A DNA stretch of 41,126 nucleotides, from the IMG/VR virus record IMGVR_UViG_3300013088_000002, positions 1 to 41,126 of that record; one strand, 5' to 3'. The notes under the pieces are model-generated. The model had not been told where the DNA came from. It saw only the letters and a list, made by a program, of their open reading frames with translations, and ran no database searches. The position numbers were made by a program, and so were the translations under genes. This DNA comes from a virus. Numbering within the stretch: position 1 is the stretch's first letter; every line of letters starts with the position of its first letter. Positions 1-41,126 of the stretch are shown piece after piece.

Positions 1-76
1 AGAAGGCGCCGCCCCGGAAGGTGCCGCCCTCGAAGGTGCCGCCCTCGAAGGTGCCGCCCTCGAAGGTGCCGCCCCG
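1..76. repeat. 15-bp tandem repeat at left contig end
   Basis: About five copies of a 15-bp unit (plus strand GAAGGTGCCGCCCTC and variants) encode the GGTFE pentapeptides. The same unit in an AAC (Asn) version occurs at the opposite end of the window. This is very likely where assembly stopped, so the true copy number between the two ends is unknown. Confidence 0.85.
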
Positions 77-262
77 GATGTAGGTTTTGAAATACCCAGA
101 GAAGTGAACTTTACTGGCAATGGTTACTTCTGCCTCAGCGTCGAACTCCACGCTATCGGCGACCCAACCGCCGATGGATTTATCCGGGTTAATGTGCTGA
201 TGAGCGGGAATAAGCCCGCGGCCATCGCCAAAATCAAAAGAGGTAATCTTTTTCTTGGTCAT
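1..262 (-). CDS. Pentapeptide-repeat protein, N-terminal part (runs off left edge)
   Basis: The gene starts at the ATG at 262, preceded by a strong AGGAGG that overlaps the stop of the upstream gene. The first 62 or so residues (MTKKKITSFDFGDG...) are a non-repetitive leader. Then come five five-residue repeats of the form (R/E)GG(T/A)F, a pentapeptide-repeat pattern with Phe as the central residue and Gly/Thr around it, expected to fold as a right-handed quadrilateral beta-helix. The frame stays open to base 1. The right edge of the window carries the matching C-terminal half with GGNF repeats, so this is one gene split by the contig ends. Known pentapeptide proteins include gyrase-protecting DNA mimics, but nothing here shows that role. 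It lies in the early operon downstream of the RDF-like gene. Confidence 0.8.
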   Translation of the reverse strand, partial: MTKKKITSFDFGDGRGLIPAHQHINPDKSIGGWVADSVEFDAEAEVTIASKVHFSGYFKTYIRGGTFEGGTFEGGTFEGGTFRGGAF

Positions 263-270
263 GTATCCTC

Positions 271-1551
271 CTACAAAAGTTTTGATTGTCCGCTCGCTTC
301 GAGAGCGGCGGTATAAACCGACAATGTCTCAGTAACAGTATCGGCGGTCGGAATGTCACCAAATTTCTTCACGCCTTGCCAAGCCATGAGTGCCTTGATT
401 TGGGTGGGTGCCATGTCTTTCGTCGAGCCGTCACCCAGGTCAAGTAGCCAGCGGCAGAGAAGATAGCGCATCGTCTTATCGCCTTTGAAGGTGGTGTCAA
501 GGGTCGCGGCGACTAGGTGCCGATCATCTTCTGATGCGGTGCAGGACTTGATGCCATACTCCCCGACAAGCGCCATGACACGAGCCTTGACATAACAAGG
601 CGACCAGGGACGGGGCGCAGGCGCAGACTCTTTAGATGCAGACTCAGGTGCAGAAGTGGTTTTGCCTTCGACGATCTCGCCGGTGGGTTCAGGGGTTTCG
701 TCCTCGTCGCCTTCGTCCTCGGGAATATCGCTCCAATCTGGACCAGTAATTGGATTTTCCGGCGAAGGCATTGTCAAACCATTACCAGGCAAGGCAAGCC
801 GCTTAAGTTCCATCAAGGAGCGCTTCACCGCTTCTGGATCCATTTCAACCGACAAGAGCCATTTGGTTCTTCGAACGCGTTTGCCTTTATCTTTTAGATC
901 AGGGCAGGATATTTCGTGGGGGCGGCGGCGAAGTACCAAAGGTATTCCGCCGATTCCTTTGCCCATGTTGTTGCAGAAGGTTTGGATAGCAAGTAGCTGT
1001 GAAGACAGGTTGGAAATATCATACAAAGAACTGGTGAGGACGGTCAGGAACGCAAGACGCTGGAGTTCTGGTAAAACAACTTTTAGCCGTCCAGTCGCCT
1101 TGCATTTTATGGGCTGATTTTTATAGTCATAACCAACAATCATTCCTTCTGAATAAGGCCGAGGCTTTCCAGTTTCGACATCAATGCCGTTCTTGACCAA
1201 AATATTCCCGGTCTTGGTTTCGACCAGATAAATAAAAACTTCTCCGTCGGTCCGGGCAACCATCCGGCCAGCCGTGTATGCCTCAAGGAAGGCTTCCCAG
1301 CACTGATCAATTTCATTGAAGGGCAAGACGATATTCAAGTCAGTGGGCCTGTCTCCGTAAATCTTCTTGACGGTGGCAATTGCCTCGACCTCGCGTTCGT
1401 CCAGGTCAAATCGAAAGAACTCCAAATCCTTGCCTTGGATTTCAATCTCTCGACCGTCTTTGATGATCTTTTGCTTTGGGCTGCCTTTTCTAATCTGCCC
1501 CAGCTCCGGAAATGCCAATCCTCGATCTGTGAGTCCTCGTATGGGTGACAT
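271..1551 (-). CDS. Recombination directionality factor-like protein (phiC31 gp3-like family)
   Basis: This is a 426-residue protein with an AAGGAGG site 5 nt before its ATG. The first 270 or so residues look like the recombination directionality factor-like family found in phages. The signs are the start MSPIRGLTDRG, a basic GQIRKGSPK stretch, a 'DLEFFRFD' segment, then 'LPFNEIDQCWEAFLEAY' and a 'DGE' turn, and a later 'GIPLVLRRRP' strand. Residues about 270-310 are an acidic, Pro/Thr-rich linker. The last 110 residues form a separate, mostly helical region I do not recognise. In phiC31 the gp3 family controls excision by a serine integrase, whereas this phage has a tyrosine integrase. The family may therefore have another, DNA-binding role in early metabolism here. 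The assignment is from pattern recognition and is moderate. Confidence 0.5.
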   Translation of the reverse strand: MSPIRGLTDRGLAFPELGQIRKGSPKQKIIKDGREIEIQGKDLEFFRFDLDEREVEAIATVKKIYGDRPTDLNIVLPFNEIDQCWEAFLEAYTAGRMVARTDGEVFIYLVETKTGNILVKNGIDVETGKPRPYSEGMIVGYDYKNQPIKCKATGRLKVVLPELQRLAFLTVLTSSLYDISNLSSQLLAIQTFCNNMGKGIGGIPLVLRRRPHEISCPDLKDKGKRVRRTKWLLSVEMDPEAVKRSLMELKRLALPGNGLTMPSPENPITGPDWSDIPEDEGDEDETPEPTGEIVEGKTTSAPESASKESAPAPRPWSPCYVKARVMALVGEYGIKSCTASEDDRHLVAATLDTTFKGDKTMRYLLCRWLLDLGDGSTKDMAPTQIKALMAWQGVKKFGDIPTADTVTETLSVYTAALEASGQSKLL

Positions 1552-1561
1552 GAAATCCTCC

Positions 1562-2029
1562 TTATTCTGAAAAATTCAGGTTGGTGAACTCGCCAAAGAG
1601 TTTCTTTGCCATCTCGTCGTAAGCGCGAGCCGCGGCTTCGGGAGTTGAGAAACGACCAATTATTTTCCCGATACTATTTAATTGGATTTGCGCTTTCCAT
1701 TTTTTACGCTCCGAGTCAAAACTTACACCCTTGAATCCAGTAATGCTTCTTTTTTGAGTAATTTGATTTCGGCTATTTTCGGCATGTGTACAATTTCTTA
1801 GATTCAATCTTCGATTATCAAATGTGTTGTGGTTTATGTGGTCTGCGTCCATATCGTCTGGAGTGCGCATAATCTTTCGGTGCATATATATGTATTTTTG
1901 TCCATGTGGGCCCGCGGGATGACGAGCCGCATATCCTTTCATGCAGTGCCACTTCCATTGCGACAACCATTCAAAATCCTCGTCGTCTACAATTGCGACC
2001 TTCCCTTGCGTGAGCGGTATCTCTTTCAT
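1562..2029 (-). CDS. HNH homing endonuclease with AP2 domain (copy 1)
   Basis: This 155-residue free-standing endonuclease has an N-terminal block (MKEIPLTQGKVAIVDDEDF) shared with two paralogues at 7881-8366 and 32655-33116. The HNH core spans about 49-90: MHRKIM, catalytic Asp-His at 63-64, then DNRRLNLR and ENSRN. An AP2-type DNA-binding domain follows at about 97-148 (GFKGVSF...WKAQI...AARAYD...LFGEFTNLNF). Enzymes of this type cut a target DNA and spread their own gene into it. The gene fills the gap between its neighbours exactly: it starts 3 nt after the upstream stop, and its TAA lies just before the AGGAGG of the RDF-like gene. Confidence 0.9.
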   Translation of the reverse strand: MKEIPLTQGKVAIVDDEDFEWLSQWKWHCMKGYAARHPAGPHGQKYIYMHRKIMRTPDDMDADHINHNTFDNRRLNLRNCTHAENSRNQITQKRSITGFKGVSFDSERKKWKAQIQLNSIGKIIGRFSTPEAAARAYDEMAKKLFGEFTNLNFSE

Positions 2030-2031
2030 GG

Positions 2032-2352
2032 TTAGTACCCCAATTCCCTCAGTAATTCTTTTTCGCTTTTCCCACTATTGGGCGACTTGATAACATTGCG
2101 CAGGACACGAGCCGCTTCCGCTTTATCGGCCAGACTTTTCTGGCGGCGGCGTTCGACGTACTGTTTGGTGACATACCCTGTGGTTTCCAGGTGGCATTTA
2201 GCGCACAGAACCAAAGTTCCTTCATCGGTCAAATGACCAATTAGGTGTCCGTAGCAATTCGAACAAAGGAAGTTCTGAATGAAATACTGGGCATCAAGGC
2301 TATTGTGTGATCCAAGATAGTGACTGCGTAAATTGGTGACTTTAGTTTCCAT
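2032..2352 (-). CDS. Zinc-ribbon protein
   Basis: This predicted protein of 106 residues begins METKVTNLR. The ATG at 2352 was chosen over upstream starts because AAAGGAGG lies immediately before it, and because a separate small gene (2364-2519) occupies the upstream sequence in another frame. Residues about 30-53 hold two knuckles, CSNC and CAKCH, of a zinc ribbon (CxxC...CxxC). The C-terminal half is basic and helical (YVERRRQKSLADKAEAARVLRN). Similar small zinc ribbons in phage early operons often bind nucleic acid. No specific function can be assigned. Confidence 0.75.
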   Translation of the reverse strand: METKVTNLRSHYLGSHNSLDAQYFIQNFLCSNCYGHLIGHLTDEGTLVLCAKCHLETTGYVTKQYVERRRQKSLADKAEAARVLRNVIKSPNSGKSEKELLRELGY

Positions 2353-2363
2353 GGGTTCCTCCT

Positions 2364-2519
2364 TTACTTCTTGATCGGGATATCTATGTGTGTCGGGTTC
2401 TTCCCGTTGGCAGGTTTGATGGGTTGGTGAACGGCTTGCGAGATTTGCTTCAATTCCTGGGTAGTGCCAGTCACTTTTTGCCAGGTCTTTGTGCCAGACT
2501 TTTTGATTTGAGTTTGCAT
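2364..2519 (-). CDS. Small basic protein, 51 aa
   Basis: A short open frame begins MQTQIKKSGTKTW and ends HIDIPIKK. It has a GAAGGA ribosome site 7 nt upstream, and its stop is 11 nt before the next start, overlapping no conserved frame. It is lysine-rich (nine Lys), with no membrane segment or recognised motif. Its position in a tightly packed early operon, between the 79-aa gene and the zinc-ribbon gene, supports it as real. Function unknown. Confidence 0.6.
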   Translation of the reverse strand: MQTQIKKSGTKTWQKVTGTTQELKQISQAVHQPIKPANGKNPTHIDIPIKK

Positions 2520-2613
2520 GTCGTTCCTTCAGTTGCGGGTCACGGGAGATGCTCCCAGTTATCAAGGTGTATGGGACCTCGCTAGATTCTGACCTACCAC
2601 CCGCACGCGTAAC

Positions 2614-2853
2614 TTACTCCGGCCTTGTGGCCGCACCCTGCGATTCCATGTGGCGCAAAATGGTCATTGCGCTTTTTAGGGCGCGGGCTGCTGGTTTCAA
2701 TACTGTGGGGTCGTTCGTTGCTTCGATAATGTCGTCTATAAAGCGTAATATCGCTGCCGCTTCTTCTGCAGAGCGGTCGCGAGACTCGCGTGCCTTATAG
2801 GGCCATTCCAGTGGTTTTGCCGACATTTCGTTGCTATTTCCTTGCTTTTTCAT
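2614..2853 (-). CDS. Hypothetical early protein, 79 aa
   Basis: The ATG at 2853 overlaps the stop of the upstream 59-aa gene (ATGA), with GAGG 5 nt before it. The protein is soluble and mostly helical: an N-terminal basic stretch (PYKARESRDRSAEEA), then 'AAILRFIDDIIEATNDPTVLKPAARALKSAMTILRHMES'. It resembles small phage regulatory or structural helix-bundle proteins but matches no family I can name. Confidence 0.65.
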   Translation of the reverse strand: MKKQGNSNEMSAKPLEWPYKARESRDRSAEEAAAILRFIDDIIEATNDPTVLKPAARALKSAMTILRHMESQGAATRPE

Positions 2854-3029
2854 AGAACCTCACCGGTTCGTGCTATCGTTACATCATGCAAATCAGAGAC
2901 GTTCACCCACCGTTCGGCTTCCCCACCCCAACCTGTATCGTGCCAGGCGGTCAGGGCATGCACCAGAGCGCGGTTAGTGTTGATGGCCAGGATGCGCACA
3001 CGAAGCCAGTAGCGAAATTTGGCAAGCAT
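2850..3029 (-). CDS. Small hypothetical protein, 59 aa
   Basis: The frame begins MLAKFRYWLRVRIL. It starts one base after the stop of the ribbon-helix-helix gene, with AGAGG upstream, and its TGA overlaps the next ATG (ATGA). The basic, amphipathic N terminus is followed by an acidic Trp-containing C-terminal half (WHDTGWGGEAERWVNVSDLHD). Translational coupling to both neighbours is strong evidence that it is expressed. Function unknown. Confidence 0.65.
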   Translation of the reverse strand: MLAKFRYWLRVRILAINTNRALVHALTAWHDTGWGGEAERWVNVSDLHDVTIARTGEVL

Positions 3030-3030
3030 G

Positions 3031-3282
3031 TCAGACCTCTACTGGAACAGCGTCGTCGTCGCCGGGCTTGCGGATCAGCATCAATGGAACTGAGATGCCG
3101 CCCTCTGGGGTTGGTAGTTCCCGCATTGCATACACATTCAAAGCGACGCGGCGGGCGATCTCAGCCTGAACAAGAAATCGGATTTCTTTCGGTGTTGACC
3201 GCAGGTCATTTTGCGCCAACTCCTTTAGAAGTCCGAAGGTTTCTTGATCAATTTGTACGGTGGTAAATATCTTTTCTGCCAT
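3031..3282 (-). CDS. Ribbon-helix-helix DNA-binding protein, first gene of leftward operon
   Basis: This protein of 83 residues starts with a short beta strand (KIFTTVQIDQETF), followed by two helices (LLKELAQNDLRSTPKEI and RFLVQAEIARRVA) in the Arc/CopG arrangement. The C terminus is Pro/Gly-rich and ends in acidic residues. It is the first gene downstream of a TTGACA-N16-TAAAAT promoter and lies divergent from the XRE repressor. It therefore occupies the position of a cro-type or early regulator. A role in controlling the palindrome at its own -10 is inference. Confidence 0.65.
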   Translation of the reverse strand: MAEKIFTTVQIDQETFGLLKELAQNDLRSTPKEIRFLVQAEIARRVALNVYAMRELPTPEGGISVPLMLIRKPGDDDAVPVEV

Positions 3283-3318
3283 CTTGGTATTCCTTATTCT
3301 TCAGAACAATCATGGTGT

Positions 3319-3334
3319 CTAAAGAATATTTTAG
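3319..3334. promoter_or_regulatory. Palindromic candidate operator over the leftward -10
   Basis: CTAAA-gaatat-TTTAG is an inverted repeat with 5-bp arms, and it overlaps the -10 element of the leftward promoter. A protein bound here would block the early operon. The XRE repressor and the ribbon-helix-helix protein encoded on either side are the obvious candidates. The octamer GGTGTCTA occurs at 3314-3321 and again at 3395-3402, just before the repressor start. Confidence 0.45.
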
Positions 3335-3355
3335 GCCATTATTTGAATTTGTCAA
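3328..3355 (-). promoter_or_regulatory. Leftward early promoter, TTGACA-N16-TAAAAT
   Basis: On the minus strand a consensus -35 TTGACA (3355-3350) is followed after 16 bp by TAAAAT (3333-3328). It sits 46 nt upstream of the ribbon-helix-helix start, in the only divergent intergenic region of the phage. It most likely drives the early operon leftward across the contig junction. Confidence 0.7.
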
Positions 3356-3361
3356 GTGTTT

Positions 3362-3391
3362 TTGTCCACTGAATTTGTTGTTTCTGATATA
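3362..3391 (+). promoter_or_regulatory. Candidate rightward promoter for the repressor
   Basis: On the plus strand TTGTCC (3362-3367) is followed after 18 bp by GATATA (3386-3391), just upstream of the XRE start at 3402. The match is weak, as expected of a repressor-maintenance promoter. If it is used at this position, the transcript would be almost leaderless. Another start upstream is possible. Confidence 0.35.
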
Positions 3392-3401
3392 AGAGGTGTC
3401 T

Positions 3402-3782
3402 ATGGAAAATACTGATTTTTCTGTCTGGTTGAAAGAACAGATGCGCGCGAAAGGATGGCGGCAGTCTGAATTTGCTCACGCCGCTCATGTTGATCCTGCC
3501 GTGGTAAGTAATATCGTTACAGGAAAACGCGGGCCAGGGCTAGAAACATGCAACGCGTTCGCCCGGGCGCTTCAAATTCCTCCAGAAGTCGTACTGCAGG
3601 CTGCCGGTCTATTGTCGCCCAGAGATAAATCGAAAGATGCCTATATCGGAGAGATAAATAGCACATACGAAAAGTTCGACCGGCAGAACAAACGGGAGGC
3701 CTTGGAGTTTTTCCGTATGCTTTTACGATTACAGGAACAAAGGGAGTTTGATGCCAAACAGGATTCTTTATCGCCTGAGTAA
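3402..3782 (+). CDS. XRE-family (lambda repressor-like) regulator
   Basis: The protein is 126 residues. The ATG at 3402 has AAGAGG 5 nt upstream; an in-frame GTG two codons earlier is less likely. Residues about 9-65 form an HTH_XRE domain: LKEQMRAKGWRQSEFAHAAHV, then the recognition helix DPAVVSNIVTGKR, then TCNAFARALQIPPEVVLQAAGLL. The C-terminal 55 residues are charged and helical (YEKFDRQNKREALEFFRMLLRLQEQ), without a LexA-type peptidase domain. It is the probable lysogeny repressor and lies divergent to the early operon. With no self-cleavage domain, induction would need another mechanism. Confidence 0.85.
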   Translation: MENTDFSVWLKEQMRAKGWRQSEFAHAAHVDPAVVSNIVTGKRGPGLETCNAFARALQIPPEVVLQAAGLLSPRDKSKDAYIGEINSTYEKFDRQNKREALEFFRMLLRLQEQREFDAKQDSLSPE

Positions 3783-3978
3783 ATTCAACCTGATCATCGC
3801 CCTCTGGTGGTGCAGGTTGCTGTATGCGCGTCAATTTCTCCGCCTTCCGATGCCGGTGCGGTTCTCATTACGCGCTACGTTGGGATTGTTCGGATTGCTG
3901 TTGATACTCCCCCTTGTGCCCCTTTCTATGCCCATTGCTTTTGGTGGCGGGTTGGCCTTCGCCCTGGTGACGGAATGA
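3751..3978 (+). CDS. Small membrane protein, 75 aa
   Basis: The frame starts at the ATG at 3751 (AGGGAG upstream), inside the last 32 bases of the repressor gene, and ends in an ATGA overlap with the next gene. After a basic N-terminal region (MPNRILYRLSKF...RLPMPVRFSLR) come one or two hydrophobic segments, about residues 42-75 (LGLFGLLLILPLVPLSMPIAF...). It is unrelated to any family I recognise. Its place between repressor and integrase suggests a lysogeny-expressed membrane protein, for example a superinfection-exclusion factor. That role is inference from position only. Confidence 0.55.
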   Translation: MPNRILYRLSKFNLIIALWWCRLLYARQFLRLPMPVRFSLRATLGLFGLLLILPLVPLSMPIAFGGGLAFALVTE

Positions 3979-4169
3979 TGAAAGACGGGCAACCCTCAAC
4001 ATGGGGAATTATTATCGGCTTCTCGGTATTGTGCTTGGTGACATCCTTTTTAGGCAGTCTTGGAGTAACGCCAGATAATATGCTCCCGGCCCTTACTGTC
4101 ATGGGCGTTCTTACAATTATTGTCGCGGTACCTATTTATTTTATCATTCAGGCAATTAAAAAAAAGTAA
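3975..4169 (+). CDS. Small two-helix membrane protein, 64 aa
   Basis: The start ATG overlaps the previous stop (ATGA). The protein begins MMKDGQPSTW, has two transmembrane helices (about 11-31 and 38-60, the second rich in Val/Ile) and ends in a lysine tail (QAIKKK), a positive-inside signal placing the C terminus in the cytoplasm. It is coupled to the upstream membrane gene, so the pair is probably made together in the lysogen. Function unknown. Confidence 0.6.
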   Translation: MMKDGQPSTWGIIIGFSVLCLVTSFLGSLGVTPDNMLPALTVMGVLTIIVAVPIYFIIQAIKKK

Positions 4170-4221
4170 AGACGATCCATGGACCATATAACCCACTGTC
4201 AAGGAAAACCACCCGGAGACG

Positions 4222-4230
4222 TAATAGCCT
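4222..4230 (+). promoter_or_regulatory. Candidate integrase arm-type site (left)
   Basis: The nonamer TAATAGCCT occurs here and again at 4397-4405, 51 and 71 bp outside the tRNA-like core, in the same orientation. Repeats flanking the core of attP are typical of tyrosine-integrase arm sites. A chance match is possible. Confidence 0.35.
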
Positions 4231-4278
4231 GCCCCAAAACAATAGGTAAAGGAACTGGTCAGCGGCCCTCGCTCCCCC

Positions 4279-4326
4279 TGTGCTTCCCAAGCAAGATATC
4301 GTGGGTTCGAGTCCCATCACCCGCTC
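4279..4326 (+). other. attP: Phage attachment site (attP): 3' half of tRNA-Gly(CCC)
   Basis: The sequence reads as the 3' half of a bacterial tRNA-Gly. It has an anticodon loop TTCCCAA (4284-4290, anticodon CCC), a T arm GTGGG-TTCGAGT-CCCAT (4301-4317) and an acceptor strand CACCCGCT. No 5' half is present upstream: no GCGGGTG acceptor and no proper D arm. So it is not a functional tRNA but the part a phage carries to rebuild a host tRNA gene after integration. It lies 80 bp upstream of the integrase. The exact crossover limits cannot be set without the host sequence. Confidence 0.8.
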
Positions 4327-4339
4327 ACAGATTCATTTA

Positions 4340-4388
4340 CCCCTAGGAGGGGCGGGCTATGGTTCCCCAGCACATTCTTGTCTGCTGA
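4340..4388 (+). promoter_or_regulatory. Nine-codon leader ORF with hairpin-masked ribosome site ahead of int
   Basis: CCCCT-AGG-AGGGG can form a hairpin that covers an AGGAGG ribosome site. Eight nt later an ATG (4359) opens a nine-codon frame, MVPQHILVC, whose TGA (4386-4388) touches the AAAGGAG of the integrase. The arrangement suggests translational coupling or control of integrase synthesis. There is no U-tract, so it is not a terminator. It could be fortuitous. Confidence 0.35.
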
Positions 4389-4396
4389 AAGGAGAC

Positions 4397-4405
4397 TAAT
4401 AGCCT
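4397..4405 (+). promoter_or_regulatory. Candidate integrase arm-type site (right)
   Basis: This is the second copy of TAATAGCCT, directly repeated with 4222-4230 on the other side of the tRNA-like core and ending one base before the integrase ATG. Confidence 0.3.
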
Positions 4406-5362
4406 ATGTTACTCAGTAAAGCAATTGAGGGATATTTCTACGACAAGGCCACCACCTATTCGGAGAAAACTCTCGAATCGTACCATTTCGTTTTTCGTAA
4501 TCTCGTCACCCATCTGGGCGATAAAGAGATGGAGTCCGTCACCCCGGACGATCTGAAATCCTTTATCAACTGGCTTCGGACAGACTACGTACCGAGGCGG
4601 TTCAGCGGGGATACCTCCCCGCTCATGCCGGCATCCGTTGACCTACATTGGAAAGGCACGCGTTCCTTGTTCCATTGGGCGAACAAGGAACTGGGCTTGC
4701 CACGTCCCGACCTGAATATGCCACGCCCCACATTCTCGCGCGCCTACGTCAAAGCGTTCACCGAGGAAGAAATCCGCCGGATGTTGAAGGCCTGCGAGTA
4801 CACGGCGGACAAGGCGCATGACGGATCTCCGCACATTTATCGCCAACACCGCCCCACCAGCCACCGGGATAAGGCACTCATTCTGACCCTGCTGGATACT
4901 GGTCTGCGCCTGGGGGAAGCCCTGCGGGTTCAGATAGGGGACGTCAATTTCGAGACAGGGGAGATCGTCGTCGCTCCATTCGGGACCGGGAAGAAGACCC
5001 GGCCACGGCTGGTCATCTTAGGTGCCACCGCCCGACGTGCTGTCTGGTTGTATGTTGCCAGACTGAAAGACAGTCGCCCCGATGACCGGCTATTTCAGAT
5101 GACCCCCGTATCCACCCGGCTTATCCTGACCAGGTTGGGCCAGCGGGCCGGCGTGTCCGATGTGCATCCTCACAGGTTCCGCCATTCGTTTGCGATCTGG
5201 TACTTGCGAGGCGGAGGCGACGTGTTCACGCTTCAGAGGCAGTTAGGGCACTCTGATCTTTCCATGGTGAATTACTACCTGGACATCGCCCAAAGCGACA
5301 TCGCCAGCGCCCATCGCAAAGCATCGGCGCTCGATCGGTGGAATATGACCAGTCCGCTTTAG
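4406..5362 (+). CDS. int: Tyrosine integrase
   Basis: This is a 318-residue site-specific recombinase. Residues 1-100 are the SAM-like core-binding domain (AIEGYFYDKATTYSEKTLESY...). The catalytic domain starts near 118 and shows the full set of active residues: Arg168 in TGLRLGE, Lys196/197 in GTGKKTR, His256-x-x-Arg259 in HPHRFRHSF, the LGH motif at 280-282, and nucleophile Tyr291 in MVNYYLDI. It integrates and excises the phage at the tRNA-Gly attP just upstream. The ribosome site AAAGGAG is 11 nt from the ATG, rather far. It is the last rightward gene and converges with the tail-fibre genes, with only 2 bp between. Confidence 0.95.
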   Translation: MLLSKAIEGYFYDKATTYSEKTLESYHFVFRNLVTHLGDKEMESVTPDDLKSFINWLRTDYVPRRFSGDTSPLMPASVDLHWKGTRSLFHWANKELGLPRPDLNMPRPTFSRAYVKAFTEEEIRRMLKACEYTADKAHDGSPHIYRQHRPTSHRDKALILTLLDTGLRLGEALRVQIGDVNFETGEIVVAPFGTGKKTRPRLVILGATARRAVWLYVARLKDSRPDDRLFQMTPVSTRLILTRLGQRAGVSDVHPHRFRHSFAIWYLRGGGDVFTLQRQLGHSDLSMVNYYLDIAQSDIASAHRKASALDRWNMTSPL

Positions 5363-5364
5363 AA

Positions 5365-5611
5365 CTACGGTTTCGCCGCAAGTTTACCCGTGTTGATTGC
5401 CACCTGCGCCTTCAACTCGTCAATCTCTTTCGCCAAGTCCCGCACCGGCTCCGGCACAACCGGAGCAATGGTGCTTTTCAAGTCCAGCGGAACTTTCTGT
5501 GCCTTGTTCCAGACGATGGAAGTCTGTGTTGTCGGGACAGATAGGAATATCCATGTTTCCCCATCTAATGCCACCAACGCGTCCCGATGAATCATAAGTT
5601 AATTTATACAT
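5365..5611 (-). CDS. Small tail-fibre-associated protein, needs a +1 frameshift
   Basis: Two overlapping frames make one sensible protein. Frame one starts at the ATG at 5611 (TAGGAGA upstream) and reads MYKLTYDSSG...CPDNTDF, a start typical of small proteins encoded next to phage tail fibres. Frame two carries IVWNKAQKVPLDLKSTIAP, VVPEPVRDLAKEIDELKAQ and a C-terminal coiled coil. They join if one base is skipped at GAC-TTC-C-ATC (about 5509-5524), giving about 81 residues. Explanations are a sequencing or assembly insertion of one C, a mutation that inactivates the gene, or recoding at TTCC. It is the last gene of the late operon. Confidence 0.55.
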
Positions 5612-5619
5612 ATTATCTC

Positions 5620-7317
5620 CTACAGCTCCGCACTAATGTTTATATAGCAAGACGCTGCTGTTACACCAGCATTAAACGTACAACCATCTCCAACGTTCAA
5701 TACTGCGGCAACCGTAGCGTGAACATTGGCAGATTCTGTTCCTACTCTTCCTCCATTAATTGCGACAGCAGATGTGGCTGTTACTTGGTCTGCGCCGTTG
5801 TTTATAGTAAACGTATTTCCCGCTGTCCAAGTAAATGTTGGCGATGTACGTTTAGTCCTATATTGCAGACAAAATGCCCCGTTTGTTGTTGCAGTCGCAA
5901 ATCCAGAAGCTATCATTTGATAAGCCACAAGAGGTTGTATTCTTTCAAAGTACCTCTGACACAAATTCAATTCCTGTGCAAACAGTCTAAACTCAAACGG
6001 GGTCACTACTGAACCCAACTCCATCTGAACTCCGGTCAGGAAGAAGTTATTGGCTACGTTGTCCATGCCGTTCACTTGCGCATCAGTGGCAAAGTAATTT
6101 CCTGCTTGCCAGGTATTTTTGTTCGCTGTGGCAATTTGGAATGTACTGCCGGCCATTATTGCCCACGTAATACTCAAACCAATTCCGGTAGTATAGAGGA
6201 ATGTTCCGCCGGAGTTGAAGGTCAGGGTCACAGTTTTCTTTTCCCACGTATTCGCGGCGCAGGTAAACTCATGTATATAGGATTTGTTAGCAGCATTGTT
6301 CCTAAATGAAACGCAGTAGATACCTGCCTTGACCGCCTTGACCCAGAATGACAGAGTGGCGACCTGTCCCTCGAACCGCTTGAAATCGTATCCCTCTATT
6401 TTGTAGTCGAATAGACTGTATTCCCCCGCCGCAACTGCTGTCTCAATGTGGGTGGTGTCGTGTTGTAAGGAAAATTGGAACGGAAATGCAGCAGTCGGGG
6501 TCTCTGCACTCGCTAAAAGGTCGAATGTCCCATCACCAAGAACGTGGGTTGTCTTGAACCTGTCCGGGAAATAAGTAGCAGTAACGGGGTTAGTCAACGT
6601 TGTCGTTCCCCTCTGCCATATATCCATAGCACCGTTGATGATGGCGTTGCGGTTGGGAAACAGGGTAAGCGCAGTATCAATCTGTGCATGGGTGTTTGTG
6701 CCAATGTCGGCTAGTTTCCCTTGTACCAAGATAAGCGCAGTCACGCTTCCCGCTCCCCCGCCTGCATAAGCAGTCGTGGCAATACCGAATACACCCTGGT
6801 AGGTCGTGGCAGTCTTGGCTCGGCCTGCGGTGGTCGAGGAGCATAGTTTATCGCCGATCGCAACATTCCCCTGCACCAGGACGGTTGCCAGACCAACCTG
6901 CCACACACTTCCCGCCACACCATTGGCGATTGTTTCACCCAGCACGCCGATCACTGCATCGCCTTCTGTGGTTGTGGTTATGAACGAATTGGCGGCGGGG
7001 TCTGCAATAACGACCGATCCGGCGTTCAGATCACCACCTGAATTATTTATCATCTGTGGGTTCGACATTCCAGACGAGGCCAATTTCCACTTGGACGCCA
7101 GGGATAAGTCCGATATCGGCGATAGTCCGTTACTTGTTGGAGCAGCCAGAACGTCCCAAGATGCCGGCCCCAAACTGATAGGAATTTGCCCGGCTACCGT
7201 GGCAAGAGAAGCGGCGATCTTATCGGAAGGGATGGCGAAGTCTGCCACCCGGATCACCCGTTCACGGACTTCGCGCACATTGGCACGATATACGATGTCT
7301 TGAACTTTGATCTTCAT
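5620..7317 (-). CDS. Tail fibre / receptor-binding protein
   Basis: This protein has 565 residues. The N-terminal 220 residues attach to the virion and include a Gly/Val/Thr-rich beta section (SVVIADPAANSF...VGLATVLVQGNVAIGDKL) seen in phage fibre shafts. From about residue 222 a carbohydrate-binding-like jelly-roll module begins with the common fibre motif NAIINGAMDIWQRGTT and a 'YFPDRFK' turn. It ends with QMELGSVVTPFEFR...ELNLCQRYFERI. The C-terminal 110 residues are a beta-rich tip rich in Thr and Asn. It is expected to bind the host surface. It lies at the end of the late operon, next to a small fibre-associated gene. Confidence 0.8.
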   Translation of the reverse strand: MKIKVQDIVYRANVREVRERVIRVADFAIPSDKIAASLATVAGQIPISLGPASWDVLAAPTSNGLSPISDLSLASKWKLASSGMSNPQMINNSGGDLNAGSVVIADPAANSFITTTTEGDAVIGVLGETIANGVAGSVWQVGLATVLVQGNVAIGDKLCSSTTAGRAKTATTYQGVFGIATTAYAGGGAGSVTALILVQGKLADIGTNTHAQIDTALTLFPNRNAIINGAMDIWQRGTTTLTNPVTATYFPDRFKTTHVLGDGTFDLLASAETPTAAFPFQFSLQHDTTHIETAVAAGEYSLFDYKIEGYDFKRFEGQVATLSFWVKAVKAGIYCVSFRNNAANKSYIHEFTCAANTWEKKTVTLTFNSGGTFLYTTGIGLSITWAIMAGSTFQIATANKNTWQAGNYFATDAQVNGMDNVANNFFLTGVQMELGSVVTPFEFRLFAQELNLCQRYFERIQPLVAYQMIASGFATATTNGAFCLQYRTKRTSPTFTWTAGNTFTINNGADQVTATSAVAINGGRVGTESANVHATVAAVLNVGDGCTFNAGVTAASCYINISAEL

Positions 7318-7324
7318 GGCTCAC

Positions 7325-7876
7325 CTACAAACTGAAGGTCACGGAGACTGTAGCACTGGCGGTTGAATTGACCGTTCCAGTTACCTGGGTCGGGCTGTCA
7401 ATTGTGGCAATTACCGAACCCGCGCCAATGCCCGTTCCTGTGATTGCCATGCCTATGACCAGGGCGCCGGTGGCAACCAGACCAGTGATGGTCTTGGCCC
7501 CGCTGACAGTGGTACCAGACAGGGTTTTGGTGATGGCTGTAATCTGCGGGAACACTGCCACGTCGCCCCGGAGGATCGGGCGCACGTTGGTCAGGTCGGC
7601 AATCTCGACAAGCAACACATCTATCACGCCTTTTGCTGCGCCGAACTCCTTGGTTTGCGCCGGGGTCAGGCAGATATAAATTAGTCCGCTGGCCGGAGTA
7701 ATGACAACAGACGGAGTTGCCAACAGTTCCCCGCCTGGCTGCGTGCGAATCTCGCAATAGACCGCATAACCGGTCAAGCTTACAGCCACGTCGTTATCGT
7801 CCGTGAGGGTAATAGTAAGCGGGAAAAGTGATCCCCTGTAAATTTCTACGTTATAAAGGATGTCATTGATAGGCAT
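7325..7876 (-). CDS. Baseplate/fibre-base protein (BppU N-terminal-like) with ITGTGIGAG module
   Basis: The protein has 183 residues. The start at 7876 (MPINDILYN) is chosen for its AAGGAGG; the frame is open further upstream but there overlaps the HNH gene. Residues 1-115 follow the pattern of phage BppU-type N-terminal domains: RGSLFPLTITLTDDNDVAVSLTGY..., CEIRTQPGGELLATPS..., LTPAQTKEF, then a final 'RGDVAVFPQIT' strand. Residues about 118-183 are a beta module (KTITGL...LVIGMAITGTGIGAGSVIATIDSPTQVTGT...) also present three times in the 1080-aa tail protein. A linking or adaptor role at the fibre attachment site is inferred. Confidence 0.6.
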   Translation of the reverse strand: MPINDILYNVEIYRGSLFPLTITLTDDNDVAVSLTGYAVYCEIRTQPGGELLATPSVVITPASGLIYICLTPAQTKEFGAAKGVIDVLLVEIADLTNVRPILRGDVAVFPQITAITKTLSGTTVSGAKTITGLVATGALVIGMAITGTGIGAGSVIATIDSPTQVTGTVNSTASATVSVTFSL

Positions 7877-7880
7877 GGTA

Positions 7881-8366
7881 TTATCCTCCTTGAAAGTTCG
7901 GCAATGCAAACTCGCCGAACAATTTTCTGGCTGCCTGATCATAAGCACGGGCAGCTTTGATCTCATCAATGAATAAGCCGAGATAATGACGACATCCAGC
8001 AAATCGAATTTGTGCCTGCCACTTACGACTTGCTTTGTTCCAACAGACTCCTTTATATTTGCTACTACCCGCCTGATGCCGTTTGTTATGTTGATTCTCG
8101 CTGTGTGTACACAGACGCAAATTCTCACGACGATTATCAAGAGTATTATGATTCCGGTGATCTACTTCCTGTCCATGTTCTGCGTTCAAGATAACACGGG
8201 ACAATCTAATGAATTTTTGTTTTCCATTTTCACTAGAATTGCGTACAGCATTATAACTGTGGGATTTATGATCCCAGGCAGCAAACCACTTATGCTTATT
8301 CAACTCCTCGTAATCTTCGTCGTCTACTAGGGCGACTTGATTTTGGGTCAAAGGTATTGTTTTCAT
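7881..8366 (-). CDS. HNH homing endonuclease with AP2 domain (copy 2)
   Basis: The protein has 161 residues. The N terminus MKTIPLTQNQVALVDDEDY is shared with the copies at 1562 and 32655. The HNH core has Asp-His at 69-70 (EVDHRNHN), DNRRENLR and SENQHN. The AP2 domain is at about 102-152 (KYKGVCWN...WQAQIRF...ARAYDQAARKLFGEF). The second residue of its first metal-binding pair differs from copy 1, but the core looks intact. It sits between the Vsr-like nuclease and the baseplate gene. Its last codons (CAA GGA GGA TAA) form the ribosome site of the next gene, so the insertion keeps the host operon working. Confidence 0.9.
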   Translation of the reverse strand: MKTIPLTQNQVALVDDEDYEELNKHKWFAAWDHKSHSYNAVRNSSENGKQKFIRLSRVILNAEHGQEVDHRNHNTLDNRRENLRLCTHSENQHNKRHQAGSSKYKGVCWNKASRKWQAQIRFAGCRHYLGLFIDEIKAARAYDQAARKLFGEFALPNFQGG

Positions 8367-8367
8367 A

Positions 8368-8847
8368 CTAACCCTTTCCTATCTTTGAATCTATGTAAGC
8401 GTGGGCGGATTCATAAGTCGAGGCTTGCGCGGCCCATAACACAAGTGGCTCGCTGTTCACTTCTATTCCGATATTCTTCAACGCCGTCATCAATTCGCTC
8501 ATGGCGTATTCCTCATCGGTCTGGTGCCAGTAGTCTCCGTTGACGATCAGGGCGGTCTTCATCGGGACCGTAAATACCAGGAAGTCGAGCACCTGGCCGC
8601 CCCTGAATTCCCGACCACCCATAACCGGCACCTGGTAAGAGAATTTCCATCCCAACGACCATAACGCCCTTGCCACATTCCACTCGTAAGTACTCCCGGC
8701 TGGTTGACCGTTGATAAGACCAGGAACATCAGGGGGTTGGGCGGCCTTCTTTGCCGGTAATTTATCCTTCGGCTCCGTCCCTGGCCTGCGGGATGACTTT
8801 GGCTTCGAGAAAAGTTGGGTGGTGGCTTTCAGTTTTGAGAAGTCCAT
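8368..8847 (-). CDS. PD-(D/E)XK (Vsr-like) nuclease-fold protein in the tail operon
   Basis: The protein has 159 residues. After a basic, Pro-rich N terminus (KPKSSRRPGTEPKDKLPAKK), residues 50-110 have the layout of a very-short-patch-repair/TnsA-type fold. Glu55 lies in STYEWNVARAL, then 'WSLGWKFSYQVPV', Asp88 in GGQVLDFLVF, and a core strand LIVNGDYWH like the hydrophobic strand and 'WH' of Vsr. The usual E-x-K pair is not obvious, so catalytic activity is uncertain. Its neighbours are virion genes, so it may be packaged, or it may have come in as an endonuclease like the adjacent HNH gene. Confidence 0.5.
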   Translation of the reverse strand: MDFSKLKATTQLFSKPKSSRRPGTEPKDKLPAKKAAQPPDVPGLINGQPAGSTYEWNVARALWSLGWKFSYQVPVMGGREFRGGQVLDFLVFTVPMKTALIVNGDYWHQTDEEYAMSELMTALKNIGIEVNSEPLVLWAAQASTYESAHAYIDSKIGKG

Positions 8848-11800
8848 TTACGCCTCTTGGATTACCATGGATATGATGTAATCGCTCTCTTTTTCCGTCT
8901 GCACTATGTTCATGGGACGGGCAGGCAGCGGCTGTAAAAATACTTTCAGGCCATCGTAAAGCGGGTTGTTGGCACCCAATAGAAGCGGTTGGGCGGCCCC
9001 ACTCCACTCATCCAATTTCTGTATTCGCTCATATGGTTGCAAATCCTCCACATTCGCCTGAAGATCCCGGACGGACATTTTGACCGGAATAGTGAAAGCG
9101 AATTTGGGGGCAGTCACAGCCACGGCCTCCACGATCACGGCCAGAAGTTTCGGGCTTTTCGTCTGATCGGTCGAATAAAATCGGATACGAATGTCAATTT
9201 TCTTGGAAGATGCGCCAAACTCGCTACCAAATAAGACGGTGGAGATAGGGACTTCCTCGAATTTATCCGGAAATGAGTGCCAGTCAGCCTCGTCGTCCAG
9301 GCGGTAGTCGGCTTCCAGCCAGGTCACATTCTCTACCAGGTTCTCGGCATGAGTCTTGATGGCGTGCCAGTTCTTCCACGCGTCCATCAGGCCGGCATAC
9401 ATGGAGGCCAGGGTCAATACGCCCTCGTGAGCAAATGTGAAGTTTGTGTCCTGATAAGGGTCGAATGTGTCGGACGGGAATGGCATCCAAACCATATCGT
9501 ACCCCTGCCGTATCCAGAGTCGGTCGGGGCTGCTACCCGGGATCACTTGGAAGCCGATGGCAAGTATCCGCTCCCCATATGGTGCCCGGTAGAGTTCGTG
9601 CCAGGATGAGCCCCCGTTATTCTCCAGCACACTTGAATAACCAGTGGCACCAGCATCAATTGCTATGAACAAGCGGCCAGGATACGCAAAAACGGAAACA
9701 ATCGGGCCTTGCCTGCCTACCGGCATTCCCTTATCCAAGGTCGGGCCGAAGTCGTCCAAAGTTGGGTGATAGAACCGGTGTATTGAGTTGGCGACTGAAT
9801 ACCATAGATAGACATTTTGTGAAACTGCCGCCCTACCGTTCTTGGCGCTGGCGATGGCCGAAAATTCATCGAGTTTGATCCGGTCAAGACTATCTGTAAT
9901 ACTGTCCGTAGTGCCGCCTTTCCACACCCAAGGACCGCCTTCTTTCAACACCCATACAGCCTCTTCCTGTTGTTCGTCCACATAGAGGTGCAGGTTGGTA
10001 ATCCTGTCCCATGCGTTCCCTACGAATTTTGCGGCCTCGAAACTCAAAGCGGTTCCCCAATCCGGCGTTCCTTGCGTAAACGTGATCGCATAACTGGCGG
10101 TACCAATCGAATCTTTATCGGCTGTCACTTGAGTCAGAGAGTCTACCGTTGCGATAACCGCACCTGCGCCGATGTTCTTGCCGGTTATTGGCATTGCAGC
10201 GACCAAGGTACTTGTGTCGGAGAGTTCTGAGATGATCTTATCTCCGCTGGCTATCTTGCCGGTTTGGGTCTGTTTGAAGGTCAATGTCTGTGCTCCAGAT
10301 GCAAGCGACAAGACTGTTAGCGTTAGTGCGGTTGAAGAGGTAATTGTGGCGATCACGGCACCCGCCCCGACGCCAGTACCAGTCACCCTCATTCCAACCA
10401 GAAGAAGAGCGGTACTGGTAAGACTGGTTACAGTATTAGCGCCAGTGGTGAGTGTGCCCGTTTGGGATGATGCGAAAGTCACCGAAGAAGATGAGGTTCC
10501 CATGGCGGTTGAATTAACCGTCCCGGTTATCTGCGTGGGCGAATCAATACTTGCTATCGTTGACCCTACGCCCACACCCGTACCAGTTATTTTCATACCC
10601 ACTATGAGTTTGCTGGTATCGGTGAGTTCCTTGATGATCATGGTCCCGCTGGTAAGCGTGCCGGTCATTGTCCTTGAAACGATGTTCTTACTGACCGTGG
10701 TATCACCATTGGAGCGTATCAGATTCATCACCCCGTTTTCGTTGTATTCTTCGAGAAATATTGCCTTATTGGTGCTGTCATAGCCATATTCACGCGTCCA
10801 TGTGCCGGCATTGTTGTACTCACGCATCTGGCGAATGTAAGCCAGTTCACCCTGGCAGAAGTACACTACATTTTTGCTGCTGACCTTGACGCATGTAACG
10901 GGATGGGTCAGACCGTGGCCGGTTATCTTGGTCCACTTATCCACCCCGATCACTACAAATTCTGTGGTGGTGTCATGGGTAATCAGCCAGGCTTCTGATA
11001 CCGTGAGCGAGTTGGCATCGTTGGCAGTGATAAGTCTCCAGTTTTGTGTCTCGGTTGAACCCGTACCCGCATTGACGACCACAATGCCGCCAACCCAATC
11101 ATTCACCACCCAACCGGGCGACCCCTGTGCATTGAGTTTCAATTTGTTGGTTGCATTGGAAATAGCTGCGCCGCGTGCTCCATTGATCCAGAGTTTCGAG
11201 GCGGTCCCATTAGCTGGTTTTGAGATAAAGTATTTTGAGTTCTTGTAATCGAAATAAAATCCATCCCCATCAGCCGTGGCTTCCACGACCCTGAAATATA
11301 GGTCCATGTTCGCTGCGGTAGTCCAAGTAGAACCGACGGTGCTTTTATAGGTGGTACCCGTAACTGCCTTCACCCCCACTTCCCAATGGTTTTCCTCGTC
11401 ATCACTTGCGCCCCCGTATACTTCTACCCAATAAACCGTACCAGAGGCTATTGCCTGTCCGGTTATGGTGATCTTGCGAAGTTCGCTCACCAGGGACGAC
11501 ATGGCAGTAACAGCAAGTGTGGCGGTTTGCAGGACCGTACTGATCGCTCCGGCGTTGTCCGCCCGGAGTCTTATCGTCAGATCAGCGGTAGGTTTGCCGA
11601 TATAACGCACCCAAGCCCATATCTGAACGGCGGGGAAGGTGGCGGATGCACTCTTGCGTATTGCCAGGTGCCGGCGTGTGTCAACCAACGCCATGAGTTT
11701 CATGCTGCCAGGCAATTGGCAAATATCGCCCCGAAAGCCAGTACCATACGTCTCCCGCCCTTGTAGAATGACCTGCCCGGCGCGGCCAGTATTGACCCTC

Positions 11801-12090
11801 AGACTGTCAAAGAATTTGGTGGCGTCGTCCTCGAACTTGGCTGAAGCCCGTCCGCCCGACCAATCCACCTGAACGATAGCCATGTAAGGTGGGCGCAGGT
11901 CTGAATACTGCGACTGGCCGGTGGATGTTTTTAGGCTGGAGCGTTCGACTGGATTGCGTGCGATAACAGAATCATCCGGCTCGTTCTTCGTGTTGACAGC
12001 AATAAGACCGACCGTGAACCCAAAGGCGTCGGTCAGTCGCAAGTGGTGTGTTGGTTTGTCAACAAGCGGACCTACCTGGACAGGAGTCAT
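8848..12090 (-). CDS. Large tail protein (nozzle/tail-tubular-like)
   Basis: This protein of 1080 residues has its start overlapping the region just after the adaptor stop, with GAGG before ATG. It is almost all beta-structure. Residues 1-470 include a 'PPYMAIVQVDWSGGRAS' segment, carbohydrate-binding-like strands and WTREYGYD. Residues about 470-673 are three tandem copies of a roughly 66-residue module (VGM-ITGTG-GAG-VIATI-S...). Residues about 680-1080 contain Trp-rich repeats such as 'VFAYPGRLFIAIDAG' and 'DRLWIRQGYDMVW', suggestive of a propeller. Its position after the capsid and adaptor genes matches tail tubular protein B/nozzle of short-tailed phages. The assignment is by position and composition, not by a firm family match. 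Confidence 0.55.
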   Translation of the reverse strand: MTPVQVGPLVDKPTHHLRLTDAFGFTVGLIAVNTKNEPDDSVIARNPVERSSLKTSTGQSQYSDLRPPYMAIVQVDWSGGRASAKFEDDATKFFDSLRVNTGRAGQVILQGRETYGTGFRGDICQLPGSMKLMALVDTRRHLAIRKSASATFPAVQIWAWVRYIGKPTADLTIRLRADNAGAISTVLQTATLAVTAMSSLVSELRKITITGQAIASGTVYWVEVYGGASDDEENHWEVGVKAVTGTTYKSTVGSTWTTAANMDLYFRVVEATADGDGFYFDYKNSKYFISKPANGTASKLWINGARGAAISNATNKLKLNAQGSPGWVVNDWVGGIVVVNAGTGSTETQNWRLITANDANSLTVSEAWLITHDTTTEFVVIGVDKWTKITGHGLTHPVTCVKVSSKNVVYFCQGELAYIRQMREYNNAGTWTREYGYDSTNKAIFLEEYNENGVMNLIRSNGDTTVSKNIVSRTMTGTLTSGTMIIKELTDTSKLIVGMKITGTGVGVGSTIASIDSPTQITGTVNSTAMGTSSSSVTFASSQTGTLTTGANTVTSLTSTALLLVGMRVTGTGVGAGAVIATITSSTALTLTVLSLASGAQTLTFKQTQTGKIASGDKIISELSDTSTLVAAMPITGKNIGAGAVIATVDSLTQVTADKDSIGTASYAITFTQGTPDWGTALSFEAAKFVGNAWDRITNLHLYVDEQQEEAVWVLKEGGPWVWKGGTTDSITDSLDRIKLDEFSAIASAKNGRAAVSQNVYLWYSVANSIHRFYHPTLDDFGPTLDKGMPVGRQGPIVSVFAYPGRLFIAIDAGATGYSSVLENNGGSSWHELYRAPYGERILAIGFQVIPGSSPDRLWIRQGYDMVWMPFPSDTFDPYQDTNFTFAHEGVLTLASMYAGLMDAWKNWHAIKTHAENLVENVTWLEADYRLDDEADWHSFPDKFEEVPISTVLFGSEFGASSKKIDIRIRFYSTDQTKSPKLLAVIVEAVAVTAPKFAFTIPVKMSVRDLQANVEDLQPYERIQKLDEWSGAAQPLLLGANNPLYDGLKVFLQPLPARPMNIVQTEKESDYIISMVIQEA
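10065..10680 (-). repeat. Three tandem copies of a ~66-residue beta module
   Basis: Within the 1080-aa tail protein three consecutive segments read 'GT...SG...I..L..T..L.VGM.ITGTGVGAG..IA.I.S.TQ.T....S......TF'. The first two are close to each other; the third is more divergent (AAMPITGKNIGAG). A fourth copy ends the 183-aa protein at 7325-7876. The module is widespread in virion and surface proteins. Confidence 0.75.
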
Positions 12091-12096
12091 TTATCC

Positions 12097-12885
12097 TCAC
12101 CAATCAGCCAGGCGCGGCGAGCGTTGCGGCCTGGATTGCAAACTTGCCAGGCGCTGGATGCGCACCTCGCTTTCCTGCACCTTGCCATCCCAATCCCGCT
12201 TCGGGTCTTTGTTATGGACGCGCTGGCCGTACTTGGCGGCTGCCTGAACGGCTGACCAATGCAGGTAATCCAGGTTGATGTCATTGGGGAGTGCGGACGC
12301 TTCGAGTGCCAGGTCGGTATGCGCGCGGCGATAGGTAAGGCGGATCAGGTTGCCGGCGCTGCCAGGTTTGAATTTGCCAGCGAAACGGAGTTTCCCATTG
12401 ACTTCGTCCCAATGGAAGTGCTCGGCGTACCCGTAGGGTACGGTTAGACTGGAGGCAACTTCGACCTTGAAAACGCCAGAGACATTCGCCGGAAGAGTAT
12501 ATTCTTCCTGGCTTGCAACAGTGGTCAAGGTAATATCCTCGGCAGGCAAAGTCATTGAGCGGATTGCTGAATTGATTGCTGCTACCATCACGTCCAGAGG
12601 GATGTCATTATCGGCCACGGCGTAATCGTCGCCAGCGTCAGGACTATCCCCAACTGCCGCGAAGGTGAAGGTTTGCCCGGTGTGCTGGGTAATTTTCTTG
12701 AAAACCGTATCGTTCAGAAGAAACAGTGTGCCGCCCCGGAAAGTGTCTACTGAGAAATCGGCAAGAGTATCAATCAGCGTTGTAGTAGTACCACTGGTCG
12801 CTTTACCCTGCCTCACGAGCACAATTTCACGCGCTAGGCGCAAGACCACATCGAACAGAGTCGCAAACGGCGGGATTGTTGGCAT
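12097..12885 (-). CDS. Head-tail adaptor (gp11-like) candidate
   Basis: The protein has 262 residues and starts with AGGTG 7 nt before ATG. An N-terminal helix (ATLFDVVLRLAREIVLV) is followed by a beta section with Gly/Thr turns (KATSGTTTTLIDTLADF...FRGGTLFLL), helical 'VAAINSAIRSMTLPAED', strands and a final helical part 'YLHWSAVQAAAKYGQRVHNKDPKRDWDG'. A protein of this size directly downstream of the capsid gene and upstream of the large tail protein is where short-tailed phages encode the adaptor or tail tubular protein A. The function is inferred from size and order. Confidence 0.5.
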   Translation of the reverse strand: MPTIPPFATLFDVVLRLAREIVLVRQGKATSGTTTTLIDTLADFSVDTFRGGTLFLLNDTVFKKITQHTGQTFTFAAVGDSPDAGDDYAVADNDIPLDVMVAAINSAIRSMTLPAEDITLTTVASQEEYTLPANVSGVFKVEVASSLTVPYGYAEHFHWDEVNGKLRFAGKFKPGSAGNLIRLTYRRAHTDLALEASALPNDINLDYLHWSAVQAAAKYGQRVHNKDPKRDWDGKVQESEVRIQRLASLQSRPQRSPRLADW

Positions 12886-12901
12886 CGTTCACCTGTAACG
12901 A

Positions 12902-12934
12902 AAAGGTGCCCGCCCGACAAAATCAGGCGGGCAC
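12902..12934 (-). terminator. Intrinsic terminator after the capsid genes
   Basis: The minus-strand stem GTGCCCGCC and GGCGGGCAC (9 perfect bp, 11-nt loop) is followed by C and a short TTTT. It lies in the gap between the 121-aa gene and the adaptor. The weak U-tract suggests partial termination, which would give more capsid than tail message. Confidence 0.6.
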
Positions 12935-12956
12935 TAGTCTAGGTTGTGAATGGCGG

Positions 12957-13322
12957 TTATGAAATCAGGCTGGGGGAAATCCAGACCTGAACCACGCCAG
13001 CATTGAAGTCCAAGACGGAGTCGTCGTTCGTGCAAGTCAGAGTGACCACAAAGTCGTGCAGGGTCGGCAGGTCGCAGAAGAACGGCAGGATGAGATGGAT
13101 TATCGCTGCCACTGAAGCCGCAGGCAGAGCAATGGTCATCAAGGACGTGGTGGCTGAGTTGCGGAAGTTGATTGACACAGTCAGCGTGTCACCAGCTTCG
13201 GCAGCCGTAGGCACAATGACGTGCAGTTCCAGCGGGTGCACCATCGGAGTGACGTGCACGGCTGTCAGGACTTCGGTGGCGGTCAGGGCTGCAGCAGAGC
13301 GTAAACGAGTATTGGTATCCAT
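12957..13322 (-). CDS. Small virion protein, possible capsid decoration
   Basis: The protein is 121 residues. The start at 13322 (MDTNTRLRSAAALTATEV) has AAGGAGA 7 nt upstream; the frame is open further back but overlaps the capsid gene. It is a beta-rich sequence with alternating hydrophobics (LELHVIVPTAAEAGDTLTVSINF..., AIIHLILPFF..., VVTLTCTNDDSVLDF). It follows the major capsid gene directly and is followed by a terminator, so it is probably made at a high level. That and its size fit a head decoration or stabilising protein. No family recognised. Confidence 0.5.
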   Translation of the reverse strand: MDTNTRLRSAAALTATEVLTAVHVTPMVHPLELHVIVPTAAEAGDTLTVSINFRNSATTSLMTIALPAASVAAIIHLILPFFCDLPTLHDFVVTLTCTNDDSVLDFNAGVVQVWISPSLIS

Positions 13323-13332
13323 GGTATTCTCC

Positions 13333-14310
13333 TTATGCCACTTCCAGATCGTAGACGCGGGCGATAGCGCGCGGGTGGGGCATATAAAGCCCAGGCGTCC
13401 AGTCAACCACAGTGCGGACACTTACGCCATCTTCCAGCTCGCCCTTATCCTCGGCATTGATGTCGGTGAGATAGAAGCCAGCCAGGTTGGGTTCGCCGAA
13501 TTTCAGGCCATAGATGGATGTTTTGTTACCGGCAGCCGAATCGGGGTTGCCATCAACGTTCTCGGTGTGCGTGATGATGGAGGTGGATTGATCGCCCTTC
13601 ATCCCGGACGGGATGAGTACGGGGCCACCTTCGCCAAAGGTCGTGTAGCGTTTGCCGACCTTATCAACGGTGCTCGGAAGCAAACCGGAGCGCCGCATTG
13701 CGGCATTGATGCGCCAGATGGTTTTCTTGTCAGCCAGAAGAGCATCGCAGTCGCCGTCATCGAATAAGTTGCGAAGGTTCTCGATAACGTCGAGTAGATC
13801 GTTCGCCCAGGTGGTTGTGCTGGTGTTGGGACTGACATCAAGTGCGGCGGCACTTACGCTCATTGTGCTATCGAGCAGGTTCACCAGGCGATAGCGGATC
13901 CCCACAATGGACTTGGGGGCCGTGATAGGATGTCCGTTGACGAAGGCGTCATTGAAGTTGTAGGCCATCGCCTCGAGGGCCATACTTTCCTGATTGGCGC
14001 GCTCGTCCACGATGCTTTGGGCAGCCGCGTACTCTTTCGGCATGTCAATGACACCACCCATCTTGTGCACGCGTTCCTTGTACGGTTCGGTCGTGCCTTT
14101 CATGGCGGGCAAAGCCTCGCCGAAGTCGAGCCAGGTCGCGGTAGGCAGGTCTTTGGTTCGGGTAATTTCAATTTCCAAACCAGCGGTTTTCTTGAATTTC
14201 AGGCGCTCCAGGATGGGGGATTTCTCCCGCCAGGTCTTGATGACGCCCTTCTGAAGCTGTGACTTTGCACGACTCTCGAAGTCGAGCAAGGTATAAGCGG
14301 GATCGGCCAT
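13333..14310 (-). CDS. Major capsid protein (HK97-like fold)
   Basis: The protein has 325 residues. The N-terminal arm is helical and charged (LLDFESRAKSQLQKGVIKTWREKSPILERLKF). The middle has 'DMPKEYAAAQSIVDERANQESMALEAMAYNF'. A domain follows with LLADKKTIWRINAAMRRSG, a glycine-rich loop, and the typical end 'YGLKFGEPNLAGFYL...GELEDGVSVRTVVDWTPGLYMPHPRAIARVYDL', a hallmark of a group of HK97-type coat proteins. It lies directly downstream of a scaffold-like gene and the strong late promoter at 15.1 kb. No protease is seen nearby, so the arm may not be cleaved. Confidence 0.8.
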   Translation of the reverse strand: MADPAYTLLDFESRAKSQLQKGVIKTWREKSPILERLKFKKTAGLEIEITRTKDLPTATWLDFGEALPAMKGTTEPYKERVHKMGGVIDMPKEYAAAQSIVDERANQESMALEAMAYNFNDAFVNGHPITAPKSIVGIRYRLVNLLDSTMSVSAAALDVSPNTSTTTWANDLLDVIENLRNLFDDGDCDALLADKKTIWRINAAMRRSGLLPSTVDKVGKRYTTFGEGGPVLIPSGMKGDQSTSIITHTENVDGNPDSAAGNKTSIYGLKFGEPNLAGFYLTDINAEDKGELEDGVSVRTVVDWTPGLYMPHPRAIARVYDLEVA

Positions 14311-14325
14311 GATAGGCCTCCTTTT

Positions 14326-15006
14326 TTAGGTGTGGCTCGTCCGCTTATGCGCCTCCTGTAAGTAATCGCGGCCACTTTGGTTCGGAGAACTTGGGCCGCC
14401 ACCAGCAGGAACGCGCGAAGCGGGCGAAATGGGTTGGATAGGTTCAGTCGGAGATGCAAGGCGTGTTTTCTTGGCGCTACAGGCGGATTCGATACTCTGG
14501 TAGAACTTGCGTCGCCCGCGGGAGCGATCAATTGCCGCCAGTTCGGGATCGCCGTCGTAGAGTTCGATACCGGTGTCTTTCTGGATCGCCAGAATTTCCG
14601 GGTCTATCGGTCCCTGCGGTTCAGCCTGGGGGGGCTGCTGTCCGGCAGGAACGGGTTCGGGTTCGGTCATGGCCTTTCGGACCGCCGCATCCTGAAATGC
14701 CTTTTCTTGATCAGGGGTTATTTCCTGACCAAGGGCACGCAGGTTGGCGACCGAATAGGTCACAGCCTCAACCGCTCTTTCGACCCGTACACGACCTTTG
14801 TCCGAGTAACTACGCGCCTGATTGAGAATGTCTTCTCTCAGTTTTGCAGCTTCCTCGCGAGTGATAAACTTTCCCTCCGCTCCTTCCTGGCCGGGAGTCT
14901 CGGTCCCTTCACCTGCCGGCGTTGTCACCGACTGTTCGGGTACTGGAGCACTACCTGGGGCTGTTCCCGCAGCCTGCCCGGGAGTTGGTACAGTTGTGTC
15001 GCTCAT
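14326..15006 (-). CDS. Capsid scaffolding protein
   Basis: The protein is 226 residues. The start at 15006 (MSDTTVPTPGQAAG) is chosen because GGAGG lies 8 nt upstream. The N-terminal 55 residues are disordered and rich in Pro, Thr, Gly and Glu. A charged helix then forms a probable coiled coil (KFITREEAAKLREDILNQARSYSDKGRVRVERAV), followed by another Pro/Gln-rich stretch. The C terminus is basic and helical (RSRGRRKFYQ...KKTRL). This order of acidic, helical and basic parts, and the position just before the capsid gene, are typical of scaffolds. Confidence 0.65.
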   Translation of the reverse strand: MSDTTVPTPGQAAGTAPGSAPVPEQSVTTPAGEGTETPGQEGAEGKFITREEAAKLREDILNQARSYSDKGRVRVERAVEAVTYSVANLRALGQEITPDQEKAFQDAAVRKAMTEPEPVPAGQQPPQAEPQGPIDPEILAIQKDTGIELYDGDPELAAIDRSRGRRKFYQSIESACSAKKTRLASPTEPIQPISPASRVPAGGGPSSPNQSGRDYLQEAHKRTSHT

Positions 15007-15040
15007 TACAAAAACCTCCATGTGAATGTTCAGGTCCCAG

Positions 15041-15073
15041 AAAAGAAAAACGGACATCCGGTTAGGGATGCCC
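15041..15073 (-). terminator. Intrinsic terminator in the leader of the capsid operon
   Basis: The minus-strand stem GGGCATCC/GGATGTCC (8 bp, one G-U) has a CTAACC loop and is followed by G and TTTTTCTTTTC. It begins 31 nt after the -10 element of the promoter at 15105-15133 and ends 35 nt before the scaffold start. An alternative upstream hairpin uses the same GGGC: GCCC, CAAG, loop, CTTG, GGGC. The two hairpins are mutually exclusive, as in an attenuator. Confidence 0.7.
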
Positions 15074-15104
15074 GCAAGTTTGCTTGTCTGGGCTTTCTTT
15101 GTTT

Positions 15105-15133
15105 ATTTTACATCATTTATTGTTATTATGCAA
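15105..15133 (-). promoter_or_regulatory. Late promoter P2, TTGCAT-N17-TAAAAT
   Basis: The minus-strand -35 TTGCAT (15133-15128) and -10 TAAAAT (15110-15105) are exactly 17 bp apart, preceded by AAATGATG (extended -10 like). It shares ACTTG-AT, AAATGATGTAAAATA and a GCCC 11 nt downstream of the -10 with the promoter at 32634-32662. Confidence 0.7.
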
Positions 15134-15229
15134 GTCCACTATTGAATTAGTCATCAAAGGTTAGGGAGAAACTAATTTCTAGTACATAAAATACCATTTA
15201 TGGCAACTTATCGCAGTGTTTTTTGTCTC

Positions 15230-15260
15230 CGCGAAGTCATCGAAATTGATGACTATCGCG
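15230..15260. other. Long stem-loop in the intergenic region
   Basis: CGCGA-AGTCATC, loop GAAATT, GATGACT-A-TCGCG gives a 12-bp stem with one bulged base. It lies 20 nt after the stop of the 89-aa gene. There is no U-tract on either strand. It may be a transcript-end stabiliser or a protein-binding site. Confidence 0.5.
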
Positions 15261-15279
15261 AGTTGAGATACACTACTTA

Positions 15280-15549
15280 TCATTTCGGCGGCCACTCTGA
15301 CGGCCTGCAAAAAACGAGCGGATGCCCTCCCGCCCCCTGGCGCATTCGGTGAGACACAAACACCCCCGCCTTTACAGCATTCTCCAATGCGTTGCGGGCC
15401 GGGGCCTCGTTGCAGCGCTCTAATTCCATGTACTCTTTGATAGTTATACCGAAACCCGGCGGACGTTCCTGGACAGGAGAGAGACCAGCAGCGTCAAGGT
15501 CGGCTGTGAGGCTTTCGAGATAGGCGTTCGCGATTTCATTATCGTTCAT
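15280..15549 (-). CDS. Small winged-helix-like protein, 89 aa
   Basis: The start overlaps the phosphoesterase stop (ATGA), so the two are translationally coupled. The C-terminal 60 residues read like a helix-turn-helix with a wing: ITIKEYMELERCNEAPARNALENAVKAGVFVSHRM, then a Gly-rich turn and LVFCRPSEW. This may bind DNA or mediate an assembly contact. No family match is claimed. It is the last gene before the control region of the capsid operon. Confidence 0.5.
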   Translation of the reverse strand: MNDNEIANAYLESLTADLDAAGLSPVQERPPGFGITIKEYMELERCNEAPARNALENAVKAGVFVSHRMRQGAGGHPLVFCRPSEWPPK

Positions 15550-16412
15550 TCGAGTACCTCGTGTGATCTGATGTCAATTGTCCGGGTAAGCGGCCAAGTC
15601 CTGAGCAGTTCCCCGTCCACGATCTCCACCGCAAACATGCCGTGAGTGATGTGAGCTGGGCTTTTTACCGTCTGCCGGGCGTGTGAGTCAATAAACGCGA
15701 ATGAGGGGGTGATGATCAGTGTGCTTTTATATCGGTTGCCGTTGCCTTTGACAATTAGCGATTCTTCCACTTCCTCATGGTAGTGACCCCGGAAGTAGAT
15801 GCGGGGCGGTGCTTTCCCCGATATGATCTCGTTCATCATTGCGCTTCGCAGGTAATAGCGCGCTTCGTTGCCCTTTAGCCATTCACGCGACCCGGCGACC
15901 GGGCCATGATGGGATATGTCAATCTCGACCCCGGCAATGGTGAATAATCCGTGATCCATCACCTTTGTCGAAACACTGGGGTATCCGGCTCTCAGAAGGG
16001 TGGCCACAACGATTTCTGATGTTCCCTCGTTGAACACGTGCGCCCCGGTCCCTTTGATAATCCTAACAGCGCGCGGGCGCAATTCGTACCATGGGTGGAA
16101 GTTAGCGACAGCAATAATGAACTGATCTGCAATCCTGTCAGATACCAGGAGCTGGGGGTATTTATTGCCAGCCGTCAGGTCGCCATTCACAACCACGTAC
16201 AGTGGGTCGGGACCGGCAATCTCTTTTATTTTGGCAATATCCTTCGTGTATTCCTCCCAGAGATATTTCTGAATTGGTGTCATTTCTGGGTGATAATCGC
16301 CAATTATCTCCCCCTTTTCGTTTATTTCGTCCAGTATGGTACTGGGGTTGAGTAGGCCATGGCGATGGCCGCCGTGCAAGTCAGAACATACTGCAATGAT
16401 CGCTCGTTGCAT
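15546..16412 (-). CDS. Calcineurin-like metallophosphoesterase
   Basis: The protein has 288 residues. The di-metal site motifs are in order: D11-x-H13 in SDLHGG, G77-D78 in VNGDLTAG, GTGAH at 121-125 (variant of GNHD), HHG at 168-170, and GHYH at 209-212. Such enzymes cleave phosphate esters or phosphodiesters, and the exact substrate is not visible. It lies between the giant polyvalent protein and the capsid operon, an unusual place. It could act on nucleic acid during assembly or ejection, or be a late-expressed host-modifying enzyme. All metal-ligand motifs except the altered GNHD look intact. Confidence 0.8.
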   Translation of the reverse strand: MQRAIIAVCSDLHGGHRHGLLNPSTILDEINEKGEIIGDYHPEMTPIQKYLWEEYTKDIAKIKEIAGPDPLYVVVNGDLTAGNKYPQLLVSDRIADQFIIAVANFHPWYELRPRAVRIIKGTGAHVFNEGTSEIVVATLLRAGYPSVSTKVMDHGLFTIAGVEIDISHHGPVAGSREWLKGNEARYYLRSAMMNEIISGKAPPRIYFRGHYHEEVEESLIVKGNGNRYKSTLIITPSFAFIDSHARQTVKSPAHITHGMFAVEIVDGELLRTWPLTRTIDIRSHEVLE

Positions 16413-16487
16413 CGTTATTCTCCTTTTCAGGCAAAGTGGTAATAAGTCCCTTGCTTATTACCACTTTTTGTACCAGTGTCGGATTGA

Positions 16488-16853
16488 CTATTTCATTATC
16501 TCGACGACCGTTGCTTCACCGTGGGCAGCATTTACCTTGTCTCGGACTTGGACCTTGTAATAGCGCCAAATGGCCGTGGTTGACGAATAGGACGAAGTGG
16601 CTGCGGCTGCAATATCGGCGGAAGCCTGAACAGTGATGGGCACAACAAATGCGGCATCATTCGAGCCGATGACCTGCCATGATATTGTTTCTGCGCCGGT
16701 GTTCTTGATGGTGATCGAGACACACTTGAATTGCAGTGTGTCAATTATTGAGTCGGCAACGTCTACCATTACATCAGAGACGGTCGCCTGAGCGGTTGGC
16801 GCAACAACTTCGCCAACAGATATGGTTCTTACGGGTAATCCGGTGTATAGCAT
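16488..16853 (-). CDS. Small beta-rich virion protein, 121 aa
   Basis: AAGGAGA lies 7 nt before the ATG. The sequence alternates hydrophobic and polar residues in strands: SIIDTLQFKCVSITIKN, AETISWQVIGSND, then an Ala/Ser/Thr-rich region and WRYYKVQVRDKV. This fits a small immunoglobulin-like beta-sandwich, as in head or tail decoration proteins. It lies 11 bp downstream (in coordinates, left) of the giant polyvalent gene. Function not assigned. Confidence 0.5.
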   Translation of the reverse strand: MLYTGLPVRTISVGEVVAPTAQATVSDVMVDVADSIIDTLQFKCVSITIKNTGAETISWQVIGSNDAAFVVPITVQASADIAAAATSSYSSTTAIWRYYKVQVRDKVNAAHGEATVVEIMK

Positions 16854-16864
16854 GAGATTTCTCC

Positions 16865-19800
16865 TTATTGGTTCAAAGTTGGCATGATTATGTCGTCCAG
16901 GAAGGATTGCAGAGTTCCGGCGGGTTTCCCGGCCGCTTCCCAGATGGTTCTAAGTTCGGTCATCGCCGCGTCAGATGGCCGTTGGTGCAAGAGTTGGTAG
17001 TCGAATAACTGCTCCCAGAGAATTGGACTGGCATCTTTCAGATAATCGGCAGCACCGTACAACGGGTCCTGGTAATCTTGTGAGTAATAGAGCTTCAATA
17101 GGGAGAGTGTTTCCTGGCTGGCCTGAGTCTTGCCAGAGAGAATGTCTTGTGCATAATAACTATCTATGAACGGGCGCAGGGTCGGGTGCGAGGCGATATA
17201 GGTCTTCCGCCAGTTCAGGTATTGGTTGTACTGCGGGAAGTTGACCTTGAAGGCGTCGCGTTGGCTGGTTGGCAATGAGTAGTACATGGACTGGATATCG
17301 AGGATCCCGGGGAAGCGGCTGTCCCGTTCGGCTTCCCAGGCTTTCAGGCCAACATCGAGGGTTTCAGGCATCAAGGTCGGGGTGGTGAATTGCGCCTGCG
17401 AGATGTCTGTGACCGCCTTGGTCGCTGGAACCTGCGGGACAATCCCATTCAGGTAACGCGCCCAGGTCGCCAAGGTGTCAACATCCAGAGCGGTGTAGTC
17501 TCTGGTATTACTGTCCAGGAAGGTCTGCTGGAACAGATTGCCAATCTGCGCCTGTACCATGTGTTTGTCGGCCTTGGAAAGTGCCATATAACTATCCCAT
17601 ATCTGCCCTACCAGGAAGTTCCGCAAGCGTTCGTCGGGTGTCTTCTTGCGGGCAAGATAGGCCTCATACTCCGGATGATCGGTGAAGAACTGGTTGATCG
17701 CAGTCGTATCGCCAGCGTTGTACTTATCCCAGGCCGCGTTCCATTTATCGGTCAAACCGCGGAATTTCAATTCACCAGCAGGCAGGATGGCGGCGCTGAA
17801 AAGACTTACAGGTATAGAGGCCGCTATTTGCTGAACCGATGCGCCGTGTAGCAGGGCATAAGTTGTTGCCGCACCGGGAACTTTCATAGCCAGTTCCAGT
17901 TTGACACGTTGCATGGCTGCATCGAAGGCTGGACCCGTACGTTGCATCATCGCCAATTCTGCGTCTTGTGCGCTGACCTCGCCATCTGCCACCATGTTCG
18001 CCAGTTGGCGATCAATGTAGTAGTCGCCAAACTCGCCGTTCTGGGGAAGGCCAAGCGCCTTACGCGCCCATGTTTCCGGCTTCGCGAACATACCCAGAAT
18101 GTCACCGATTGGCTCTGCAAGTGTTCCTTGTGTGACCGCCGCCACTGCATTTGCTGTACTGGTGAGCGGCAATACGCCAATGTCACCCGGGTTTCCTGTG
18201 GATATTCCAGGAATTTTTATACCCAAGTAGTTCAGTGGGGCACTCAAATACCAGGCCGGTCCGAACATCGTCCTCATAAAGTCAAATGGGTTGCTGATCT
18301 CGGCTTGCTGGTTCAAACTGGCCTCAGCCACGGCCTTGTCCCATACCGGACCGGATTGCGACTGGAGAGCTTGCTGTGCGTCTGCACTACTCATCGTCCC
18401 GTCCGTGCCCCATTGCTGGATAATGCGAGTGACGTTGATAAACTGACTATTCTGATCCATCGCCATCGTCTGGAATGGCTGTGCAAACTGCGCGGGCGGG
18501 AAGAAGGTATTCCACGGGTCAATGTAGAGTGTGTTGCCCATCCATTTCGGCAGGAACGGAACAGGTATGGCAATCTTGCCGCGCAAACGCTCCGGGACAT
18601 TGCTCGTAAACGTGTTCTGCGCCATCCGCAACCGGGCATAGTTCGAGAACCAGGCTGGACGATCCACAATGCGTGCCATCCAGTTCATCAACGAACGGGT
18701 GTACCAGAACTGGTACGGATACGCCACATCCAGGTATTTGTCGAAACCGTAGCGCCGGTTATAGTTGAGCAGGGCATTGTCGCGTTGCATCTCGCCCCAA
18801 CGGACGGTCTGGAGTTTCGCCCCTGCCATTTCTTGATTGACTTGGTTGAGATACCTGCGTAGAGCAATCTGGGTTGCGTCATCAGCACCACCCACCTGGA
18901 GCGGAGGTTCCTGGTTGCGTCGGACTGCTTCTTCTTGCATCGCGTCCAGCAACGGCTTGACATACTGCGTCCAGCCCTCATCCAACACTTGACCTTCGTG
19001 CAGTTGTCCACCCATCTGGTCGTAAAGACCGAATGGCATACGCGGGTCGGCGGACTGGAACAATTGTGTCTGCTGTGTTGGCGGTTGCTCGCCAAACATA
19101 TTATCCTGGGTTGCCACGCGCTCAACCGCCGCGGCAGAGACTACCCGACCGTTATCAAGCTCAAGCGTTGCGTCCGGGCGAACTGCGGTGATGGTTGCCT
19201 GGGTGCCGTCCTGGAGACGAACGATATCGCCTACTTGGTGAAGGGCGGGAGTTACCAGTTGTGCTACGGCTTTTTGTAAGGCATATTCTTCAAGAGCCTT
19301 CTTCGAGACGGTCTTACTCTCGGCAATTGCTTTTTCCACAGCCTGTATATTGAGTTGGGTGGGAGAGGTTGCCAAATCGCTTTGGGCGATTTTATTTAGG
19401 TTGTCAACAAATGTTTCCTCTGTCCAATATCCTGCCGGAATTTTTTCCGTCGGCTCCTGCCCCATCAACCGGTCGAATACCGCCTTCACTTCGGGAGTGA
19501 TCGTCACGTCAATCGGGCTGCCTGTGATGGACTTGTAAATTTGTAGCATCCAGTTTTTGAAGTTCTCGAATACCTTGACCAGCGCCGAGGTCGGTGCTAC
19601 GCCATCAGCCAGGTAGCGCTCAAAGCCGCGTGCAAATTTCTCCTCGGCGTCGGTTGTCCAGGTGCTATCTTTCACACCTGCCCATTTTTCGAGAGTGGTC
19701 AGGTCGGTTTGTACTTCCAGATTGCCACGATCGGCAATATCCTGCATCATTCTGCGCCAAACATGAGCGTTTTCATGGACTGCGGTGGAGATGTCGGCAT

Positions 19801-22800
19801 TATCGAAGAAGTGCATGATGGCCGACTTGTCAGGGAGGAAGGTCACACCGCCTTTGGTACTCTGGAACAACGGTTGCCCTTCGTACAATACCGACTGCTG
19901 CATCAAGTCGCCAGCAGTCCCTTCGGCGTTCATACCGGAGTAATACTTGTAGACATTCTCGCCGGGTTCGCCGGTTGTGCGCGTGTACCACTTCTCCAGA
20001 CCATCCATCGTTGCCATTGTTGCGGTGATCTGTTCTTCGGTCAGGTGCGCCGTGTTCCGCAGTTGCTCTTCGTACACTCGCCGGGTCATCACCACATTGG
20101 CGTTGGCCTGGGCTTCTGCGGTTGCGTTGTCGCTCTCGTTGATGATGCGGCTTTTTGTTTCGTCTGGAATAAGTTTTTCAATGACTGCATCGAGGCGGGC
20201 GTGTAGGCTGGTCGGTGCGTCCTCAGGAAGGTTCTCGTACAGGCGGGAGGCTTCTGCTATTCTCTCTGAAATGTCTAGTCCCGGCGTGTTCAGACTGCGT
20301 TCCAACATGCTAATCTGCTCAACTATCGGGCTGGTATGTTCGTCGAACGGGATTTTCAGAGCAATTCGTGCATCCGGGTAGTTCTGGATATTGTCAATCA
20401 TCCAGGAGTACGCATCGGACTTGATTGCCTGAACGCGCCTGGCTCCCGCGTCTTCCACTCCTGCCAATATCTGACCGACCAACATCCCTGCGTTTTTGGA
20501 GCCACCGGCACGCTTCACCCAATCGGGTTGCATTTCACCAATCGGATAAATCTTCTCGCCAGTCGTGGAGCGGCGAATCATGTCAGAGACAGCATTGATA
20601 CCGCCATTGTCCATCGGGTTATCTATGACGCTTTGGAGAATGTAACCGTCATCCCGAAGGGCGATAACCAAGTCATCCAGTCCCATACCGGCCTTTGTGA
20701 ACAGGCCGGGACGGATACCAGCCTTGCCCGAAATCTCTCCGGTCAAGTCTGGTTTGTAGCCAATCTTGATACCACCCTTGTCTGCAATTGCCTGTTGAAT
20801 GTCACGCGGTGCTTTGTTCGGGCTTTCGCCAGTCTGGCGCATCATCTCATTCAGCGCGTCGGCTATTGGTTGCTCGAGCCACTTGTTATAGCCGACATAA
20901 TCCTTGAACGTCATCCCGCCATTTACAACCGAGGCATGAACTCTGTCAGCGGGACTTGGTTGGATCGATTCGACCGTCGGATTTACTTCTACGATCTTAT
21001 CTACAACGGCCTGTGCTTCATCCGGGGTAATCTTCCCGGTTTCAACCGCGTCAACCATCTGTTGGACAACATCGGTCGGGACAGTCGGGAGTTCAACCAG
21101 TGTAGGCTGCATCTGAGCGCGGAGTTCTTTGTTTGCAAAGGCTTTCTCTACGATATCAGGGTGCGCGGTGAGGTCTTTCCACGTTCGCAGGTGTGCCCCC
21201 TCTGTCCCACCATACTGCCTGACCAGTTTTATCAGGTCCAGTTTGGCGTTCGGAAGCGGGTTGCCATTCTCGTCAGCGGTCGGTATCCCGTGGTCGCTGG
21301 CAATCTTGGCGATATTCTGTTCTTCAGCCAGGTTTATGGCATCGTATTTGGCCACTTCCGCGGCGGCTTCCTGGGTAATCAATTCGGCCTGAGTTTGCTT
21401 CAGGACAACATTCGTTGCATTTGTGGCATTAGTATCGGGGGTTGCTGTTTGCGCCGTTTTCTCACTCGGTGAAAGTGGCAAATTGGGGCGTCCTGCAATG
21501 GCTCCCTGCAAATCCTCGCCGAAGGTTTTACGCACATCCCCGAATTGAACGATCATAGCGGGGTACTCGTGCTGGTAGAACTGTGCTTTAGCTGCCTGAC
21601 GCTGTTCGTATTTCATCCCGGCTGCTTCGGTTCGGAACTTTTGCACTTCTGCCACCATGGCATCCCGGAAACGAACTACATCAGCCCAACCCTTATTGAA
21701 TGCTGCACCGACTTGATCGCCGTAGCGTAATCCTACGGCCTTACCCATCGCATCGCCCTGGGCGACCATGCCATCATGTTCAGTTTTGAACATCTTTTTG
21801 AAACTGGCATCGAACTCCGCTTGCATGGCATCCCACTCTGTCCAGCGCTGCGGGTTATCCCATTGGCCTTGCCACTTCTGGCTCCAGACGTCTACTGCAT
21901 CCAATTGAACTTTGTAGGTGTCACTCTTGACCTGGTTCACTTCGTCCAGTGAGCGCATGAAGTCAACGATTTCGGGTGATTTATCCCACTTCAATGCTTC
22001 CATCAGGCCGCGGTAGGTGGTCATCTCCCACGCGTTGGCCTTGTTCCAGCGATCTGCGTTGGTTATGCGGGCATCGCGCAAGAGTTTATCGCGCATACCA
22101 GCATTGGCAATTTCGTTTATCTGGTCGAAAACATCTCCAAAAGTGGTGTAATGTTCCAGCCAGGTATCGGTGTTTCGGCTGATGGTGTCGGCCAGAATGT
22201 CCATTGCCGCCGGCGCACCTTCAACGTCTACCCGGTTGGCGACTTCCACCATGCGGGCGGGTAATTCCTGTGCCCGGTAGATTTCCACCTGATCCTGGGC
22301 ATAGCGGTCTACGTTATTGAAGGCGTTGCGAATCTGGTCAGGGGTGCGCGCATTCTGAAGTAGCGTGTCGAGTTTATCCAACACGCCTAATTGATCCAGC
22401 ATCGTCCCCGCTTGCTGGGAGGATATGCCTAATTTGTCGGCTGCACCACGAATGTATTCACGCGCGCGCACTGCGTTCTGTTGGCCGTAGATTGCACTCT
22501 CTATCTCTGCCCGATTCATCCCGCCCTCTATGGCCGCGTAGACCATATCAGGAGCACGTGGGTCAATCGCCGCGAGCGCGTTGGTAAGTTCCGGGTTCAT
22601 CTTGGTAAAACCGGCGTCGCGGTTCCAGATGCGCCCCCACATCTTACGCATACCAATGGCGAAGGCTTGTTGGCTTTCCATGCCCTCCACCCAGCCCGAA
22701 AGTTTGGTGAATGGCATCTTACTTCCGATATTTCGCAAGAACTTATCCGCAACGGAAATGGGGCCTTCCCCCATGCGGGTACTTGAAACCATACGCGCAG

Positions 22801-25288
22801 TCGCATGTTCACTCTCGAACATCGCGGGTTCGCCAACCATGCCGATCCCCTCTTTCATACGGGCAGGCATTATCCCAAAGCGCTCCATCCAACTGTTGAT
22901 CGTCTTGGGCGACATGAAGCCACCCACGCCTGCCACAGCACGCGTAACCATATCGTTGATTGTGTTGCGAATGGCATACGCCGGGTTACCGCCCATGAGC
23001 AAGATACCCTGAGCTGATTTCAATGCGTGCGAGAAGCGAAAGAAGGGACTATCCTGCTTCAAATTGAAGAAGGTCTTGGCCCATTCCGCAAAGTGATCGT
23101 CCAGCGCCGCACCAACCATCCCATTCCATAAATCAGTGTTCCAGGGAATTTTACTCTTGCCTGTGAACAGGTCTGTGATGGACTTCATGTCTTCGGCGGT
23201 AAAGCGACCGGCCTGAATATCCTCCAGCAACGATTTTGCTTGTGGGGTATCCATTCCGGTAATCTTCTGTTTGAACTGCTCGAACGAACGGGCAACATCT
23301 TTGGTCTTTTCCATGCCGTCCAGTAGAGTAGCCGGGTCTATATTCATGGCATCTGCCAGGTTGTTGAGCATTGTAATTTTTTCCTGCGTCGGTTGGTTGT
23401 CCCACACCGCCAGCAGGTCCGGCATCCGTTTCTCGGCGAAGTCCTTGAGCACTGGCAAGATGGTATAGAACTCCGGTGTTCCCACCAGTGCCTTTGCCAT
23501 CGTAGCGGCGGTTTCCATGTCGCCGCTACCAACTGCTCGCATAAATCTGGTGGCTTCTGCCGGGTCGTTGAACTGCCACAATATCGCCCGAAGGTTATCC
23601 TGTGCCATTGACTGCCCAGAGATAGCCCGCTCATCGGGCGTGAGTGTTCCAAGATAATTGATAAAGCCACGTTTGCCAACCAGGTCAACCGGCGTATCCA
23701 GGAGTCCTTGCGTATCTGAGAATTTGCCTGCCCGGATTGTTCCTTCTTTTGTTATGCCAGCCACGAATCGCGCTATTCCTCCCAACCCTTCGGCTGCGTC
23801 TGGGGTAGTACGGATGATCGAAGAATATCTCTGTCCCGCTTTCATTAGACCCGATGTCTCGCGCAAGGCTTGTTCGGCTGCTGGACCGAAAGTATTTTCT
23901 ATCGCCTTGCCAAGTAATGTCTGTCCTACCAATGTTTTCCCGCTGATTTCATTTGCCAGTCCTTTGTTCACCAGACCGGGCAGATACATCAATGGATCGG
24001 CTACCATCTTTACCATCAGGTCGCGTTCGGTGCCGGTAAGACCGTATTGCAAGATCATGTTATTGACTGTCTCAACCGGATTTGCTCCGCCCACGATAGC
24101 ATTGCGGGTCTGCGCCATGAGTACATTGATTTCGGGTGCCTGTTGCGGGGTCGGTGCCCCAATCTGCCATACTTTTCCCCAATTGAATGAGCCATCCGGG
24201 TTCATAAACGAGACCGGGTTGGCTCGGATGATTGCTGCCGCTTTCTCTTTGGTAAGTCCCCCACCGAAAATAGCCTGCAATGCCTGCCAGTTCGCGGTAA
24301 GCATTTGCAGAGGGTCGCCGATTATGTCTGGCACCAATACCGCGCCTTCCAGCGCACCTCGAGACGACTGCCAGGCCGCCCTCAGATTTTGTGCTGAACC
24401 AAGTATCTGACTGATGTCACCGTATTTCTCCGGGTTTATCAATGACTCGGCAATTTGTGCCAGAGTACCTCCGCCCTGTTCGACGAACTGCGACGGGAAT
24501 CCTAGTGCGCTCAATGCGCCGGCACCGATCTTGTTGACCCAAGTATTTTTACTGGTTGTTGCCCAGCCACCCACTGCCCCCAGCGCAAGTGGGAGAAGAG
24601 CACCAGGACCCCCAGTAGCAATACCCGCCACGACTGCCATTGGTAGGGATTGAACCACGCCCGTGGCAATTGGGTTGCTCAATATGTCGTGTGCCGGCTT
24701 CTGCCACCATGGTAGATTCGACCAGTTGAAGGACGGATCTGCCATCATTTCGTTGCGCACTCTCAAATCCCACTTCGTCATGTCGAAGGCTGGATCAGTC
24801 AGGATGGCTTGTCGCTGATCAGCTGATAACACAGACCACGACGTTTGTCCTTGTTGAACGGATTGCAGAGTTGCCGCGGCTAATCCTCTATCCTGCGGCC
24901 ATAGGTAATCGGTTGGCGGAAGCTGAAGCGAGTTTTGCAACCACTGCCTGCCCGGGTCAGCAACGTTCAGGTATTTCCATTCCGTCCACGGAGTGTTCCC
25001 GTTTTTTTGAGCGAAGTAGTTATATGCCTGTGCCAGCTTCAATACATCCAGCCAGGGCGGAGGTGTCCACCCAGGGGGAGCGGATGCAACCGCATTGTGC
25101 CAACGTGCCACACGCATCGGGTCTTCCCAAAACGTGGGGTTATACCCAATGCTGCCCTTACCCTCACCTCTACCTTGCCTTGCCAGCAGTTCTATTTGCC
25201 TACTGGTCGGGTCCTCGTTGAGGTTGGTCTTATATGGGTTGGATGGCTGAAGAGGATAAACCCACGGATTTTTCTGGTAATTTCCCAT
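16865..25288 (-). CDS. Giant polyvalent internal virion protein with HExxH metallopeptidase motif
   Basis: This 2807-residue protein takes up one fifth of the genome. Residues 1-200 are Trp/Pro-rich with no clear family. Residues about 205-250 are hydrophobic and Gly/Ala-rich (TGVVQSLPMAVVAGIATGG...), a possible membrane segment. Long helical regions follow. Around 1500-1600 is a 'KAGIRPGLFTKAGMGLDDL' section. Residues about 1810-1950 are a phage polyvalent-protein peptidase domain with LFQSTKGGVTFL, then His1838-Glu1839-Asn-Ala-His1842 in TAVHENAHVWRR and EEKFARGFERYLADG. A small SH3-like part follows, then 800 helical residues. Encoded between portal and capsid, it is probably packaged and ejected, with the peptidase acting on the host or virion. 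The role is inference. Confidence 0.7.
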   Translation of the reverse strand: MGNYQKNPWVYPLQPSNPYKTNLNEDPTSRQIELLARQGRGEGKGSIGYNPTFWEDPMRVARWHNAVASAPPGWTPPPWLDVLKLAQAYNYFAQKNGNTPWTEWKYLNVADPGRQWLQNSLQLPPTDYLWPQDRGLAAATLQSVQQGQTSWSVLSADQRQAILTDPAFDMTKWDLRVRNEMMADPSFNWSNLPWWQKPAHDILSNPIATGVVQSLPMAVVAGIATGGPGALLPLALGAVGGWATTSKNTWVNKIGAGALSALGFPSQFVEQGGGTLAQIAESLINPEKYGDISQILGSAQNLRAAWQSSRGALEGAVLVPDIIGDPLQMLTANWQALQAIFGGGLTKEKAAAIIRANPVSFMNPDGSFNWGKVWQIGAPTPQQAPEINVLMAQTRNAIVGGANPVETVNNMILQYGLTGTERDLMVKMVADPLMYLPGLVNKGLANEISGKTLVGQTLLGKAIENTFGPAAEQALRETSGLMKAGQRYSSIIRTTPDAAEGLGGIARFVAGITKEGTIRAGKFSDTQGLLDTPVDLVGKRGFINYLGTLTPDERAISGQSMAQDNLRAILWQFNDPAEATRFMRAVGSGDMETAATMAKALVGTPEFYTILPVLKDFAEKRMPDLLAVWDNQPTQEKITMLNNLADAMNIDPATLLDGMEKTKDVARSFEQFKQKITGMDTPQAKSLLEDIQAGRFTAEDMKSITDLFTGKSKIPWNTDLWNGMVGAALDDHFAEWAKTFFNLKQDSPFFRFSHALKSAQGILLMGGNPAYAIRNTINDMVTRAVAGVGGFMSPKTINSWMERFGIMPARMKEGIGMVGEPAMFESEHATARMVSSTRMGEGPISVADKFLRNIGSKMPFTKLSGWVEGMESQQAFAIGMRKMWGRIWNRDAGFTKMNPELTNALAAIDPRAPDMVYAAIEGGMNRAEIESAIYGQQNAVRAREYIRGAADKLGISSQQAGTMLDQLGVLDKLDTLLQNARTPDQIRNAFNNVDRYAQDQVEIYRAQELPARMVEVANRVDVEGAPAAMDILADTISRNTDTWLEHYTTFGDVFDQINEIANAGMRDKLLRDARITNADRWNKANAWEMTTYRGLMEALKWDKSPEIVDFMRSLDEVNQVKSDTYKVQLDAVDVWSQKWQGQWDNPQRWTEWDAMQAEFDASFKKMFKTEHDGMVAQGDAMGKAVGLRYGDQVGAAFNKGWADVVRFRDAMVAEVQKFRTEAAGMKYEQRQAAKAQFYQHEYPAMIVQFGDVRKTFGEDLQGAIAGRPNLPLSPSEKTAQTATPDTNATNATNVVLKQTQAELITQEAAAEVAKYDAINLAEEQNIAKIASDHGIPTADENGNPLPNAKLDLIKLVRQYGGTEGAHLRTWKDLTAHPDIVEKAFANKELRAQMQPTLVELPTVPTDVVQQMVDAVETGKITPDEAQAVVDKIVEVNPTVESIQPSPADRVHASVVNGGMTFKDYVGYNKWLEQPIADALNEMMRQTGESPNKAPRDIQQAIADKGGIKIGYKPDLTGEISGKAGIRPGLFTKAGMGLDDLVIALRDDGYILQSVIDNPMDNGGINAVSDMIRRSTTGEKIYPIGEMQPDWVKRAGGSKNAGMLVGQILAGVEDAGARRVQAIKSDAYSWMIDNIQNYPDARIALKIPFDEHTSPIVEQISMLERSLNTPGLDISERIAEASRLYENLPEDAPTSLHARLDAVIEKLIPDETKSRIINESDNATAEAQANANVVMTRRVYEEQLRNTAHLTEEQITATMATMDGLEKWYTRTTGEPGENVYKYYSGMNAEGTAGDLMQQSVLYEGQPLFQSTKGGVTFLPDKSAIMHFFDNADISTAVHENAHVWRRMMQDIADRGNLEVQTDLTTLEKWAGVKDSTWTTDAEEKFARGFERYLADGVAPTSALVKVFENFKNWMLQIYKSITGSPIDVTITPEVKAVFDRLMGQEPTEKIPAGYWTEETFVDNLNKIAQSDLATSPTQLNIQAVEKAIAESKTVSKKALEEYALQKAVAQLVTPALHQVGDIVRLQDGTQATITAVRPDATLELDNGRVVSAAAVERVATQDNMFGEQPPTQQTQLFQSADPRMPFGLYDQMGGQLHEGQVLDEGWTQYVKPLLDAMQEEAVRRNQEPPLQVGGADDATQIALRRYLNQVNQEMAGAKLQTVRWGEMQRDNALLNYNRRYGFDKYLDVAYPYQFWYTRSLMNWMARIVDRPAWFSNYARLRMAQNTFTSNVPERLRGKIAIPVPFLPKWMGNTLYIDPWNTFFPPAQFAQPFQTMAMDQNSQFINVTRIIQQWGTDGTMSSADAQQALQSQSGPVWDKAVAEASLNQQAEISNPFDFMRTMFGPAWYLSAPLNYLGIKIPGISTGNPGDIGVLPLTSTANAVAAVTQGTLAEPIGDILGMFAKPETWARKALGLPQNGEFGDYYIDRQLANMVADGEVSAQDAELAMMQRTGPAFDAAMQRVKLELAMKVPGAATTYALLHGASVQQIAASIPVSLFSAAILPAGELKFRGLTDKWNAAWDKYNAGDTTAINQFFTDHPEYEAYLARKKTPDERLRNFLVGQIWDSYMALSKADKHMVQAQIGNLFQQTFLDSNTRDYTALDVDTLATWARYLNGIVPQVPATKAVTDISQAQFTTPTLMPETLDVGLKAWEAERDSRFPGILDIQSMYYSLPTSQRDAFKVNFPQYNQYLNWRKTYIASHPTLRPFIDSYYAQDILSGKTQASQETLSLLKLYYSQDYQDPLYGAADYLKDASPILWEQLFDYQLLHQRPSDAAMTELRTIWEAAGKPAGTLQSFLDDIIMPTLNQ

Positions 25289-25300
25289 CAGAACTCCGGT

Positions 25301-25909
25301 CTAGCGGTTGACGTTCCAATTCATCAGTTTGCTCATCCAGGCGTAGGGAGTTTTGCTGTAATCAATTCCGTTGTAGTCGCTTCCATAGCCATAGTTACCA
25401 CCACCACCGCCACCGCCACCATAGTTGGTCAAGGGGAGGGGAGGAAGGGAGTAGGGATTATAATAGGACAAGGAACCTTTGGCACCAAGTGGGTCATGGC
25501 CGTACTTGACTTCATCCGATCCCCACTTGACAGGAGGTAAGATGTCCTGTGTGTCATTCTTCACCCCGGGGAAGTAATCAGCACCCCATTTGACAGGAGG
25601 CAGTAGTAGCGTGTCGTCCTTCTGGGGAAAAGCATTCAAAAGTCCCCGCAGTCTGGGACTGGCCCGGCTTGGAGTTTTTGATTTGGCAAGAAACGCGGTG
25701 ATTGCATTTAGAGCATTCTGGAAGGCTGCTTTTGCGGCCCTGGCTTCCTCGGCTCGGGCAGCATACATCTCCTGCGCTGCCCCAGCGCGAGTTTGCATTG
25801 GATCATTAGCCCAGTCCTGCGTCCAGCCTCTTTCGTCAGCCCAGGTCTGTCTTTTCTGGTCGGTGTTTGGCTCGTCGTAAGCCCATCTTCGATTCTTTTC
25901 GTCTGACAT
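25301..25909 (-). CDS. Low-complexity virion protein with PPVKWG repeats and C-terminal WNVN tag
   Basis: The protein has 202 residues. The N-terminal half is charged and helical (DEKNRRWAYDEP..., EMYAARAEEARAAKAAFQNALNAI). The middle has two PPVKWG motifs. Then come a Tyr/Pro stretch and a run of Gly, and the end reads 'DYSKTPYAWMSKLMNWNVNR'. That end matches the end of the next upstream gene (DYYSKPQRWM...WNVN), and KWG motifs are shared with it. The two look like relatives with different bodies. The position between the portal and the giant protein suggests internal head proteins. Function unknown. Confidence 0.6.
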   Translation of the reverse strand: MSDEKNRRWAYDEPNTDQKRQTWADERGWTQDWANDPMQTRAGAAQEMYAARAEEARAAKAAFQNALNAITAFLAKSKTPSRASPRLRGLLNAFPQKDDTLLLPPVKWGADYFPGVKNDTQDILPPVKWGSDEVKYGHDPLGAKGSLSYYNPYSLPPLPLTNYGGGGGGGGNYGYGSDYNGIDYSKTPYAWMSKLMNWNVNR

Positions 25910-25924
25910 TTCAACCTTCTTTCT

Positions 25925-26512
25925 TTACGTCTGCCATGTCTTGCCTCTTGGCTGGTTGACGTTCCAGCCAACAGGACTGGTCATCCATCTCTGAGGTTTG
26001 GAGTAGTAGTCAACACCAAGGTAAGGATTGTCCACATAGGTAAACGGGGCTTGATACCCAGGTGGCTGATAAACAGGTGGCACCGGGTAGGGACTTGGAG
26101 GACTTGGCGGCAACGGAGGATATGGACTTGGAGGTACCGGCGGGTAAGGATCAGGACCCCACTTCGGTGGCTTAGGAGGCTTGTAAGGGTTATTAGGATC
26201 AGGACCCCACTTCGGTGGCTTAGGAGGCTTGTAAGGGTTATTAGGATCAGGACCCCACTTCGGTGGCTTAGGAGGCTTGGGAGGGTTATCAGGATCAGGA
26301 CCCCACTTATCAGGAGGCTTAGGAGGCTTGGGAGGGTTATCAGGATCAGGACCCCATTTATCAGGAGGCTGAGGAGGCTTAGGAGGGTTATCAGGATCAG
26401 GACCCCATTTATCAGGAGGCAGGTCAGGAGGGTTAGGATCCCATTTTTCAGGTTGAACTCCCAACTTTTTCAAAAAAGCAATTATCTGCATATTTTCTCG
26501 TTGTGATAACAT
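25925..26512 (-). CDS. Proline-rich KWGPDP-repeat protein
   Basis: The protein is 195 residues, using the ATG at 26512 with GGAGTC upstream. After about 20 residues (MLSQRENMQIIAFLKKLGV) comes a roughly 105-residue stretch of six or seven repeats of the type 'KWGPDPDNPPKPPKPP', then a Pro/Tyr/Ser section and a C-terminal tag (VDYYSKPQRWMTSPVGWNVN). Expected to be extended (polyproline helix) and disordered. The tag is shared with the protein at 25301-25909. It may be a spacer or a structural ruler in the virion, or bind a partner by repeated KWG motifs. I know of no described family that fits. Confidence 0.65.
   Translation of the reverse strand: MLSQRENMQIIAFLKKLGVQPEKWDPNPPDLPPDKWGPDPDNPPKPPQPPDKWGPDPDNPPKPPKPPDKWGPDPDNPPKPPKPPKWGPDPNNPYKPPKPPKWGPDPNNPYKPPKPPKWGPDPYPPVPPSPYPPLPPSPPSPYPVPPVYQPPGYQAPFTYVDNPYLGVDYYSKPQRWMTSPVGWNVNQPRGKTWQT
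26148..26440 (-). repeat. 45-51-bp tandem repeats coding the KWGPDP units
   Basis: About six copies, each starting GGATCAGGACCCCA(C/T)TT on the plus strand, spaced 48 or 51 bp. The first three are nearly identical at DNA level (48-bp unit), which shows recent duplication. Copy number is likely to vary between related phages. Confidence 0.85.
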
Positions 26513-26513
26513 G

Positions 26514-26810
26514 TTAGACTCCTTGCTGATTGGTATTGCTAGCATTGACACCAGCAGTGCCATTGATACGATCGCGAATAACCTTGATTTGTGCAGTTGC
26601 TTTGGCATGGATACCTAGATTCTGCGCTTGCATCGCTACTATTTCCGGTTGATGAGCATCCCATTGGGCCAGAATGCCTTTATCTACCACAGCCTGAGCG
26701 CGTCGTAGGTCCGGCGCGTTCCACTCCGCGGCAAAGTCCTGGATGGCGAGTTGAATATCCATCATCGCGCCCAAGGCTGCGGTTTTGGCATCCCTGATCG
26801 TGTTGGCCAT
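26514..26810 (-). CDS. Small helical head protein, 98 aa
   Basis: The start overlaps the previous stop (TAATG). The sequence is helical: RDAKTAALGAMMDIQLAIQDFAAEWN, LRRAQAVVDKGILAQWD, and HAKATAQIKVIRDRING, with a disordered tail. No recognised family. It is tightly coupled with the 81-aa gene and lies between the portal and the proline-rich gene, so it is probably a virion or assembly component. Confidence 0.55.
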   Translation of the reverse strand: MANTIRDAKTAALGAMMDIQLAIQDFAAEWNAPDLRRAQAVVDKGILAQWDAHQPEIVAMQAQNLGIHAKATAQIKVIRDRINGTAGVNASNTNQQGV

Positions 26811-27055
26811 TACATACCACCGGGGTTACCTGGCATCGGGCCGGCAGGTCCGGCGGGTGGACGCGCACCTGCTCCTGCTCCAGCGCTTTGCTGAGCAATT
26901 GCGCTCAATCGCTGGATCAGTTGCATCAAGAAGTCCTGGTCATTCAATAGTGCCCGTTTGATTAGCGCCATTGGATCACCGCTACCTGCACCAGGTTGTG
27001 CAGGATTGGCAGGAGCCGGACTTGGTTGGTTGGGATTCGCCCATCTTTGGTTCAT
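26810..27055 (-). CDS. Small Pro/Ala/Gly-rich protein, 81 aa
   Basis: AAGGAG lies 7 nt before ATG. The protein has a disordered Pro/Ala/Asn N terminus, a helix DPMALIKRALLNDQDFLMQLIQRLSAIAQQ, and a Gly/Pro/Ala C terminus ending PGNPGGM. Low-complexity composition like the neighbouring head genes. Function unknown; it may be an assembly chaperone or portal partner. Confidence 0.5.
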   Translation of the reverse strand: MNQRWANPNQPSPAPANPAQPGAGSGDPMALIKRALLNDQDFLMQLIQRLSAIAQQSAGAGAGARPPAGPAGPMPGNPGGM

Positions 27056-27068
27056 AGTGTTCTCCTTA

Positions 27069-28814
27069 TTATTGTCCGCCAGGTATCATCCCAGACGGAA
27101 TAGGTTGGGTAGGTGTCATTGGTTGTTCGGGTCCTTGTGGTTGGGTTTGCTGCATCTGTGCAATTTGTTCAGGTGTCGAACCCTGTGGTTGCCCTTGTCC
27201 GGGCTGAGCAGGCTGCATCAGTCCCATCTTCTGCGCCATTTGCTGCATGAAGATGGGGAATAATACTTTGGCTGCCATGTCTGCCATCTGCTCACGCCAA
27301 ATCTTCGACTGCTCATTATCTGACTGGCCGATGTTCAAGATGTTGTCGCGCGTCCACTCTTTACTTGCCAACCCGGAACTAACTATTGTTGCGCCTGTGC
27401 TAGCCTGTTGCATCTTGTCTTGCGGCAGATTAACATCCACAGAAACCTTGAAGTTTAGGACTTCCGGCATCTGTGCTGGGTCAAACTTGACGGCAGCACC
27501 CGTCGTTGTAGAGATTGTTGCCTTGCCATCAATCTTCCACCAGTCAAAGGCGATACTCATTGCATCAGCGAATAGTGCTGCCATCCCTTCTTGGATGGGG
27601 GTCAACGGCAAGCGCCCTGCTTGATGTAGAAGGGATAACGCCGAGAACGTTGGGTTTCCTGTAAGCTGCTGACCAAGAGTCTGGTCATATATCGTGCTTT
27701 CGTTCATCAGATCATCGTATAACTGGTACTGTTGCACCAACCCGGGATTGATGATCTCTTTGGCAAATGGAACCAGACTGTTTCCTACCGGCATTTCAAC
27801 GACACCGCCTATTGTGGAATGATTGATTTCAATAGTGTCGTCGGGGTTTACTTTGTTGTGCACGAATTGCGCGTTCATTAGGGCCGCGGCATTGGTCGCT
27901 GTGATGGTCAGGAACAGGTTTTGCCGCTGCCATACACCGGATACGATAACAGGATACAGGAATGGCAGAATTGCACGTTCAGGCTGCTTGTAAACGCTCG
28001 ACCCTTCGGGCGAGTAGTAAGCGACCGGGATTGACGATAGTCCGTGTGGTCCAGCCAGGATTGGTACTTTATCGCCTCCCGTCCACACATAGACATTCGC
28101 CCGGTCATAGAAGACATTGAGTTCAACATTCTCGTATGATTTGCGCCCAGCCAATACCCGTTCTGCGTCCCCGCCATAGGCGGCGAGCACATCAGCCACG
28201 GTGACTTTAACCTTCTGGTAATGCGCTTCGAGGCCGGAGCGAGAGCGGCGAACGTAACAGGTGGTCGCTTCCAATGGCTCGAACAAGTACGGCGTCTGTT
28301 TCCTGATCTCCTCGTGATGTTTGACATTCGCATCGAATAATGGCTTCTTGTCTTTATCCTTATTCTCTTTCGCTGCGGTCTGGGCAACTTCCAGCATATC
28401 CTTTGTGCTAATTACCCGCATGTGCATTTCACCGTAGAGAGTAGCAGAGTGGGCCATGTCTCGCTCGGCGACAATCTTTTGAACCGCGTTACTGCCAGCC
28501 CACATCGCATTAGCGGCCTTCTCACATAGGGAAGACTTGTCTACTGCGTCCAGGTTATTCTTTTCTGCCGGCACATTGAACGTTGGTGTGGTTGCTGATA
28601 ACAATCTGGTCGCGCCTCGCACCTTGTTATGCGGGTCGGGGGAAATGGTCAACTTCACTTCTCCACTCGGTTTATCCGTCCAGTCCATGAAGAAGGCTTC
28701 TTCACATTTGACTTGGTTCTCTCGAAGAGTTGAATAGGAAGTTACCATCTCCTTCGCGGTGGTTTGGGCGAGTTCAAAGCCTACAAGGTCAAGGTCGGTT
28801 TTCTTCGTTGGCAT
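27069..28814 (-). CDS. Portal protein
   Basis: The protein is 581 residues, starting MPTKKTDLDLVGFEL (GGAGC before ATG). Early residues 'MVTSYSTLRENQVKCEEAFFMDW' and 'ATRLLSATTPTFNVPAEKNN' look like a portal clip and wing. A hydrophobic segment in 'PERAILPFLYPVIVSGVWQRQNLFLTITATN' and the helical 'SALSLLHQAGRLPLTPIQEGMAALFADAMSIAFDWWK' follow. The C-terminal 50 residues are Gln/Pro-rich. The position directly downstream of the large terminase is the normal one. The family match is by order and general features rather than a signature. Confidence 0.7.
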   Translation of the reverse strand: MPTKKTDLDLVGFELAQTTAKEMVTSYSTLRENQVKCEEAFFMDWTDKPSGEVKLTISPDPHNKVRGATRLLSATTPTFNVPAEKNNLDAVDKSSLCEKAANAMWAGSNAVQKIVAERDMAHSATLYGEMHMRVISTKDMLEVAQTAAKENKDKDKKPLFDANVKHHEEIRKQTPYLFEPLEATTCYVRRSRSGLEAHYQKVKVTVADVLAAYGGDAERVLAGRKSYENVELNVFYDRANVYVWTGGDKVPILAGPHGLSSIPVAYYSPEGSSVYKQPERAILPFLYPVIVSGVWQRQNLFLTITATNAAALMNAQFVHNKVNPDDTIEINHSTIGGVVEMPVGNSLVPFAKEIINPGLVQQYQLYDDLMNESTIYDQTLGQQLTGNPTFSALSLLHQAGRLPLTPIQEGMAALFADAMSIAFDWWKIDGKATISTTTGAAVKFDPAQMPEVLNFKVSVDVNLPQDKMQQASTGATIVSSGLASKEWTRDNILNIGQSDNEQSKIWREQMADMAAKVLFPIFMQQMAQKMGLMQPAQPGQGQPQGSTPEQIAQMQQTQPQGPEQPMTPTQPIPSGMIPGGQ

Positions 28815-28824
28815 GTTGTTGCTC

Positions 28825-30234
28825 CTACAAATTCTTATATTGCGACGGTAGGTGTTGCTTCGGCTGCTGCGGTTTCGGTGCGGCAATACTGCTTTCGTTA
28901 GTAAACCCATACCTATCAGCATCAAAGGCATGGTCTTCCTGACCATCTGCTACATCCTCTGTGCCTTCTTTCAGGGCTAAACTTTCCATTTGCTCAATCA
29001 GGTGTGGACAACTCTCGAATACCTGCCAGCCCGGTTCTCCGTCGCCAATGTCGGCCAGCGCGTTGTGCACCTTGCGTATGCCCGACTTGCGATCATTATC
29101 CGCCTTCGTCAGCGGTACACCAGCCTTCTGATACTCATCCGCAGTCGAAAACACTATCCCATCTTGATTCTTTCTTGTCCACATGGACGGATCGGCATAG
29201 GTGATATTGATATGTTCGGTGGGTGGCGTATTGGCTTTGATGAGTTCGGCTTGTTGTTTATCAGTCAACCCGGCCACATACACTTCCCGATAGGTGTATT
29301 TGTGCTGCGTATCTGGATTCTTTGTTTTCCACGTGCAGCAGAACGGAGAAGCATAGCCCCAGTCCACTGATCTCCACTTCGGCCAATGGAGTGGAATGTC
29401 AAAACAATCTTCCAGCTTTACAATGTGCCGCTCATGGTTCCAGTCCGGGAAGGCCATGCCTGCGAACGCATCCCAATCGCCGTCACGCCAGGCTTTACGA
29501 AGCGGTCCAGTTAGTCCATCCAGCCATGCTTGGTACTCTGGATTGATGAATGGGTTGGTAATGTGCGTCACATCAAAAAACTTAGTGGTTCGCTCATTAC
29601 CCTTGCGGGAAGGTTCGACAAACATCTTCTTGAACCACATCAGCCCAGGGCCGTCTGCGTTCGTTGTCAGATATATCCGTGGCCGCCAATGAGTCTTGCT
29701 GGTACGAAGGGAGCCACGAATGGCATCTTTCTTCTTCTCCGAGAGCTGGGTGCACTCCTCTGCCAAGATACCGTCGTACTCAATGCCCAGATATTTATCA
29801 ATGTCACGCTCGTCTTTGAATCCGCCGAGCAGGATACGGCTGCCATTCTCAAACTCAATCTCATTGGCAGTCTGCTTGTGCGGTACATAAGCACACAGCC
29901 GGCGCACCAAGTCTTCCAAACTCTCCTGCGCTGTTTTCATCACCTTGCGCAAGAACAAGAATTTCAGCCCGTCTACCCGTTGACAATCATCCAGGGCGGC
30001 TTGTGCCATTGCTGCATGGCTCTTACCAGGTCCACGCTTACCACCCAGGGCAATCCATTCTGGACCGCCATAACGATCAGCAGAACGAGCCGCGGCGTGG
30101 AAGGGCAGGAAGCCGGGGATAGGCACATAGCCAGTCATCAAGAAGCGCTCGGCTTGGTCGCGTGGACAACCAGCCTCTTTTGCCGCCATCACCAATCGTT
30201 CTACGCGCTCATCAGCCACCAGAACTGTTGCCAT
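28825..30234 (-). CDS. terL: Terminase large subunit
   Basis: The protein is 469 residues. The ATG at 30234 (AAGG upstream) overlaps the end of terS by 23 nt. The ATPase part shows Walker A GGKRGPGKS at 64-72, adenine-motif-like residues before it, and Walker B at 153-160 (YDGILAEE). The coupling motif is 'IYLTTNADGPG'. The RNase-H-like nuclease has Asp291 in SVDWGYA, Asp348 in ITYADPS and Asp438 in DHAFDADRYG. It cuts and pumps DNA into the prohead through the portal encoded next door. It is complete and of normal size. Confidence 0.93.
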   Translation of the reverse strand: MATVLVADERVERLVMAAKEAGCPRDQAERFLMTGYVPIPGFLPFHAAARSADRYGGPEWIALGGKRGPGKSHAAMAQAALDDCQRVDGLKFLFLRKVMKTAQESLEDLVRRLCAYVPHKQTANEIEFENGSRILLGGFKDERDIDKYLGIEYDGILAEECTQLSEKKKDAIRGSLRTSKTHWRPRIYLTTNADGPGLMWFKKMFVEPSRKGNERTTKFFDVTHITNPFINPEYQAWLDGLTGPLRKAWRDGDWDAFAGMAFPDWNHERHIVKLEDCFDIPLHWPKWRSVDWGYASPFCCTWKTKNPDTQHKYTYREVYVAGLTDKQQAELIKANTPPTEHINITYADPSMWTRKNQDGIVFSTADEYQKAGVPLTKADNDRKSGIRKVHNALADIGDGEPGWQVFESCPHLIEQMESLALKEGTEDVADGQEDHAFDADRYGFTNESSIAAPKPQQPKQHLPSQYKNL

Positions 30235-30760
30235 AAGCCTTATCCAGTACAGTTTGAAGTCCTTCAATGGTCAAGTGAACGTTGACAGGAGGAGTTTCGT
30301 CGGTAAATAGTTTATGATGGCTGCCAATCAGTTTCAAAGCAGCCTGCGAGTCGTACAATTCAACTTCGACATACTCGTCTTCCCATTCCTCGGCCATATC
30401 TCCGCGACCTTCGATGCGCCTAGTGCGCTTGCTCTTGATTTTCTTGATCAGGTTCAGGTGCTTCATGGCTTCGGGCTGCGAGAAGTCGAAGTACACAAAT
30501 CCCTGCTCGGTTACTTTGATAAAAGGTTGAACGCTGGAACGAGCTTGATCAGCAAGAAGCAACAGCACTTCATCGGCAGACATTTTCATTTCAGCCAAAC
30601 GTTCCTGAATAAGCGCTTGAATGTTGTCCTTTGTTAGCAACTTACAGGCAATTGAACGGGCAGAGACTTCGGAATAGCCGGCATTCTTCGCCGCCTCGGT
30701 TGCGTTGAAGCAGCGGAGATATGCTTCTACAAATGCCTTTTGCTTATTTCGTAATGCCAT
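30212..30760 (-). CDS. terS: Terminase small subunit
   Basis: The protein is 182 residues. The N-terminal helix-turn-helix NKQKAFVEAYLRCFNATEAAKNAGYS and following 'ARSIACKLLTKDNIQALIQERLAE' are the signature of the Terminase_2 family. The rest includes 'YVEVELYDSQAALKLIGSHHKLF'. It recognises the packaging start site and works with TerL, whose gene overlaps its end. Confidence 0.88.
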   Translation of the reverse strand: MALRNKQKAFVEAYLRCFNATEAAKNAGYSEVSARSIACKLLTKDNIQALIQERLAEMKMSADEVLLLLADQARSSVQPFIKVTEQGFVYFDFSQPEAMKHLNLIKKIKSKRTRRIEGRGDMAEEWEDEYVEVELYDSQAALKLIGSHHKLFTDETPPVNVHLTIEGLQTVLDKAYGNSSGG

Positions 30761-30995
30761 TCTCGGTTCCTGTTCGAGACGACCATTCTTTAGGCCGCTC
30801 TATTTGTTGTTCTTGCTTCGGTTCTTCCACTTCTTCAACCGTGACTTTCAGTTTTCGTCCAGTCATCCCTGCCAGTCGTATCCCATCAGGAGAGACCTTC
30901 AGAGGAATGTTCAACTTTACTTGCAGATTGTCACCTGTCCCGTCTACCATGATCGCTGACTGTATTGGCGGAAGGTAGGCATAGAACTCAATCAT
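30744..30995 (-). CDS. Hypothetical protein, 83 aa, upstream of terS
   Basis: Starts right after the endolysin stop (TAG-ATG). The N-terminal half is a beta-type sequence (MIEFYAYLPPIQSAIMVDG..., LQVKLNIPLKVSPDG). The C-terminal half is charged and probably disordered (VEEVEEPKQEQQIERPKEW). It overlaps terS by 17 nt. No family recognised; similar small genes often sit before terS in phages. Confidence 0.55.
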   Translation of the reverse strand: MIEFYAYLPPIQSAIMVDGTGDNLQVKLNIPLKVSPDGIRLAGMTGRKLKVTVEEVEEPKQEQQIERPKEWSSRTGTENGITK

Positions 30996-31868
30996 CTATA
31001 CTGGCTCCAGCCAGAGCATACGCACCCAGCCGGCGGGTTTTTCGATATACGCCCACTTCTCCTTGTATGCGGCGACGATCATCCCAATCGTTACCTCCGT
31101 TCCTTTTGTGAGCGAATCAAGCTGCCTGAACATATCACCAGCGCCCGCAAACACTTTGAGTGTTCCAGCGGTCACTTTATACTTCCCCGTGACTGGTGCA
31201 GGTGGTGAAATTGGCACCGGTAGCGGGGGCACGCTTGCAAACGATCGCAATTCGTCCACCGTCCCGTTGAACCAGTTGTGGTCTACTTCCTTGCTTTGGC
31301 ATCCATAAGCCATTCCATCTGCTTTCGCCTTATCCTGCCAGAATGTCCAACGGGTCCAGGGTTTCGGCACCCCGGTCCCGCCACTGCGGAGTTTTACATA
31401 CCATTCCGGGGCATACCAAGCCAGCCAGAATGGGAAGTGCACCCAACCCAAGTTCAGGTTTCCCCATTGATTCCAGTAATAGAATCCGCTATACGGCATC
31501 GGTATGCGCCCGGTTGCTTTTTCGACGTATTTCAGGAAGTTCCAGACTTTCGCGCTCACGTCCACGGCCTTCATCCCGGCAAATGGCTCCATTTCCAGAT
31601 CAAGGACCGGAGGAAGCTCGCCCCAATCGCCGTTCATGGTTGCCACAAATAACTTTGCCTGCTCTATCTCGCTCCAGCCCCAATCAAGGAAATGGTAGGC
31701 ACCGCGCGGAAGAATGCCCTTCGCGTTCCGCCAATTTTCTGCGAAGCGCGGATCGGCAGACCATTGGCTAGCTTTGGCGTACATAAACGACGCGCCACTA
31801 GCGAAGGCCTTGGAATAATCTACTAATCCTTCCCACTTGCTGACGTCTATCCCTTGCGCTCTTGGCAT
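30996..31868 (-). CDS. Endolysin: GH25 lysozyme with C-terminal SH3-like domain
   Basis: The protein is 290 residues from the ATG at 31868 (AAAGGG upstream). The GH25 (Cellosyl/N,O-diacetylmuramidase) pattern is clear: GIDVSKWEG with Asp8, ASFMYAKASQW, PRGAYHFLDWG, and the catalytic pair in PVLDLEME (Asp90, Glu92). A 'WLAWYAPEW' strand and 'WTRWTFWQDK' follow. A Pro-rich linker at about 213-228 leads to a 60-residue SH3-like domain (KYKVTAGTLKVFAGAGD...WAYIEKPAGWVRMLWLEPV) that probably binds cell wall. No signal peptide, so it needs the holin. It cleaves the peptidoglycan glycan chain. Confidence 0.9.
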   Translation of the reverse strand: MPRAQGIDVSKWEGLVDYSKAFASGASFMYAKASQWSADPRFAENWRNAKGILPRGAYHFLDWGWSEIEQAKLFVATMNGDWGELPPVLDLEMEPFAGMKAVDVSAKVWNFLKYVEKATGRIPMPYSGFYYWNQWGNLNLGWVHFPFWLAWYAPEWYVKLRSGGTGVPKPWTRWTFWQDKAKADGMAYGCQSKEVDHNWFNGTVDELRSFASVPPLPVPISPPAPVTGKYKVTAGTLKVFAGAGDMFRQLDSLTKGTEVTIGMIVAAYKEKWAYIEKPAGWVRMLWLEPV

Positions 31869-31882
31869 GTGGTTTCCCTTTC

Positions 31883-32131
31883 CTAAAACGGCCACACGAA
31901 TGTGTGCGTCAACATTGACAATAAAATCAGCAGGATCGCCGCCCCCAAAACGCCCCCGACCCACTGCACAAGCCAAATCGTGCTGCCCCACTTCCGCATC
32001 GGCTTTACCGTATCATATATTTCCACGATCGCTGATAACATGAGACGATTGTAAACTTTCTGCGGAATGGTTACACGCTCATCTCCCGCCATCGTCCGCA
32101 ATTCGTCTATGACGCTGTGCCCGTTTGCCAT
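31883..32131 (-). CDS. Small membrane protein in the lysis cassette
   Basis: The protein is 82 residues, with GGAGTAGG upstream. A soluble charged N-terminal part (DELRTMAGDERVTIPQKVYNRLML) is followed by one C-terminal membrane helix, about 53-78 (IWLVQWVGGVLGAAILLILLSMLTH). The layout, cytoplasmic domain first and one C-terminal anchor, and the place between holin and endolysin suggest an accessory lysis or second holin protein. It matches no named family I can be sure of. Confidence 0.6.
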   Translation of the reverse strand: MANGHSVIDELRTMAGDERVTIPQKVYNRLMLSAIVEIYDTVKPMRKWGSTIWLVQWVGGVLGAAILLILLSMLTHTFVWPF

Positions 32132-32137
32132 TTCGGC

Positions 32138-32554
32138 CTACTCCTGCGCTGGTGTACCGAATTGTTCCAGCACCGCTTTCTCAACGGCAGCGGCAATCAG
32201 GGCAAGGTCAATGCCCTTAATACTGTGAGCCTCCAGCCATTGCGAAGCCGACTCAACCGCATATTGCTTTGCTTCATCCCGCAAAGTTTTTCCTGCGGAC
32301 GTGATGAGTTGCAGGTATGCCGGGTCTTTCTCCGCATGGATTTTCACCTGCTCGGCAGCCTGCACAGCAAACCTGGCGGCTTCATTGAGCAGTTCCCCCA
32401 CCGTCGGGTAGAGTGACTCAATGAGTTGGAACTTCGCGGATGCAAACGACCAGAACAAACGAGCGCCGGCCACAACCAGCGAGATCAGGGCGGTCACCAG
32501 CAATGGGATAAGGATTTTCAGTGTTTCGTTGAGTATTACATTCCATTCGATCAT
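32138..32554 (-). CDS. Holin (LLH-type)
   Basis: The protein is 138 residues. The ATG at 32554 has AAAAGGAGAG upstream. The N-terminal membrane helix NETLKILIPLLVTALISLVVAGARLFW is followed by a long amphipathic region: 'EAARFAVQAAEQVKIHAEKDPAYLQL', 'KTLRDEAKQYAVESASQWLEAHSIKGID', 'LALIAAAVEKAVLEQF'. This matches the LLH-superfamily holin layout (one membrane segment plus a charged AA-rich helix). It opens the membrane for the endolysin. It is the first gene after the promoter-leader-terminator unit at 32.6 kb. Confidence 0.75.
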   Translation of the reverse strand: MIEWNVILNETLKILIPLLVTALISLVVAGARLFWSFASAKFQLIESLYPTVGELLNEAARFAVQAAEQVKIHAEKDPAYLQLITSAGKTLRDEAKQYAVESASQWLEAHSIKGIDLALIAAAVEKAVLEQFGTPAQE

Positions 32555-32568
32555 GGGGCTCTCCTTTT

Positions 32569-32600
32569 GAAAAGAAAAAGGACAGGTCTTCGACCTGTCC
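32569..32600 (-). terminator. Intrinsic terminator in the leader of the lysis/packaging operon
   Basis: A perfect 9-bp stem GGACAGGTC/GACCTGTCC with a GAA loop is followed by TTTTTCTTTTC on the minus strand. It begins 33 nt after the -10 of the promoter at 32634-32662 and ends 14 nt before the holin start. By its strength it would stop nearly all transcription from that promoter unless overridden. Confidence 0.85.
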
Positions 32601-32633
32601 AGTTGGCTTACCAATCTTGGGCGTTGTACGTCT

Positions 32634-32662
32634 ATTTTACATCATTTCGTGTCTTTATACAA
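32634..32662 (-). promoter_or_regulatory. Late promoter P1, TTGTAT-N17-TAAAAT
   Basis: The minus-strand -35 TTGTAT (32662-32657) and -10 TAAAAT (32639-32634) are 17 bp apart, preceded by AAATGATG. The -35 overlaps the last codons of the HNH gene. It shares a 15-base core, AAATGATGTAAAATA, and the downstream GCCC at the same distance with the promoter at 15105. Confidence 0.75.
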
Positions 32663-33116
32663 GTTTCGACTCAAAATTTAGTTTTGCAAATTTTCCAAAG
32701 ATACTTCGGGCGGCATTATCGTATGCCCGCGCCGCTTCTTCCGGTGTGGAATAAAGCCCTAGGTGCTTTTGAGAATTGTTTATTCTGATCCGCGCCCGCC
32801 ACTTATTGCAAATCTTATTCACGCCTTTATACCCTGCCAAATTGTCGGTTCTGGTTTTTGAGTTTTGGCGGTTTTCCGCCCTGGTACAGACTCGGAGGTT
32901 CTCTTTCCGGTTATCTAACATGTCGCGATTGACATGGTCGGTTTCCATGCCATCTGGTGTTTGCATCAATTCTCTGTGCATATAGAAGGTTCTTTTTCCC
33001 GAGGCGCGCGCTGCATATCCATAGTAGGTGTAATACCACGTCCATTTGGACAACCATTGATAATCTTCGTCGTCACAGATGGCTACTTTCCCTTGCGAGA
33101 GCGGTATAGTTTTCAT
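32655..33116 (-). CDS. HNH homing endonuclease with AP2 domain (copy 3)
   Basis: The protein is 153 residues from the ATG at 33116 (MKTIPLSQGKVAICDDEDY), with no ribosome site upstream. The HNH core is FYMHRELM, Asp-His at 60-61 (ETDHVNRD), DNRKENLR and AENRQN. The AP2 domain is at about 94-142 (GYKGVNK...KWRARIRI...AARAYDNAARSIFGKF). It sits between the MptE-like gene and the holin promoter. The -10 TATAAT of its own promoter overlaps the upstream stop, so transcription would begin almost at the ATG and the mRNA may be leaderless. Confidence 0.9.
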   Translation of the reverse strand: MKTIPLSQGKVAICDDEDYQWLSKWTWYYTYYGYAARASGKRTFYMHRELMQTPDGMETDHVNRDMLDNRKENLRVCTRAENRQNSKTRTDNLAGYKGVNKICNKWRARIRINNSQKHLGLYSTPEEAARAYDNAARSIFGKFAKLNFESKLV

Positions 33117-33123
33117 GTTGTCT

Positions 33124-33152
33124 ATTATACATCTCTTATTGTCTCGGCACAA
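33124..33152 (-). promoter_or_regulatory. Promoter of the HNH gene, TTGTGC-N17-TATAAT
   Basis: The minus-strand -35 TTGTGC (33152-33147) and perfect -10 TATAAT (33129-33124) are 17 bp apart, with GATG before the -10 as in the two late promoters. Only 7 nt lie between the -10 and the ATG at 33116, so the transcript should begin at or one base from the start codon. Confidence 0.65.
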
Positions 33153-33718
33153 CTGTTCGGCGGGTCTCGGTATCCATACAGCACAGACTCAAATAGATGC
33201 GAGTTTTCCGGCACCACAAACTCAACCCCCATCCCGTTCGCCACGCCCACCCACCAGAACATCGAGTCTCGTTGGTACTGATAATTGCTACCGGTTGCCA
33301 TTTCAATTCCGTACATTTCGATCCGCTTGAACCCTTGGAGTAGCGCGAGAGCGACCATATACGAAGCGGTGCTTGTCCAGAATTTTGTGATTCGCTCTTT
33401 GCCCTTGTAAAGTTTCCTAAAAAACCGCTCGCGAACCTCAGCCAGCGGATACACCACGCAGGCCGGGACATCCTGATACAATCGGTTCATGTAGATCGGG
33501 AACTCATGCGGTTGTTTCAGCCATTCAGAATACGAGCCATCCGGGTCGTGCAAATCCCACAGAGTCGGCTTGTGCATCTCGAATATCGCATCTGCCCGGG
33601 GGATCCGCTTATGGTGCAGCATGTTCAACATGGCCCAAATCTGCACATCGGGATCATCGAACGGAGCCAGCAATTGGTGCAATGCGCATTTGCCTATGAT
33701 AACGACTGTTCGTGGCAT
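33125..33718 (-). CDS. Rossmann-like (MptE/DUF115-type) phage protein
   Basis: The protein is 197 residues, GGAGG before ATG. It begins with a strand-loop TVVIIGKCALHQLLAP, then 'WAMLNMLHHKRIPRADAIFEMHKPTLWD', ending with 'STASYMVALALLQGFKRIEMYGIEMATGSNYQYQRDSMFWWVGVANGMGVEF' and 'SHLFESVLYGY'. This layout, with a conserved Gly-Ile-Glu-Met turn and YQYQR, resembles a common phage family near DUF115/6-hydroxymethylpterin diphosphokinase MptE-like proteins. Substrate unknown. It lies at the boundary of early and late genes; its stop overlaps the -10 of the HNH promoter. Confidence 0.5.
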   Translation of the reverse strand: MPRTVVIIGKCALHQLLAPFDDPDVQIWAMLNMLHHKRIPRADAIFEMHKPTLWDLHDPDGSYSEWLKQPHEFPIYMNRLYQDVPACVVYPLAEVRERFFRKLYKGKERITKFWTSTASYMVALALLQGFKRIEMYGIEMATGSNYQYQRDSMFWWVGVANGMGVEFVVPENSHLFESVLYGYRDPPNSCAETIRDV

Positions 33719-33942
33719 GGTTCCTCCACTCTCTCGCTCTTGGTTATGGTCAAAACAAATATCCTCCCCGCCTGGATTTTTACTGTCACATCACCGAACC
33801 CGACATCCTTGACCGCCTGAACCATCGTCGCCAGCCGGTGCAGCACGTCCAACGGTAGCACGGACAAGACGAATCGCAATTTCTCCTCGTCGTTCGGGGT
33901 ATCAAGTTGGAATGTGCCGTAGGTCGGGCGAGTTTCGCTCAT
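33694..33942 (-). CDS. Hypothetical protein, 82 aa
   Basis: The ATG at 33942 overlaps the upstream stop (ATGA), with AGAGG close before it. The sequence MSETRPTYGTFQLDTPNDEEKLRF is followed by a helix (VLSVLPLDVLHRLATMVQAVKDVGF) and a short strand (VTVKIQAGRIFVLTITKS). The end overlaps the next gene. No family recognised; a small alpha-beta regulatory type protein is possible. Confidence 0.6.
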   Translation of the reverse strand: MSETRPTYGTFQLDTPNDEEKLRFVLSVLPLDVLHRLATMVQAVKDVGFGDVTVKIQAGRIFVLTITKSERVEEPCHEQSLS

Positions 33943-34064
33943 CGTCCTCTCACAATTCGCCAAGCCAGCCGGACCCGGTGCGGTTGCTTCCAGGTCTGCG
34001 CCAACATCAAATTGAATTGTTTGCGGCCGTAACGGCGAAACTTGCGCTCCTGTTTTTCGTTCAT
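33939..34064 (-). CDS. Very basic small protein, 41 aa
   Basis: The ATG at 34064 has GAAGGA 6 nt upstream, and the stop overlaps the next start (ATGA). MNEKQERKFRRYGRKQFN continues to RVRLAWRIVRGR, with 14 Arg/Lys in 41 residues, so nucleic-acid or ribosome binding is plausible. An upstream in-frame extension would overlap the previous gene and lacks a ribosome site. Confidence 0.55.
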   Translation of the reverse strand: MNEKQERKFRRYGRKQFNLMLAQTWKQPHRVRLAWRIVRGR

Positions 34065-34101
34065 GATTTTTCCTTCAGGTTCTTTTCCAGCCATACGGCA
34101 T

Positions 34102-34527
34102 TTACCATTCGCGCCTGTCGTTGGTGACGGCCTGCTGATAATAAGTTTCATCATCCGCTGTCCACCTGCCTGATTCTTTTTCGTGCTCACGGATGATGTC
34201 ATATATTTGCACAAGGTAGGGTTCATCTTCTGCTACTACCACGAAATTTTTTCGCTTGCGAAGCAGTTTTACAGCGCGGGGATGAAATTCCTCCCACGCC
34301 TTCGCCTCGTCCAGCGCGGCGCGGAGATTTATTTTGTCCTCTTTCTGTTGGATAATTACTGCTTTATCCAACACAATTTGTTTTTCCAGTTCCGCAAGTT
34401 CGGCGGCGGCTTGGTCGTACCCACAATTGCATGGATGTTTAGAGTCATCTGATTTCCTTGCGTATCCTGTACAAGAAAAGTGATGTCCAAATTTCATATA
34501 TTTCTCAAGCATTTTTGTGTCACTCAT
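34102..34527 (-). CDS. Hypothetical coiled-coil protein with N-terminal Cys/His cluster, 141 aa
   Basis: GAGAGGCAG precedes the ATG. Residues 14-35 have a possible metal site (HHFSCTGYARKSDDSKHPCNC). Residues 38-75 form a coiled coil (DQAAAELAELEKQIVLDKAVIIQQKEDKINLRAAL). A helical part with 'RAVKLLRKRKNF' and a C-terminal acidic part follow. Proteins of this type are common in phage early operons without known function. Confidence 0.6.
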   Translation of the reverse strand: MSDTKMLEKYMKFGHHFSCTGYARKSDDSKHPCNCGYDQAAAELAELEKQIVLDKAVIIQQKEDKINLRAALDEAKAWEEFHPRAVKLLRKRKNFVVVAEDEPYLVQIYDIIREHEKESGRWTADDETYYQQAVTNDRREW

Positions 34528-34542
34528 TTCTGCCTCTCTCTC

Positions 34543-34884
34543 TTACAACAATTCAGGTTGTTCCTGCCGCGACCGATAGGCAGGATGCCAGATTTGCAGT
34601 GAATAGATCAAGTCGTGCGGGTCACCCAACTCCTTGCGAATGGCTTGCCAGATCACTCCGACAGCAGGTACGTTCGACCAGGTATTTTCCCGCATCACGC
34701 GGGCGATGGCCAGGTCCAGCAATCCCAGGGGCACTGCTTTGAGTTGGTCCCGGTAGATTTTCAGCCGTTCCGGTTCGAGCGGCTTTCCGATTCCGGTCCA
34801 GAGTTGCGCCAGTACAGACATCCATTCGCGCAATTCAAGCTGATACGCTTGTTCGTTGGTCAGAAAAAGCTGAAAATCGGTCAT
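34543..34884 (-). CDS. Possible replicative helicase loader (G39P-like)
   Basis: The protein is 113 residues and its ATG overlaps the previous stop (ATGA). An all-helical sequence: ELREWMSVLAQLWTGIGKPLEPERLKIYRDQLKAVPLGLLDLAIARVMRE..., NVPAVGVIWQAIRKELGDP. The pattern 'Y...L...P...L..A...... ....P.VG.I...' is like small helicase loaders/inhibitors of phages such as SPP1 G39P. It is directly downstream of the DnaD-like and zinc-finger genes, which supports a replication role. The assignment is tentative. Confidence 0.4.
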   Translation of the reverse strand: MTDFQLFLTNEQAYQLELREWMSVLAQLWTGIGKPLEPERLKIYRDQLKAVPLGLLDLAIARVMRENTWSNVPAVGVIWQAIRKELGDPHDLIYSLQIWHPAYRSRQEQPELL

Positions 34885-35078
34885 TTGTGTTCATCCCATT
34901 CGTCATCGGATTCAAATGTTCCGTCTGGGTTGATCACGCGTTTGCCTCGACAATCAGGAAAACGGTTACAGCCCCAGAACGGTTCCCAATCTTTTCCGGG
35001 CGGTGGCCTACGAAGCACCATTTTCGCCCCACAGTCTGGACAATAGGGTTCTGGCTTCGTGCGGATAACTCTTGTCAT
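34881..35078 (-). CDS. Topoisomerase-type C4 zinc-finger protein
   Basis: This 65-residue protein is nearly all one zf-C4 domain of the topoisomerase I C-terminal type: CPDCGAKMVLRRPPPGKDWEPFWGCNRFPDCRG, with four Cys in the correct spacing and the FWGC..FP.C signature. The end is acidic (FESDDEWDEHK). It is expected to bind single-stranded DNA. It overlaps both neighbours by 4 nt in the replication cluster. Confidence 0.8.
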   Translation of the reverse strand: MTRVIRTKPEPYCPDCGAKMVLRRPPPGKDWEPFWGCNRFPDCRGKRVINPDGTFESDDEWDEHK

Positions 35079-35830
35079 TTCGCCAACTCCTCTATCACGC
35101 GCCGGTTGTGTTCGGACACGTCCTCGGGGGAGGACTTGCCACTGGGTGCCTTCGGAGCCTTGAAACCGTCACGCGACCAGCGCTTCAAGATCGCCTCGCA
35201 GTATTTCCACGAGCGGGCATTGCTCGCAACGGCCTCCTGGATGGCAGCACATATCCAAACCGGACCGTAGGTAATTTCTGCGTCTTTCAAGGCATCGGCA
35301 ATCATCGGGGTCAGCACGCCAATATTGTGCTCGTAGACTGTGAATACGTTTTCTGTTTTTCCCCCCGTACCCCTCTCTTCAGAAGATAAAAGACTAGAAG
35401 ATACTATACTAGAAGAGACAATGGCATCGCTACTGTATCCATACCGTACTGATAGGGTATCAACACACCTCCGTTTTAGTTCACAGTCAGGAACATTTCT
35501 CATATCGTCTGCTATACGCTTCCTGATGTGTTCATTCGGGTTATTTTGGACTTGATACTTTGCCATGTTTTTTATCCAGATAACGCCGCTCTCGAAGTCA
35601 TATTCGACTTTGTCCGCTTTGGTGAAGACTTCAATGGCGTCCTGGACGCAATCTCTAGTCAATCCAGTCTCAAATGACACGATCCTGACTGGAATCTCGT
35701 ACAAACCGGTCATAGATGCGCGTTCGTTGCTGAAAAGATAGATGAATAGTAATTTCATTTCTGGATTCAGATTGATGAACCAGTTATCAGATGACCACAT
35801 TTTGCAATGAAGCTGGCGGAAATTAGCCAT
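35075..35830 (-). CDS. DnaD-like replication initiation protein
   Basis: The protein is 251 residues. The N-terminal winged-helix part (MKLLFIYLFSNERASMTGLYEIPVRIVSFETGLTRDCVQDAIEVF) is typical of phage replisome organisers. A Ser-rich linker at about 138-150 follows. The C-terminal DnaD/DnaB_2 domain at 162-223 reads 'VFTVYEHNIGVLTPMIADALKDAEI...VWICAAIQEAVASNARSWKYCEAILKRW'. It should bind the origin and bring in the host helicase. Its ATG overlaps the TAA of the upstream replication-HNH gene (TAATG). Confidence 0.82.
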   Translation of the reverse strand: MANFRQLHCKMWSSDNWFINLNPEMKLLFIYLFSNERASMTGLYEIPVRIVSFETGLTRDCVQDAIEVFTKADKVEYDFESGVIWIKNMAKYQVQNNPNEHIRKRIADDMRNVPDCELKRRCVDTLSVRYGYSSDAIVSSSIVSSSLLSSEERGTGGKTENVFTVYEHNIGVLTPMIADALKDAEITYGPVWICAAIQEAVASNARSWKYCEAILKRWSRDGFKAPKAPSGKSSPEDVSEHNRRVIEELAK

Positions 35831-36339
35831 TATTTGGCCCCCTTTGATGAATTACATTTTCTACAAAGAACTTGAAGGTTATCTAGATTGTCTGTTCCGC
35901 CATTTCTAATTGGGATAATGTGGTCAATAGTCAGATCATCTACGGCCCCGCAATTTTTGCATATTCTCCCGTCCTGGAAGAAAACCCAGGCAGATAAAAC
36001 TCTTCGGACCACACCCCACTCAATCCGCCGATTTTTATATTTGGGATGCAGAGGAAACAAAAATTCCTTTTGTGATTTGATCATCCAACCACTTGGGGTT
36101 TCGTGTGTCAATCCAATTTTAGATAACATTTTCAACGAGTCAAGAAGTTGTTGTTTGTTTGGTTCAAAAACCCTTAATCTCCAAGCCATGTTTTCTATTG
36201 GGGGTAGCAGACCATCGTTCCCGTTCTCACCCGCAAGCAAGAACAGCTCTATGGCACGCCGCCAAAGCCAATCAGGTAACTGCCCCATCTTGGGGTCATT
36301 GAGAATTTCAAGCCAAAGTTTGATCCAGTAACGTTTCAT
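35830..36339 (-). CDS. Replication organiser N-terminal domain fused to HNH endonuclease
   Basis: The protein is 169 residues from the ATG at 36339. Residues 1-90 are a phage replication organiser winged-helix domain: WIKLWLEILNDPKM, LPDWLWRRAIELFLLAGENG, and a 'GLTHETPSGWMI' wing. Residues 91-125 are a linker. Residues 126-169 form a complete HNH: CKNC (127-130), Asp-His 139-140 in TIDHIIPI, GGTDNLDNLQVLCRKCN with Cys159/162, and SSKGAK. The rest of the usual organiser is missing. It is either an in-frame fusion with a mobile endonuclease or a truncated gene with HNH as its new end. The next gene is a second initiator, which may have taken over. Confidence 0.78.
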   Translation of the reverse strand: MKRYWIKLWLEILNDPKMGQLPDWLWRRAIELFLLAGENGNDGLLPPIENMAWRLRVFEPNKQQLLDSLKMLSKIGLTHETPSGWMIKSQKEFLFPLHPKYKNRRIEWGVVRRVLSAWVFFQDGRICKNCGAVDDLTIDHIIPIRNGGTDNLDNLQVLCRKCNSSKGAK

Positions 36340-36506
36340 TCTTTCGCCTTCGCGTATAGCCTCTTGGCGCGTTTGTCCCACCAATACGCGACGTACCCGC
36401 GCCTCTCCGCGATGGCCTCGGCTGTTTTCGAGTCTTTGACTGCGGCAATCATTTTTAGGATACCCAGGATGCGGAGCAGGTCAGCTTTTGTTTGGGCGGG
36501 TTTCAT
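36336..36506 (-). CDS. Small basic protein, 56 aa, duplicated (copy A)
   Basis: The frame MKPAQTKADLLRILGIL, through SKTAEAIAERRGYVAYWWD, to RLYAKAKE overlaps both neighbours by ATGA. It is about 79% identical (44 of 56) to the protein at 37930-38127. Basic, with a helix and a conserved Tyr-Val-Ala-(Y/F)-Trp-Trp-Asp motif. Family and function unknown. DNA-level similarity is high too, which shows a recent duplication in this operon. Confidence 0.7.
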   Translation of the reverse strand: MKPAQTKADLLRILGILKMIAAVKDSKTAEAIAERRGYVAYWWDKRAKRLYAKAKE

Positions 36507-36649
36507 TGTTCCTCTCTTTGCTTGAGTATCGTGACTGTAATTCCCGGCGTGTGTAGGTGGGCACCCCTAAATAGTTCCAGTTCGTTGCGGGAAATAAACC
36601 AGGGTTTGTCACAACGGTCATCCGTCACTATAACCGCGCGCCCATTCAT
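36503..36649 (-). CDS. Small hypothetical protein, 48 aa
   Basis: The frame reads MNGRAVIVTDDRCDKPWFISRN, then GAHLHTPGITVTILKQREEQ, ending in an ATGA overlap with copy A. The start (36649) has a weak ribosome site and lies inside an 18-codon frame (36618-36674, MSELKPNLDEWARGYSDG) that begins on the stop of the 97-aa gene. Coupling through that mini-frame is plausible. It looks like a small beta-rich domain. Function unknown. Confidence 0.5.
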   Translation of the reverse strand: MNGRAVIVTDDRCDKPWFISRNELELFRGAHLHTPGITVTILKQREEQ

Positions 36650-36670
36650 CCAAATTTGGTTTCAGTTCAC

Positions 36671-36964
36671 TCATTTTGCCTCCTTCATCCGCGCAAAAAA
36701 GGCGGAAGGGTCATGGTTTGCGCCAAACCTGCCGTGTTCCACATATTCTTGAAACATGTTTATTGCCTCGTCTAGGTCGGCACGGAGGCGGGCGGCCACT
36801 GCGATATATTTTGCAACCTCCGTAGCCAGAAATTTTTTATCCTCTTTCATCTCCACAAGTTCGGAGGAGGCTTTCTTTGGGTCTATTTCGCCTATGTAAT
36901 ACCATTCACCGTCCTCTTGTTCCCAATTCTTGTTAGCAAAAAATTCATCAAGCGCGCTATTCAT
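36671..36964 (-). CDS. Hypothetical coiled-coil protein, 97 aa
   Basis: AAAGGG precedes the ATG. The N-terminal part is Trp/Glu-rich (FFANKNWEQEDGEWYYIGEID). A long helix follows (ASSELVEMKEDKKFLATEVAKYIAVAARLRADLDEAINMFQEYV). It overlaps the neighbouring membrane-protein stop by 4 nt. No family recognised. Confidence 0.6.
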   Translation of the reverse strand: MNSALDEFFANKNWEQEDGEWYYIGEIDPKKASSELVEMKEDKKFLATEVAKYIAVAARLRADLDEAINMFQEYVEHGRFGANHDPSAFFARMKEAK

Positions 36965-37110
36965 TTTTTTCCCTTTCGGCTATACGCGATCACGACACCA
37001 ATCTGTATCGCCAGACAGGCGGCGATCACAACCAGCGTCGGGACGCTGGTGAGGTCGTTGAGTACGAACCCCAGAGCAAATATTGATATGGCTGCAATTA
37101 GTAAGTTCAT
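36961..37110 (-). CDS. Small two-helix membrane protein, 49 aa
   Basis: The start at 37110 has AAAAGGAG 6 nt upstream. The protein begins MNLLIAAISIFALGFVLNDL, has a short loop, a second helix 'PTLVVIAACLAIQIGVVIAY' and a basic tail SRKGKK. It lies between the radical SAM gene and the coiled-coil gene with an ATGA overlap. Function unknown; a membrane-modifying or exclusion role is possible but unproven. Confidence 0.6.
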   Translation of the reverse strand: MNLLIAAISIFALGFVLNDLTSVPTLVVIAACLAIQIGVVIAYSRKGKK

Positions 37111-37124
37111 TTTGTCTCCTTTTC

Positions 37125-37943
37125 CTATCCACGATAATCTGAGAATGGCACAGTTCGCCATATCCAACGATTCGCCCAACGCGCCAAGTCTCGCAATTTC
37201 TGTTCCGTCCAATCAAAACGGATAACGGGATGTTTTGCGAGGGCATTAAGTGCAATCATCGGCTGAACATGTGGCTCGCAACCCCATTCAATAACCTGCA
37301 AAATGCGCCTATGGCACTCTTCAAATGGTTCGTTTCCGATCAGGACATAAACCCGCTTCGAGGAAGCGGGTTCATCTTTCAAAATCATGGCCATTCGATG
37401 TGCCTCGTTTTCTTCTATGGTTTCATCATATCCAAATCGCCACGCGCCCCGATTGATTGTCTTCCAACGGCGGTAAGTTTCTTTGTCAAATGTTTGCGGC
37501 TCAAATCCACCATTGGCATCCAGAAGTGGAACGTCTGATTTTCGGTACTTCTCAATGATGTGATTTTGGTATTCCACCGGGAGGGCGGAGAGATTGTTGT
37601 CGCACAGAATCGGGCGAGGTATGAAGTCTGGAAGTAGTGTAAATTCCTTGCCCTCCATCTTCGGCACAACGCAAAAGTAACACCCAACCGGACAACCGCG
37701 ACTTGCCATAGTCGCCCGCGGATTGTGGTGAACAAGTGCATCAACTTCGCCGCCAATTCCGGTCACCCTCTCCAGGTATGTGCGGCGAGCAAACAATCCC
37801 GGCCCTCCAGCGCGGACTTTATAGCCCTGCGCGCGCAACCAAATTGCCCGTTGGTAGGCCTCAGGAAGTCGCCACGAGAACGCCACGGAAATAAATGCCA
37901 CGTCATCCTCAATCCATTCGGCCAAACCCTTAGACCATGCCAT
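37125..37943 (-). CDS. Radical SAM enzyme
   Basis: The protein is 272 residues. The [4Fe-4S] motif CxxxCxxC is Cys84, Cys88, Cys91 in ASRGCPVGCYFCVVP. A short N-terminal part (VAFISVAFSWRLPEAYQRAIWLRAQGYKVRAGGPG) resembles the end of the B12-binding-type fold found in B12-dependent radical SAM proteins, but is truncated. 'LCDNNLSALP' and 'GGFEPQTFDKETYRRW' form barrel strands, and the C-terminal region includes 'VYVLIGNEPFEECHRRILQVIEWGCEPH'. It uses S-adenosylmethionine to make a radical; the substrate is unknown. Rare in small phages; it may modify a nucleotide or a host protein. Starts inside the end of the gene upstream. Confidence 0.85.
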   Translation of the reverse strand: MAWSKGLAEWIEDDVAFISVAFSWRLPEAYQRAIWLRAQGYKVRAGGPGLFARRTYLERVTGIGGEVDALVHHNPRATMASRGCPVGCYFCVVPKMEGKEFTLLPDFIPRPILCDNNLSALPVEYQNHIIEKYRKSDVPLLDANGGFEPQTFDKETYRRWKTINRGAWRFGYDETIEENEAHRMAMILKDEPASSKRVYVLIGNEPFEECHRRILQVIEWGCEPHVQPMIALNALAKHPVIRFDWTEQKLRDLARWANRWIWRTVPFSDYRG

Positions 37944-38127
37944 AGGTTACGTCTCCAAGTGCCTTCTCTTTCGCATACAGTCTCTTCGTGCGCCTGTCCC
38001 ACCAGAATGCGACGTAATTTCTGCGTTCCGCTATTGCCTCGGCAGTTTTCGAGTCTTTGACCGCGGCGGTCATTTTCAGGATACCAGGAATGTGGAGCAG
38101 TTCGGTTTTGGTTGCTGCGGGTTTCAT
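37930..38127 (-). CDS. Small basic protein, 65 aa, duplicated (copy B)
   Basis: Starts at 38127 (GAGGGAAG upstream) in an ATGA overlap with the zinc-ribbon gene. MKPAATKTELLHIPGILKM, then SKTAEAIAERRNYVAFWWDR and a nine-residue tail (GDVTYGMV) not in copy A. About 79% identical to copy A at 36336-36506 over 56 residues. It overlaps the radical SAM start by 14 nt. Confidence 0.7.
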   Translation of the reverse strand: MKPAATKTELLHIPGILKMTAAVKDSKTAEAIAERRNYVAFWWDRRTKRLYAKEKALGDVTYGMV

Positions 38128-38315
38128 TCGGCTTCCCTCATCTCGCGTTCTCCCCAATAATCATCGGATGCGACGAACCCACAATATGGACACCTCAGCG
38201 ACCAATCATCAACCCAGGTTTGCGGTTTCTTGTTTTTGGGAACCGAATTTTGACAGATACATTTCGGATTTGTACAAACGTAATATTGCTTTCGTTGACA
38301 TTTAGGGCATTTCAT
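38124..38315 (-). CDS. Zinc-ribbon protein, 63 aa
   Basis: It has CPKC at the N terminus, CTNPKCIC in the middle and CPYCG at 42-46, seven Cys in all, in a small ribbon-like protein. The C terminus is acidic (DDYWGEREMREAE). Its neighbours overlap on both sides by ATGA. Probably binds one or two zinc ions. Substrate unknown. Confidence 0.7.
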   Translation of the reverse strand: MKCPKCQRKQYYVCTNPKCICQNSVPKNKKPQTWVDDWSLRCPYCGFVASDDYWGEREMREAE

Positions 38316-38524
38316 TTCGCCTCCATCATCTCATTTATGCCTCTGCATTCTTTCGAATACATTTTTACAACCGCTTTCACGGCAGCCTTCGCCGTACTGC
38401 CGGTTGCCATCCACCAATCCCCGATAGTCGCCATAAAATGATCGCCCATTTCTGATACGCATACCTCCACCATATCGGCGGCGGGTTTAACCAAGTGCAA
38501 GAAATCTCTTTGTGTTTCATTCAT
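38312..38524 (-). CDS. Hypothetical protein, 70 aa
   Basis: The start at 38524 (MNETQRDFLHLVKPA) has GGAGG upstream and overlaps the nuclease stop (ATGA). It includes 'VEVCVSEMGDHFMATIGDWWMATGSTAKAAVKAVVKMY', an alpha/beta-like sequence with conserved Trp pair, and ends GINEMMEAK. No family recognised. Confidence 0.6.
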   Translation of the reverse strand: MNETQRDFLHLVKPAADMVEVCVSEMGDHFMATIGDWWMATGSTAKAAVKAVVKMYSKECRGINEMMEAK

Positions 38525-38811
38525 TTCGCCTCCAATTCCATTCCAATTAGCGTCGCCGCTTCGGCCAAGGTTTGGATAATGTGATAACACCCGCCTCGAA
38601 TTTCAATGTTGTTTTTTAGTGTTCGTTCACATTCTGTCAATATCAGGCGTTCTTCGGGATTCTTGATTTCCACGATCCACTTTCCACCATTGTTACCAAT
38701 TAACAGCCCGTCGAATCCCTGGCCAGGTTGCATCGGTATCCAGAGGCAACCTATCTGCCGCCAATACTGGACTATTGATTTTTCGTTTTGGTCCCTGCGG
38801 TTTGCCCTCAT
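38521..38811 (-). CDS. VRR-NUC / PD-(D/E)XK nuclease
   Basis: The protein is 96 residues, near the length of stand-alone VRR-NUC proteins. The core motif order is right: 'WRQIGCLWIPMQPGQGFDGLLI' with Asp34, then 'WIVEIKNP' with Glu48-x-Lys50, then 'LILTECERTL' and a final helix. It should cut DNA, perhaps branched (resolvase role). Packed between two small genes with ATGA overlaps. Confidence 0.75.
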   Translation of the reverse strand: MRANRRDQNEKSIVQYWRQIGCLWIPMQPGQGFDGLLIGNNGGKWIVEIKNPEERLILTECERTLKNNIEIRGGCYHIIQTLAEAATLIGMELEAK

Positions 38812-39059
38812 TTCGTCCTTTCAAGCGCGGCGATAGCCACGGCATATTCCGGCATCTCGTCAAGTTGCTCCTGATAATCTGTTTCGTGGTAATCCACAAA
38901 TCCCTGTAGCGCCTCCCTCAATATTCGCACCTGCGCGCGGTAGGTAATATATTCCGCATTGAATCTATCAAGGGAACAATCACAAATAACAGATTCTTTG
39001 TGAGCGCAATCAATAAACATATGCTCTTCAACGGGATGTTTACATCGAATGCAGTTCAT
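38808..39059 (-). CDS. Cys-rich protein, 83 aa
   Basis: The start at 39059 has GGAGG 5 nt upstream, preferred over an in-frame TTG. The N-terminal half has CIRCKH, ECMH-like residues and CDC (MNCIRCKHPVEEHMF..., CAHKESVICDCSLDRF), forming a likely zinc site. The C-terminal half is helical (REALQGFVDYHETDYQEQL...). Early operon. Function unknown. Confidence 0.6.
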   Translation of the reverse strand: MNCIRCKHPVEEHMFIDCAHKESVICDCSLDRFNAEYITYRAQVRILREALQGFVDYHETDYQEQLDEMPEYAVAIAALERTK

Positions 39060-39060
39060 A

Positions 39061-39348
39061 TCATCCTCCAATCAGATATTTGAGAGGGTGCCCCGCCGCC
39101 GGTTCAGCAGAACATTTATGCTCGCTTCGGTTCCATTGCGTTTTCCGTCGAGTGACTGTCCTAGATACGGCAGAGGTAAAACAAATGGGCGGGGCATCAT
39201 TACGGTTTAGTCCTGTGACCAGTCCCTTCCTACCGATTGGACGCTGACAATTACTAGGGGTAGATGCCTTCACATTTTGCGGGTGCACGCCGCCCGCCCA
39301 TCTCCAATCGCGCCGCCGCGCATGGTTCACAAACAACTTAGCTCCCAA
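39061..39348 (-). CDS. Low-confidence open frame, 95 codons
   Basis: A frame ends just before the next start, but begins only at TTG or GTG and has weak ribosome sites. The sequence is basic with many Arg/Asn and little clear secondary structure. A shorter frame in another phase (starting at an ATG near 39205, about 42 codons, ending SNI) looks equally plausible. The segment may contain a real small gene or mostly untranslated DNA. I see no RNA gene in it. Confidence 0.3.
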   Translation of the reverse strand: MGAKLFVNHARRRDWRWAGGVHPQNVKASTPSNCQRPIGRKGLVTGLNRNDAPPICFTSAVSRTVTRRKTQWNRSEHKCSAEPAAGHPLKYLIGG

Positions 39349-39362
39349 CGGCGCGGAATTGG

Positions 39363-39572
39363 CTATTTGGCGTGGATTTCTTCATACAAATCTTTCAGGG
39401 AGGAAATCACCTTGACGAAATGCTTGTTGGCGTCTAAGCGAGATTGAACACTTCCGCCACTGTAAGCGGTAATTTCGAGTTTCAAAGCAGCTTCGCAATT
39501 GATGATGTCGGCATAACTATCCTGCAAATCCTTGCGGAACTCTTCTTCGGGAATGGTTGTGATGTCTGTCAT
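39363..39572 (-). CDS. Small helical protein, 69 aa
   Basis: GAAGG lies 8 nt before ATG. MTDITTIPEEEFRKDLQDSYADIINCEAALKLEI is followed by a loop with 'YSGGSVQSRL' and a second helix 'ANKHFVKVISSLKDLYEEIHAK'. A helical hairpin. Leader hairpin at 39586-39614 lies just upstream of its ribosome site. Confidence 0.6.
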   Translation of the reverse strand: MTDITTIPEEEFRKDLQDSYADIINCEAALKLEITAYSGGSVQSRLDANKHFVKVISSLKDLYEEIHAK

Positions 39573-39585
39573 TTCGTTTTCCTTC

Positions 39586-39614
39586 GGGAGTAGCCCTCAC
39601 CCAGGGCTACTCCC
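39586..39614. other. Perfect 12-bp stem-loop
   Basis: GGGAGTAGCCCT, loop CACCC, AGGGCTACTCCC. On the minus transcript it lies 14 nt before the 69-aa gene's start, with the ribosome site just outside the stem. There is no U-tract in the minus direction, so it is not a typical terminator for this operon. It may mark processing or protect the downstream transcript. Confidence 0.6.
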
Positions 39615-39684
39615 TTTCAAAGGAGGAGCGGGATTGATTACCCGCGTAACCCCATGCACGCGGGAGAACAATCGGACGCTCACG

Positions 39685-40158
39685 CTATATTCTTCGGAGC
39701 GTTATAGAGGGTTTACCTTCACGACGCATGATGTGAAAGTCAATCATGTTGTCGCGTTGGGTTCCAAGTTTTAGATGATTTGGGTTCACGCATTTTTTGT
39801 TATTGCAACAATGGAGGACTTCAAGACCGTTTGGTATTTCTCCATTAGCCAAAACATAACTCACTCTATGAGCGTCAATGGTTTTTTTATCCATCAGAAT
39901 GTGACCGTAGCCTGAACCTCCTAAGGCACCTGTCCATTCCCAGCAATCGTCAGTTTTTCTTATTTCGACCTTCTCCCAAAACCTGTCATTGATTGGGCAC
40001 GATCTCCGGATTTTGACACATCCCGTGCGTCCAATAGTTTTTCTGATTGATGCCTCATTGACCCCATACTTATCGGCGATCTCACGTAAGGTCAATCCAT
40101 TGGAACGCAACCCAAGTAATTCATTTTTTAGATGTCGCACTATGCTTGGATGAGACAT
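39685..40158 (-). CDS. HNH endonuclease with N-terminal HTH
   Basis: The protein is 157 residues. The N-terminal part is a resolvase-type helix-turn-helix (LTLREIADKYGVNEASIRKTIGR). Residues about 58-140 form an HNH_3-type nuclease: DCWEWTGALGGSGYGHI, DAHRVSYVLANGEI (His97), VLHCCNNKKCVNPNHLKLGTQRDN. It ends 'GKPSITLRRI', close to the end of the upstream gene (GEPSVTIRRI). It sits 2 bp after that gene's stop. A free-standing homing-type endonuclease that seems to have captured or duplicated the end of the host gene. Confidence 0.85.
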   Translation of the reverse strand: MSHPSIVRHLKNELLGLRSNGLTLREIADKYGVNEASIRKTIGRTGCVKIRRSCPINDRFWEKVEIRKTDDCWEWTGALGGSGYGHILMDKKTIDAHRVSYVLANGEIPNGLEVLHCCNNKKCVNPNHLKLGTQRDNMIDFHIMRREGKPSITLRRI

Positions 40159-40160
40159 TT

Positions 40161-40823
40161 TTATATCCTTCTTATTGTGACTGATGGTTCCCCGATTTTG
40201 CGAGCCTTCTCCAATTGGGGAACCAGAGAGATCATTCCGTCTAGCATGTCATTATTCCAAGAAGTTCTCCCTTTGACATAGACGCCCTGGTAATGTTCGC
40301 CCTTTACGCTTGCGCCGAGTTCCTTGACCTCCGCCTTGATTTCTTCGGTCAGTTTGCGGATATTCTCATCAACCGCTTCGGTTTTACCGGCGAACTCGGC
40401 TTCTATCTCAACCTTGCGCTGGGCCAGGGCGGTATAAACACCTTTCGTTTCAGCCTCAACCTTGGCTTGAATTGCGGACTGTTGCACGGCAATTTTCTCC
40501 CGCCGTTGTGCATCCTGCGCCCTGTATCGTTCTGAGACCGCAACGCGCTTGGCGTCTATTTCGGCGAGAGCCTCTTTTATTTCTTCCGGGACAACAATCG
40601 CGTCTAGTTCCGCTTTTTCTAGTGCAATACTCGCCTCAACTTCTGGAGTGGAGGAGACAAAAACCTCACTAGCCTGCTTCATACCCGCACTGACAATCGC
40701 CTGAATCTCTTCTGGAACCTTCACTTCTTCGAGCAAGGCGCGTTTGTCTGCTTCCATTAGGTCGCGTTGCGCCTGGTACTCTGCCAATGTGTCCAATTTG
40801 GCTTTAATTTCGGTTTCGCTCAT
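40161..40823 (-). CDS. Coiled-coil phage early protein (Gam-like)
   Basis: The protein is 220 residues. Long acidic helices cover most of it (AEYQAQRDLMEADKRALLEEV..., 'REKIAVQQSAIQAKVEAETKG'). A globular C-terminal domain follows: 'AEVKELGASVKGEHYQGVYVKGRTSWNNDMLDGMISLVPQLEKARKIGEPSVTIRRI'. This type is common in siphovirus and podovirus early operons, and resembles Gam/host-nuclease-inhibitor-type coiled-coil proteins. Its start overlaps the pentapeptide gene stop (ATGA). Function not certain. Confidence 0.55.
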   Translation of the reverse strand: MSETEIKAKLDTLAEYQAQRDLMEADKRALLEEVKVPEEIQAIVSAGMKQASEVFVSSTPEVEASIALEKAELDAIVVPEEIKEALAEIDAKRVAVSERYRAQDAQRREKIAVQQSAIQAKVEAETKGVYTALAQRKVEIEAEFAGKTEAVDENIRKLTEEIKAEVKELGASVKGEHYQGVYVKGRTSWNNDMLDGMISLVPQLEKARKIGEPSVTIRRI

Positions 40824-41126
40824 TTTTTGCCTTCCTTCTCTGCCTGCCGAATTTTCGCGAGCGTTTTCACGCAGGCGATAATGGCGCGGTACTCCTGCGC
40901 CCAGACGTTATTGCCGTGGGTCGCCTTTACCTTTGCGGCAAACTCTGCCAAGGTGATGCGGGACTGGCAGCCGGTAGTCAATAGGGTTTCATCCTCGAAC
41001 TGTACGGTCAACGGTGCGTTGCGGCGGCCACAAGAAGCGAACACGATGAAATCTCGATTGGTTTTTATAACGCCGCCCCGGAAGTTGCCGCCCCAGAAGT
41101 TGCCGCCCTCGAAGTTGCCGCCCCGG
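40820..41126 (-). CDS. Pentapeptide-repeat protein, C-terminal part (enters from right edge)
   Basis: The frame is open from the right edge and reads four pentapeptide repeats (RGGNF, EGGNF, WGGNF, RGGVI), then a 74-residue non-repetitive end (IVFASCGRRNAPLTVQFEDE... to AEKEGKK). It is the missing end of the gene at 1-262. The last repeats have Asn where the left end has Thr, so the two edges are not the same copies. The reading frames at the two edges are not joined directly: one extra base (or 13 plus multiples of 15) is needed. Stop overlaps the next start. Confidence 0.8.
   Translation of the reverse strand, partial: RGGNFEGGNFWGGNFRGGVIKTNRDFIVFASCGRRNAPLTVQFEDETLLTTGCQSRITLAEFAAKVKATHGNNVWAQEYRAIIACVKTLAKIRQAEKEGKK
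41071..41126. repeat. 15-bp tandem repeat at right contig end
   Basis: Four copies of the unit GAAGTTGCCGCCCC and variants, the GGNF-coding version of the repeat at the left edge. The assembly most likely broke here because of the repeat. Confidence 0.85.

Follow-up and report, generated by a model that had tools for sequence, protein, structure and literature searches.

Paired promoter-terminator units ahead of two late gene blocks suggest phage-specific antitermination in a phage and its relatives

Both late gene blocks of the uncultured phage analyzed here, a 41,126-base virus record that we refer to at its full length as the window, are headed by a compact unit on the minus strand in which a promoter-like sequence leads through a short leader into a predicted intrinsic terminator (Table 1). 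Unit 1, the 15.1-kb copy (15133-15040), precedes the head and tail genes and unit 2 (32662-32569), as the original prediction had it, the lysis and packaging genes. Units of the same architecture recur in relatives, where promoter and leader are matched within a phage. From these comparisons of sequence, it is likely that both units control late operons, and that one phage-specific antitermination factor opens their terminators; in the window phage and several of its relatives, late expression probably depends on a phage factor that lets polymerase ignore stop signals. That a single switch governs both late blocks, as suggested earlier, is a reasonable idea.

The coordinates bear out the same core in both window units, with 17-nt promoter spacing, GCCC placed 11 nt past the -10 and an identical 11-base tail, TTTTTCTTTTC, at the end of each. 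The sequence AAATGATG adjoins the -10 in both, AAATGATGTAAAATA and TTTTTCTTTTC each occur exactly twice in the window, and TTGNAT-N17-TAAAAT is found there in units 1 and 2 only. Compared base by base from the -35 through GCCC, the units are identical at 34 of 44 bases, an agreement equaled or exceeded by 3 of 200,000 random 44-mer pairs from the same genome and by none of 200,000 AT-rich pairs. The 15-mer that they have in common is weak evidence by itself in 41 kb; the unlikely part is the joint arrangement, and a composite promoter-plus-terminator scan of the window returned exactly 2 matches against 0.03 per shuffle. Two earlier measurements needed adjustment. The terminator stem begins 33 nt after the -10 in unit 2, as stated, and 30 rather than 31 nt after it in unit 1 if a strict Watson-Crick start is used, and the predicted leader RNA, put at ~58 nt, comes to ~53-59 nt on the assumption of a start 7 nt past the -10. 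Between GCCC and the terminator both units also carry a 4-bp mini-hairpin that had been overlooked, in which three of the four pairs are altered on both sides between unit 1 and unit 2. Among the terminator-like sequences listed for positions 24000-41126 the unit 2 terminator ranks top, and a ribosome-binding site and then the holin-like gene follow within 25 nt of the unit. The scaffold-like gene behind unit 1 starts with ATG at 15006, with GGAGG ahead.

Table 1. Positions of the units, of neighboring genes and of related units in other phages
Feature	Position	Strand	Remarks
Unit 1 promoter, TTGCAT-17-TAAAAT	15105-15133	-	AAATGATG abuts -10; -35 TTGCAT 15133-15128, spacer 17 nt, -10 TAAAAT 15110-15105
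Unit 1 leader	15075-15104	-	GCCC 11 nt past -10 at 15093-15090
Unit 1 mini-hairpin, CAAG-CAAA-CTTG	15086-15075	-	within leader
Unit 1 intrinsic terminator (predicted), 9-bp stem and tail TTTTTCTTTTC	15040-15074	-	stem CGGGCATCC-CTAACC-GGATGTCCG at 15074-15051; tail 15050-15040
Scaffold-like protein	14326-15006	-	first late gene behind unit 1; assigned by position and composition only
Major capsid protein	13333-14310	-	next after scaffold-like gene; tail genes after that
Small 89-aa protein	15280-15549	-	upstream of unit 1; G001 homologue 56% identical
Unit 2 -35, TTGTAT	32662-32657	-	overlaps 3' end of HNH endonuclease ORF 32655-33152
Unit 2 spacer AAAGACACGAAATGATG, 17 nt, and -10	32634-32656	-	
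Unit 2 -10, TAAAAT	32639-32634	-	
Unit 2 leader	32601-32633	-	GCCC 11 nt past -10 at 32622-32619
Unit 2 mini-hairpin, TTGG-TAAG-CCAA	32614-32603	-	within leader
Unit 2 intrinsic terminator (predicted), 9-bp stem and tail TTTTTCTTTTC	32569-32600	-	stem GGACAGGTC-GAA-GACCTGTCC at 32600-32580; tail 32579-32569
Holin-like protein	32138-32554	-	first late gene behind unit 2; SD AAAGGAG
Lysis/packaging block	28825-31991	-	behind holin-like gene; then further late genes
Endolysin	30996-31991	-	
Small-terminase-like protein	30212-30760	-	assigned by position and homologue in G001
Terminase large subunit (TerL)	28825-30231	-	
Tyrosine integrase	4406-5362	+	
G001 unit before holin/terminase block	L128:395-497		
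G001 unit before scaffold/capsid	L129:2600-2724		
G008 (IMGVR_UViG_3300018059_000023)			TerL 66%; units or near-counterparts at both sites
G011 (3300035660_000288)			TerL 51%; units or near-counterparts at both sites
G012 (3300028826_000022)			TerL 54%; units or near-counterparts at both sites
G009 (3300037424_003002)			TerL 63%; unit ahead of scaffold
L151, L153, L161, L124, L133, L134, L135, L136			unit ahead of lysis/packaging genes
L162-L164			unit ahead of structural block; one and the same unit, counted once
CYGACAG sites	L198:6654, L147:6031, L199:11553, L205:12239, L155:7723, L134 leader		

The closest relative found, IMGVR_UViG_3300046686_000011 (G001, TerL 76%), gave exactly two units in the composite scan, at positions matching those in the window. 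Further relatives were gathered through TerL and holin alignments; searches with the capsid and portal-like proteins and two scans of genome contigs found no relatives. The relatives have LLH-type holins (PF09682), to which the holin-like protein of the window can be aligned although it is itself below detection with the PF09682 profile. A strict scan of the window and its relatives (451 kb) returned 12 matches, units 1 and 2 being the only ones within the window and every one followed by a ribosome-binding site and an ORF, while ten shuffles gave 0, 0, 0, 0, 0, 0, 0, 0, 0 and 1. Applied to 1.0 Mb of sequence from 119 unrelated viral loci, the same scan gave 2 matches, neither of them leading into a ribosome-binding site and ORF; these loci have a higher AT content than the relatives, and the shuffles therefore make the better control. 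A looser version gave 76 matches in 1.0 Mb of AT-rich background, and for this reason the strict scan alone is used as evidence; a pattern scan of viral contigs with AAATGATGTAAAATA, which gave more than 100 matches, mostly by chance, served as background only.

The -35 elements are poor in places, with none recognizable in G008, which counts against the reading given above. Leaders down to 19 nt occur (L153), and terminator stems are very strong in several units (L133, G001). Nearly every hairpin has a T tract directly behind it, that of the G012 lysis unit being poor. No unit was found ahead of the holin in the LLH-holin phages L123, L125 and L130, another point against that reading; just upstream of the L123 holin lies a small HTH-like protein whose sequence reads like sigma region 4, perhaps another route of late control. 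The original prediction would have lost its force had no relative shared these features, and it survives at the level of architecture, which recurs at the same two gene positions. Its emphasis on particular bases does not generalize: most relatives have other sequences in place of GCCC and the exact AAATGATG core, and TGATG beside the -10 is common to the window and one G001 unit only in part. To judge from the sequences at hand, GCCC and the exact core are features of the window phage.

In each of five two-unit phages, promoter and leader resemble those of the partner unit more than those of other phages' units, and between phages the promoter-spacer and leader sequences mostly differ. The true pairing came first of 120 for the promoters and again for the leaders, while for the terminator stems 21 of 120 pairings equaled or beat it; these counts include G012, where the motif of the first unit served as the query that located the second, and some -10 choices made by eye (G011 unit 1, G008). 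With G012 left out, the matrix again ranks the true pairing first, now of 24. Because promoters and leaders are alike and stems are not, the units are not recent copies of one another, in agreement with the shared design proposed earlier, and the parts kept alike are, as far as sequence can tell, what a factor would read. Both G012 units have GCAAAGGCGGACAGG between the -35 and -10 and CTGACAGAACCG in the leader, both G001 leaders have GCGTAGCTCC-N11-GGAGCG, and the G008 pair matches only weakly (TCTAG, CCGACAG), which tells against a factor specific to each phage. A gapped alignment of ten leaders was uninformative because these elements vary from phage to phage. The motif CYGACAG recurs in G008 (twice), G009, G012 (twice) and L134; it lies a few to ~14 nt upstream of the terminator stem, and its distance from the promoter varies.

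We propose that host RNA polymerase would start at the promoter of a unit and, by default, would stop at the leader terminator after ~55 nt, taking the start to lie 7 nt past the -10. At a late stage of lytic growth, a factor encoded by the phage would recognize the sequence common to both promoters and leaders and load onto the polymerase, which would then ignore the leader terminator and later terminators, and the lysis and packaging genes (unit 2) would come on together with the head and tail genes (unit 1). From the layout and its pairing we infer the working promoter and terminator, termination by default, the factor and its loading at the promoter. To place a strong terminator between a promoter and the gene that it serves is sensible where termination is conditional. 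The phage-specific pairing points to a factor encoded by the phage, since a factor specific to each phage would cause its cis sites to co-vary in pairs. That promoter DNA and leader are both matched is compatible with loading at the promoter, as with Q and AlpA, and with recognition of RNA, as with N and put; we prefer loading at the promoter because AlpA has the same geometry, including two targets. More tentatively, with somewhat less confidence than an even chance would warrant, we suggest that an undescribed antitermination factor of this phage lineage, unrelated to Q, N, AlpA and put, switches two late operons at once through paired promoter and leader elements whose specificity has diverged between phages and which include the leader motif CYGACAG.

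To call this an undescribed control system, as the original prediction tentatively did, is too strong, since lambda Q and AlpA already use a promoter-terminator layout. At lambda pR', as here, a late promoter is followed by an intrinsic terminator (predicted in our case) ahead of the lysis genes, and the default product is a short terminated RNA, again predicted for the present units. Lambdoid phages have one late promoter, whereas there are two units here, and lambda tR' is much farther from its promoter than are the terminators of the present units. Most of what is known of Q-type control comes from enterobacterial phages and from one Pseudomonas system. In the latter organism, AlpA of Pseudomonas aeruginosa acts at two target promoters, one for lysis genes and one for a second operon, recognizes an element between the -35 and -10 of both, and lets RNA polymerase pass terminators that begin 54 nt downstream of the start site in one case and 26 nt in the other (PMC7969949). 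The present units are like this system in their shared -35/-10 element, a candidate recognition element given the pairing of co-regulated promoters (1 of 120), and in a predicted intrinsic terminator before the first gene, as in the AlpA targets, where it begins 26-54 nt after the start, and this likeness needs no sequence relation to Q.

There are also differences from AlpA, in that the element here varies between phages and no AlpA-like protein was identified. The action of Q and AlpA requires that a -10-like element closely follow the start site (PMC9371919). Such a sigma-dependent pause element is absent from unit 1, which has no T in the 20 nt after the -10, and unit 2 has CAAGAT alone, 15-20 nt past the -10, which falls short of one. 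Profiles PF06530 and PF03589, which did detect their targets in control genomes, had no match in the window or in 13 relatives, and PF06323 matched nothing anywhere, its intended positive controls included. No sequence is shared among the Q families (PMC7171158), and a new one would therefore escape detection. We do not claim membership of the Q/AlpA class, because no Q family was detected and the pause element is not present in both window units. The put elements of HK022 resemble the units in that the phage has two of these cis elements, both within leaders that follow a promoter; they act on early operons, however, and their RNAs of ~70 nt with two stem-loops (PMC9378689) are unmatched by the window leaders, which have ~30 nt before the stem and one 4-bp hairpin. 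Rfam gave 0 matches above gathering score in the window, the G001 pieces, L124 and L126.

It is unlikely, but worth weighing, that the leader RNA is itself the antiterminator or a landing site, binding polymerase as put does or binding an N-like protein. The variable distance from the -10 of the G001 leader hairpin (8 and 19 nt) and of CCGACAG in G008 (17 and 27 nt) fits recognition in RNA, as do the recurrence of CYGACAG upstream of terminators and the paired changes in the window mini-hairpins. Against it, promoter spacers are equally well matched within phages, the window leaders have neither the length nor the two stem-loops of put, leaders as short as that of L153 occur, and the Rfam search described above gave no match. 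The ~55-nt structured RNA predicted from each unit might alternatively be the functional product, a short regulatory RNA with read-through being incidental, but this we regard as highly improbable: apart from short motifs the RNA sequences vary between phages, all 12 strict units directly precede a gene with a ribosome-binding site, and an RNA by-product, like that from lambda pR', would fit antitermination too.

Ordinary promoters with leaky terminators that insulate the late genes from upstream transcription would require no dedicated factor, and terminators are known as insulators in mobile elements (PMC11658703). An insulator has no use for a promoter 20-60 nt upstream, several of the stems are very strong, and the phage-specific pairing of promoter and leader would be left without a reason, so that we consider this account quite doubtful. 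The weak -35 in several units (G008; TTGTAT and TTGCAT in the window) and the common spacer sequence would suit a phage initiation activator like Ogr or Mu C, with the hairpins acting as 5' mRNA stabilizers; stabilizers do not need the T tract found behind nearly every hairpin (the G012 lysis unit being the poor case), and an activator of this kind seems very improbable to us. Classical attenuation through pairing of GCCC with GGGC was rejected, being possible in unit 1 only, as unit 2 has no partner.

Returning to antitermination by a phage factor, the known layout occurs here in two copies per phage, with paired sites that are phage-specific and with no recognized Q. This suggests that late promoters are under antitermination more widely than the known factor families would indicate, and the five two-unit phages form a comparative set for finding a factor gene whose specificity changes with the sites. 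The 89-aa protein encoded upstream of unit 1 was considered for this role. Its predicted model (pLDDT 64) has the order helix-strand-helix-helix-strand-strand, which is winged-helix-like, but it was marked down because the model is of low confidence, no significant fold match was obtained and a search of 14 other relatives did not find it; because its gene closes a late block in both the window phage and G001, it is also unlikely to be the first trigger. Zinc-ribbon-like small proteins encoded ahead of the late promoters of G001, L133 and L136 were likewise set aside, as they are not mutually homologous by tblastn, and none of the three has a convincing family match.

Almost all genes of the window phage run leftward, and its tyrosine integrase makes it probably temperate. 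G001 has a 494-aa ORF (L127:3297-4781, minus strand) that reads like a serine recombinase, so that an exchange of the integration module seems to have taken place. The late block includes a single 2,807-aa ORF (16865-25288, minus strand) with a G001 homologue of at least 2,600 aa that runs off the end of L128. A proline-rich protein with repeats of the PPKWGPDPNNPYKPP type is encoded at 25925-26608 (minus strand), and a radical SAM domain protein (phrog_9298) lies in the early region (37125-37943, minus strand). Three related HNH endonuclease-like ORFs of the MKTIPLSQGKVAICDDEDY type, all on the minus strand (32655-33152, 1562-2029 and 7881-8366), look like the spread of a homing-type endonuclease.
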